From the NCBI RefSeq assembly GCF_024713945.1, contig NC_134680.1, positions 2,752,001 through 2,816,000 on the forward strand: a DNA stretch of 64,000 bases. The letters are read 5' to 3'. Under the pieces are notes generated by a model. That model saw nothing but the letters and a program-made list of their open reading frames with translations. It had not been told where the DNA came from and did no database searches. Positions 1 to 64,000 of this stretch are shown piece by piece (within the stretch, counting starts at the first letter, position 1; the number at the start of each line of letters is the position of its first letter). The translations under genes and the position numbers were made by a program. The DNA comes from Dermatophagoides farinae (Eukaryota; Arthropoda; Arachnida; Sarcoptiformes; Pyroglyphidae).

Positions 1-1594
1 AAAAAACATTCAAAATTTATTATTATCGAATATCCGGTACATTACAGTGACGATTGTCTCGTTTCGATTCAATTTCATTAATCATTACAGTAACAACAAT
101 AATAACAACAATAACATAATCAAATAGTCAGATAAATGTCAATAAATGCACTAAAAAAACAAACGAAACAAAATTTACAGGTAATTTTCAATCCATTTAT
201 TTGTCAAATGTTTTCATTTGTCATTCGCATTCTATTTGGAAAAAATTGACAAACACAATCTTAGAAAATCAAACAAACACTTGATAAAACGCATCATGTG
301 TTTGGCTTCACAATGATAATGATGATGATGATGATGATGATGATGAAGTCTAATTCAAATCCGGTAGAATTGAAAACAAAATTCAATCCATTGTTTTCGT
401 TATATATTTATATATTATCGACATTTGATTGTTTTGAAATGTTTTATTGTCAATAGTTTTTTTTAGCGCAAACAAAATAGTAGTAACAAATGATTCTGAA
501 AAAAAATGTGACAATGAAATTGAATGAATGAATCAATGAGAGAAATGATTTCATGGATTGAAGCTAGAAATTTTTGTTAAGATTTCTATTTACAATGTTA
601 AGGTTATTATTTTATTTTATTTTTTTTTTTTTTTTGTTATTTGAAAGATGGTGAACGGCTGTTGCCAAAAAAAAACAAATGATGAATGATGAAAATTTGA
701 TGAGAATTTTGTAGGTTTTTTCTTTCTCTTTCTACTTTTCTTTTGTTTCCTAAGCTTTTATTGAATTTTTTGTTTATGAAATTTGTACCAAAAAAAAAAG
801 TTTTTTCTTTTCAATTTCGCCCGAAAAAAAACCTAACAAATATCGAATACATTGTCAAAAAAATGTCATAAAATGTCATTGAAAATAGATTATCAATTTT
901 CGAAACAAATAAAATTGTGAATTTTGAATTGAAAACAAAAAAAAAATGCAAAATTACTCAGAAAATTTTGGAAAAGAAAATCATCATTATCAACAATATA
1001 TCACTAAAATCAAATTTACAATAATCAATTCTATAGTGAATATCGAAAACAAAAAAAAAACAACAGAAAAAAATGCTTGCACTATACATCCATTTATCAA
1101 TTTTTTCCACCACTTTCACCATTCCCTTACCCCATTCTTCACCATCCACAACTGAATATTAATAAATTTGAATACGTCATTCATTCATTCATTTATTCAT
1201 GAATATTATTATTCATTCATTAATCATTGTTTTTCAATAAAAATACAAGAAGTACAAGGATTAAGTTCTGTTATTATTATTGTTGTTGCTTCGGTTGTTT
1301 TCAATTAATAACGTTCTTCATTTCCATTCATTCATTATGGTGTTTATCGTTTGGTTTTTTTTCTTCTTCAAAAATCTTATAAAAATGATATAGATGACAA
1401 GAATTTAGACAAATTTTTTTTATTGATATTCATAGTTCATTTCTTTGACTAATTCTGATCTTTATTTTATTTTACATTGTATTCTCTCCAAAAAAAAACT
1501 AGGAATGATCAAACAGAAAAAAAATTCATTTTTTTCATCTTGAATAACTAATAGTACAACAGCAACTACAAACATTTTTTTTTCTGTAATCACA
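1..1594. other. intergenic, no gene seen
   Basis: AT-rich sequence with homopolymer A/T runs and a short ATG-type microsatellite. The small open frames near 946-1155 have low-complexity composition and no family resemblance. The last few hundred bases are presumably the 5' UTR and promoter of the GPCR that starts at 1595, but I see no clear TATA box or initiator. Confidence 0.6.
313..346. repeat. (GAT)n microsatellite
   Basis: Near-perfect run of GAT/ATG triplets, broken by one AAT at its left end. It is one of many such runs in the window. Confidence 0.9.
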
Positions 1595-3818
<2,224 letters not shown>

Positions 3819-3885
3819 TAATCATTATAAAGGAATGAATTCTTAAATTTTTCTTTAATCAAAAAAAAATTATATATTTTTTAAG

Positions 3886-3891
3886 AATAAA
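3886..3891 (+). terminator. poly(A) signal of the sNPF receptor gene
   Basis: Canonical AATAAA about 70 bases after the receptor stop codon, followed by an A-rich stretch. Confidence 0.55.
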
Positions 3892-4231
3892 ACAGTAAAA
3901 AAAATGATTTAAATTTTCATATTTGACCTGCTCATCAGCTCACCAATCACACATACAATACACACACTTGTTGATATGCTTTTTTCCTTATTCTTTTATT
4001 GTTTTTGTTGTTGAAATAAATATTCGTTTCGTTCAATTTTGCATAGTTATTTTTTTTGTTTCGTTTATTGATTTAATTTATATTCAGTTCTTTTTTTTGT
4101 AAATCAACTTTTCGTTAATAGAAATGCAAAAAAAAAATTGCAACAGATTTGGGGTAAACTTGACGACTGTCGATAATGGGGGGAAAAGCGGTAACTGGGG
4201 AAAGAAATTTCAAATAAAACACAAAAATACC

Positions 4232-4250
4232 AGAGAGAGAGAGAGAGAGA
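4232..4250. repeat. (GA)n microsatellite
   Basis: Perfect dinucleotide run followed by an A tract. Confidence 0.9.
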
Positions 4251-5732
4251 AAAAAAAAGCATCGTTTTGATGTTTTTCATATTTGTTTGTTGTCAATTCT
4301 CTGATTATTTTAGGCCAATATAAAGCCATTCATCCATTTCAGAAATATTGTCTATCGTCATCTGATTCCTAACAAAAAAAGAAAGAGTGAGTGAGTGAGT
4401 GAGAGGTAATACTTTGTTGAATGATGAATTTTGACGTTTCAACAGAATTTTCCTTTTTTTCGGTTTGTAGGTTGGCATTATTATCATCATCATCATCATC
4501 ATCATTTTTTCTAAAGCTATGTTTTATGTAACATGAATCTTTTTTCGATGAAACCGGATCTACCTCACAAAAACAGGTTTCAAATGTTCAAAACAATGGC
4601 TTTATTAACTTATCAAATACTAAAGTTAAGCTATCCAAACACACCCACACACATATATGATTTCAAAATGCACGAATTATAACTATTCAAAATCATTCAA
4701 GGAAAATCACTTTCTTCATCACCATTATTTGACCTAGATTTTTTTTTGTTCATTCCTTCGTTGTTATCGCTTTTTCTTGGATTCTGGATCATCAATCAAT
4801 TTCAAATAGCAATCAATGGTGTGTGTGTGTATGTGGCTGTCAACATCAATCAAACATTGCATTGTTGAAGCCAAAACAAGTTTGCTTGCATAAACAAAAC
4901 AAAACAAAACAGAACAAAAAAACCATTCAATTTCAAATTGATGAATGTCATCAAAAAAGATTGATTGAAAAATGTTGTCAACCATCAGAATTGATTGTTG
5001 TTTGATTATTAAGTGATGTCGATAATGTTAAATAATTCTTATTTCAATTCATTGTGTGTATTAAAAAAAAAAAAAATAGAAAGAAGAAATTGTAGTAGAC
5101 CATTGTTGTTGTATGCCATCTTAAGTTTCAACAAAAACATGAAACATTGAAAAGTGGGATTCTTCAATTACACTACACAACGCCCACACCAATACCACGT
5201 CACTTTTGTTTTGTCAAACTATAGGAAAAAAAATTCCGAAATTTTTTTTTTGGAACCAACGATATCTTCTTTCTCATATTTTTATTTGTAATCATCACTT
5301 ATCTTATCAATTACGTAAATTATATGATGAATAAAAATTATATTTTTTGACTTTAATTCAAGCTATATATACTACGCGCACATACATGTTTTCAACATTA
5401 ATTCATAGTTTTTTTTTTAGTTTGTTTTTGGCTAGCCGTCATTGTCATTATTATTGTTTCATGAAACCAAAAAAAAATGCAATATAGTGAAACTACCATT
5501 AGCTATATTAGATATAATTATTTATTAGTTACTAATTCGATTTTTTTTTGTTAAATCAATTTTTAGAACATCGTTCAATTTTGATTTGAACGAAAACTTT
5601 TTTTCCGGAAAAAAAAGAGATTCATTTTTTCCTTAATTTCTACCTAAAACATAAAATTTTTTCTCTGGCCAGATTTCTACCAGTTTCAATGTTTCGGATC
5701 TTGAAAATGAAAATAGTTTTTCCACACACTCA

Positions 5733-5756
5733 TACACACACACACACACACACACA
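5733..5756. repeat. (CA)n microsatellite
   Basis: Perfect CA dinucleotide run of about 12 units, preceded by an interrupted CA stretch. Confidence 0.9.
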
Positions 5757-6891
5757 TTTTCTCGCCTAAATGGATTTGATTTGAACTTTTTTTTCATTCT
5801 TTATTTTGCTTTTAATTCATTGTCTTTTAGTTTTTTTTTCTCTTTGATATATTTGTCTTTAGTACAAATAAATTGTTGACGTCGTTAGATATTAATCAAA
5901 TTAAATTCAAAGAATCAGCAGAAACAATTACTTACACAGACTTTGAAACTATTTTTTATAACATTTAGAATCGAAAGACGATAGTTGACAATGTGATGAT
6001 AGGATCCATTTCCTTTTTGAATTTCCATTTGATTATTATGATCATCATCAAAATGATGATGACAATGACAAAGTTTATTTATTTTTTGACCTTGAAGCTT
6101 TCAGATGAAAAGTATGATGATTGTCAATGCCCGACAACAACAACAGCAACAACAACAACAACACATAATATAAATGTACTCATGTGATTATAGTGACTTT
6201 TCTCCGGTTAACAAAACAACACGTCCTCTTCATTTTTTTTTTGTTTTCGTGCAAAATGATATACGGAATTTCTCAATTTATTCTTCGATATATTGGATAT
6301 GTAAGAAAGAAAGAGAGAAGGAGAGAGAGAGAGCAATACACTTAAAATAATTTGTACCAAATAGCAAATTACTTTTATCACAGTGAATAGTGTATACTTT
6401 ATTAGATCTTACGACACACACGTACACAACAAATGTCTACCATTTTTGTACTTGTATATAAATGGTTTAATACTGTTGAATCTTTCGTATGACGAAATAA
6501 AAAAAAAGAAAACAGTTCCATTTTCCATAAAATTTCAAGTGCAAAAAAAAAGCCAAATGATACCAAGAAAAATGAAACCTTGAATAAAATTTAGCCACCG
6601 TAAAACCCATTTGAAGATAATTATTTTTAATTATAATGTCAAGATGTGAGTCATTTGCGATTTGATAATGATTGATCAACATGTCATTTGTAATAAAATA
6701 TAGTGGGAAATATTTAATTTTTTTTCACCACGTTTCACTGAAATTCAATTTCATTTCTTTGAAATCATTCGAAGAACAAAAAATCAAATCAAATTGAATT
6801 GCACACATTTATAGATATGATAAATAATAATCATATTTGATGATTTAATTGTATCATTTAATGATTTCATCAGCAATATCAACATTAATTG

Positions 6892-6909
6892 ATCCAGTTT
6901 AAACTGGAT
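6892..6909. repeat. perfect 18-bp palindrome
   Basis: ATCCAGTTTAAACTGGAT reads the same on both strands and is centred on GTTTAAAC. It has no neighbouring gene within 2 kb. It could be a dimeric DNA-binding site or chance. Confidence 0.8.
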
Positions 6910-7438
6910 TTTTTTTATCTCTAGTTTTCGTGAAAAAACCACGTGTTTGTGTTGTTTTTCGAATCATAATCATGATTATCATCAATAAAGTTATGGATGT
7001 TATTGTTTTGATTAGTTTCATTCATTTCAAATTTCCAATCACATGGAGTAATTTAAGTAGGGGTGTTTGTCTTTCTATAATCAACTTTAGCTTTTTTTTC
7101 GTGAACAAAAGTTAACATTTTTCCCATTATTTAAAAATAAACTTATAAATTATGAAAAAGTTTCATTCAAAAAATAGTGATGTTTTTTTGGATGAAAAAC
7201 ATGTGAAAAATAGCACTTTCTCTTCACACCTATACCTCTGTTTTAGGGGCTTTTTTGCTCGATAAAATTTAATTCAATTCACCTAGAACCCTGTATATTT
7301 GCAGCTTTGAACTTGATAATTTATTTTATTTTTTTTTGAAGGTGATGGGAACAGGATATCCAATGATTGTCGGTTGTTGTGTGTTTTTCGTATTGTTTAT
7401 TTGTAAAATAAAAAATACTGCTTTTAAAAAAAATCAGT

Positions 7439-7457
7439 CGTGTGTGTGTGTGTGTGT
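7439..7457. repeat. (GT)n microsatellite
   Basis: Perfect GT dinucleotide run between A-rich stretches. Confidence 0.9.
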
Positions 7458-10400
7458 TGAACCGAAATCAACCAAAAAAAAAAAGTAATGTTCCCGAAGG
7501 ATGAAAGAATGAAGATTTATGTAAACTAAAAAGAAAAAAAAACAAACAAAAAAAACCGGGAAAAAGAGAATAAATTCTGTCTATTAACATCATGATCATA
7601 ATCATCGGGATCATAATTTCAGCCTTCTATGTACAATACACACCTCTATGGAGGGAAACATTTTAAGAGTGTGTATGGTGTGGCTGGAGTTTGTGATGTT
7701 TTTTACCAAAAAAATATTTATATGTTGTATATGTGTGTGTAAACAACATTTTCTTACAACAAAAACATCCATTACATTTAAATTTTAAAAAATAAATTCA
7801 AGTAGATAAATAGATTTACATACACATACACACTACTAATGTTATATATTATAAAGAAAATCATTGAACCATTAATAAATATAAAATAAAATAAAAAAAT
7901 TTTAAATTGTCAAAATAACAATAACAACATGACATACGAAAAAATGGTTTTTTTTTCTCTCGTTTATTTTCCATCACATGTTATCTATGATGGGTGATGC
8001 TATTGTTATTCTTACCTTGATGTCTATCACGCAAACACATATATATGTGCACACAGAGAAACATATGGAACGATCAACACATTTAACATGAACACACATT
8101 AGATAATATATGAAAGAACAATTTAAACTAACAAACAAACATCTTTAATATATATTGGATGGATAGATAAACGGATAACAGACAAGCAAATAAAAAACAA
8201 ATGTGTGGAAAAATTTTTGGAAAAAAAAACAAAATTTACAATAAATACAGAGAAGAAAAAATTCTCAAATTACAAATTGTACATTACATTTTGTTTGTAC
8301 ATTCAATGATGGCAATGATGTTGATGATGATAAGAGTTATCAAATAATCAACAAATGCAATAGTAACATCATCGTATGAATCAGAAATCAGATCATTTTA
8401 GTGAAATATGAAAGGTTAAATATGAAATAAAATAATATGAATGAATTTGTATGGATAATGGATAAATGGATTTTAGCATAAATCATCATTTGTGATTAAA
8501 AAGGCACGCGTTTTTTTCCAGTGATGAAAACAGCAAAAAAAACAATCCAAATTTGATACAAAAAAATGGATGCTATCATTGATTGATTGATTGGAAACAT
8601 TAATTGATATTCGTTTCAAAGGTTACAATCATTCAATAAAGAACAAAGAAATGTTATTGATTCGACAGAATTGCTTAGTTTGTTGTTTGTGCCTTGAATT
8701 GGTGATTGGATTGTGGGAAAAAAATTTTTCCGTTTTCAATTTTAAATTTGCTGCTGTTTTTTTTTTGATTTTTATTGAGAAAAATTTTTCATTTTTTCTT
8801 CGCCGCCAATCAATCAATTCTGGAACAGATTTTTGATTGTTTTTAATTTTTTAAATTTTCAAACAATTTCGATTGTTTCGAACAAATCACAATCGAACTT
8901 GTGATTGAATCGAATGAATTTCCAAATCAAATTGAAATACAATCAACGAAAGAGAAAAAATGCTGTCATCATTCGAAAAAAAAAATATGATTGACGTGAC
9001 TGATTGCATTGCATTTGCATCAATGAGATACATTTCAGTCGATAAATTAAATTAAATTTTGACTGAAAAAAAACCAACAAAAATCATGCTATAATGATTA
9101 CAATGTTGATGAACAAATCTATCATATTATTCTATCGAATACAATAATCAGTTAATAAACAAGAATTGCCATAAAAGTATTCTTTTTCAAAATTCTGTAG
9201 AATTTTTGTTTTGTTTTTGAAAAACTTTTTCATTTAAGCAAAAAAAAAGTAAAAAAATACACACAATTAGGATATTTTGTCTGTTTTTTTTTTGTTCTCT
9301 CATGATAACTAAAAAAAAATTACTTGTGTTGTCAACATTAATTATATCCAAATTAAATTCATTAAATAAAACAAACAAAATAACTATTGATAATCATGAT
9401 GATGATGATCCAAGGATGGAAAAAAAATAACGATAACAAACATAAATCATATAAACAAAAACAAACAAACAAACAAACAATCAATCAATCATACAATAAA
9501 ATATAGCAAAAAATAAAAGTACATTCTTATTGGCATTTTCTTCATCATCATTTTTTTTTCATATTTCGTTATCATTTCTGGTTTCTTTATATATATTTTG
9601 GTTTAAATTTTGTGTGTTTGATTTGTTACTTTAAATGAAAACATTGACAAACATTCATCATAATGAATCACAATCATGATTGATTGATCGTTTATTTTTG
9701 GTCAATCGATTCATTTTGACTAATTGATTGAATGAAATTGATTCACGCAAACATGTATTAAACAAAAATATTGTCAATCAAATTAGACTCATTTTGTTTT
9801 TATTTTTATGTTGTTGTTGTTGTTGTCCTGGTCTTCATTGTCAAAATAATAACTCTGTATAGATTGAATTAGCTGCTTGTTTTTTTGTTAAATCAAAAAA
9901 AAAAAAAAAAATGAAAAAACAACATACAAATCAGTCAAACGTCTTTCATCGAATTAATCATATTGTATTGATACGTGCTTGCGATCATCTGTTCAATACG
10001 CACATTTATGTGTACAAAAAAAAATCAAAAAATCTTGATTCACACATTTTTTTATCAATTAAAATTGATAAAAAATTGATCATTCGATTTGTTTGTTTTC
10101 TTGGTTCAATTCGATTGGTTGTTTTTGCCATTTCATTGCATTCGTTGTAATGATAACGATTTTTTTATCGATAGAAAAAAACGAAAAAAATTAATTGATT
10201 TGGTTTGATGTATATAAAAAAAGGAATGTGGAAAAAATCTCCATCACATTTGTTGGCTTTTTCAACACGCGACAACCAGACAATTTTCAATGTCTTTAAT
10301 GAAAAAGTTTTTATTCATCGATTGATCATTACTCTATTCCATGTGATTCGTGGATATTTGAAATTTGAAAAACAAAAAAATTTCTTCCAATTTTTTTTTG

Positions 10401-10942
10401 GCAAATAATTTTTTTTCACTTATTTTGTTCTACTGTTTTTTCGATCGTCATCATCGTTCATGACGGCTAAACGGTGTCAGCATCATCATCATCAATATTT
10501 TCATCATCATTATTACGGATCAACATTATTGACGGCATCAAAACCACCACCAAGATTGTGGATGAAAACGACAACAATAATAACAAATTATCATAGCATC
10601 GACCAATATCGAAATACATTGAAAACGAAATTATTATCTGATCATATTTATCGATAAACAAGTACAAACAAACCAAAAAGAATTCAACTTGGGATTAAAA
10701 TTTACACATTGTAAGTACACAAATCACATGGTCATCAAATTAACGTGTGAATGAATGAATGAATTCAATAAATAAATCAAGATAATAATTTTTTCAATTT
10801 TTTTTTAATTTTCATTTTTAACCATAGTAATGTGATCAATCATCATATTTTTCTTTCGATCGATCGATAACCCTTCAAATATACAAAAGAAAAACAGAAA
10901 AACAATTTAAATTCAATTCAATTTAACAAAAAAAAAAAAAAT

Positions 10943-12124
10943 ATGGAATATATTCGTCGACCTTCGATCATAATCACAGTTCCAGCCACAACAACACCTA
11001 CAATTAATATCGATAATACTAATGATAATGTTGGTGGTGATGGTAAACAACAACAACTTGAACAAAATGATCAACAACCATCGATGACACGTACGGCTTT
11101 ATATTTATTACGTTTCAATGTTGCTCTACAGATTGCATTAGCCGCAATGGCTGTCAATCTTTTTCTTGCTATTGCAACATTCTTTTATGGTTGGAATGCA
11201 CTTTATTGTGCATTTGGTGCCGATTCAATAATTGGTGTATTGACTGCTATCATACTTATATGGCGTTTTGCATCAATTAAACATGAAACAGCCATTATTA
11301 TCAATAATAAAATTAATGATAATAATAATAATAACGATGATGATGATTCAACCAACGATGAACAGTTACCAATTCTTAATCCAAATCATAATATTAATAT
11401 CAATCATCGTCGTCGTAATAGTAGTAGCCGTCGTTTTGATGATGAATCAGATATACATCCATTTTTACGTTCATTACAATCGACTATTGATGATACACCC
11501 GATGATAATCGAAGAGAATTATGGTCAACATTTTGGCTTGGTCAAATAATGATACTTTCCGGTTTTGGTGTAATAATACGTTCAATAATTGAATTAGTAC
11601 ATGAAATTATTGAAAATGTTCATAATGTTAATGTTGTTAATGATGATGATATAGATGTCATTAATGATCATTATTATGAAATGTCACCATTATATTTATT
11701 GGCATTAATATCATTATCAATGAATATTATATTAATGGGTTTCAAACTATTCATCTATTATCATTTGGATTCCAATTCAATGCTTATTGAAGGTATTAAT
11801 TCATTCATATCAGCTATATTTGCTGCAACCACTGTCATTTCAATACAATTTCATGATCGTATCGAATATTTGGATCAAATTGTATCGATATTGTTTGGTA
11901 TATTTTTAATTAGCTATGGTATCTATAATGTATTACATACATTAGCACATACGGTCATCGATTTGATTAAACAAAAATATGGTTATATTGGCCGCCAACA
12001 TCGATTATTATCATCATCAGCATCACAACGACAACTAAATCTATTGAATCATTGCCATAATGAAAGTCATCATTGTCAATCGACAAAATCTTTACTACGT
12101 AGTGATTATCTACAATTGATCTAA
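10943..12124 (+). CDS. TMEM163: TMEM163-like cation (zinc) transporter, single exon
   Basis: Membrane protein of 393 residues related to TMEM163, a divergent cation-diffusion-facilitator that binds and exports zinc on synaptic and endolysosomal vesicles (family knowledge). Seen: a polar N-terminus; a first hydrophobic block near residues 55-115 with the family phrase GADSIIGVLTAIILIWRF; a long N/D-rich, Arg-rich loop near 120-190; two more hydrophobic blocks (about 195-215 and 250-275); then LIEGINSFISA and YLDQIVSILFGIFLISYG, matching the last two helices of TMEM163. Classic CDF Asp/His metal ligands are only partly kept: one Asp in the GADSIIG helix, and Glu where many homologues have Asp before GxNS. 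Zinc transport is therefore plausible, not certain. The start is the ATG after an A-rich leader. The gene converges on the secreted-protein gene at 12408, 283 bases away. Confidence 0.75.
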   Translation: MEYIRRPSIIITVPATTTPTINIDNTNDNVGGDGKQQQLEQNDQQPSMTRTALYLLRFNVALQIALAAMAVNLFLAIATFFYGWNALYCAFGADSIIGVLTAIILIWRFASIKHETAIIINNKINDNNNNNDDDDSTNDEQLPILNPNHNININHRRRNSSSRRFDDESDIHPFLRSLQSTIDDTPDDNRRELWSTFWLGQIMILSGFGVIIRSIIELVHEIIENVHNVNVVNDDDIDVINDHYYEMSPLYLLALISLSMNIILMGFKLFIYYHLDSNSMLIEGINSFISAIFAATTVISIQFHDRIEYLDQIVSILFGIFLISYGIYNVLHTLAHTVIDLIKQKYGYIGRQHRLLSSSASQRQLNLLNHCHNESHHCQSTKSLLRSDYLQLI

Positions 12125-12329
12125 ACTCTTTCTTTTTTTCTATTTTGGATCTTGATTCTATTTTATTATCTTAATTTTTTAAATCCAAAAAAAAGGAAAC
12201 ATCTTTTTTGATACAATTGTTTGTTTGATTTCATTTCCTTTTTTTTTGCTATAATACTCTCATTGATTATGAATGAATTATTATTTGATTGATTGTTTGA
12301 TTTTAAAATTTTCTTTTCATTTTTTTTTA

Positions 12330-12335
12330 AATAAA
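12330..12335 (+). terminator. poly(A) signal of the TMEM163-like gene
   Basis: AATAAA about 205 bases after the stop codon, in the space between two convergent genes. Confidence 0.5.
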
Positions 12336-12407
12336 GTATTTTTATAATAATAAAAAAAACAATTTTTCTGCTTTTAGTTCTTTTATTTGTTTTTTGTTCA
12401 TTTCATT

Positions 12408-13300
12408 TTAATATTGTGTTTCTTTATTATTGAATTGAAAACTGTCAAATATCTCAACTAAAGGCATGGCAAATGTTTTCCATTGTAATTGCTGTTTATT
12501 TATTATTGTCCATTTAGGCATTGAATCAATAATTTGATCACAACGATCCGAATCATCGGTATAATCACCACACATAACTGTTGTTAAATCACCAGTATAA
12601 CCTTGTAATGCATCACGTATCACTGATATCAATTCCGGTACATCACATGTTTTCATTATCATTTGAATTCCAAGTTCACGATATTTAAAATAATCACTAA
12701 ATGTTTTATTTTTCAGGTGAACAAAAAAAATATTTTTAATAATTTGAAATGTTTAAACAAATGAAAAAAAACAACTTACCAACATACTAATGGAATACGT
12801 AGATTTTGTGGTTCAAACGTACGTAATGCATGCATATCAGCGGTAAAATTTTTCATTAAATCACCAAATTCTGGTAGACGATCTTTTGCACATTTAACTA
12901 AACGTAGAACGGATGATTTACGTTTTTTACTATTGCAATATTTTCGATTTGTTCGTAACAATGAATAAAGGATAATTTTAGCCGTTTGTTGTACATGGCG
13001 GCTAGTACAACGTTTCAAGTATTGTTCAACACATTTTTCGGCCGGTTTTAAACGTCGACAATAACCATTTACTTCTTTCATTGATAATGGTGGATTATTG
13101 AGAAGATGATCATCCATTAGAAATGATAGAATCGTAACACATTTATCCATACGATTATGATCAACATTGGTACAGGTTGATTGTTGTTGTATTGATTTAG
13201 ATTTCGCTGCATCAATAATCATCAAATAATTATAATTATCAATCAATAAAATAGATAACGATATTATGATGATGAAGTAAATTTTAGCCATTGCGAACAA
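12408..13300 (-). CDS. secreted Cys-containing protein, unknown function (2 exons)
   Basis: Exon 1 runs 13300-12780 and exon 2 runs 12696-12408 (intron 12697-12779, GTAAGT donor). The join restores a Cys codon and a 269-residue protein. The N-terminus has a strong signal-peptide-like hydrophobic segment (IIIISLSILLI) after MAKIYF; the internal ATG at 13291 is an equally good start. The mature part has about ten cysteines spread over basic, helical-looking sequence, with C-X12-20-C spacings. It slightly recalls the arthropod 27-kDa haemolymph glycoprotein type (DUF1397), but I cannot confirm this by eye. It is presumably secreted into haemolymph, gut or cuticle space. No catalytic motif is visible. 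Confidence 0.7.
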
Positions 13301-13752
13301 TAATTACACATTCAGTTTTGATTTTAAATATCTTTATCACCAAAAAAATAGACGAAAAAATCTCGGTTGAAATATTGATTACCACTACGTCAGTAAGCAA
13401 AATAGGTGAAGATGCTGAATTTATATAGCCGAGATATTTAACAAAAAAAAAATTAAAACTATTCACATTTACCTCATCATACTCACCCCATCATTCGAAG
13501 AAGAAGAGGAAAAAACTTGTTTTTGCCATATTTGAATGAATTCACTTTCATTGCCATTATCATCATTCATCAAGATAATTTTTTATTTTCGTTTCTTGTT
13601 CAATTAATAAAACATTGAAAAAAATAGATACTGTTCAAATATATAAATGGAAAAGTATTTAAAAAATCAAATTCGAATACCAAGATAAATTATCACATCA
13701 TCAAAATAACAGTCAAATAGGCGCCATCTTGTGTTGGTTAATGTTCTAATTG
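13301..13752. other. intergenic spacer
   Basis: About 450 bases between the 5' end of the secreted-protein gene and the 3' end of ENGase, both on the minus strand. It should carry the promoter of the former and the poly(A) region of the latter. No distinctive motif was recognised. Confidence 0.4.
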
Positions 13753-15435
13753 TTAAAATTGATCAAAATCAAATTTACCGAAAAATATTTGAGCAGCAGA
13801 TGATGATGAATTTTCCGAAATCAATTCGGTTACAAAATATGGTTCAATTTGAAACGTTGTCAAAATAATTCGATGATGATAATCATGAATTTGATCATGA
13901 AGATTTATACACATTTGAAACGAATACCAATCATCGATGATTGATTGATGATAGCTTGTGAATGGCTGTCGAATTATAGGATCAATGATAATTTCATCGG
14001 AATTTCGAATATACCATCCATCAGATTCGATGATTATGGCTGAATAATTATCTTCATCACTGACAATGTCACGATTATAATTGATAATAGTACGAATTTT
14101 TAGATTTTCCTTCAGCCATTTCTTGTCATCCGAATTATTCTCATGAAATTTATAAACAAATCGATATAGAAAGTTCTTGGAATCATCAATAGGAATTTGT
14201 GTTCGAAATAATATCACTGGTTTTGATATTAATGGTCGTTTGGACGTATCGAATAAATCCATTTTTAATGATGATCCACCATTGTATGGTTGATCATATG
14301 AAATTGATAAACGATATGAATCATTTTTCCATTCATTTAGCCCACTAAATACAAATGGCTGTAGATCATGATGATGAAAATTTAACCATGATTTTGATTC
14401 TATTCGTTGACCATGTTGAAAATATCCATAACCATGACCAATATTGAAACATGTTTTTAATGGTAATGTGATCAGAAGTTTTTCACATTTTTCCAATAAT
14501 TGTCCATCAATAGCGATTCGAGACCAAAATTCAAATTCATCTTCCATACTATAAATGTTGGTCGTTGGTTGTTGAATCCGTTTCCAATATGGCATCTGGC
14601 AATCATTATGTTTTTGATCATCAGCGACATCATCATTCGAATGTCGAACACAAAGATCATCTGGACAGATTTTTGATTCATGTGTCCAACCGGGTGCAAA
14701 TATAGCAACAGATAGATTATTGTCGAGAATTTTTTTCACAGCTTTCCATGTTCCTTCAATGCCACCACCACCAAAACATCCACGACCATAACAATCAACA
14801 CCAACATAACAATCATATTGTCTACAATATTCACGGGCTTTATTACGGCTATTCACAAGATTTTCATTATTCCATGTATAATTTAGAAAAATTGCATCTG
14901 AATCTTCGAAAAATGTCTTATTCATGTCGTTTAATTCGTTTTGCCATTCTAGTTTACCAGTTCGCGTAACGGAATCATACCATATGATTTGTGTTTCGTT
15001 GCTTGTTTGCAATGTATTAGATTTTATTCTAGATTTAAGTTGCTGGATAAAATATTTCATGTGAGGAATTTTCTCTGGATCAATCGATGTTTCAATGTTC
15101 AATAACCATCCATCGAATCTATAGAATAATTGAATGTTTACCAATGCGGTTATAAATCTATCAATCACATCTGTGTTGGCTAATATTTTATCAAGAAATT
15201 GTTTTCCATCAATCTGTTGTTCATCATCATCATCATCATCGTATTTAGTCCATTCTTCAACAAGAATCGTGCCAAAACATGAAACACCATTTTGATGGCA
15301 AGCTTGAATCCATTCTGGTGGTGGAATTGTTATGAATTTGTGAGAGAAATATATGAAAATATCGATCAATGACCAATAAATAAATGTATAAAATTGAATC
15401 GAATATTCATGATAATTTTGAACAAATATCCAGAT
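13753..15435 (-). CDS. ENGASE: endo-beta-N-acetylglucosaminidase (GH85), 5' end incomplete
   Basis: Cytosolic ENGase cleaves the chitobiose core of free N-glycans released from misfolded glycoproteins (family knowledge). The open frame runs from 15435 to the stop at 13753 without an intron. Seen in order: FYTFIYWSLIDIFIYFSHKF, matching the family's FYHWxxIDIFxYFSHH; IPPPEWIQACHQNGV then GTILVEEW; the catalytic motif WLLNIETSID with the Asn and Glu of the GH85 NIE motif; WYDSVTRTGKLEWQNELN; YVGVDCYGRG; VAIFAPGWTHES; and a beta-rich C-terminal region. No ATG precedes the conserved core. The family's LLCHDMxGGYxxDRF block, which lies upstream of FYHW, is absent, and no AG acceptor occurs in the first 70 bases upstream. 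Either the copy is 5'-decayed or the assembly is wrong here. An LTR element starts only about 140 bases further upstream. Confidence 0.85.
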   Translation of the reverse strand: MWIFVQNYHEYSIQFYTFIYWSLIDIFIYFSHKFITIPPPEWIQACHQNGVSCFGTILVEEWTKYDDDDDDEQQIDGKQFLDKILANTDVIDRFITALVNIQLFYRFDGWLLNIETSIDPEKIPHMKYFIQQLKSRIKSNTLQTSNETQIIWYDSVTRTGKLEWQNELNDMNKTFFEDSDAIFLNYTWNNENLVNSRNKAREYCRQYDCYVGVDCYGRGCFGGGGIEGTWKAVKKILDNNLSVAIFAPGWTHESKICPDDLCVRHSNDDVADDQKHNDCQMPYWKRIQQPTTNIYSMEDEFEFWSRIAIDGQLLEKCEKLLITLPLKTCFNIGHGYGYFQHGQRIESKSWLNFHHHDLQPFVFSGLNEWKNDSYRLSISYDQPYNGGSSLKMDLFDTSKRPLISKPVILFRTQIPIDDSKNFLYRFVYKFHENNSDDKKWLKENLKIRTIINYNRDIVSDEDNYSAIIIESDGWYIRNSDEIIIDPIIRQPFTSYHQSIIDDWYSFQMCINLHDQIHDYHHRIILTTFQIEPYFVTELISENSSSSAAQIFFGKFDFDQF

Positions 15436-15538
15436 TTAACCATGCCCATAATTGTCGTAATGTTTCACAACCATTGGTGATAATATTGTCGATTTTCGAA
15501 CATTCGATCGATGGATCACCATCATCAATAATAGACAT
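15407..15538 (-). pseudogene. possible remnant of the ENGase 5' coding region
   Basis: A 43-codon frame starts at an ATG at 15538 and ends in TGA at 15407, out of frame with the ENGase core and overlapping its beginning. It contains CETLRQLWAWLNLD, which resembles the xSLEELLAW segment found near the N-terminus of ENGases. In homologues about 60 residues separate that segment from FYHW; here they are almost adjacent. I read it as a remnant of the ENGase N-terminus next to an internal deletion. The resemblance is short, so this is tentative. Confidence 0.35.
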
Positions 15539-15576
15539 TCAAAAGAAAAAATTCTTAAACAAAATTGATGTATATA

Positions 15577-15721
15577 TGTCAAAACAAAAATAATTTTATT
15601 TTATTCACTTCTTTATATCAATTTACAATTGGTACACAAAAAACACTGATCAATCGTCTTCACTCAAAAAACCGTTGTGTTTTTTATTTTCGCTCACGAC
15701 CCCTTCAGAAATGTCGTGACA
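15577..15721 (-). repeat. LTR (3' LTR in element orientation)
   Basis: 145-bp terminal repeat with TG...CA ends. It is the same as the copy at 19799-19943 over its full length by eye. On the element strand it contains an AATAAA that could serve as poly(A) signal. The element's frame ends inside it. Confidence 0.95.
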
Positions 15722-18700
15722 TCTCCCCGCCCCTATTTTGAATTTTCCCGGGTGATGATACAACCGTAGTTTGTTGACGTTGATTATTTCCGTTTCCCGT
15801 TTTGTGGGTTGGTTTGGTCGATTTATTTCCACATTTGATTCCGATACGATTTTCAATATCTTGTATGGGCCCTCCATAACGGGAGTCAACTTGCCATTAT
15901 TTGGATGCCATGCAATTTCCACAAGGACATCATCATTAACTTGAAATTGTGGTCTTTTAAATTTTCGATTATATGTTTCTTCATTTTTATGGTGATGTTT
16001 TTGACTGTGTTGGTTGGCGATCTCTCTTGCTTCTTCAATTGTCACTTGATTGTCCATTTTGAATTGCTCATAAGGCAATATTCCGTACAATAAAAATGCC
16101 GGTGAAAACCCAGTTGCCTCATGAGGAGAATTATTATATTCGTGAACGACTTGTTCCATCAATGTCGCCCAATTCCTACACTTGACATCTGGGTCGTTTA
16201 TCTTACACCTCAACCGTTTCATCAATTCTTGATTCGTTCGTTCGTTAAGCCCATTACACTGTGGGTTTTGCGTCGACGTCAACAATCTTTTTATGTTGTT
16301 ACTTTCCAAGAATTTCTGGTATCGCTTCGACAGGAAAGCAGCAGCTCGATCTGACAAAATTCGTTTGATTGGACCAACTTTTAACATCTGCTTGACCACT
16401 TCGATATAGGTCTCCATTGACGTTGATGTATGGGGAAAAACCCAAGCGTATCTTGTACAATGATCCATGACGAGGTGAACCAAATTCTTTCGTGAACCAT
16501 ATTTCCCTAACCCCAACACTGTATCGATTGATATCAGATCAAATGGTTCACTTGATGGAGGCAGTGTACCGAGCGTTGAGAATTTCCTTTCTTTGAATCT
16601 TTTGTTCTTTTGACATGTTTCGCAATGCTTAACATAATTACTGATATCACAGATCAAATTTGGCCAATAATACGTCGGTGAAATGAGGGAGATCATCTTT
16701 TTTGTTCCCACGTGTCCAAATCGGTTATGGGCTTCGTTCAAAATCTTTGGTCTAAGGTTGGATGGTACAACAATTTTCTCCAGACCCTTCCGCCTCCTAA
16801 TTCTGAGTCCATCAACCATTTCAAATTTATTAACATCAGACATATTCTGTTGTTCTTGTTCCAATTCTTCCTTTGTAAGCAAATTGACCTTAACGAAATT
16901 GACCGGTGCACGCGATAATGCATCGGCTTCATAATTCGTAGAACCTTTCTTGTACTTGATGATTAAATCGTACATTGAGATGCGTAGCGACCATCTAAAT
17001 AATCTACCATTCAGACGTTTACATGATTTAAGCCATTGTAAAGCTGCGTGGTCGGTGACCACCGTGGTCGGATTACCATCGACGTAGCAGTGCCATTTCT
17101 TGAGAGACTCTACTATCGATAAACATTCTAATTCGGTGATCGTGTAATTGATTTCATGTTTCAACAATTTTCTTGAATAATAGGCTATCGGTAATTCTTC
17201 ACCATCCGGATGCTTTTGTTTCAAAACAGCCCCAATACCAGCTTGACTTGCGTCACAGTAGATGATTGTTGGCAAATTCGGATTGAAAATATTTAGAATG
17301 GGATGTTTTGTTAAACAACTTTTGATTTCATGGAAAGCCTTCTGGCAATCGGTCGACCACACCCAAGGGCAATCTTTGACCAATAAATCGGTTAGTGGTT
17401 TCCTTAATAAGGCATGATTTGGAATGTACTTTTGATAAACATTTTCCATTCCTAAGAATCGTTGTAGTTCTTTAATGTCACACGGAACTGGAAAATTTTC
17501 GATTGATCGAATGTTGTCTTTATTTGGTTGGACTGAATTGAATGATATACAGTGGCCAAGATATTCGATTTTCTCCTCAGCAAAATGACATTTACTGGGT
17601 TTCAATTTAATATTTTCTCGTTGACATGCTTCCAGTACTTTTTTGATATCATCAAGGTGTTGTTCAAAATCATCACTGAACACTATGATATCGTCGAAAT
17701 AATTTTCTACATTCTTCAATTGATGTTTCATGATGACACCCCTAATTGCTCTTTGAAACGTGGCCGGGGCATTTTTGAGGCCAAATGGCATAACCAGCCA
17801 TTCCAAATGTTGATTATGTGTGGAGAAGGCCGTTTTTGGGATATCTTCAGGTGCAATGGGTACGTGCCAGTAACCATTTGCAATATCGAATTTTGTGAAA
17901 TATTTTTTCCCATGCAATTTATCAATGATATCATCAATTATCGGGATCGGTTGTTTGTCGGTTATGGTGACGTCATTTAACTTCCGATAATCGATGCACA
18001 TTCTTGTTTTTCCTTCTCCTTTCTTTTCGGCCAATGTCACCGGAAAAGAATAAGGCGATGTAGAAGGCCTGACCAACTTTTGCTGCAACAAGTTGTGGAC
18101 CGTCTCATCTATGATTTTTTGTTCTCTCGGCGACGTTCGATACGGTTTCAAGAATATCGGCATTTCGTTGGAGAGGTCTATTCTATGATGTTGGTGATTG
18201 ATGTATCCAACATCACTTTTCGATTGAGCAAATACATCGCCGTACTGGTTGATCATTTCACGAATACAGTGACGTTGATTTTCGTTCAAATTTTGATTAA
18301 TATGATATTCTTGTTGATTTGACGAATGTTGCACATTGTTGACAATTTTATCACATTGTTTTAAGCAATTATCATTTAAATCAAGGCTGAGATCGAAGAG
18401 TTGGCTATTGTCGAGACCTAACAAGAGATTAGTAGTCAAATTTCTAACCACGTGAGCTTCGACACATCGAGTGATTCTCCCGATCTGTAGATTGATTTTT
18501 ACGCGACCCAATGACTGTGTCAAATTATCAAGTTGACGGATATTAATGATTGAATTTTTAATTATTTGTAATTTTAATTGATCAAACAAGTTTTTAGAAA
18601 TACAGGTTATTTCGGCTCCCGTATCAATAAACGCTCTGATTGGTTTGTTGTTTACAAGACAATTAAAATAAATCAAGCCGTTGGGTCGCCAAGCACGTTT

Positions 18701-19759
18701 TTTTGGAATGGTCTGAGCAACGACGTTTTCTGCAGATTTGGTGGTGCTGTCGGTACAAATAACCAATGAATGACGTCTTCCACATTTTTTGCACGAATAA
18801 TTTGATTTACATTGATCGCTTTGATGATTTCCTTGAAGGCAAACGAAACAAAGTTTCTTTCTCACTGCAATATCTTTTCGATCTTTGTTTGTCATATTGT
18901 CGTTGCAGTAAATGGACTTGTGATTTCGTCGACAGAAGACACAGTTGGCACGAGTCGACACATTAACTTGGTTTGTTGTCATTATGTCCCGATTTCTCAT
19001 ATAAATTTTTACATCTTGGACCAAGAATTCAATGAGTCCAGAGCATGTTGACCCATGTCTGGCTGCCTCTGGCGAATACCATTTCGACAATATCGTCGGG
19101 CGTATCACTTCTTCGATGACATACGAATCCAACCCGTGGTCAACTGCTTCTCGGTGTAGGCAAGCCATTTCATCGACGATTTTTTGCATCCCGTCGAGAT
19201 CATTCACGTTTATCGTAGGTAACATTTTGATTCTATTAATAATGATATCCGAAATCCTTCGTTTGTCTTGATACCGTTCCTTCAAGATGTCCTTTGCTCG
19301 TTCATAATTGTCTTCCGTCTCCAACAAATTTGCCACTAACCGTAAAGGTTCATCTTTTAACATCGATTTCAATGTAAAGAATTTTTCGTCAATTCGTAAT
19401 GCTGGGTCACCATCAACAATTCTCAAAAATTCGCGAAAAAATAGGTTAAATTGAATGATATCGCCATTAAACGTCGGCAATGCCCTTCGTTGGTACTTGA
19501 TGGCACGTTCTGTATTTGATGTCGTTGTTACCGAGAAATAATTTATCAAGACTTGGCATTTTCGATTGTATGATTCAAACTTCTCTTCATCGAAATCAAT
19601 TTCCAATAATTCGGTCTCCACTGCATTCAGATCTTTGATTAAATTGATGATTTCTGTTTTGGTTGTTTCATCTTTGTCCAACAGATTTAAAACGGCATCG
19701 CCGTGTTTCTTTGTCACCTTGTTTCGTAAATTTGCACGTTGTTTTTTCTTGTCATCCAT
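15650..19759 (-). CDS. Gag-Pol polyprotein of the LTR element
   Basis: One frame of about 1,369 residues from the first ATG. Parts in order: a Gag with a DUF1759-like block (TFNGDIIQFNLFFREF, in roughly the first tenth); three CCHC-type knuckles in the spacing typical of BEL/Pao Gags (CVFC, CFVC and CKKC groups); an aspartic protease with DTGA; a reverse transcriptase with the YFDD active site and FGLKNAPATFQ, typical of Ty3/Gypsy; RNase H; then integrase with its HHCC zinc finger, D-D-E core and a C-terminal GPY module. Gag and Pol share one frame. A BEL-type Gag in front of a Gypsy-type Pol is the notable point. Family assignment is by motif only. Confidence 0.92.
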   Translation of the reverse strand: MDDKKKQRANLRNKVTKKHGDAVLNLLDKDETTKTEIINLIKDLNAVETELLEIDFDEEKFESYNRKCQVLINYFSVTTTSNTERAIKYQRRALPTFNGDIIQFNLFFREFLRIVDGDPALRIDEKFFTLKSMLKDEPLRLVANLLETEDNYERAKDILKERYQDKRRISDIIINRIKMLPTINVNDLDGMQKIVDEMACLHREAVDHGLDSYVIEEVIRPTILSKWYSPEAARHGSTCSGLIEFLVQDVKIYMRNRDIMTTNQVNVSTRANCVFCRRNHKSIYCNDNMTNKDRKDIAVRKKLCFVCLQGNHQSDQCKSNYSCKKCGRRHSLVICTDSTTKSAENVVAQTIPKKRAWRPNGLIYFNCLVNNKPIRAFIDTGAEITCISKNLFDQLKLQIIKNSIINIRQLDNLTQSLGRVKINLQIGRITRCVEAHVVRNLTTNLLLGLDNSQLFDLSLDLNDNCLKQCDKIVNNVQHSSNQQEYHINQNLNENQRHCIREMINQYGDVFAQSKSDVGYINHQHHRIDLSNEMPIFLKPYRTSPREQKIIDETVHNLLQQKLVRPSTSPYSFPVTLAEKKGEGKTRMCIDYRKLNDVTITDKQPIPIIDDIIDKLHGKKYFTKFDIANGYWHVPIAPEDIPKTAFSTHNQHLEWLVMPFGLKNAPATFQRAIRGVIMKHQLKNVENYFDDIIVFSDDFEQHLDDIKKVLEACQRENIKLKPSKCHFAEEKIEYLGHCISFNSVQPNKDNIRSIENFPVPCDIKELQRFLGMENVYQKYIPNHALLRKPLTDLLVKDCPWVWSTDCQKAFHEIKSCLTKHPILNIFNPNLPTIIYCDASQAGIGAVLKQKHPDGEELPIAYYSRKLLKHEINYTITELECLSIVESLKKWHCYVDGNPTTVVTDHAALQWLKSCKRLNGRLFRWSLRISMYDLIIKYKKGSTNYEADALSRAPVNFVKVNLLTKEELEQEQQNMSDVNKFEMVDGLRIRRRKGLEKIVVPSNLRPKILNEAHNRFGHVGTKKMISLISPTYYWPNLICDISNYVKHCETCQKNKRFKERKFSTLGTLPPSSEPFDLISIDTVLGLGKYGSRKNLVHLVMDHCTRYAWVFPHTSTSMETYIEVVKQMLKVGPIKRILSDRAAAFLSKRYQKFLESNNIKRLLTSTQNPQCNGLNERTNQELMKRLRCKINDPDVKCRNWATLMEQVVHEYNNSPHEATGFSPAFLLYGILPYEQFKMDNQVTIEEAREIANQHSQKHHHKNEETYNRKFKRPQFQVNDDVLVEIAWHPNNGKLTPVMEGPYKILKIVSESNVEINRPNQPTKRETEIINVNKLRLYHHPGKFKIGAGRCHDISEGVVSENKKHNGFLSEDD
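15722..15736 (-). other. polypurine tract of the LTR element
   Basis: On the element strand this reads TAGGGGCGGGGAGA directly before the 3' LTR. This is the expected place and composition for plus-strand priming in LTR retrotransposons. Confidence 0.75.
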
Positions 19760-19798
19760 TTGGGAATTTTGCTGCACGGACTTTATCCTGTTGGCTAA

Positions 19799-19943
19799 TG
19801 TCAAAACAAAAATAATTTTATTTTATTCACTTCTTTATATCAATTTACAATTGGTACACAAAAAACACTGATCAATCGTCTTCACTCAAAAAACCGTTGT
19901 GTTTTTTATTTTCGCTCACGACCCCTTCAGAAATGTCGTGACA
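19799..19943 (-). repeat. LTR (5' LTR in element orientation)
   Basis: 145-bp terminal repeat, identical by eye to 15577-15721. The presumed promoter of the element lies here. No tRNA primer-binding site was confidently assigned just inside it. Confidence 0.95.
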
Positions 19944-21912
19944 TACATACACGAAAATAAGTTCTGAAAACACTATATTTTTGAATAGGATTTTATTGTT
20001 GATATTTTTTTTCCATCATTCGATTTGTTTTTCTCAATATTCGAATAGTGTTGCCATGTCTGTGTGTGTATTTGGATAGTGGCAGCTATGGGCCATTTGT
20101 AAATACACAAGCAGAAGAAGCAGCAGCAATGCCAGTCTATCCCATTATTGCTATACATTGATTAGCAAAAAATATATAGACACTATCCCAATTGAATTCA
20201 ATTGGGCTAAATAAATTGTGATTATGTCTTACACATTTTGATCAATGAATGGATCTAAATTCGTAAAAAAAACAAATTTGAATATCAAAATTATCCCACA
20301 TTTATTATTTACCATCAGAATTCACCATAAAATAATTTTCATCCATAACATTGAGATATTGTTATATGATTTGATTGTATCTCAAATATAAATGTCCATA
20401 AAATTATTGCCGAATATACGATATCACAGAGAACAGAGTTCCCCATCCATATATAATACTTATGGCAAATGAAAAAAAATATTATGGTGTGGCAGGTTGG
20501 CTGACTGTTGTGCAGACGTACCCAAATGATTTCGGAAAAAAAGGAACCGACGACAAATAAATTTTTTTAGCAGAAAAGAGCAACAAAAAAAAATTTCTCC
20601 ATCATCATTAACATCATCATCATCATCATCATCACCATAAGAACAACCACAACCACATACACGAAAAACAACTGAAAACTCATCATTAAAAATTTTGATC
20701 CTGGATTGTCTCTTTTTATGCATAGGCTCTTTGTTTTTTTTTTCATTTTCTTCATCATCATCATCATCATCATCATGATCATTGCAATGTTGTGTAGATA
20801 AAAGATATCAATCAAAAAAAAAAAAAGACAAAACAAACTTGAAGAAAAGAGCAAAAAAAATCTTGAAGACAAATGTGTGTATGAGAGAAGCACATAATTT
20901 GCTTGATGATGAAAGTAGAAATGACGAGGAAATGATCTTTTTATTTTTTCTACCTTCATTTTTTTTTTTTTTTTTTTGATGATGAAAATCTTGCCATTTT
21001 CTCTTCTTTGTGTGAAAAAAATTGTGTTTCTCTTTCTCTCGGTTTGTTTGTGATGGTGTGTTGTGTTGATAATCAATGTGCTAAATGAGCCACGATAAAC
21101 AAAATTTGGTCCATACAAATTGAACCAAGAGAAAGAAAGGAGAAAAAATGAATCAAATTTGAATGGTGTTTTGGTGAAATTTATTCATATGTTTGGTTTG
21201 TGGTATTCTTCGAACGACATTTACCATTATTATCAATAAAATGATCAACGATCTATGATTGATTTCATTCTAATCCTGATTAGAAAACGAAATGAAATCT
21301 TCATTGTAAAACACAACGGACAACAACAACCGCCACCACATTATGATTATTATATCTTTTTTACATGACTAATTACGGTTTTATTATTGTTGCTGTTGAC
21401 CAATTTTTTTTGATTACATAAATAAATCTGTGTCATAACAATTATCAACAAACAAACAACATAAATAAAGAGAGCAATAACTAACGGTTAATTCGAACCT
21501 AAGAAAGTTTTTAATAACTCATTGTGTCTGTGTGTGTATGTGTTCGATCGATAGATGCTAATGTTTGGTTTTAAGATAAAGATGATGAAATAATAATAAT
21601 TGATCTCCAATTGTTTTCGTTTTTTTTCAAAGTTTTCGTTTTCGTTGATTTATCATTTTGTTTGTTATATCTACTATCTACTATTTTTTTAATATTATAT
21701 TTGATGTAAACGTTGGTTGATCATCTTTCTACGGCCACAACAACAACTACAAAACTAATTTGATCTCATCAATTTTTTTCAATTGTTCATTTTAATTCAT
21801 ATTATTTCTGCCTCCAATTTTTTGATGAATCAAAAATTAATATATTTGAAATTCATATCATCATAATCATTGTTATAAAAGCGAAGAAAAGATCAACAAA
21901 ATTATATTCAAT
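19944..21912. other. intergenic, microsatellite-rich
   Basis: About 2 kb between the LTR element and the WD40 gene. It contains ATC/GAT runs near 20600-20640 and 20750-20775 and long A/T homopolymers. The open frame at 20567-21118 on the minus strand is a translation of those repeats (M, F and K runs) and is not a gene. The final few hundred bases are presumably the 5' UTR of the WD40 gene. Confidence 0.5.
20187..20206. repeat. perfect 20-bp palindrome
   Basis: CCCAATTGAATTCAATTGGG is identical on both strands, 244 bases beyond the right LTR. It contains nested MfeI-like and EcoRI-like cores. Function unknown; possibly chance or a dimeric binding site. Confidence 0.8.
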
Positions 21913-24318
21913 ATGGATTCAATTAACAATCGTAAATGTCGATTCTTTTCGACACACAACAATAGCTGTGTTCGTTCGGTTGCATTCAATCCAAAAGATC
22001 GTTATCTATTTTGTTCCGGTGGTAATGATGGCCAAATCGGTATCTATCATGCTGGTCGTGCAGAATTATTACGAACAAATTCTGTGATCTCATCAGGTCT
22101 TAATCGTTGTGTTAGTGCTGTTTCATTTTCAAGCGATGGTAAAAAGGTGAACAATTTTTTTCTTTGATTGTTGTTTTTTCTCTTCAATTTATTAATCAGA
22201 ACAAAAATTATTATTTTCACTGACAGATATTGGCAACAACATCATCACGACGTGTTTCCGTAATCGATGTTGAACATGGAACACCTATCGTTTGTTATGA
22301 TAGTTGTGCATATATTCCAAGTAGAGATCGTACACCGTTAGCTGTCGATCCAGAATCACCAAATATTGCTGCCTGTTCATATGTAAATGGAAAAGGTGTT
22401 ACCATACTTGATCTACGTATGCCACTTCCATTGGATTTTATTTTCGATGTAATTTTTTAATTTTCAAAAAAATTTTATTTTCATTTATTTGTCAACTAAT
22501 TTTATTTCTATTTCCATTTCCAGTTTCATACGGACATTATACGTGATATAATATTTTTACATGAAAGTTGGCCTTTTTCATCCAAATCATCATCATTATC
22601 GTTGTTGGAAAATAATAATAATAATAATATCAACGACGTTAATATTAATAATAGCAGCAGCAATAATAATGATAATGGTAGCAATAATCATCAACAACAA
22701 AATCATTCAAAGAATGGTGGAATTATCAATACTGGTGGTGGTGGTGGATATACATTATTATCATTATCATCACAAGGTCAAGCCAAAGTAACTACTATTG
22801 ATGGCCGTTTATTACATACATTTGATTTTGGTCATACTGGAAATTCAATTGTACCAACACCCGAACATTATGGCTATACACATGATGGTTTTCTATCAGC
22901 ATGGCTTTGTGGTGGTAATATTATTTCAAGCTATGTACCGAATGATGAAACGATTAAACAACAACAACAGCATCATCATCATCAAACAACAACAGATTTT
23001 ATAAATCAATCATTTAATAGTGGCAATAACTTTGAAATAAATATGGATAATAATAATCAGCAGCAACAGCAGCAAACAAATAGCCGTACAAATCCATCAT
23101 GGCTTGGAAATAACAATAATAATAATCCATCAGCAGCGTCGTCTGGTTCATCCTCATCTTCATCATCAAGTACAGCATCATCATCATCATCATCATTCAA
23201 TGTAATAATAAGCAATCCGAATAATGTTAATCTCAATGTTTATCAAATACCTCGTCGTAATGAATTGATATTTGGTCCAATATCATCGATCGATCCAATA
23301 CGTATACATCGTGCAATACGTTCGATTGTTGCATCAAGTCAGCAACAAGTCAATGCTGGTGCTATTGGTGGTGGTTCTTCCGGTTCGAATGTTAATATTC
23401 ACCATCATCATCATCATCATCATCAACAACAACAACAACAATTATTGCAATCATCATCATCGGGATCCGGTTCATCCAATAGCAATAATAACCGTTTTGT
23501 TCATAATCTTTTTCATCATCATCAACATCATAATAATCATTCGTCGAATAATCAACAACAACAAAATCTCCAACATCCAATTCCATGGCATGGTATTGGT
23601 GGTACGCTTGATATTTCCTCTGTTATTGGTGGTGGTAATTCTGCATCATCGATTCGTTCACATCACCACCATCAACAACGACAACAATCGGCAGCAGCTG
23701 CGGCAAGAAATATTCCGGCTGATGACTGTGATGATGAGGATGATGATGATGATGATGACGAAGATGATGATGAACAATGCAATAATCTTACATCATCATT
23801 AGCCTCGAATGCTAATAATTCAATGAATTCCATTCTATCCAATCGTATTATTGATCATCATACACCATCGAATAGTTTTGTACGAAAGAAAACATTATTC
23901 TATCATGATCATTGGGATCATTCAAATAGAATTGATCAATTTATCGACAATAACAATGGAATCAGCAATTCGACAATGAATCATCCACAGCAAATTAATC
24001 GACTTCGATTCTCAAGTAATGGTGCACATTTATATGCTGCCGGTGAAGGTGGTTTCGTTCGACAATATCGCCGTTATCCAAATCTAAATGTTCATTGTTT
24101 GGGTGAAGTTTATCGTCATCGTGGTGATATTCTAGACATGGATATATCACCATATGATGAATGTAAGTTTTCTAATTTTATCAATAGACAAATTCAATCA
24201 ATATATTTTTCATTGCGCAAAAATAGTTTTGGTAACCGCATCGAAAGATAAAACCGTTGGATTCATTTGTCTTGGTTCACCTAGTCATGGATGGACTGAA
24301 TATTACGAATATACTTGA
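21913..24318 (+). CDS. WD40-repeat protein with very long low-complexity insert (4 exons)
   Basis: Exons 21913-22146, 22227-22448, 22524-24162 and 24227-24318 join in frame to 728 residues. WD40 character: CVRSVAFNPKDRYLFCSGGNDGQIGIY, ILDLRMPLPLDFIFD, NRLRFSSNGAHLYAAGEGGFVRQY, and a last blade FLVTASKDKTVGFICL completed only by the final splice. So it is probably a beta-propeller scaffold. Between propeller strands there is an N/S/H/Q-rich insert, mainly residues 285-635, with His runs, Ser runs and an acidic D/E run near the DDCDDEDD segment. Conserved-looking blocks such as YDSCAYIPSRDRTPLAVDPE and GYTHDGFLSAWLCGGNIISS suggest an ortholog group, but I do not recognise it. The binding partner and location are unknown. 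Confidence 0.85.
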
Positions 24319-25556
24319 TTTTTTGAAATTTTATTCTTTTTATTGAAAAATATCCAAAATAGATATGCCAACTCCATATCATTCAATCACATTTATTTTC
24401 TAATACAATATTCATCGAAAACAGAAAAATATTTATATCTCTTCAACAATAACAAAAACCTCATTAACAACATTAACAACAAAAAACTCATCTAATCTAT
24501 CATCTGTTTTTTTTTTCGTCAACGCAATCAGTCTATTTTCATCCACATTTCCTGTCATATTTTATTATTAATAGTTATATTCAACTATCTCATCTACATC
24601 TACTTAATTGATTAATACTATTTTTGAATATTGGCAACAACAATAACAACTATCAACAAAAAATAAAATAAAATAGGATTATCTCATCTAATAAGTGCAA
24701 TCCTTTTTATTTCTGTTATGTCCTTTTTTTAACTGATTGATTTTTTCACATTCAAAAAAAAAAGATACGATTATCACGCACATAACATTAACAATAACAA
24801 AAGATTCATTATCAATAACAACAAGAAAAATGTAAACAGTTTCAAGAAAAAAAACGGAAAACAACAATATGCCCTTTTTTCACAATATAATTTTCCAAAA
24901 TTTATCACAATACACACACACACATGAGAATTTATTTAATTTCAACACTATATAAATCCTTCAATCATATATATCTTTTAGCTTAATTTAATTAACCAAT
25001 TGTCAATACATGTTTCGTTCATCAATATTGGCCATCATCATTCATTAATTATTTGATATTATTATTGATTCAATTTTTGTCTTATCACAAAAAAATATTT
25101 ATTGTATTTTTCAAAAAAAAAAAAAAAAAATCAAAAATTTGTAAATAATACACACCACAAAAACAAAATCGAAAGAATCACATAGTGATCAATCACACAC
25201 ACATTTGTTTCGCCTTATTCGAATTTATGGAAAACAAAATAAGAAAATATTTTTTAAATTTTAATTGTTTTTATTCATCAATTAATTTTATTGAATATTC
25301 ATTCAAGTATACTGTCAAAATATTTTTAAAATTTTAATTCGAAATCATTTTTTTTCTAAATATACAAAATTCAAAATTAAAATGATGGCAAAAAAAAAAG
25401 ATTTATTATAAGAATGTATGTTTCGGCCATTTCGACAGGCAATGTTTTCTTTTAACCCCCTGCATTCATAATAGGTGGCAGTATTTGTTTGTTGATTTTT
25501 CAATGCTCAAAATTTTTTTTAAACAATTCAATTTTTAGTTCGAAAATTTTTAAATA
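24319..25556. other. intergenic spacer
   Basis: About 1.2 kb of AT-rich sequence between two plus-strand genes. It should hold the 3' UTR of the WD40 gene and the promoter of SGF29. No open frame or RNA structure was recognised. Confidence 0.5.
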
Positions 25557-26723
25557 ATGGCCGATGATAAGAATGATGATTTCAAAGGTCAACAATCCAC
25601 CAGTGTATGTTCATCATCCGGTCTGGACATTATGAATAATAATAGTAATAATAATCAAACAATGCTCAACAATATCCATCAGGCACAAACATCACAGGAT
25701 ATATTCAAAGGTGCCGAAGGTGAATTTCTACAGGAACGTCTTCAGGTTTTAAATCGTTTGACCAAACAAATCACATTGTTTCGACAACAGGCATTGGACA
25801 GCGTAAATGAACTTCGTAATTCACAGAAAAGTTGCATGAAAACCGAGATAAATAAATCGGATGCTGATCGTTTGAAATCATTATTTGATAAAGCCGTTTT
25901 GGATTGTGAAAAAGAAGCCGATGCTGTACGATTATCGTTGGATTTGATCCAAGAAATTAGAAATTATTCCCGTTCAAGACAGAAAAAAATGCAATATGCA
26001 TTCAAAAATAAAAAATCTTTCATACGTCGTGGACAGATGATTAAAATATTGAATGATTGTGCCCACACACTACCATTATGGATCGGACGTTCAGTAAATG
26101 AAAAACCGCCTCCACTTTGTGGTGCTATACCTGCAGATTTGGAATATATTCCTAAAATCGGTGATCTAGTTGCAGCATTGATCCCGACAGCAAGTGATAT
26201 AATTAAACCATCAACATCGATTAGCCATCTAAATAATCCAAATCATACAGGTGATTGGATTTTGGCCGAAGTCGTACACGTTAATGGTAATAAATTCGAA
26301 ATCGATGATATTGATGAAGAGCAAAATGAACGCCATTATCTTACACGTCGTTCATTAATACCACTTCCATTATATCGTGCCAATCCTGAAACTAATCCTG
26401 AAGCATTACATAAACGCGATACACGTGTATTAGCATTATATCCTCAAACAACATGTTTTTATCGTGGAAAAGTTTTACATGCACCAATCACAGCCAATGG
26501 AATGTATCAGATATTATTCGTCGATCATACATATCAGGAAGGTTTCTCACCGCCATTAGAGGTACCGCAACGATATGTAGTGAAAGAACCAAAAGATGCT
26601 GTATTAGAAACACCGAAAAAACGTAATCGAGAATCGGATCATCCTGAATCATTACAAGGATTAGTACCGAAACGTTTTCAACCATCAATGGCTTCCATAC
26701 ATAAAACATTGAAAAAAGAATAA
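25557..26723 (+). CDS. SGF29: SAGA-associated factor 29, single exon
   Basis: Subunit of the SAGA/ATAC histone acetyltransferase module that reads H3K4me2/3 through a tandem Tudor domain in the nucleus (family knowledge). The 388 residues are longer than human SGF29 (about 293) because of a Q/N-rich N-terminus. Seen: a coiled-coil region near 58-140 (ERLQVLNRLTKQITLFRQQA onward); a Pro-rich hinge; then both Tudor folds from about residue 200, with GDWILAEVVHVN, DDIDEEQNERHYL, IPLPLYRANPETNPEAL, ALYPQTTCFYRG and PPLEVPQRYVV. The Tyr and Phe residues expected in the methyl-lysine pocket are present in ALYPQTTCFYRG and ILFVDHTY. It is tail-to-tail with the CCCH gene, 437 bases apart. Confidence 0.95.
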   Translation: MADDKNDDFKGQQSTSVCSSSGLDIMNNNSNNNQTMLNNIHQAQTSQDIFKGAEGEFLQERLQVLNRLTKQITLFRQQALDSVNELRNSQKSCMKTEINKSDADRLKSLFDKAVLDCEKEADAVRLSLDLIQEIRNYSRSRQKKMQYAFKNKKSFIRRGQMIKILNDCAHTLPLWIGRSVNEKPPPLCGAIPADLEYIPKIGDLVAALIPTASDIIKPSTSISHLNNPNHTGDWILAEVVHVNGNKFEIDDIDEEQNERHYLTRRSLIPLPLYRANPETNPEALHKRDTRVLALYPQTTCFYRGKVLHAPITANGMYQILFVDHTYQEGFSPPLEVPQRYVVKEPKDAVLETPKKRNRESDHPESLQGLVPKRFQPSMASIHKTLKKE

Positions 26724-27160
26724 ACATTTTTTATCATTAAAAAAATTTGATTTTTTTTATCATTTTTATTAATATCATCATTATAATTTATTTCTTGTAC
26801 AAGTTTTTTTCCTATTTTAATAATCTCGGTTTCAATCAAACATACACACAATTGGTGTTGCATGTGTGTTGGTATAGTAGCAAAATTGGGAAGATATTTT
26901 TTGAAAAAAAATAATTTTTCCCGAAAATTATGACATTGACGATGTATCATGAGTATATGGATGGGGACAATGTGTGTGTGTGTGTAAATACCAGCAGCAT
27001 CATCAAGTAGTTAGTAAAAAAATCGAGAGTAGCAATGTAGAAAAAAATTAAACAGGTAATTTGAGTGATGACAATTATTATGGGAGAAAAAAACCGAATT
27101 GTTGTATGTTTGGCCTTTCCTATGTGACTAGAGATTTGATGTTTTTTTCAAGCTTTTTTT

Positions 27161-30100
27161 TTAAAAACTGTTCATTATACTTTTCAATGATGATGATGTA
27201 TTTTTCGTTGTTGTCAATGAATGATTATTAAGTTGATTTTTTTTATTCTTTTTCGATGAAGATTTCATTAAAACTTTATCACGAAAATTCGAACCATTAC
27301 GATTATTAGTATTTTTCAATGATATCACTTTATTCGTCGTTAATGATGATGATGACGATGATATCGATGACAATGTTGATGATTTTGTAGATAAACTATT
27401 GACATGATTCTGATCAATAGTCGTAGAATTTTCTATAGGTCCCGATAAACATGGCCATTCTTCTTCTTCTTCTTGTTTCTCTTCAACTATTTCTTTTGGT
27501 TGAGTTGATGGTACAACCAATGGTGTTTTGACCGTTTTGTTTGTATTAAAACATTTGGCAAAATTCTGTGATGAAAATGATGCATTTGGCAATTGTGTAC
27601 TGTCATCATCATAATTAGATTTCAAATCTGACTGTAATGGCGATTTTCTTGAACTGACAGCTGGTTTTAGATTGGTTGTTTTATAAAGAAAATTCACCCG
27701 TTGATTTTCCACTGGTGCGTCATTCGCTTCGGAAATTGTATTCCTAGATTCCTCAAACAATGATGGAAAGTCGGAATCGGATTCAATTTTGAATTGAGAT
27801 GATTTAGGATTCATATATGATGTTGTTGATGATAATGAGGCTAACATTTCCGGATCAATTTGATCCAAGTCACTGAAATGGATATGAAGATATTATGTTA
27901 CTAAATAATTTTTTTAAAAAACTTAAAAATACCTTTTTGGTTTTTCATGAAGAAATGGACAGAATTCCTCCTTGTAACAAGCACCTTCAAGATAATACTT
28001 GCATGGTATGGATGAAAGATCATGTGAAAACTTACAATCAAGACGAGCACATGCATTTTCAAGATAAAATGCACATGGTTTCAGTACTGGTTTGGTATCT
28101 ATTATATTCATCAGAAATAAAAGTTTAGATGAAAAATTATTAAAATGGACAGTTATACTTACCATTATCAGGAACCAAAAATCGATTCTCCAATTTGAAT
28201 TTTAAATCCACAGGTTGTAAACCATCAATATCATATGATGACATTGATGATGTGAGAAAATTATTTTGGCCACCAAATGAATTTGAGATCAATTGATAAT
28301 GATGAGATAATGAAGATGTTTTTAGAAAGTCATTTTCATCATCTTTGGGCATATTGATGAGATAGCCATCATAGTTGTATAAATCATTTCCATATGATTC
28401 CATAAAATGTGTTTCATCTGGATCCATCAGGTTGCCTGCCATATCATCACCATAATAATAAATGCCATCATTATGTTCTTGATATCCAACACCATTTTGT
28501 ATTTCCGATTCTAATGTATACCAATTTTGTTGCGATGATGTTCGTGTTGAATGGTCCACATTACTAGTGGACGTCACTACATGACCATTAATATAATTAT
28601 CATCACAAATTTGTGGAAATTTTATGAAAGAATCAACAGAATCATCGGACGATTTTAATTTATAACGTTTCGAAAATGGTCCAGATGGTTTCTTAACTAT
28701 TTCTTCATCAACACTTGCCGTTTCAATATTTGTGGTGTCTAGATCTTTACGTAAAAATGTGGGTATTTGTTTCACATCAAAATCTGATGGTAAATCATTC
28801 GAATTTGTCAATGATGATGATGATTCGGTCGATCGTATCGGTATTGATAATGATGTCAGAAAGCATTCCTTTGTAGGAACTTCTTCATTCTGTTGTTCAT
28901 GATTAATCGATTCAAGAACATTATTAATCAATTCTGTCATATTAATCACATCATTCGACGGTGATGATGATAATGATGACATTGATGGAAGTAGAAAATT
29001 ATCGTCAATAATTGAATTTTCTTTAAAAACGCTATTCGATTTGTCCCTAATAAAAAAAAAATAATCAAAATTTAACAAGGAATAAAATTTCGTCAAACTT
29101 ACATTTGATTTAGACATAGTGAATTGTCTGCATCATCATTATCTTCCATTATAGAATTGTAATGATAATTATTCATTTTTCCAGATAAATCACGCTGAAA
29201 ACGTTGCATCATTTCGTCATCATCCAAATAAAAATGTAACGATTTCGAATTGATCGTAGCGCCACCACCGACATCAGCTCCACCACTACTGATTGCCAAA
29301 TTCATTTCATATGAATTTTTTTGTTGTTCAACAACATTATTAGTAATAACGTCGGTTGGCAATTCATTAAATGATGATGAATTATTAACCGTTATTGGTT
29401 TTTTATTTGCTTCTTTTTCTTCTTCTTCTTCTGAGGACAATGATGATTTTTTCAATGTTGGCTGCTGTTGTATTTGTTGAACAAAATCCATAATCAACGA
29501 TAGTTCTTCATTCAATTTCTGTTGTCTATTATTCATGTTGTTCGATGATGTTGATGGCATCATAATCATATCATTCATATAGCCAAGTGTACAATTTCGA
29601 TTCCATAGATTTGTTAGCCATTCCATTCGTCGTTTATGATTCCAAAATTCAGGCATTGTTGTTGATTCTTTATTATTTTTGTCATGTACAATATTATCAT
29701 TCATCATCGGTTGCAATGGTTGCCACCAATTTGTTTCATTATCATCATTATTGCCATTGTCATCATCAATGGAATAATTATCGTTTGAAAATTGTTGAAA
29801 TATTTTTGCTATATTTTTTGGCCAAAATTCTGTTTCATGGTAATCAAGCCATTCATCAATTGATTTATGTAATAATGTCGTTGATGATGATGATGATGAT
29901 GATGATGATGTTGTTGAAAAACAATGATCAATCATTTTGTCTTCTACTTTTTCACCGTTTTCAATAATCGATGACTGTGATAACTTATTTATGATGATTT
30001 TCATTTGACAATCATCCACTTTATTGCGATGTTTATTATCATCAGTCAAAATATTATCGATATGATCATCGTCTATCTTTAACATGGGTTTCCATATTGT

Positions 30101-33100
30101 TGTTGATAGAGTTGTCATCATAGCTGAAACTGTATTATCTGCCGTTATAATTGCATCAAGGCTGCTGCTACCATCACCATCATTAACATCATTATGATCG
30201 TTCTTTTGGTTATCGTTCATCATTATTGATGTATGAGACGATAATGGCATCATCATATCATCATCATTAACAATATCAAAGTCATTAATCACAAATGCCT
30301 GTTGTTGGTGCTGCTGCTTTTGTTGGCCATCAACATTATTAAAATCTTTCCGGTTATCATTGTCAATGACATTTTGACTATCCATCATAAATGATGATGA
30401 TAGATTTAAACTTGAACATTCGACCGTTTTCATTTTTATATGACCATCACTATTGTTATAATTAATATTTGTACTACCATTTTCATCAACATCATCGATA
30501 TCCTTGGCCATCAATATTGAATTTTCTACAATTTCATTATTCAATGCCAATTGTTTCTGGTTAAATGGCGATTGTTGCTGAATAGTTGTCATCGTATTGG
30601 CACGTGTTGATTTTAAAAAATCAGGCAATAATGAGTCAACACTTTCACCATTATCATCTAAAAAATTTTTATCAACTTCATTAGTGGTCAATGTTTGATT
30701 GTGACCATTCTCAATAACATTATCATCTGTTTTCTCCTGTTGTTGTTGCTTATTTTGACTACCTGTTAATGTTGATGATGAAATGATTGATAATTTTTGA
30801 TATGGTTGAAATTTTCTACCATTATTCAATGGTATTGACGACGATGGCTGATAATCTCGGTTTTGATGATTAAAATAAGATCGATTCGTCGGTGGTAACG
30901 GTGGTGGTTTACTTTGTTGAGATTGTTGTTCAGTACCAATAACAACATTCTGTACATTGAATCGATTATTTCCATCCGTTGGATGCAAATATGATTTATC
31001 ATTTTTCGATTTAATTACCGGTGCGGAAACTGACAATGATGTTTTCGGCAATGTAGTCGTCATTGTCGAAACAGAAGTTGACGTTGTAGAAGTAGTTTTC
31101 GAATGATTATTATTATTCATTAAAAAAGATGGCATTAATTGATTGATTTTTTCCAATTCTTTTGCTGATAATAACGGTGATGATGATGATAATGATGTCG
31201 AATTATGAATCGGATGAGTATTATTATTATTGTTTATCATGTTATTTGTCGATACCGATACTAATGGATCGGTTACAATCGATTGGTGGTGATTGTGTTC
31301 CAAATTTTTAACATTTTCCATTCCTTTACCATTTATTGTTTCATCATTGTTGTAATTGTTCGCCGTCATAATCAAATTATTATTCGCTACAGTGGACAAT
31401 TTTTTCAATGTTGTCAATCTTGACATTGATTGTAAATCACCATTATTATTGTTATTATTATTATTATTATTATCACCATCTATATTATCATTGGCCATAA
31501 AACTGGATGATGTTACAATCAAACCGGTACGTGATTTATTGCCCAGTAATTTACTTTTTAATTTCACTACCAAAGGTTTTCCAGTATTCGATTGTTGTCC
31601 AGAATTCGTTGTAGATTGATTCTGTAATTCTTGTTGTTGATGAGAATGAAAATCTTCGACACATGTGGATATTAGATTCAATTTCGGTTGATGTTTTTCA
31701 ACAATATTTCGAATGATTTTCTTTCCATTCCAACCCTTTTGATCATCATTATTTTTATCGATCGATTCACCACCGTATCTATCATTATTATTATCAATAA
31801 ATACCGAATCATCGAATGAAGATTGATGTGAACGATAATTATCTATGAACATTTTATTGGTGCTACCAGCCCGTGATCCAGATGATATCGATGTAGATGT
31901 TGATGATGATGCTGATGTAGTCATAGTTATCATGGCCGATCCACCACCACCTAATGCTGGAAATGCGTCATAATATTTTTTCGCTTGATCCAATATCATT
32001 TCGGTGGTTGTTTTAATTTTCAATGCAGTGTAATCTTTTTCCCCTTCTTGTTTACCATTCTCATTATCATTATCATTAAATCGACGATTATTATTATTAT
32101 ACATAATTGAATGATTACGGTTCGAATTTGATGAAAATTGTAAAAGTTGTCGGTCATGATCATCATCACCATCATTCGGTTGTTGATGTTGTTGATCATA
32201 TTTTTGACAAATTTCATCAATAAATTGATCAAGATCAGTCTCTATCATATCTTTATCGATTGCAGATTTTAAACATTTAGCAATCAAAAATTTTCGATAA
32301 TCATTTTCCCAGTATTTTTTACCCGAATATTTTCGACAACAATCCGGACAATTGATCAACATAAGATCATCAAAATCATCATTTCCGTCTTGTTCATTAT
32401 GATTACCATCATCTGTAAAGTTGACATTATTTCGATTGTATTGTTTAGTTGGTGATTTATTATCGGCCTGTCGATAACGTCTATGCATCCATTTTGTTGT
32501 TGAAGGCGCTTTCTGTGTATTATCTTTTGCCCGTTGAATATTAGATGATGGCGAACGATTATTAAACAAACTAAATGGATTCAATTGTGATGATGATAAT
32601 AATGATGACGATAAACTAGGACTATAACCACGATATAATCGTTGATGTGATTCACAATAACGTGGTTTTTCAGGTCGTCCAGCTACTGGGGTTGTTGAAA
32701 ATTGTTTAAATCTGGAATTATTATTCGTCGTTATTGAGCCTTCATAACCACTATCAAGTTCATTATTATTATTGCCAATCGATGTATCATACCAATCGGA
32801 ATCCTCATTAACATTTGTATGCTGTTGTAATAATGATAATAAATATCGGCCATATATGATTGAATCAATACCACGTTGATCTAATTCTGTTTCCAGCCAA
32901 TCCAATAGATTTTCTTCGTTTTCTCCATAATCATCATTATCATCAAATTGCTGTTGATATTTTTGCTTTGTTTTCGATTCTTTATATTGTTGTTGTTTAT
33001 TGCTGCTGGTGATTTTCAATAATGAATCTAAATTTTCATTATGTGTGGTTACTTGTAAAAGATTCTGTGTAGATGATGTCGATGATGATGCTGATGATGA

Positions 33101-33664
33101 TGAAGAGGTTATTGTTGATGAAAAACGTGAATTTGAATTCGAATTATGATTACGAAATGTTTGCTTTTGATGATGATTATGATGAGGTGATGATGATGAT
33201 TGATTAAAAATTTTCATTGAACTTCCTACATTTTGATTACTTTGATACGTGTATCGAGATGTTTTAAAAGGAAATTTTGATGTTTTCTTTGAAAAAAATG
33301 AATATGATGGTGAAGAGAATGATTTTCGTTGATGACCGGATGATGATGATGAGGTCAAGTTATTTTTGTTATTAAATCTATTATAATCATTTCCGATATT
33401 ACCGGAATATGATCCATTATTATTATTATTAGTTTTATTGCTATTACCACTACTATCGGTGGTCGTCGTTATATTAGTTGTTGTTACTGATTTATCAAAG
33501 AATTTAGATTTTGATCCATCATAATTTGATGCTGATGAATTAAATGTTGACAAATGATTACGATTGATGTTAATTGTTGCTGTTGAATTTTTATCAATTG
33601 ATTTTTGTCGTTGTCGTTGTTGTTGAGCAAAATCAGATTGATAAAAATTCAGGCTCGATTCCAT
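27161..33664 (-). CDS. large low-complexity protein with CCCH zinc-finger pair (4 exons)
   Basis: Exons 33664-29103, 29046-28163, 28098-27933 and 27872-27161 join in frame to 2,107 residues. Most of it is disordered N/S/T/Q/D-rich sequence. Recognisable parts: a helical motif near 252-280, LLDWLETELDQRGID followed by YGRYLLSLLQ, recalling the short N-terminal fold of CCDC43-like proteins; a FPAL motif (AFPALGGG) mid-protein and FPSL near the end; and two CCCH fingers near 1824-1868 with C-X7-C-X4/5-C-X3-H spacing (CAFYLENAC..CKFSH and CKYYLEGAC..CPFLH). Such fingers typically bind RNA, so a nuclear or cytoplasmic RNA-regulatory role is inferred. The small third exon carries just the fingers. 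I do not recognise the ortholog. Confidence 0.85.
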
Positions 33665-35559
33665 AAATACTTATTCACAAAACAGTGAGAAAAAACAATG
33701 TACAAATAAATGAAAAAAAATCGAATAAATGTTTTGACGAATAAATCAAAAGAACCGAAAGAAATTCCTCAATATTCGGTCTGTTAGATTTAGATTAGGA
33801 ACAAAAGAAAATTGATTGGCACTTGATGTTGTTGTAAATCGAATTCATATAAACGGATGACAACCGAAAAAACCTAGAAATAAGAAATCATAGCCCAAAG
33901 GATGTTGTTGTTGTTGACAGAAAACAAAAGAGTAATAGAAAAAATAAAAAAATGATGATACGCTAAATATGAATGGTGAATGATGATGATAATGATGATG
34001 ATGTATAGTTTGAAAGATTAGTTTTTCATCATTTCCGTTTCATTTCTTGAATTGAATTAAAAACGGAAAAAAATCATATCTGGATGTCTTTGTTTGTATA
34101 TGTATGTGTGTATGTATGTTTGGCGAAATTTTTCGGTTTTGACGGTTAACTGGTCTTACATTTTAATAAAATTTAAATTTTTTCATTTTGAGAACAAAAA
34201 AAAATTGAATAAATCGAATTTTTTTTTTCAAATCTTCATCAACAATTTCTTTCAAAGTGTATCACAATTTTGTTTTGTTTTGACGCTTATTTTGTGTTTA
34301 CAATGGTTGTTTCATTCACATGATGATATTTGTTTTTGTTGTACATTATGAATTCTTTATTTGGAACAATTTACAATTTTTCTTTTACAATGATGATATT
34401 AAGGTGATTATCACTTGTTTTTTGTTTTTTTTTTGGTTAAAAAAGGCCAATTTACATACTCATGGCCATTCTGTAAATGTTAAAAGTTTATTATTTATGG
34501 ACCGTTGGTGATTCAGTTCAATTAAGTTTCATTCGATATTAGCCAAACATTTGGACATTGAAATAAGAATCATGTACAATGTACAATGAATAACGATTTG
34601 AATTTCTGATTAAATGGTCATGCTGTTGATGTTATTTTAATCAAATTTCTTAAGGAAAAAAAAACTGGAATGTTTAATGATTTAATGAACATTTATTGAT
34701 GATGTTCAAGGTAAGGTCGTCGTATTAATGCCACAATGATCAAAAAGTTGTCAAATGATGATCGCAATTAATTAAGGTAGAATTTGAATCAAGTTGATAC
34801 ACAATATAATTGATGAGCTTAATGATGTCGCATTTCTGTTCACTAAATAAATATCGTTGACAATAAATAATCAGGTGTGTGTGATCGAATTTCATTACGA
34901 TTCTTCAATATTATTATTTATCAATTTGAAAATTTAATATATAATTCGAATTCATTCATTTAATAATTGTTAAATTCATTAATATCTGAGAACATTGTTG
35001 TTAGAGAAAAACAAACAAACAAACAAACAAAAAATAAAATTGCTGTGATTTATTTAATTACGATGAATAATAAATCATAGTTGTTATTGTATTGTATCGA
35101 ATTTTTATTGAAATTGATTAAATGAAAAATTTTATTTTGATTTACATTTGAATATATCTTTATTATCATCATTTATTTATATTCATTATTATGGCAAACA
35201 AAAAAAAAGATGTGTGAAGTAAAAAAATCACTCAAATTATAATTCATCATCAATGACGTGATCAACAAATAAACATTTTATTTATACAAAACGACAATCA
35301 TCACTGTTTTTCTCACTCTCTTTCTCATCATCATCAGTGGCTCTATGTGTGTCTTGTCTTCACATTTGATCGAATAAATTTTTTTTTTTGCTGAGAATTG
35401 TTATTATTCATAAACGACGTGACTAAATATTTTTCAATTTTTGTTTTTTTTTTGAAATTTGAATTTTATTTATTTTTTTAAAATTAAATTCTAGCTAGCT
35501 ACAAAAAGATGGATAAATAATTTCAAAGCAATTTTTCAAGTTGTTTTCAATATAGAAAA
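33665..35559. other. intergenic, AT-rich
   Basis: About 1.9 kb holding the 5' flank of the CCCH gene and the 3' flank of the UGT gene. The small frames at 34094-34511 are F/K-rich and show no family features. No RNA gene was recognised. Confidence 0.5.
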
Positions 35560-36982
35560 TCATTTTGTTTGCTTAGAATCAACAAATTCTTCTACAATTT
35601 TTTCAATTTTTTTACATGCCTCTTCTTTACTACGACGTTCACTGATATTTTTGGCAATTTTTTCGGCACGATTACGAAATTGATCATCAGACAATAAACG
35701 ATCAATAGCTTCGACAAGTTCATGATCTTCGAAACGAAATGGATTCAATGTTAAACCGATTTTTTTCTCTACCACACGTACACCATTATGATATTGATCA
35801 TAAAACATTGGCATTATCAATACAGGTTTACCATGATACAAAGCTTCAGTGAATCCATTATTACCACCATGTAGAATGGCTGCATCTACTATTGATAAGA
35901 TACGTGTTTGTGGAACATATATATCGCCCCACATATTTGCAGCCAATTCATATTGATCATGTAGTTTTCCTTTCGATACCAGATACCAATGTTTAGTTTT
36001 GGCCAATATTCGTACTAAACGTTTCATTAGTTCAACACTACCAGATCCCATCGATCCAAGTGATAAATACACTAATTTATCATCTGATTTCATTCTATCA
36101 CGAAATGGTATCTCGAATTGTTGTCCATCTTTATCCATTTCAAAATGACAAAAAGTATCAACACCAAAGAAACGATTCCTATCAATATCAATAACATCAT
36201 CATAATCTAATTCTTTTGGATATTGATAAAGATTTAGATATGGTGATAACATTATGAATTGATCATCCGATTTTGTTGATGGTAGACCAAACTCTTCAAA
36301 CAATTTCCGTTGTTCATTTCGAACAATCGAATAAAAGATTCGTTCCAATTCTTCACGGAAAATTTCCCATGTTTTTGGATCACTGTTGGTGGCGAAATCT
36401 AATCACACATTCATTAATTTAAGTATTCCGTTAATAAATGTGAAAAAACCAATAAAATCTTTTATACACACCAGATATGAACGGCGGAAGTTTATCTGAT
36501 TGAAATAATCCGATTGGATGTGAACAAAATAAATAGATCCATGGTCGATTTACCGCTATTAAACTTGACGGAAAAATTTCACAATCAATAATGATCAAAT
36601 CAAAATGTTCATTTTGAAGATATTGCTTGATTTGTGAATTAAATTTTCGTGATGCATCGGCAAATGTTTCCTCGAAGAACCGACCTAATGCTCGTAATTT
36701 TTTCAATGGTGTAAGATCGGAAAGAAAACCATATTTAGCCAATTTTTTCACAAATTTACTTACGGAATCCATATCGTCAGGTGCCGATTTTTCATCATCA
36801 TCATTCTTCAGTTCCAAGCATTTAAAACCAAATTTCCGATATTTCGGCATTGATTCTGTTGTTGTAAAAAATGAAACATCATGACCACGATCATTGAGGG
36901 TTTGTGCAAATCCAATACAAGCATTTTGTGGTCCAACCAATTCAGTTGTATAGAATACAATTCGTAATGATGATTTAGCCAT
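35560..36982 (-). CDS. UDP-glycosyltransferase of bacterial GT1 type (2 exons)
   Basis: Transfers a sugar from a UDP-sugar to small lipophilic acceptors, as in detoxification of plant or pesticide compounds (family knowledge). Exons 36982-36472 and 36398-35560, 449 residues; the junction rebuilds an Asp codon. Start chosen at MAKSSLRIVFYTTELVGPQN, since upstream codons are low-complexity. Seen: an N-terminal Rossmann half with GHDVSFFTT; LVYLSLGSMGSGS at the start of the donor half; and the UGT signature HGGNNGFTEALYHGKPVL then MPMFYDQYHNGVRV. Unlike animal UGTs it has no signal peptide and no C-terminal membrane anchor with a dilysine tail, so it should be cytosolic. This layout matches the bacterial macrolide-glycosyltransferase-like UGTs known in spider mites and other acariform mites, thought to come from bacteria. 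It is head-to-head with TYW2. Confidence 0.92.
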
Positions 36983-37304
36983 TTTACGATTCGAATGTAC
37001 CTTGAATATAATGATGATACTACACACACACACACACATACACACATCAATCGACACATGACCAAACAAATATTTTGTTTTGAAATGTGTCATTAAATTG
37101 TTAATCTACCAGTGATAAGAAATTTAGATTATCATTATCTAATGATTATGATAATCGAATGTTGTGCGGCATTTGATAATTTCAAAAAATAAAAAAAAAA
37201 TTCCATTCATTGTTCATAGATGACAGTACACCATGCGAGATTGTTGATGATCATCATTTGTGATTGATTTGAAATATTGTACGCATCATTTTTTCGTGAA
37301 AAAC
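36983..37304. promoter_or_regulatory. putative bidirectional promoter (UGT / TYW2)
   Basis: Only 322 bases separate the start codons of two divergent genes. The interval includes a CA/GT run (37021-37045) and A-rich tracts. Shared control is inferred from spacing alone; no core-promoter motif was identified. Confidence 0.4.
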
Positions 37305-38318
37305 ATGAACGATATTCGCTTTGTTCGTTATGGTGATCTAATCTTGTTTAATGAGCAATCTTTTTTGTCTGAGTTCAATCTCAACTCAAGAGATGATGAA
37401 TTGTTCCAGACCATTCGAAAAAATTCCAATGAAAAATTCGAACAATTGCGACAAAGATTACGATTTAAACGTGCTGCACTCATATCGAAAATTATTGACG
37501 ATGATTTCCGTACACCAAATGTTCACCTTTTCTACAGTCAAGATTATGATTCTTGTTCAGACAATTCAATAGATCCATGGGCATTACAAATCGATAATGG
37601 AATCAAATATACGTTTGATATAACCAGGACTATGTTTTGTAAAGGTAACTATCGAATATCATTCATTGTTGATTGATTATTTTTTATTCTTTTTTTCCTT
37701 GCAGGAAACATTAGTGAAAAAATACGTCTAGCAAAATTTGATTGCCATGATGAAATTGTTGTCGATCTTTTCGCTGGTATCGGTTATTTTGCCCTAATAT
37801 TTGCCGTACATTGCCATGCACGACATGTTTATTGTTGTGAATGGAATCCAGCCGCTATCGAAGCATTACGGCGAAATATTCAACTGAATCATGTGCAAGA
37901 TCGTATGACTATTTTTGAAGGTGATAATCGTCAAGTTTGTCCTCGTGGCATTGCTCATCGTATTCACATGGGATTAATACCCACTAGTTTAGATTCATTG
38001 GAAATTGGTTGTCAAGCATTAGATCTAAACAGTGATAAAGATCTGATTATGCATGTACATGAAAATCTAAGTTATTATGAACTAATCAAACAATCAATTG
38101 GCCAAAACAAACGAGCTATTGTGGATGAACATCGAAAAAAATGGGCAACAAATATTTGTGAACAAATTTCAACTATACTAACGAAATTGTCTGCAAAAAA
38201 TAACGATTTTCCATTATATGATGTGTCCTATGGTCAAATCATACGTATTAAACGGTATGCACCACATATTGATCATATGGTTGTCGATGTTTGTATACGA
38301 AAATGGAAAAAATTCTGA
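37305..38318 (+). CDS. TYW2: tRNA wybutosine-synthesis protein 2 homolog (2 exons)
   Basis: Transfers the 3-amino-3-carboxypropyl group of S-adenosylmethionine to the modified guanosine at position 37 of tRNA-Phe (family knowledge). Exons 37305-37644 and 37705-38318, 317 residues. Start is the ATG before NDIRFVRYGDLILF; the open frame extends upstream without another ATG. Seen: FRTPNVHLFY, the NGIKYTFDITRTMFCKGN motif split by the intron, SAM motif I VVDLFAGIGYFALIF near 132-146, EWNPAAIEALRRN near 159-171, GDNRQ near 186-190, and HVHENL near the C-terminal part. All match TRMT12/TYW2 in order and spacing. The nibbler-like gene follows on the same strand after 388 bases. Confidence 0.93.
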
Positions 38319-38706
38319 TTGGTATAATTAATCAAATTAAGTTCATACATGGTTAGTATTCGTTTGCATTGTATGAAATGATCACTTTTTTGGTTTTACA
38401 CACACAAATATAAAGCGGATTAAAAAAAATCCGCCTGTTGTGTGTGCGTTTGCGTTGAGAGAGTGTCAACTGTTTTTTTTTCCATCCACAAACATTACAT
38501 GATTTTTTTTCGATGATTTGGATTGATTTTTGTTTCAATCATCATATCATAAAACTTTTATATATTGTTTTTTTCTCTGCGTAATGTTTGAAATGTAAAA
38601 TTTAAATATTTTCTTTCTTTTCAGCATTCTCTCTCTTATTTGACGCCAGATTAAAAAAATATTGTGATTGTGATTTTCACATAAAAAGAAAAACTTGACT
38701 AAAAAT

Positions 38707-40973
38707 ATGGAATCAAATGAAATGATTAAAAATAATAATAATGATGATGATGATGATTCACCAAAAGAAAATGTTGGTACTACGGTTACGCCCATCATAT
38801 TGCCAATTATCGATCCGGAACAATATAAATTATCTGAATCTTATATGAATGATCGTAATGAATTTCAACAATTTATTGAAAATAATCAAAATTCTGAAAT
38901 GGCAATTGTTGAATATTTGGAAAAATATTCACAAACAAATCTAAATCAATTTTTTCATTCATTATTATATATAATTGAATGGGCATGTACTAATCATAAA
39001 CATTGGCTTGAACTTTATCTTGCCAACATAAATGATATAATAATGAATCGATTGAAATTACCAAGCCATTTATCGGATGATAAACAAAAAGATGATGATG
39101 AAAAGATTTTCACATTAACATATCGTGAACATTTTATTCAATTACATTATGAATTTTTTGATCTTTATTTTCGTTTTCATCGTTGTATTACATCATTCAC
39201 CTATTTGACATCATTATTTCCAACATTAAAATGGTTAATGATGAATCGTTCGAAACAAGTTGGCCATTATCTTTGCGTATTAATGGCACGTACACCACAA
39301 CCGGATACAATAGAACATATCTATGATATGATATTTGAATTAGATATTTGTGATGATAAATCAATCTATTATGATGCTATGATAATCGTTTTTATTAAGG
39401 TGAGTTATTTTTTTGCATTAATTGTGAATTTTCTTACCAGGGTTTTTTTTTCATATAGTGTGATGGTTCATTTCGAATGATGCAAAAACAACAGAATCGT
39501 TATGACAAAGAAATTTTCGAAAATTTTCTTCGTTTATTAGATGAATGCCTTTTGGATGATCGAAAACTTTATAATTATTATCAACATTATGGCCTTGAAG
39601 AATATCCTAAACGTACACAGAAAATGATCAAGCGTTTCATTAATCGTGTACATTATAATTTTGATGATATAAATCTTTTCAATCCAAATTGTACTCCACG
39701 TCATATTGAAACATCGAATTGGGAAAATCTTGCTTATCTGATCAAATTAAGATTTCGGGTTTGTGTACAAATAACAAATGTTTAAGTGTTTATTATTCAT
39801 AATTTTTATTTTATTTTATTTCCTAGATGAAAAATATTAGCCTCGATGCATTTTATGAGCTAAGTAAAAAACTTATTGATAATTCATTGGAAATTGAAAC
39901 AAAATTTATATCATGTCTAAGAAAATTGGGTCCAATTGAAGTGAAAAAATATTATGATTATATACGTAATAATGATCTATCACGGCCAACCTGTCAACCA
40001 TTTGTTTGCAATCGAAATTTCTTATTAGATTCAATTCAATTTACCAACAACAACATTAATAATAATTTTAATCATCATAATGCAAATTATAATGACAACA
40101 ATCATACTCATAATGATTGGTCAAGAAGATATCAATATTATATAGGTAAACCAGACGAAAATTTTCAAATACATTTCATTAGTGACGAACAAAGTTTATA
40201 TAATATGATTCATGTTCACCTTCCGGTATGTTTTTACTTGGTATTCAGAATATTTTTTTAAAAATTTAAAATTTTGATTAATTTAGCGTGATAATGTGAT
40301 GGCTATCGATGCTGAATGGTTACCAATATTTTCCTATCGTCGGCAGAAAATTTCAATCATACAGATTGCTTTACGCAATATCTGTTTCATTATTGATTTG
40401 GTTGATTTTAATAGCGTTAAATCCGAAGAATTTCGACGGCTTTGGTGCCAGGAATTTTGTGACAAATATCTTCCCAATCCTGAATATATAAAAATTGGCT
40501 ATGGTATTACACAAGATTTAGACATTCTAAGTTATAGTACTGGACAGACGTCTAATATACTATTGAATGGTAAATGCGACCTAGTAAGGCCAGCACGTAG
40601 TCTAGTACAATTTCTAGCTGAACAATCTTGTCTTCATTATCCAAAATTAACTGCACAGATTAAACGTTCTGTAACGGTATTGAAATCCTCACAATCAAAT
40701 AATGGTGAAGGTGGTAGTAATGGTAACGGTCAATTTCAAGGTCTTTCAATGTTAACCTATTTAATGTTTGGACGTTCATTGAATAAATTAGAACGACAAT
40801 CCGATTGGAATCGACGACCATTACGTCATTCACAATTATTATATGCTGCATTAGATGCTTATTGTTTAATCGATATCTATGATAAACTACGTTTCATTGG
40901 ACAACAATTTCATTTTCAAGATGTGTCGGATTTTCTTCAACATGTTATGACCGTTGCAAGGGTTGACAATTAA
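38707..40973 (+). CDS. nbr: 3'-5' exoribonuclease, Nibbler / mut-7 (EXD3) homolog (4 exons)
   Basis: Likely trims 3' ends of small RNAs such as miRNAs or piRNAs, as Drosophila Nibbler does (family knowledge). Exons 38707-39399, 39459-39758, 39827-40225 and 40287-40973, 692 residues. The N-terminal half is helical, like the Nibbler N-domain (ITSFTYLTSLFPTLKWLM). The last exon holds a DnaQ-fold exonuclease of the DEDDy class: AIDAEW with D472/E474, a second Asp in GYGITQDLDIL near 541, and YAALDAY with Y649/D653. It ends shortly after LRFIGQQFHF, so the Mut7-C domain of human EXD3 is absent, as I recall for fly Nibbler. A G/N/S-rich loop interrupts the exonuclease domain near 600-613. Confidence 0.9.
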
Positions 40974-42045
40974 TTATGATAATGATGATGATATGCTTTT
41001 CAATTTTGCATGAATTTGATCGATCGATTGAAATTATAATTTGAAAAAAATTATTTAAATTTAAATTTTAAATTTCATTTTTTTCATCTTTGCTTCTCTT
41101 CTTATATGATGACTTGTGATTTTCTTTTTCTATAATTTGAAATCTCTATGATTTTAAATTGTCAAAAATTTTTTGTTTTCCTTATTGCGATGCAAAAAAA
41201 TAAATAAATTCTAAATCATCAATTTTTTTGTTGTTTCTGCTGTTTAAAAAGATGATAAAAATACCTTGAAACAAAACAAACTGAAAAAAACTCGATGATG
41301 ATTACCTAAATTTTTCTTTCTTTTTTGTTGTTGTTGTTATTGTTGCATGCCATCATCATAATCATCAAATCATAGTCGATGGTGTTTTTTTTTGCTTGTC
41401 CATTTCTGTTGCACCTGTCGTCGATTATCATCATCATTATTATTTCAAGCATTTGTGTTGTTCGAACAACAATTGTTTTAAAAATGATTATTTAATTTGA
41501 AAAAAATTAAGAAAAAAAAAACAGAATGTGTGATGTTAGTTGGTTAATATTAGCTGAATATATATGCGTGTGGCTGCTGTCAAGATGATGATTTGGCCTC
41601 GACATTGAACTCGCGATATGTGAATCGATTCGTCGTGATTCGGCTAGTTTGGTGTTTGAAGTTTTCATTCGATTGTTTGATGTTTTTGAAGAAATTTAAT
41701 ACTTTAAATTCAATTCAATTGGCTAGAAATGTTTGTTTTTCATTTTTTTTTTTTGGTTTCTCTATTTGTTTAAATTTGATTGTCATTGTCTTTTTGTCAA
41801 TCACTCATAACATTGTTATATCGATCGATCAATCAATCAGTTTATCATCCAGTTTATCATAAAAACAGCAGGCAATTCAAGAGAAAAAAGTGTTAATATT
41901 CACACCTTGTTGATTTTATTTGATAAAATAAAAGCTCACAAAAGCAATCAATTATTTATTGAATTAATCAGGAAATTTTTTATTGATTAATTAATAAAAC
42001 AGGAGATGTGTTTATTAAAAAAAACAATTATCGATAAATCAATAA
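40974..42045. other. intergenic, tail-to-tail spacer
   Basis: About 1.1 kb between the converging nibbler-like gene and GR1. AT-rich with GTT and CAT runs. No gene or RNA structure recognised; the frame at 41593-41862 lacks any family feature. Confidence 0.5.
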
Positions 42046-43695
42046 TTAAAAATATGTTTGAAATAGATTTGAAATTAGTATAACATTGACGAAGAAAAAT
42101 AAAAGGCTACGAAAATTATCATCCCTTGTTATGGTGAATATATCACCACAACGAATACCGATCATATCTGTTTTTAGCTGTACATGTGTTTCAAGTAATT
42201 TCAAACGAAATAGAATTAAACGTATTGGTAGATGACAATGATATGGATATCGTGGATCTATGCGTATGTGTACGATTTTATTACGATTAATATGACTACT
42301 ACTATTATGATCATATATCATTTGTTCAAGACATGGTATCATACATCTTGAATAGACATTCAATCGTGATAATAATGAGAAACCGACTATTGCGAATCCA
42401 AATGTTGCTGCAAATACCAATATCAATGCATAACGTATAAATTCTTCACTACGTAAATCCAATAATAATACTAATTCCATATCATTGACAAATATATAGA
42501 TCTGATAGAATATTAGAATAAATATAGAGATTTCTCTTGCAAAACGCATAATTTTTCCATTAATTTCATTCAATTTAAATAATAATTTTATACGATGTTC
42601 ATGTGGTGTCGATAATTTAAGCAATAACATTCTTGATCTTACATGTTCATATTGAAAACGAAATAATAATGCCGATACAAGTAGAATGTTTAGCCATGAT
42701 ATACTGAATGAAACGACACGAAATGTTTGATATAATAAAATTGCATTGAAAAATATAAACGTAAACCAGAATATCATCGGCAATTCATAATGAAAGTAAC
42801 CAAGTGAAAAATCAAATATAATAATGATGAGAAAGAATATTGCTAATATTATACCAAGTATCGGTATTGCACGTATGAAAAAATCTAACAAACAACAAAG
42901 TGAACGTAATTGTTCACGATCATCAATGAATGAACATTGTATGGATCCTGATCGATTAAATTTATTCCATTTTATCTGTTTTGTTCTCGATTCATTAAAA
43001 CTGCTATCACCAAATGTTTGTCGAAATATTTTATCCCATTGTTTTAGCTGTATGAATAAATTATATCGTCGAATCGGATTCAATACAATTGACCATGATA
43101 TATAGGCTAAATATGAATTATTAAAAAAAAAAATTAATTCAAAATCAATCAAACAGTAATAATACATATACTTACTGAGCAAAAATTCACAGAAAAATGA
43201 TGTCGCTAATGCTAAACTAAATTGATAACGATTTTGTCCATAAATAAATAACGGTACGAACAAAATGTTATGCCAACCAAGTCGATGATCATTTTCATTT
43301 AAATCATATGATTGTAAACTTGCGAATAATCGTATTAGATTCAATAGACCAGGTACAGTGTATAGAATAATAACACGTATACTACGTCGATGATCAATTG
43401 GTTTTCTATTACAAATCTCTTCAAATCCATTCATTGGTATTAGATTCATTAGGATCATAAATTTTATTAGTGAACGAAATGGATTACGACGATAACGACG
43501 ATGAATACGATATCGTATATATTCATATATTGATGATAATTTTCTAATATTCATTATCACTTTTTGATCATCAATGAATTTATTGCTACTATTACAATCA
43601 TTGATGGTGGTGGTGGTGGTGGTCGTCGTTTGATCGACAACATTCGAACGATGAAATAGGTTTTCATTCCCATTATGTTCAACAGTGATAGCCAT
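42046..43695 (-). CDS. gustatory-receptor-like 7TM protein GR1 (2 exons)
   Basis: Multi-pass protein of 526 residues after removal of a 69-base intron (43107-43175, GTAAGT donor, TTTAG acceptor); exons 43695-43176 and 43106-42046. About seven hydrophobic segments lie between a T/N-rich N-tail and the C-terminus. The end has the arthropod gustatory-receptor pattern: a helix with FRLKLLETHVQL, a Gly-Ile-Arg-Cys-Gly-Asp turn, IFTITRDDNFRSLLFFFVN, and a closing hydrophobic helix ending in QTYF. Probably a ligand-gated cation channel subunit in chemosensory neurons (family inference). The classic TYhhhhhQF ending is only partly visible. It shares layout and intron position with GR2. Confidence 0.72.
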   Translation of the reverse strand: MAITVEHNGNENLFHRSNVVDQTTTTTTTTINDCNSSNKFIDDQKVIMNIRKLSSIYEYIRYRIHRRYRRNPFRSLIKFMILMNLIPMNGFEEICNRKPIDHRRSIRVIILYTVPGLLNLIRLFASLQSYDLNENDHRLGWHNILFVPLFIYGQNRYQFSLALATSFFCEFLLSKYMYYYCLIDFELIFFFNNSYLAYISWSIVLNPIRRYNLFIQLKQWDKIFRQTFGDSSFNESRTKQIKWNKFNRSGSIQCSFIDDREQLRSLCCLLDFFIRAIPILGIILAIFFLIIIIFDFSLGYFHYELPMIFWFTFIFFNAILLYQTFRVVSFSISWLNILLVSALLFRFQYEHVRSRMLLLKLSTPHEHRIKLLFKLNEINGKIMRFAREISIFILIFYQIYIFVNDMELVLLLDLRSEEFIRYALILVFAATFGFAIVGFSLLSRLNVYSRCMIPCLEQMIYDHNSSSHINRNKIVHIRIDPRYPYHCHLPIRLILFRLKLLETHVQLKTDMIGIRCGDIFTITRDDNFRSLLFFFVNVILISNLFQTYF

Positions 43696-44139
43696 TTATT
43701 ATTTTTGTCATATAATGTATGTATGTATGTGTGTGTGTGTGTCGTTATTTGATCGTGGTTTGAAGAAAAAGTGTTAATAAAAAAAAAAAATAATAATTCA
43801 CATTGGCATTTTTCATAATAGTCCAACCAGTAATAAAAAAAAGACAAAAAAAATTGATTATGACAATCACTTGTCAACAACCAGTCATTTTTTATTTTGT
43901 AAGAATTTTTCATTTCATTCCTAAGAATTGAATTGATTTTACAATTCTGTTTCCAATTTCATTATCTGGTTAGATGAAAAACAAAAAAAAAACAAAGAAA
44001 AAAATTTCGATTCATTTATTTTTGACTTGAATTAGAAAGATTCAAACGAAATTATTAAATGGAAAATTTTATTGACCGAAAAAAATAAACCTTGACAGTG
44101 AAGAGAAAAAAAATTCTATGAAATTTCCGGCCATACATT

Positions 44140-44163
44140 TACACACACACACACACACACACA
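44140..44163. repeat. (CA)n microsatellite
   Basis: Perfect CA run of about 12 units. Confidence 0.9.
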
Positions 44164-45471
44164 TAATGGCTATATTTTTCGGTGCATTTTCTGGCCAATC
44201 GATCTCAAGTTTGCCTGTTGTCTATATTATATCCATAATTTTTGTTGTTGTTGTTGTTTCATTTCATTCAATTCCGTCATTGTCAATTGGATCAATTCAA
44301 TTGAATGAATGATAAAAAAAAGTTGAATTTAAAATTAAAAAATCAATTTCATTGATAAAAAAAAACAATTCTCATATAATTGGATCAATTCATATTTTTT
44401 TTTGAGTTATGAGTTATTAAATAAAAAATACAGACTCAAATTAAATGATTTTCTTTTTTGGTTTTTCAAAAAAAAAAATTCAATGCTAATTGCCCATTCA
44501 TTGGGTCGATATTTTTGTGGTTAACCAAAATCGATATAAACCGCATATTCAACAATATTTTTCTCTCATTTTTGTTGTTGTGTTCGCTAACCAAATAGTT
44601 AAATGGAATTCCTTATCGAACACGTCACACACACACACACACACAAAAGAATGAATAAATGAATAAAGAAGTAATTCTCAATTTTAAAAAAAAGTTCAGC
44701 ATTATATCAGATTATTGTGTGTGGTTTGGGGAGGAAAGGTCGGTGACCAATGCAAAATGTGCATGATTCAAAAATGAACATCTCTCGGTTGATTTATTCT
44801 CGCTTATCCCCTTTTTCTGGTATATTGTCTGTTGTATATATATTAGCCTGAAAAATAATAAATGATTATAATTTATGGATGATTTTCCAAGTAAAAAAAA
44901 ATAATTTTTCCATTTGCGTAGGTGTGTGTGTGTGTTTCGTTAATGGCGTTGAAAATTTTTCTTCATTTTTTTCTGTTTTTGCTGTTATTGGATTTTTTTG
45001 TGGATTTATATTTTTGGTCATTTTTTTGACGAAAGAAGAAAAAATAAGAAACAAAAATCAATGCAATCATCCGAAATGAATGAATGAATGATAACCCGTT
45101 TTTATATTCCAGAAATGTTAAAAAAAATCGATTGTTACCTCCAAAAAAAATGAATGAATGAATGAATTATAAAGAAAGTAAACGTTATTGTACCCACGCG
45201 CATCCTTAAAACATCTGGTGTTGTTTTTTGTCTTTCTTTTTTTTCGATGATGATGGTTGGATGTCTGTTGATGGACAACAGAAAAAAGTTTCAAAATTTA
45301 AACGTTGTTGCTGCTGCTGGTGCAATTGGCTGAATTTGTTTGTTTGAAAACGAATCGTCGTCGTCGTCATTGTTGTTGAGGTTGTATCGTTGGTTATAAT
45401 CGTACACACACGCCGACACACACACAAAAAACATGGCTATAACCATGGATGACGCGTGTGTGTATATATCG

Positions 45472-45501
45472 GTGATGATGATGATGATGATGATGATGAT
45501 G
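45472..45501. repeat. (GAT)n microsatellite
   Basis: Perfect GAT/ATG triplet run of about 10 units. Confidence 0.9.
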
Positions 45502-46136
45502 GTTATAAATATTTCTCTATTATTTTTTAAAACGAAGCAAAGCAAAGCAAAAAAAAAATTGTTCTTGAATTCATCAATTTCGAGGATTATTATTATTAAA
45601 GGCGCAGAATAGTAGGCGACCATAAATATATTTTTTCTTCAGGTGATGATGATGATACCTGTAAAAAGTTGTTTCCATTTTTTTTCCTTCTACCATTCGA
45701 CACAGGAAACAAATATTCCTTTTCTTCAATCGCTTCTTTCGTTTATCATCATCATCATCATCAATGTCAATGTTATTTTTACCTCTCTGTTGAATCGTTA
45801 ATTTCTTTTTTGTCGTCAAAAAAAAAAAAAAAATTCATTCCAACGACTGACCGACCAACCAACCAATCAAACAAACAAATTGTCGTTGATCAATAAAGGT
45901 TGATGATGATGATGTTTTTTCTGTTTGTTCAGTGATGTGTATATGTGTGTGAACCTTTTCAGAAAACTTTAACCATTGTTATTGTTGTCCATAAAAATTT
46001 CCGGATTGTCCATCATCGTTGTTGTCGTCATTCTAAAAAATACCAGAATTTTTTGTTTTGTTTTTTTTCTTGTTAAAAATGTTCGGTGTTGTGATTGTAT
46101 GCATGATTACTAAACAATAAAAAAAATCATCTAAAA

Positions 46137-47490
46137 ATGGATCAGGAACCATTAATATCATCAGTAGTATTAATATCTTCTTCACTTATGACGAATAAGT
46201 TAATTATGAAAAAAATCTTCATTCTGGTCGCAACTATATCATTGATTTTATCAACATTTTCATCGATATTGATCAAAGCTGAAACAGTTCATGGTACAAC
46301 AATATTGGTGCGTTTTTGTCATTTTTAATTGCAACCATCACCATCTAGTGTCTAGTTTTGAAAAAAAAATTTATAATTTTTTTTTTATTTTTCATGGAAA
46401 ATAGAATTGGCCTTATGTTAGTCAACGATCAAATGGTCAATTTGAAGGCTTTTGTATTGATCTACTCAATGAATTGGCACCATTAATGGGTATCGCATAT
46501 ACATTATCAACTGTTTCGGACGGTCAATATGGTGGCTGGATCGCACCAAATGGTACGGTTAATGGAATGATTGGTGAAGTGATGCGAAGCGAAGCCGATT
46601 TTGCTATCGGTGATATAACCGTATTAACAAATCGTGCCCGATTTGTTGATTTTACATTACCATTCATGGAATATGGTCTAGCGGCATTGATTCGTCGTGA
46701 TATTCTTGAACGTTATGGCAATCATATACGTACGTTTAAAGATCTTTCTGAACAAACGACAATTCGTTATGGTGTTAAAAAACATGGGGCTAATCTACCA
46801 TTATTTCATGATAGTCCAACTGTTGCCAAAATGTATAGCTATATGGATACACATCCATCGGTTTTTGTCGATGGTGAACGTGAAGGATTACAACGTGTTA
46901 AACACGAACGTTATGCATTCATATCGGAATCACCATTTGTTGAATATATTGTACAACGTGATTGTGATCTCGTTGCTATCGATGATCGTCGACGTAATTT
47001 TCAATTTGAATATGCTATTGTTGTGGCAAAAAATTCACCGTTAAAAAATCGTTTCAATCGTGCTATTCGCCAATTACGTAATGATGGAAAATTACGTGAA
47101 CTTAAAGAACGATATTGGCTATATCCAGGACGTAATTGTCCAAATGATATTGATTATAATCCAAATATGGATAAATCAAAGCCAGAAATACGATTTACTG
47201 ATCATACAAATCAGATGAAACCAAATAATAATAATGATGATAATTCTTCCGGTCGATTAAGACATCATCAATATGGTGGTGGTGGCCACCGTATACAACC
47301 ACATGATCGTGTGGATGAAGATGATGTTGAATTGATAAAACCACGACCCGATCGAACACGAACACGTCGTCCAATAAAGAATATACATTCCCGAAATTTT
47401 GCACACACAAACTTTATATTTACGACAAATATTTCGAAAATTTTTTTATCAATAATTATGACTAGAATTCTTATCGTTAATTTTTATTAA
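46137..47490 (+). CDS. secreted channel-less glutamate-receptor ligand-binding domain (S1-S2) protein
   Basis: Exons 46137-46307 and 46405-47490, 418 residues. N-terminus: a signal-like segment, MKKIFILVATISLIL, from an internal Met at residue 24. Then the S1 lobe of an ionotropic glutamate receptor: QFEGFCIDLLNEL (69-81), DGQYGGW with Tyr99, NGMIGEV, and an ITVLTNRARFVDFTLPF block with Thr129 and Arg134. Immediately after comes the S2 lobe: FKDLSEQTTIRYG, KMYSYMDTHPSVFV, the YAFISESPFVEYI block with Glu232, and ERYWLYPGRNC. Cys244 and Cys302 match the conserved S2 disulfide. In true receptors M1, pore loop and M3 separate S1 and S2; here only residues 156-163 do, inside one exon. The usual Ser-Thr ligand pair in S2 is Ala186-Asn187. 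The tail (310-418) is N/H/R-rich with a mildly hydrophobic end. It likely binds an amino-acid-like ligand outside the cell. Confidence 0.9.
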
Positions 47491-47648
47491 TTGACACACG
47501 AAAAATGATTTTGTAAAATATTTTGAATTTTTTGCCTTAAATTTTAGTTTATATTTCTACATATATAATATATTAATATTAATATTTAATAATAATGACA
47601 TTATTATTATGTATTCGTTATTATTTTTCATTATAATTTAATTATTAA

Positions 47649-47714
<66 letters not shown>

Positions 47715-47731
47715 AATAAATCACGTGTATT
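47491..47731. other. short spacer between convergent genes
   Basis: 241 bases between the stop of the S1S2 gene and the stop of GR2, filled by an AT-rich stretch and the compound microsatellite. Confidence 0.6.
47650..47719. repeat. compound (AAT)n(GAT)n microsatellite
   Basis: About ten AAT units run directly into about ten GAT units with no break. It lies in the shared 3' region of the converging S1S2 and GR2 genes, so it may be transcribed in both 3' UTRs. Confidence 0.92.
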
Positions 47732-49553
47732 TCAATGAAAATTGAAATAATATTTAAATAAATTAAACAAAAGCAATAGATTCATAATGAATGATAAAAT
47801 TAGATTAATAATGGAATAATGTGTCAATGCAAATTCACCATTACAATTGAAACCGATACGATTCTCAAGAATTTCCTGTTCAAGATGAGCCATTTTAAAA
47901 CGCCATAATAATGTATGTATACGATTATTATTTTTACGGTGACGATTTTCCATTATCAATGTCGATGATTGTTGTAATGAAATATTTGTTTGAAAATCAT
48001 CATTGATATTACGATTAATCATATTATTATGATGATGATGATTATTTTGATTTGCAAACGATATGGCCAATAATGGATTATTATGATAATTATTATTAAT
48101 GAATAATTAATAGCCATCATAAAGGCAATGACGTATGATTGGTATCATACTTCGTGAATAATAATTTAATCTGGCTAATGCACCAAACAGTCCCAAAGCA
48201 TAGCTAGTAGTAAAACCAATTACTGAACCCACTACCAAACCTAGAAATGAATTACTTTTTGCATTGATAAACAAAAACAATAACATATCCTGTGAGAATA
48301 GATAAAACGTATAGAATATAACTAGAAATGGTTTCATCGTTCCTGAAAGACGTATAATCTCTTCGTTGATACGAAAAATTGATCGCATTAATTCAATTTT
48401 CATATGCATTGCAATTGGTGTTTTACGTAAAAATCTCCATTCCAATTAATCAACAAAAAAAGAGAATGTGATTGAAAAAAATATATATGGAAAATATATG
48501 CTGGAAAAAAGTACCTGGTTCATACATCATTTGTTTCGTACGTATAAAATTTAGCCGTATCAGATTGAATCGCCATCGATATGAATATACAGACATGATA
48601 ATAAAATGTAACCAATATGATGAAATCACCATGATTTGATGAATTTGAAATATAAACACAGAATCCATAATAATCATTTGTGGATGAAATAACCATGGTA
48701 AATGTGGACGTTTTGATTTATAATAACCAATAAACGTATCCAAACAAGTAAAAAATAATGATACAATAGTAAAAGATTTGATGAATAATTTATATAGGAT
48801 TAATATATGATTATAAAGATGAGCGGTGAAACAGAATGCTTTGGGACTACAATCTGGTGTTGGACTCATTGTGTTAAAGCCAAACCAATGATTAGTTTCA
48901 TGGGATAATGCCAAAAAAATTTGCATGAGAGATACGGGTATCATATTTGATAAATGCGGTAATCTCATCCCTTTCATTCGTTTGACCATATTTTCGTAAC
49001 AACGATTCAAATGCTCAAATCCTTTGAACACGTGTTTAGCATTCGATGGATCGATAAATATTTTAAATGATATACCATCTATCATAGAAAAAACAGAATC
49101 AAATAATCGAATCATATACAAAAACGGGTTATATGTTTTCAAACACTTACACATTGATGTTAAACAAATGAATACAATGGCAAACGTTAGATGTAGGGTC
49201 TGTGATTTTGCTTCATACCAAATGAATGGCCGATAACGAAATCGGGCAACCAAATCGATATGATAATTACGTTCCATTGAATTTAAACCAAAACGTAATA
49301 GATTAAATATTGTCGGTAACAATAATAAGGCTAACATTTTCATAAATTTTTTACGATCATATTGATATGTTTGAAATAATTGTTCACGATTATTATATGG
49401 TAATAGATTATGATCAATCATACGATCCAATAATAGATTATATGGATTTGATGGTAAATTCAATGATTGCCGATCATTTTGCATTGTTGTTGTCGTTGTT
49501 TTTATTGTTGATGGTGATAACAATATCATTGATGAATCACGAAAATGTAACAT
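47732..49553 (-). pseudogene. gustatory-receptor-like GR2 with one in-frame stop (3 exons)
   Basis: Exons 49553-49151, 49078-48526 and 48434-47732. The first intron (72 bases) sits at the same place as GR1's. The second joins in frame if the donor GTATGA at 48525 is used; a competing CAG/GTAC donor at 48514 would shift the frame. Hydrophobic segments and the phrases ARLNYYSRSMIPI (GR1 has SRLNVYSRCMIPC) and GFNCNGEFALTHYSIINL near the C-terminus place it in the GR1 family. One TAA (48109-48107) interrupts exon 3 after CLYDGY, in a variable polar loop. The frame then stays open for 125 codons through the intact last helices. So it is a recent null allele, a base error, or a gene using stop readthrough. 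Confidence 0.7.
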
Positions 49554-50660
49554 ATTTTCAACAAAAATATTTTTCGTTGGAATAACAGAATTTCAATTAG
49601 TGGCATCCACTTAACTTTACAATGATCAGGAATGATTCATTTTCTTTTCATTCCATTTTCTTTTAGATTTTACAGAATTGTGTATGTGTGCATGAGAGAC
49701 AAATATGTGGTTCTTTTAATTTAATTTATTGACGTTTATGAATCATGTGACACTTGTTTTGTCTTGATTCTTGATTAATGTACGTTTGTTTTTCATATTT
49801 TTTTTTTTGCTTTTGCTTACTTTCAATTGCACATTTAAAGATCGACAATTTCCGGCCATGACGAATATGATATATGTACATACATTATCGCCCGTACACC
49901 ACTACTGGATAGTAAGACGACCGAATAAAATTCTAAAAGGTATGATATGAAACAACAACAATGATGATAATGATGATGATGATTCTATGTGAAAAAAATG
50001 AGAAAAAAATGTGAATGAATGGGGAGAAAAACAACTAATAAAGTGATACATACCAAACAAATGGAAGGGAAAGCAAAAAAAAAAAATAGAAAAACATTTC
50101 AAATATTAATCAATCATTGATACAATTATCTTGGAATGCATATATTGTGTGTGTGTATGTGTGTTTGTATAATTATTCATTAATTTTGAATGACTGTTAC
50201 CAAGGGATATAAGGATTCGTTATTCGAATGTGGATTTTATGTTTATGTTTTGTGGTAGTTTTTTTGTGGAATTTCTTGAAATTTATTCGATTAGCGTGTA
50301 ACTTAGCATACATTTTTCCCCTTGTCATAAAAAATATGAGAACAATGAGTAACTTTTCGTTGTTTTTCATCTTCATTATCGATGAAATATTTAATATCAA
50401 GATTTTTAAATTCTTCTTTTTCATCATCATTTACGAAAAAAAAATTCGAATAATCTGATAATGATCATATTTTCTGTAGAATTTAATTTTTTTTCTTCTT
50501 CTTTGTTTATTTATCTACAATGTTTGATTAAGGTTTTTTTTCTAAATTCTGTTGATATTATTAAAAATTGAAGAAAATGAGAATTTTTTTTTCTAGAGAA
50601 AATAAAACAGAATATTCAAATGAAGATTTTGATGATGATCGATAACAATGGTAATGATCA
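49554..50660. other. intergenic, 5' flank of GR2 and 3' flank of GR3
   Basis: About 1.1 kb of AT-rich sequence with GT and GAT runs. The small frames on both strands at 49902-50458 are F/K/I-rich and unsupported. No RNA gene recognised. Confidence 0.5.
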
Positions 50661-52013
50661 TTAAATTCGAATATATTTATAAAGCATTGTGAATAATGTA
50701 AAATTAAATGCCAACATTTCAATGAATTTATATTTAGTAATTAGAAAATATCGTCCCAAATAGAATCCATAATCATTAATTATGATGTTTTGTATGAATA
50801 GATTCATACGTACATTTGTACGGTATTTCGAATGTTCATCATTATTGTCGATATTTTCATCATTTGATTGAAATGTTGATGATAATGATGTTTGTATTAC
50901 ACTCAAATGATAAAGTAATCGATAACAAAATTGATTTTTCGATGGAAAATATGCAACATGTACGATAATAATCTGTGTATAAATGAATTGTATGAATGAT
51001 AGAATCGAAATTAAATTGCTTAATGTTAAATATTGTTCTTCCATTTGTACGAAATGAAATTTATCACCATGATGATGATGACGATGATGAATGAATATCA
51101 TACCTAATATGAATCCAATACGACTGATTAGATCGATGAAAAGAAGATATTCTTGATATGGTTTATGTAGCCAACAAATTTCCAAGAAATTTCGTACATA
51201 ATGTTCATGTATGTTTTTTAAATTCATCATTGAAATCAATGATGTTGATGATTGAACATTGTTTATTTGTTCAATAAATTCTTTCATTTTAATTTTTAGA
51301 TATTCAACTGTAAACAATAAATATAGCATCGGTATCAATATCTCACCGAAAAGAAAATATAATCGTCTCCACATGATTGTATGCATGGTTAATGTGGATA
51401 ATAAACGTGTGAATCCCATACGATTACCATGAAGATATTCAGAAATATTGAACCAATAAAGCCTTATATAAATGATTGCTAAACTAATGGTTGTCGAATA
51501 ATAACAAAATCCAGTAATAATACGAAATATTCGAAAAAAATGTAACAATTTTTGTCGTGATGATAATTTTAATTCATTTTTCACTGCCATTATGATAGCT
51601 TGTCGAATCTGAATGAATGAACATCGATAACGAATAACATGAATGTAGATATTTATCCATTTATATTCAGCCACAATCAATGCAATAATAATGGTCCATA
51701 TGATTGATTCAATTGAATGATGGTCAATGCCCATATCGATGATAAAATAATGAAAATAATCGGATAACTGTCCGGTAATTATCAATAAAAGTACAATGAT
51801 TAATATCCATGAATTAATTGTCGTAATTAATGTATGCAAGAATCGTTTCCTTTGAAAAAATCTTACACGATGATCATGATATTCATCCAATGTATATGAT
51901 GTACGTTGAACATAACGTAATGAAATGTTGAAATAATCATCGAATATTTCTTCAATATTTTCATCTTTTATGCCAAATTTAGCCAACAACCATATGACCA
52001 TTGTCAAATCCAT
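50661..52013 (-). CDS. chemoreceptor-like 7TM protein GR3, single exon
   Basis: About 450 residues from the ATG of MDLTMVIWLLAKFG; the frame is open a little further upstream but only with a TTG. At least seven hydrophobic stretches alternate with short basic loops (for example LITTINSWILIIVLLLIITG, IIWTIIIALIVAEY, YYSTTISLAIIYIRL). The C-terminus reads IINDYGFYLGRYFLITKYKF then a last helix, a pattern like gustatory-receptor tails. A His run (HHRHHHHG) occurs in a loop. It is more diverged from GR1/GR2 than they are from each other. Function as a ligand-gated receptor is inferred. It could instead be another insect-type 7TM family. Confidence 0.6.
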   Translation of the reverse strand: MDLTMVIWLLAKFGIKDENIEEIFDDYFNISLRYVQRTSYTLDEYHDHRVRFFQRKRFLHTLITTINSWILIIVLLLIITGQLSDYFHYFIIDMGIDHHSIESIIWTIIIALIVAEYKWINIYIHVIRYRCSFIQIRQAIIMAVKNELKLSSRQKLLHFFRIFRIITGFCYYSTTISLAIIYIRLYWFNISEYLHGNRMGFTRLLSTLTMHTIMWRRLYFLFGEILIPMLYLLFTVEYLKIKMKEFIEQINNVQSSTSLISMMNLKNIHEHYVRNFLEICWLHKPYQEYLLFIDLISRIGFILGMIFIHHRHHHHGDKFHFVQMEEQYLTLSNLISILSFIQFIYTQIIIVHVAYFPSKNQFCYRLLYHLSVIQTSLSSTFQSNDENIDNNDEHSKYRTNVRMNLFIQNIIINDYGFYLGRYFLITKYKFIEMLAFNFTLFTMLYKYIRI

Positions 52014-52444
52014 TTTTTGACTGAATAAAATTGTTTTCAATTCTGAATGTAAAGTAACAATTGAGAAATAAAGAATTCAAAAACATTGAACATGTCATGA
52101 TGATTTGATGATTGATCATTTTCCATTTTTAATTTAGTAGGTTTTTGTGTCAACATTTTTTTTTTGAAAATTAATGTTTTTCTTTATTTTTAAAAATTCA
52201 TCATCAAAAAATGTATTTGATATTTCCGTATCCAATAGTTTCAGTATCCATGAGTCAATGATGATTGTAATCATAAATTTTTTTTTATTTATTGTACCTT
52301 GATTACTAGAAAGTTTTTATATCTTTTTTTTCTGTCTGTTGGATTTTAATTTGGTCATCACCATCATAAAAATTTTAACAAAAAAAAAAAAAAAAAAATT
52401 AGGATCATTTCTGTTTTATTGTTGTTCTTAGCAAAAAAAAAAAA
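52014..52444. promoter_or_regulatory. divergent promoter interval (GR3 / SLC4A11)
   Basis: 431 bases between two divergent start codons, with long A and T tracts and no distinctive motif. Two possible splice acceptors just above the GR3 start suggest an untranslated upstream exon on the minus strand. Confidence 0.35.
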
Positions 52445-55400
52445 ATGTCCACCAATACTGTTAATTCCACCACTGATTCGTCTTCGTCCATTACAAATGA
52501 TTCTATTCAAATTAATGATTATCCCCGTTCATCCATTATGGCAATACCATATGATCATTCTGAAATAAATATGGCCAAACAATATCAACGTCGTTCAACA
52601 CGTGCAATGTTTATCTCCGGTACGGAAATGATTACCGTCATGCAAAATAATTTGGTACCGATGAAATCATTTACGAATGAAATTCGTTCTATACGCGATG
52701 TTGAAATGTTTTTGAAAAATCCATTAATTTTACTTAATATTGATGATGCCAATGTTAACAATATAATCGAAATGATGATCAAGGTATTTATCTGTTTGTT
52801 TGTTAGTTTGTTCATAAAACGATAAATTTTTTTTTGATGATGATAATCTGATTTGACTTAATCTGAATTTCTATTGAAATACAATTGTTGTTGTTGTTTT
52901 TTTTCACACTGTAGAAAATTGTCGGCACATCATCATCATTGTTCGGTGAACTGGAATTGGAACAATTTCGTCAGGCCATCTATAACGAAGACAATGGTTT
53001 TCAATTTAAAAATTTTATTCAAGGCGTTTATTATGGTGATGATGATGGTAATCATGTTTTACATGATTCTACTTGGTGTTGTGTATTTGCAACGATTGAA
53101 TCATCGACATCATCATCATCATCGTCGTCATCATTGTTGTTGACACGTAAAATTCTAATCACAAGATTATTGAGGCCAACAAATTTTGGTCCAACATTGA
53201 ATGCTGTACGTTTGATTATATTGATAATCGTTCCGGCACCACAGAAATCAACAAAAAATGCATTCGAAATTGCCCGAACCTATGCAACATTAATGGCCGA
53301 TGCTCGTACACGTAATGATTTATTACATACGAATGATGAACAACTATTTATCGATATTATTGGTGATCGTCTTGAACGACTCAAATCTCGTGATCAAGAT
53401 ATTATGGAGATTGAGGAAAATTTTAAAGAAATCGATGATGAACAATCGGTACATTTTCAATGCTCATTTGGTCGTGGTATCCGTGAAAATTTTAATCGTC
53501 GTATACGATATTATTGGAGTGATTATCGTGATGGTTTAGATGGTTGCCAAACATTGACAAAAGTTTGTTCATCAACAATGTCATTATTTTTTGCCTGCAT
53601 CTTACCATGTATTGCATTCGGCGTACTTAATCAACATAATACCGAAGGAAAAATCGGCCCAAAAGAAGCATTACTTGGCCAGGCTATCGGTGGTTTAATA
53701 TTTGCTTTATTTGCTGGTCAACCATTAGTTATTATTTCAACTACAGCACCATTATGTCTATATACATCGATTGTTCATAGTATTGCCAGTAATTTATCCA
53801 TTGATTTTTTCGATCTTTTTGCTTTGGTTGGCATTTGGAATTCATTATTTCTATTAATTTATTCTATATTTGATTTATCACAATTAATGCGTCTTTGTAC
53901 ACGATCAACGGAAGAATTATTTGCCACATTTATATTTTTTGCATTTACAATCGATTCAATTAAAGAATGTATCACTAGTTTTCGGCAACATTATTATTGT
54001 ATCGATATGAATCAAACGATGATTCCTAATATCGATACTATCGATGATATGGATTGTGCACCAGAAAAAAGTATTCTTTTTCTATTCTTAATGTTGGGAA
54101 CATTTGCATTAGGATTGATGCTTTATAATTTTAGCAAAACGTAAGTTTATCTTTTGCATAAAATATTTCATTTTTTCCCATTCTCTTCTCAATAAACAGG
54201 CCTTATTTGAATCAATTCTTACGTACCACATTAGCCGATTATTCTCTACCCATATCGGTCATCATATTCACTTTGATTGGTTCGATCGCATTCAAACGAA
54301 TTGAACCGGATTCATTTAAAGTTTCCAATGGATATAATTTGCATATTGTTCAATTTCAAACAATGAATCCAGTATCATTAGCACTATCATTATTACTTGG
54401 TTTTGCATTATCAATGTTATTTTTTATCGATCAAAATGTATCGGCTGCATTGGTTTCAGCACCAGCTAATCGTCTAAAAAAAGGTGATGCATATCATTGG
54501 GATCTGTTGATTGTTGCCATCATTAATCTTGGATTATCATTGATCGGTTATCCATGGATGCATGGTATTTTACCACATTCACCAATGCATGCTAGAAGTT
54601 TGGCCGATGTTATTACTGTTGGATCATCGTCATCATCATTTTATTCAAGTGATAAATCAAATATCCGACAGATTGTTGTAAAAAGCCGTGAAACACGTAT
54701 CACTGGTATTGTGATACATATATTAATTGCCATTGTAATCATATTTATACCATGGATTCTATCATACATACCTGTTGCCGTTCTATGTGGTCTATTTCTA
54801 TATTGTGCCGCATCAACATTACGTGAAAATTCACTATATGAACGTATACTATTGTTTTTCACTGAACAGGTAAATTAATTTTTTTCTTTTCTTTCTTTTT
54901 TCTGTATTTTTCCATTCTAAGAACACGAAAAGTGAACAACGGAAAAAATCTTTTGTTCTGTTTTCTCTTCTATTGAGTTTTGTTTCTATTTCCGTCTTTG
55001 TTTTTAATTTTTCAATTTTTTCTCATTTCTTTTTTACTCGTATCTTGAAACAAAACCCAAAACCAAAACAAACGAAAAAAAATTTCCTATTTAGACTTCC
55101 TATCCACCAACACATTATCTACGGAAATGTCCACAGCGTATTGTACATTCATTCACAATGATTCAATTGTTTCAATTGATTTTAATATGCTTTTTCGGTT
55201 TTTCACCATGGGAATATGTACAGCTTGTATTTCCATTGATCATTGCATTATTGATTCCCATTAGGTAAGTGTATTCTTCATTTTTTCTTTTTTACAATTG
55301 ATGATTTTATACAATATACATTCGTTGTGTTTATGTGTGAAAACGCCCAAATAAACTATACCTATACGAGTATTGTAATGATGTTTGATAATGATAGTAA

Positions 55401-55669
55401 GATGCATTATTGCCAGTTATTATTATTATTATTTTATATTTTATTGTGCTCAATTTTTTCCATTCATTCATATATTCATTGATAATATTTTTCACAGTTT
55501 TTTCTGTCGCATCTTTTTTTCAAGTAATTTTTTTTCTTTTAACTATATTACCAAATATCGTTTTCACTTGTTGTTGTTGTTTGTTTGTTTGTTATTGTTT
55601 AGATGGCTGATTCTACCACGATTCATTGGAAAACATTATCTGGCCATTATTGATAATAAACATTGTTGA
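52445..55669 (+). CDS. SLC4A11: SLC4A11-like bicarbonate-transporter-family protein (5 exons)
   Basis: Plasma-membrane transporter of the SLC4 family. SLC4A11 members carry H+/OH-, NH3 or borate-linked fluxes rather than classic anion exchange (family knowledge). Exons 52445-52783, 52915-54140, 54200-54869, 55095-55264 and 55603-55669; all joins keep frame, giving 823 residues. Seen: a short cytosolic N-domain of about 340 residues with poly-Ser; then the membrane domain with YWSDYRDGLDG, EALLGQAIGGLIFALFAGQP, STTAPLCLYTSIV, LVGIWNSLF, STEELFATFIF, MLFFIDQNVSAAL, GDAYHWDLLIV, then HYLRKCPQRIVHSFT and PLIIALLIPIRWLILPR near the end. The last two blocks are closest to SLC4A11 rather than to AE or NBC branches. 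The gene is nested between minus-strand chemoreceptors. Confidence 0.93.
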
Positions 55670-55949
55670 ATATTCGATTTAACTGGTTGGTTTTTTTCCT
55701 ATTTGGAAAAACAACACCCAAAAAAACTGAAACTGAATCAGTAAAATAAACACCAAAAAAACATGGCATCTCAATGATATATTTTATAATGGTAAACGCA
55801 TTCGGATTTTATTATCTTTAATGTAATAATCAAGATTAGATTAGATATATGACAATATCGTTTCCAAGTTCATCGCCATCATCATCACCATCATCATCTG
55901 CTAAATTTTTTCAGATTTTTTTAACGATTTATATGCAAAACAGAAACAT

Positions 55950-57374
55950 TTAACATAGATGAATAGAAACTATGATGTTGAAAAAAAAACAACAACAAAA
56001 AAGAAGAAGAAAATAAAACAGCACAAGTGTCATCATTATCATAAATAGGTGTGTCTAGATATTATTATCATATATATAAATACAAACCTTTGCAAATGAT
56101 TTGACTGATATTAATGTAATTTTTGAATATGTTAAACCATAATGATTATTTGTATGAAATTTTTCAATATAATTCGATAATCGTATTTGTTTTCGTAACA
56201 GCCACCATCGTCGTTGTCGATTTGATGATAATGATGTACAATTTGCTGCCATCGATAATAAACATTTGGAACATTTATGTATCTTAATGGAAAAATAAGC
56301 ACATAATAAATGTGCACCAAATACACCGATCCATTGTTGTAAGGCCATCGATAATGTTAATAATCCTTCTAATAGTGATTGTTGTTGATATTGAATGATC
56401 AATGATCCCATTAGAAATATATTTAATGGTGTTGTTGCCATTAAAAATGTGGTTAACATATGTGAATATTGTCCATCCATTGTTTCGATTACAAGTAATG
56501 TATCCGTATGTTCCATCATGAATCGTTCAATATGATTATAATCATTGATAGAATGTTGCTGTTGCTGTTGTCGTTGTTGTTGTTGTTGTTGTATACTAAT
56601 TTGTCGCCATCGATGCATAATACTTTTCAATAGATGATCACATTGGCCAAGTTTTATAAAAACAATAACAGTAAATAAAAATAAACCAATTGTAACAAAA
56701 ATTAATATATGTGCCATGCAATACAAAACAAACAATGTGAATAGACAATTCATTTCGGTTATAGTAATCAATGAAAAACCAATCAAATTTTTTGGATAAA
56801 TTTTTTCATTCACAATAAATAAACGGATATAAGTATAATGTAAAAATATGTTGAAAAAATTCAATACAATAATGATTAATTGAAACATGCATAAAAATCT
56901 ATATACATTATAACGAATAAATTGACAACAATCATATGATTTTGAATGAAATATAAAGTATTTATAAAGAAAAAATTCACCATTTTGTTCATAGAAAATT
57001 TTACATACAATTGAATATAAACGTAAATGAAAATTTAGATACCAAATTTGATAGAAATATTGTACCAAAAAACACATCGGTATAGCTATTAAATTTAATT
57101 TTTCATCCAATTTAAATAAATATGATAGATCGATGAATATGAAACGATATTCCGGTATATTTGGACTTAGATATGTTAATAATAATCGTAACATGAATAA
57201 CCATTGACAAATAATGATTATTATTAAACAATGGCGATCATGATGTCCATTTTCAATATTATTATTATTATTAATGCGATAAATACGATCCGCACATTGT
57301 TCAATATAATCAATACGTTTAAATGGTGACATTTCATTAGCCATCATAATGGCTACAGATTTTAATTGATTCAT
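55950..57374 (-). CDS. gustatory-receptor-like 7TM protein GR4 (2 exons proposed)
   Basis: First exon 57374-56088 starts at MNQLKSVAIMMANEM; the frame runs on into AAG with a GTTTGT donor. A terminal exon 56054-55950, after a TCTAG acceptor, would add THLFMIMMTLVLFYFLLLF, a final hydrophobic helix as in GR5-GR7. That join is inferred; reading through the donor gives only ten more residues. Seen: seven or so hydrophobic segments, a loop with a poly-Gln run (RWRQISIQQQQ), and the arthropod GR signature HYGLTYSKITLISVKSFAK before the last intron. Total about 463 residues. Likely a chemosensory ion-channel subunit (family inference). Confidence 0.7.
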
Positions 57375-58122
57375 TGTTATTAATAAATAAACCAATCGAT
57401 TTGATCAAAGATTATGATCAATCCAATGAAAATGATAACAATACCACTTTTGCAATGATATGATTCAGGCAAAGAACAAAAACAACTAATGAATGAATAT
57501 GAATAATGAATGTCAAAAATATTTTTTTTTTTTATATTTTTCAAAATTTCGACTGAAATTTCGATTCAAAAAAGAATAGCAACAAAGTTGAAATGGTAAT
57601 GATCATTAATTTATTATCATTATCTTCATTATATGGAAACGATATTGCATAAGCACAAAATCTTTGATAAAGAGAATAGATTAAAAACACAATCGATACA
57701 AACAAATAATCGATGAAAAGGCAATAAAAAAATTATTCAAAAAAAAAAAATTAAAATTCTTCGTATGACTACAACAACAACAACGAATGAATCTTCATAC
57801 ATTCTTAACTTGAACATTTTTTGTTGTTGTTGTTGTTGTTGTTGTTCTTGTGATTCATAGGTTGATAGAATTAATTCTAAATGAAATTCTTTTTTGATTC
57901 TTCCTGCCAAGATCAATCGATGATCAATTCAAATCGATATTAGTTTTTTTTGTGTAAGTTTGTCTGAATGGTTTTTTTCTAATCCTACTGTGATATTCAT
58001 GTTTGGTGCAGCAGAAAAATCTTATTAATGGTTTGCATATTTTTTTTAGCTAAAAATAAAAAAGAAAATCTGGATTGCAAATTTCAATTTATGAATAATG
58101 GATGAAAACGATGAATTACATT
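57375..58122. other. intergenic spacer between GR4 and GR5
   Basis: About 750 AT-rich bases with a GTT run. It should contain the GR4 promoter and the GR5 3' UTR. Nothing else recognised. Confidence 0.5.
57821..57846. repeat. (GTT)n microsatellite
   Basis: Perfect GTT run of about 8 units. Confidence 0.9.
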
Positions 58123-59908
58123 TTAAGCCAAACGTTTCTGTGATGACATTTGTGTTACCTTCAGGAAATAAGCGATAATCAAACCAACAATCTATTTTGT
58201 TGTTATCAAAAAAAGAGAAAGAAAAACATGAAATGAAAGTTCATTTTTTGTTTGTAAATAATCAACAACAATAACAACAACAACAACAAACCTCAAAAAA
58301 TTTAAAATATGTTATGATAAAAAAATTGAAGAAATAGAAGCCCATACGTTTTTTCGATTGATTTTCAATGGCAAACATCAACTTGATATGATCATTGATC
58401 AATTGATGAATAGAAAATGAAAATGGGATAGAAAAAAAAATAGAACGGAAAATGGAAATATGGTCAATATCATTATTGTGTGATGAGGTTAAATTTTTTT
58501 TCTTTTTTTTCCTACTTATAATACTACTTACATCATATGCACAATAGGTATTCAAACGTCCCATTTGTGAAATATTAAAGTTATTCAATATTTTCAATGA
58601 TTTCAATGATTCTTCATAAACAGATGAAGCCGTATTCAATAGAAAAAATATGACAATAATAGCCAATACAACTGAATATAATAATGATATTCGTACGGTC
58701 AAATCGATTGGCATAAAAATGGATGTATATAATACTACATTTATAAATGTAGCGACAAATAATATTAAAAAAAATAATACTTTACTAAAATATTCTGAAC
58801 TAAATTGTTGAATATCATTGCCAATTTGATTAAATTGTCTTCGCATCAAATCGATATGAGACATTGTAATTATTGTTATTTTTCTTGTTCCACATTGTGA
58901 TCGACTCGTATTGGTTGTCCACTTCATTACTAATTCATTAATCTCACGTATACGATAACGAAGATATGAACAAATTATATAAAAATAAATAAGATTCCAT
59001 GAATATGCAGTATATGTAAATGATGATGATACACCAAAAAACACTGACCATGGTAGTCCAAAAATAATGAATTCATTCAATGAACATTTAAACCATAATG
59101 GCCAGGCGCTTAAAATAAATGATACAACACCGACGGTAATCATATTCAATCGACAGAATTGTATACCGAAACGTGTTTTAGCCAATAATTTTGCTACAAG
59201 CTTCGCATCATGTAATCGGGCATCAGATGATGGACAACGGCCACCAAGAAAATCTAATGATTGTAAAAATGTTGGCCGAATTCCACGTATATAATGTATA
59301 ACACACATAAGTTGAACGCTTATACCCATCATCGTATAAACAATGGCTGCAATATTAATATGTGTTTTCGCTCCCATACACCATGGCCAATCACCAAGAT
59401 ATATGAAATAACGACGATTTTCATTCAATTTTGTTGAAATAAATAATGCAACAATACTACGTAGAATATAAATAAATCCAATAGACAATACGAATGCCGG
59501 ATTATAGAACCAATGACGGCGATAATTTTGATCCAAACAATCTGGTCGATAAAGATGTATTCCATAACGATAGAATTGTGTGCCAACACTACGTACAGCA
59601 TATGATGGATCAATCAATTTGAAAGGATTAAATTTTTGTTCAAAATCACCATTCAATAGACTTATTTCACGAATTAACCGATGACGATGGGATCGTTTGT
59701 TTTTATTGTCAATACTTTGATCAATTACCGATTGTTGTTTGATTATTGCATTACGAGACATCATTGTATCGGTTCTCATCATCATCATTCTTTTATCCAT
59801 CTTTTTTCGATTATGATTTTTGAAAATTTTCAAACAACTAAATTTGTTGCTCACATGTAGAACTTGATCATGATCTTTGTGAATGCAAATTATGTATATT
59901 ATCTCCAT
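58123..59908 (-). CDS. gustatory-receptor-like 7TM protein GR5 (3 exons)
   Basis: Exons 59908-58532, 58381-58292 and 58191-58123, all phase 0, giving 511 residues; an ATG at 59800 (MDKRMMMM) would give 475. The second exon is exactly 90 bases and encodes LMFAIENQSKKRMGFYFFNF and following residues. The third is 69 bases and adds the last helix IVGLIIAYFLKV. This exon pattern repeats in GR6 and GR7. Conserved blocks shared with GR6: QFYRYGIHLYRP, FIYLGDWPWCMGAKTHINIA, RGIRPTFLQSLDFLGGR, VGVVSFILSAWPLWFKC and FLLNTASSVYEES. The final three-exon layout with KRMGF before TM7 is typical of arthropod gustatory receptors. It appears intact. Confidence 0.8.
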
Positions 59909-61256
59909 GATTTATATATTCAAATTTATTAATCGTCATAAGAATTAAAAAAAACTAATTATCAATAACCATTGCTATGAAATAGATATGACATAAAGAA
60001 AAAATCAACAAGACAAACAATCAACGATAATGAATAAAATTTTTGTTTGTTTTCTTTTTTAAATGCAAACAAAATATAAGTATTAAAAGGTATGATGATC
60101 AAACAAGATTTATTATCAAACATCACGAAATTGTTTCATTGTAAGATCATCCAATTTATGTTTCTTTTCATATCAAATTCATTATCAATTTTGACTTGAA
60201 ATTAACGTCGTTGTTGTCAGAACAATGAATATTCGTTAATTTCTTTCTGAAAAAGCCAATTTTTTTTCGTAAATTAATAAATCTTATTATTATTTTTCTG
60301 AAAAAAACATGAAAAAAATTCAAAACGATCCGCAAAAAAAATGGTTGTCAGAAAGATTTCCCAATAATGCGTGATTATAAATCATTATTCATCCATTTAT
60401 TATTATAATTTTGTGATTCAACTAATAATCCATTCGTGGTGGGAATTCTCCCCAGTTCTAATGATTCTGACATGAGGTTATTTCAACTATATATGTTGAT
60501 GTAAGTCACAAATCGAGGGAATTATCCATTTTTTATATATTCTAATAATTGCCATCTGTGTTTATTGCCATTTCTTCAGAATGATAATAAATTCAAATTA
60601 AAATCTAGACAATCTATAGTATAGATTCTATACTATCGAGAGAAAATTATCGTAAATTAGAATTCAATTTGTGTGTGTGTGTTTGTGTTTCTGTTTTTTA
60701 TGGTCCGAAAAAAATTGTTACCAATTTTCGTCTCATACATTATTAACGAACAAGAAATAAAAAGAATTCAATTTCAGAATCAACAACAACAACAACTACT
60801 ACGAAATAGACATTTTACACAATCGATAAAAATTGACGATTGTTCATCTCTTGCTCATTGACGTCATCTTATGGCCATATATGACTTTTTTTATTATTTT
60901 TTTTTAAGAAAAATTTTTAATTTTATTCATTATAAAAAACCAAAATCAAAGATTAATGCTACGAAAACACCATTTCCGAAATAATGATAATGATCTGTTT
61001 TTGTTGTGAACAAACAAACCAAAAAAAAAAAAAAAAATGACAATCAATATGGTGCTGAAAAACAATGAAATTCAGAATATTTTGATTGTTTTTGTAACTA
61101 CATTTGAACGATAATTAAATTTTTATTTTTTTATTATTTGTGGATAAAATAGGAATTGAAAATGTTAATGATAATTTATTCTCTGAGAAACAGAATTCTT
61201 TATTTGGTTCTTAAGATTTGTTGTAGAAAATATTTTGCCTTTTTTAATCAATCAAA
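59909..61256. other. intergenic spacer between GR5 and GR6
   Basis: About 1.35 kb. The part from about 60750 to the GR6 stop resembles 63030-63667, so it is the 3' flank of the tandem unit. No other gene; the frame at 60673-60861 is unsupported. Confidence 0.5.
60616..60636. repeat. perfect inverted repeat (10-bp arms, 1-bp spacer)
   Basis: Arms ATAGTATAGA and TCTATACTAT are exact reverse complements around one T. It is AT-rich and may be chance or a small hairpin. Confidence 0.75.
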
Positions 61257-62745
61257 TTAGATCAATTGTTTTGTAAATGATAATTGTACAATTTTCAGAA
61301 AAAACATCATTATAAATGCGGCAATCTAAATTTGTTGGACAATATTAATGATAAATAAAGAATTAGCACTGGAAATTGTTTTGGAAATGTTGAATGAAAC
61401 AATGAATGATTACCTCAAAAAATCTTGAAGAATTTATGATGAACATGCAAAGAAAATAGAAACCCATACGTTTATGGGATTGACTTTCAATAGTTAGTAG
61501 AATCTAAAAATGAAAAAAAATTCAATGAAAATAATTAGAAAAATCAAAAAACGGAATCTTTTTTCACGTAAATACAAACATTATATAATGTACATGGATT
61601 ATGATTTTGAATTTGTGAGATATAAAATTTATTCAACACTTTACGAGAAACGCCCGCTTCATTATAAACTAATGATGCTGTATTCAATAAGAAATAGATA
61701 GCCGACGTTGTTAAAAAACCGCATAGAATAATGAAAAACGTATGGTCAAATCAACAGGTACGAATAAAGCGGTATAAAGTACAACATTTAAAAATGTACC
61801 CAATAATGTGACAATGATTAAGATGACATTTTTATAATAATTGTTATTAAAATGTTGAATATCTTTACCGATACGATTCAAATGAGTACGTAATAGTCTT
61901 AAGTTTGATTTATTCATTAATTTCCGTATACAACGTTGTTTCAATTGCAATTGTGAAAGACGTACTACTAAATCATTAATTTCACGTAATCGATAGCAAA
62001 GAAAATTGCAAAGTATATAGAAATAGGCCATATTCCAGAAATAAGCGCTGAATGTAAAATATGATGCAAAAGCAAATATTATTGACCATGGTAAACCATA
62101 TGTCAGGAATTCAATGGTCGTACATTTAAACCATAATGGCCATGCACTCAATATGAAAGATACAATACCAACAGCACGTGTATTAAATTCACAATAATTA
62201 ACAATCCAACGTGTTTTGGTAAGCAAATTTTCAATATAACGATTATCATTCAAACATGCAGCTGATGGTGTCATTCGGCCAGCTAAAAAATCCAATGAAT
62301 ATAGAAATGTTGGCCGAATGCCACGATGATGATTATAAATGGTTAATAATAATAGACTTATTCCAATTGACACATCACAAATGGCAGCCAAATTTATATG
62401 TGTTTTTGCGCCAATACAATACATATAATCACCCAAATAGATGAAATATTTACGATTTTCATTCGGTTCGGCTGATATGAAGAATGCCGTTATACTTCGG
62501 AATAGATAGACGAATTCCATAAACAATATGAATAATGGATTATAATACCAATTACGGTGATAATCATTCCCAATACATGGTGGCCGATAAATATGGATAC
62601 CATATCGATATAAATGTGTACCAACAATAGATACCCGTAATGATTCGGGTATCGCTTTATATGGATTGATAATAACTTTATCATCATTTTCTAACCGTCG
62701 TCGATGAATGAATAAATTTTTTAATTTTTTTGTCATTTTAAACAT
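61257..62745 (-). pseudogene. gustatory-receptor-like GR6, paralogue of GR5, one frameshift
   Basis: Exon 1 is 62745-61580, exon 2 is 61503-61414 (90 bases) and exon 3 is 61325-61257 (69 bases), matching GR5 exon for exon. Start MFKMTKKLKN. The frame is intact through TIRFSLFYAVF, then meets TAA at 61713-61711. The homologous continuation FLLNTASLVYNEAGV and YISQIQNHNPCTLYN is present just downstream in another frame, so a single 1-base loss (or 2-base gain) near a run of six T separates the parts. Exons 2 (ILLTIESQSHKRMGFYFLCM) and 3 (IAAFIMMFFLKIVQLSF) are open. Either a young pseudogene or a homopolymer base-call error. Confidence 0.78.
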
Positions 62746-63667
62746 TATTATTAATTATATTATTATTATTATTATTCATTCACTTGTTTATTTGATGTTG
62801 TCAATCTGATTACATTTATGCGACTGATTGTTCCATGTTGGTTGAGGCATGAATTTTAATCCAAATCTTTCAACTTTTTCCCATGAATTATATGATTACA
62901 TTTAGCATTTATTTTCAATTTTTCCGAAAAGTGAACAATTTTCTTTATCTATTTATCCGGAAACTAATAATTAACATTGTAATAATGACAATAAACACAT
63001 TTTTTTTCTAGTTTTCACATTAAGGAGTGAGAAATAAAAAGAATTCAGTTTCAGAATCGATAACAACAGCAACAATTTTACGACATAATTACTGTTAAGA
63101 ATAAATTGATCTGGCAACACAATTAGAGAAATAAATAATATACTGTGGCGATAAATTCACGTAAAATTCACACAAGGGACTGGTTGTTTTTAATACCTTG
63201 CTCACAATCAATATATGTGGAATATAAAATCTTTGTAAAATTAATCAATTAATGTCATTGTTGTTTCATATGCCAACAATAATATTTAATCTTTAACAAT
63301 TACATTTACCTCAAACCATAAATATTGATGACATTCATTGCTCATCTATTGACGTTATTTTATGGCCACAAATCATGAATAAAAATTCTTTTTATTAATT
63401 TTTTAAGAATAAACAAAAAGAAATTATATTATAATATTAATATTAATTGTATTTGGATAATGATAAAATCTTTGAATTTTGATTTTTATCCACCATTAAA
63501 AAGTGGAGAAAGATGAATAGAATGATTACAGTCATTTTGAAGTGATGACGCTCACATATTTATCAACTGTTCATAAGCAATAATGATTCATTTCGTTTTT
63601 CTCATCTACTTTTTTATTTCGAATGTATACGTGAATTAAATCCCAAGAAAGAATATATTCAAATTTT
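62746..63667. other. intergenic spacer between GR6 and GR7
   Basis: About 920 bases. An ATT run lies just upstream of GR6 (62755-62775). The right part is similar to the flank 3' of GR6. No other gene recognised. Confidence 0.5.
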
Positions 63668-64000
63668 TTAAATTAGACCAATTGTTTTATCGAATGATAA
63701 TTGAATAATTTTCAAGAAAAACATCATCATTATTACGATAATCTAAATTTAACAGACAAGAAAAATGATAATAGAAAAAAGATGCAAAAATATGGCTAGA
63801 ATGATTACCTCAAAAAATCTTGAAGAATTTATGATGAACATGCAAAAAAAATAGAAACCCATACGTTTTTTAGATTGACTTTCGATCGTTAGTAGAATCT
63901 ATTGATTTGAAGAAAAAAATAAATGAAAAATAATTTTAAAGCTTTTTTCTCACGAATACATACATTATATAATGTATATGGATTATGAAATTGAATCTGT
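63668..64000 (-). CDS. gustatory-receptor-like GR7, partial (runs off the window)
   Basis: Only the 3' end is inside the window: the tail of exon 1 (64000-63964, encoding QIQFHNPYTLYN), exon 2 (63898-63809, 90 bases, ILLTIESQSKKRMGFYFFCM) and exon 3 (63742-63668, IIVIMMMFFLKIIQLSF, stop TAA). Splice sites and exon 2 length equal those of GR5 and GR6. It is closest to GR6. All three exon pieces are open. The rest of the gene must lie beyond position 64000. Confidence 0.85.

Follow-up and report, generated by a model that had tools for sequence, protein, structure and literature searches.

The genome of the mite Dermatophagoides farinae almost certainly carries a family of at least eight genes that encode the ligand-binding domain (LBD) of an ionotropic glutamate receptor (iGluR) without the ion channel. 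Gene A, with which the analysis started, occupies 46137-47490 (plus strand) of the window, that is, of the whole 64,000-nucleotide stretch of DNA analysed (C4:2752001-2816000), and it combines a signal-like N-terminus with both lobes of a kainate-type LBD, the channel being absent. A 113-residue group 2 allergen fragment from the same genome matches Der f 2 (1ahk) at 112 of 113 residues, and Der p 2 with a lower score, as expected of D. farinae, the American house dust mite, or of a very near relative. Judged from its sequence, the product is probably an extracellular pore-less Venus flytrap, a stand-alone amino-acid-binding protein of a family with at least eight genes. An earlier note on this DNA had proposed a soluble or tethered binding protein, and this is still the best reading.

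Gene A is composed of the following parts:

46137-46307, plus strand: exon 1, signal-like N-terminus and first LBD strand (..GTTIL), with a hydrophobic segment near the N-terminus and no Pfam match
46308-46404, plus strand: intron 1, 97 bp, GTGCGT..AAATAG, phase 0, splice sites read from the sequence
46405-47490, plus strand: exon 2, LBD, tail and stop in a single open frame of 361 codons
46405-46698, plus strand: S1 lobe segment, PF10613 match
46699-46725, plus strand: S1-S2 linker, which replaces M1, the pore loop and M3; S2 starts again at about 46726
46726-47145, plus strand: S2 lobe segment, ending just past the second conserved Cys
47146-47439, plus strand: tail, about 100 residues, low-complexity and mostly hydrophilic
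47440-47487, plus strand: terminal hydrophobic stretch, a possible GPI or tail-anchor signal, alone not statistically special

The start codon is 46137 or the alternative ATG at 46206, the latter giving a compact signal peptide. The earlier note had placed S1 and S2 in one uninterrupted exon, with the sole intron upstream of S1; both points held, exon 2 being open throughout with a short linker from 46699, and the intron having GT..AG borders. Between the motifs IRR and KDL, gene A has 13 residues; the same interval is 127 codons long in the channel gene C2:283k, and three PDB crystal constructs have 7 residues there. In a Pfam search, the exon 2 protein matched PF10613 (Lig_chan-Glu_bd, 1.2e-27) and PF00497 (SBP_bac_3, residues 3-238, spanning both lobes, 5.9e-14); there was no match to the pore family PF00060, and the sole further family listed was sub-threshold (E 0.13). 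Whole-genome searches with PF00060 and PF01094 placed none of the matches listed within the window. M1, the pore loop, M3 and M4 are missing, as had been claimed. One correction concerns the C-terminus, where a hydrophobic stretch, away from the M4 position, comes after the low-complexity tail and may be an anchor signal. The best relatives of exon 2 in the PDB were kainate-type LBD constructs (5dtb, KaiR1D, 3.7e-44; 2xxu, GluK2, 5.5e-44), and all 60 shown of the 376 matching chains bear names of animal glutamate receptors. A single-sequence AlphaFold2 model of the LBD had a mean pLDDT of 33.9, too low for use.

The earlier note had suggested searching mite proteomes for LBD matches without transmembrane helices. 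In the same genome (62.4 Mb, 22 contigs), tblastn with gene A led to seven further genes with S1 running on into S2 without a channel between them:

C3:661k: gene B, pore-less LBD gene
C3:676k: gene F, pore-less LBD gene
C4:2090-2093k (L041 2865-6747): genes E and D, a head-to-head pair
C4:3376-3380k: genes H and G, a tandem pair (H is L066 5409-7064, minus strand)
C4:3460k: gene C, pore-less LBD gene

The eight genes thus lie on two contigs, C3 and C4. Their frames, in exon models made by eye from the sequence, are intact (288-498 residues) with GT..AG introns, all in phase 0 in the final models. The first exon is signal-like and ends in a GVT-like strand in all eight. Genes B to H have a second intron after a GMIGEV-like motif, gene A has only the first, and F and G have a third within S2. 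There is no intron between S1 and S2 in A, nor at the S1-S2 junction in the models of B to H. Between fixed motifs, the S1-S2 linkers measure 9-21 residues in seven genes (H excluded) and 9-13 in A, B, C, D and G. LBD identity between A and six others (H not included) is 30-42%. None of the 35 PF00060 matches listed, and none of the 46 listed for the amino-terminal domain PF01094, falls at the eight loci. When D, G and part of H were used as queries against the genome, no additional pore-less gene was recognised among the candidates. Even so, several of the 49 PF10613 matches have no listed PF00060 neighbour, and eight is consequently a lower bound on the family. Four such matches (C8:2132074, C4:1281554, C1:879785 and C4:4270289) are either divergent ionotropic receptors (IRs) with a pore that the search missed or additional pore-less genes. 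Gene H is the most divergent member: it has lost pocket residues and carries an acidic insertion ahead of S1 as well as large inserts of low complexity; gene E has a long Pro/Gln-rich tail, and gene D ends directly after the LBD.

An assembly or splicing artefact, in which channel exons exist and are joined in the transcripts, is extremely improbable. The gene models were read by eye, and trans-splicing or an unseen isoform is conceivable; however, the models of A to H have no intron at the S1-S2 junction, no pore match was found at any member among the matches listed, and the layout is common to eight genes on two contigs.

We then compared the pore-less proteins with the channel-bearing receptors of the same genome. 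In an IQ-TREE analysis of 25 rows, the eight pore-less proteins were separated from 17 channel rows with a support of 100/98, each channel row having been assembled from HMM matches to S1 and S2, which were short in four cases. F and H had very long branches joining each other, which makes their placement unsure, and for this reason they were dropped from a second tree that included three IRs. Here the six remaining pore-less rows grouped against 20 others (100/99), and A was sister to a group of B, C, D, E and G (99/96). The IR rows, three with partial S2, stood apart from the pore-less rows (92/91). Neither tree ties the family to any single channel gene.

Introns were then compared, with splice sites read from the sequence. 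The kainate-type channel gene C2:283k has introns at TIVTIG|GEPY and GMIRELIEG|KADMAI, and a second one, C5:3085k, at VTTVK|MEPY and ELIDK|RADLAI. The first two introns of the pore-less genes have the same places and phase as these, intron 1 of gene A being at the place common to both channel genes; C5:687k and C5:3027k have only the second of the two places. These two common places suggest an origin from a genomic copy of a receptor, and common descent with kainate-type iGluRs is borne out both by the places and phase of the introns and by the PDB ranking. The family probably arose from a genomic copy of a kainate-type receptor that lost the amino-terminal domain and the pore. In C2:283k a single exon spans the end of S1, M1, the pore loop, M3 (SSYTANLAAFLT) and S2, up to M4, so that a single in-frame deletion would give the pore-less layout. 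The lack of the second intron in gene A is most simply a later loss. A retrocopy was rejected, as paralogs keep two intron places of the channel genes. Membership of the chemosensory IRs is not supported: the IRs split off in the tree, and the pore-less proteins have no channel.

A bacterial origin of the family is very unlikely on this evidence. Lateral transfer of a bacterial solute-binding protein, to which we give next to no credence, would account for the SBP_bac_3 match across both lobes, and relatives at the family level are found in prokaryotes (of 14 control genomes, 10 have PF10613 and 12 have PF00497). By contrast, a scan of prokaryote genomes, limited in reach to close relatives, yielded 15 pattern matches but no relative by tblastn; transfer was rejected on the intron places common with kainate-type genes and on the exclusively animal names among the PDB chains shown.

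Next, we analysed the ligand pocket of gene A. The following residues were located by alignment columns, with presumed equivalents in GluK2 and GluA2:

46528-46530, plus strand: pocket Tyr, presumably GluK2 Y488 / GluA2 Y450
46618-46620, plus strand: pocket Thr, presumably GluK2 A518 / GluA2 T480
46633-46635, plus strand: pocket Arg, presumably GluK2 R523 / GluA2 R485, the alpha-carboxylate contact
46792-46794, plus strand: Asn where the channel rows have Thr or Ser, presumably GluK2 T690 / GluA2 T655
46927-46929, plus strand: pocket Glu, presumably GluK2 E738 / GluA2 E705, the alpha-amino contact
46963-46965, plus strand: first S2 disulfide Cys
47137-47139, plus strand: second S2 disulfide Cys

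Gene A was said in the earlier note to keep the Tyr/Thr/Arg/Glu ligand contacts and the S2 cysteines. It does keep them, while the Thr of the T690 site has given way to Asn; the pocket is thus not letter-perfect, and a change of ligand selectivity is possible. Tyr, Arg and Glu are present in A to E, and Thr at the A518/T480 site in A to D. At the T690 site, B, C and D have Thr and E has Ile. In F, G and H several contacts are lost or changed (the alignment of G and H is loose there), and so, with part of those of E changed too, not all members can bind glutamate in the canonical way. Both S2 cysteines are present in all eight proteins. At seven pocket sites, a channel-seen residue was found in 0.886 of the A-E cells, compared to 0.608 across 229 columns (one-sided P 0.017); when only channel-conserved columns were counted, the values were 0.733 at six pocket sites and 0.487 over 119 columns (P 0.07). 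Binding of small molecules by the pore-less LBDs is likely.

We also compared the surface by which receptor LBDs dimerise. One column of helix J had the largest loss of hydrophobicity from channel to pore-less rows among the columns compared:

47068-47070, plus strand: Arg replacing the helix-J interface Leu, alignment column

This column has Leu in 12 of 13 channel rows and Arg or Lys in all six pore-less rows (A, B, C, D, E and G; F and H were dropped as too divergent). We take the Leu to be GluK2 L783, a number obtained by chain offset, and the residue reportedly cross-linked to Y521 across the receptor dimer. In the same six proteins, in order, the Y521 site has T/D/E/E/E/A and the R775 site K/I/I/L/L/L. 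At nine interface sites, from a list drawn up after the L783 site had already been seen and including a doubtful label (D528), 0.356 of the residues in A-E were channel-seen, compared to 0.608 over the 229 columns (one-sided P 0.023). Among channel-conserved columns only, the values were 0.200 at four interface sites and 0.487 over 119 columns (P 0.09). For these fractions, as for those of the pocket, G was also dropped on the pore-less side, leaving A-E, and the channel side consisted of 13 of the 17 rows, the four partial or NMDA-like ones being removed.

Compared to random columns the pocket is kept more and the interface less, which points to a stand-alone amino-acid-binding protein rather than a receptor subunit, and there is moderate evidence that selection has preserved ligand binding and not the pairing with channel subunits. 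The interface result bears directly on the idea that the pore-less LBDs pair with the LBDs of kainate-type channels, or act as decoys or auxiliary proteins that tune gating or sequester synaptic ligand. The proteins resemble such receptors and probably descend from them, many channel-type iGluRs are present in the genome to pair with, and tethered forms could sit next to receptors. However, in the six proteins compared (A to E and G) the residues of the canonical LBD dimer surface have been replaced, and the loss of the channel-dimer interface argues against a simple subunit decoy, so that we regard a role as receptor partner as unlikely. Genes B to E have an acidic residue at the Y521 site and a basic one at the L783 site; in a receptor-type dimer these opposite charges would face each other, and a private homodimer is therefore as possible as a monomer.

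Purifying conservation of the pocket, asserted by the earlier note, fared less well. Pairwise comparisons among A-E gave dN of 0.42-0.78 and dS of 1.02-1.67, a ratio of about 0.4-0.6 between very old paralogs whose dS is near saturation, and constraint is in consequence weakly measured; the assertion rests on this ratio and on the intact frames. The ratio and the length of the exon 2 frame fit functional genes. That the family consists of relics, broken receptor copies decaying without function, is highly improbable. Truncation of a channel gene is a usual first step of decay, and dN/dS is not very low, but eight frames have stayed intact after divergence to 30-42% identity (A vs. six others), exon 2 is open over 361 codons whereas the longest open run in 2000 base shuffles was 172 codons, and pocket residues are retained above background.

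A hydrophobic C-terminal stretch with little after it was found in 6/8 pore-less proteins, the C-termini of D and E being hydrophilic. The hydrophobic end of C, G and H is close behind the last Cys, near the position of M4 in the channel gene. Equally hydrophobic ends were present in 9-26% of 579 stop-to-stop frames (at least 40 residues, AT-rich window, real genes included), and the binomial probability of six in eight was 0.005, with a threshold chosen afterwards. These ends are no more than suggestive, and tethering by GPI or by a tail helix is a hypothesis. Delta receptors bridge cells, and an anchored LBD (by GPI or by a single C-terminal segment) might likewise bridge cells or signal via another membrane protein, with the ligand as the switch. 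The number of hydrophobic ends and the place of those of C, G and H speak for such a tethered sensor or adhesion protein. Conversely, two members lack such an end, hydrophobic termini are common in this AT-rich DNA, and no amino-terminal adhesion domain was found in the Pfam search of gene A or among the PF01094 matches listed genome-wide. We consider this role improbable for the family.

The favoured reading, a stand-alone binding protein, can be put as a sequence of events. A copy of a kainate-type gene would have lost its amino-terminal domain, and M1-M3 would have been lost by an in-frame deletion inside one exon, as the layout suggests, with M4 lost or reshaped. The remaining LBD would close on a small ligand, an alpha-amino acid or a similar compound, and there would be no channel for it to gate. 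In the absence of a pore, the output would be either binding itself (buffering, carrying or delivering) or a change of shape read by a partner, and binding itself is favoured because the receptor dimer surface is gone. Some members would be freely secreted and others held by a C-terminal hydrophobic signal. They would work much as bacterial solute-binding proteins do, as buffers or carriers of glutamate-like ligands, and plausibly in the surroundings of chemosensory cells. The full account is offered tentatively: loss of the pore from a kainate-type receptor would have been followed by a radiation of secreted or cell-surface binders that have a dimer surface of their own and serve as perireceptor carriers or tethered sensors. 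A chemosensory or perireceptor role of the pore-less LBDs is likewise a speculative suggestion. According to the available portion of a trombidid mite genome study, mites depend for the most part on gustatory and ionotropic receptors, and no odorant-binding proteins (OBPs) are reported there (PMC6275457), while that of a spider mite study reports a class of OBPs (PMC8269058), which makes the argument for a perireceptor role from the lack of OBPs a soft one. If the role is real, pore-less carriers or sensors arose in a lineage with poorly known chemosensory binding proteins.

Several known systems resemble the family in part. Kainate-type iGluRs (Drosophila KaiR1D/CG3822, vertebrate GluK1-5) share the LBD sequence, the S2 cysteines and, with A-D, most of the pocket residues, and the mite kainate-type genes share the two intron places; by contrast, the pore-less family lacks M1, the pore loop, M3, M4 and the amino-terminal domain, and its interface residues are replaced. 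The likeness to laboratory S1S2 constructs pointed out by the earlier note is real: engineered crystallisation constructs have a similarly short linker at the membrane borders (7 residues, vs. 9-13 in A, B, C, D and G), whereas the mite proteins are natural, are encoded by several genes, and have tails in addition to a signal-like peptide. Bacterial type II solute-binding proteins (SBP_bac_3) have the same superfamily domain and free-standing two-lobe layout, the site of the mite proteins being predicted from the signal-like N-terminus to be extracellular too, but the mite family is animal, was apparently derived by channel loss and has no known transporter partner. Chemosensory IRs have an LBD without the classical amino-terminal domain (PMC2924276), as does the pore-less family; the IRs, however, keep the channel, and the three included here group apart in the tree. 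The nearest precedent found is a human GluA4 transcript of the amino-terminal domain, whose product is described, in the part of the paper available, as possibly secreted (PMC8257547). There too an iGluR extracellular domain is predicted to be released alone, yet it is the amino-terminal domain, encoded by a transcript of a channel gene, and not the LBD of dedicated genes.

The domain is a known one, but no name for a free-standing gene family of this kind was found in the literature. A search by titles and the first parts of abstracts, covering few subscription journals, showed no animal family of LBD-only iGluRs among the papers listed; this is a weak indication that none has been described. 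The main text of the paper on the chromosome-level genome of D. farinae never uses the word "glutamate" (PMC8487952). In the sections available, Croset et al. characterised iGluRs and IRs by PF10613 plus PF00060 (PMC2924276), and a metazoan iGluR survey dropped sequences with fewer than four residues of SYTANLAAF (PMC6307864). An acariform study classified receptors by PF00060, PF01094 and/or PF10613 and, in the portion available, described none as pore-less (PMC7738191). Gene A has the PF10613 match and lacks a SYTANLAAF-type channel (M1-M4, PF00060); as worded in the available sections, the PF10613-plus-PF00060 and SYTANLAAF rules (PMC2924276, PMC6307864) would hide pore-less genes. Surveys that require a pore motif throw out such genes and so have a blind spot.

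Glutamate receptors are thought to have arisen by insertion of a pore into a solute-binding protein. In D. farinae this step has apparently run backwards, and its products have been kept as a gene family. Natural S1S2 proteins provide material to test the action of the binding domain without a pore, and the pore-less LBD family is a candidate new class of extracellular binding proteins in an allergenic animal.

Gene A lies within a run of minus-strand frames (window 42046-43695, 47732-49592, 50661-52076, 56055-57404, 58262-59911 and 61711-62754), itself on the opposite strand. Each of these frames has several hydrophobic segments and no meaningful Pfam match (one sub-threshold; 47732-48106 was outside the scan), and to the eye they are gustatory-receptor-like. 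Among frames of at least 170 residues in 8.5-9.9 kb around the other pore-less loci there was no chemoreceptor-like array; since the array stands beside gene A alone, the chemoreceptor neighbourhood was given little weight. Elsewhere in the window, an uninterrupted retrotransposon-type frame of 1390 residues with aspartyl protease, reverse transcriptase, RNase H and integrase domains lies at 15650-19822 (minus strand), and a rhodopsin-family GPCR, apparently of at least two exons with PF00001 in the first piece, at 1544-2982 (plus strand). About 9-22 kb to the left of the window start, at C4:2729799-2742648, there are matches of divergent channel-bearing PF00060 receptors.
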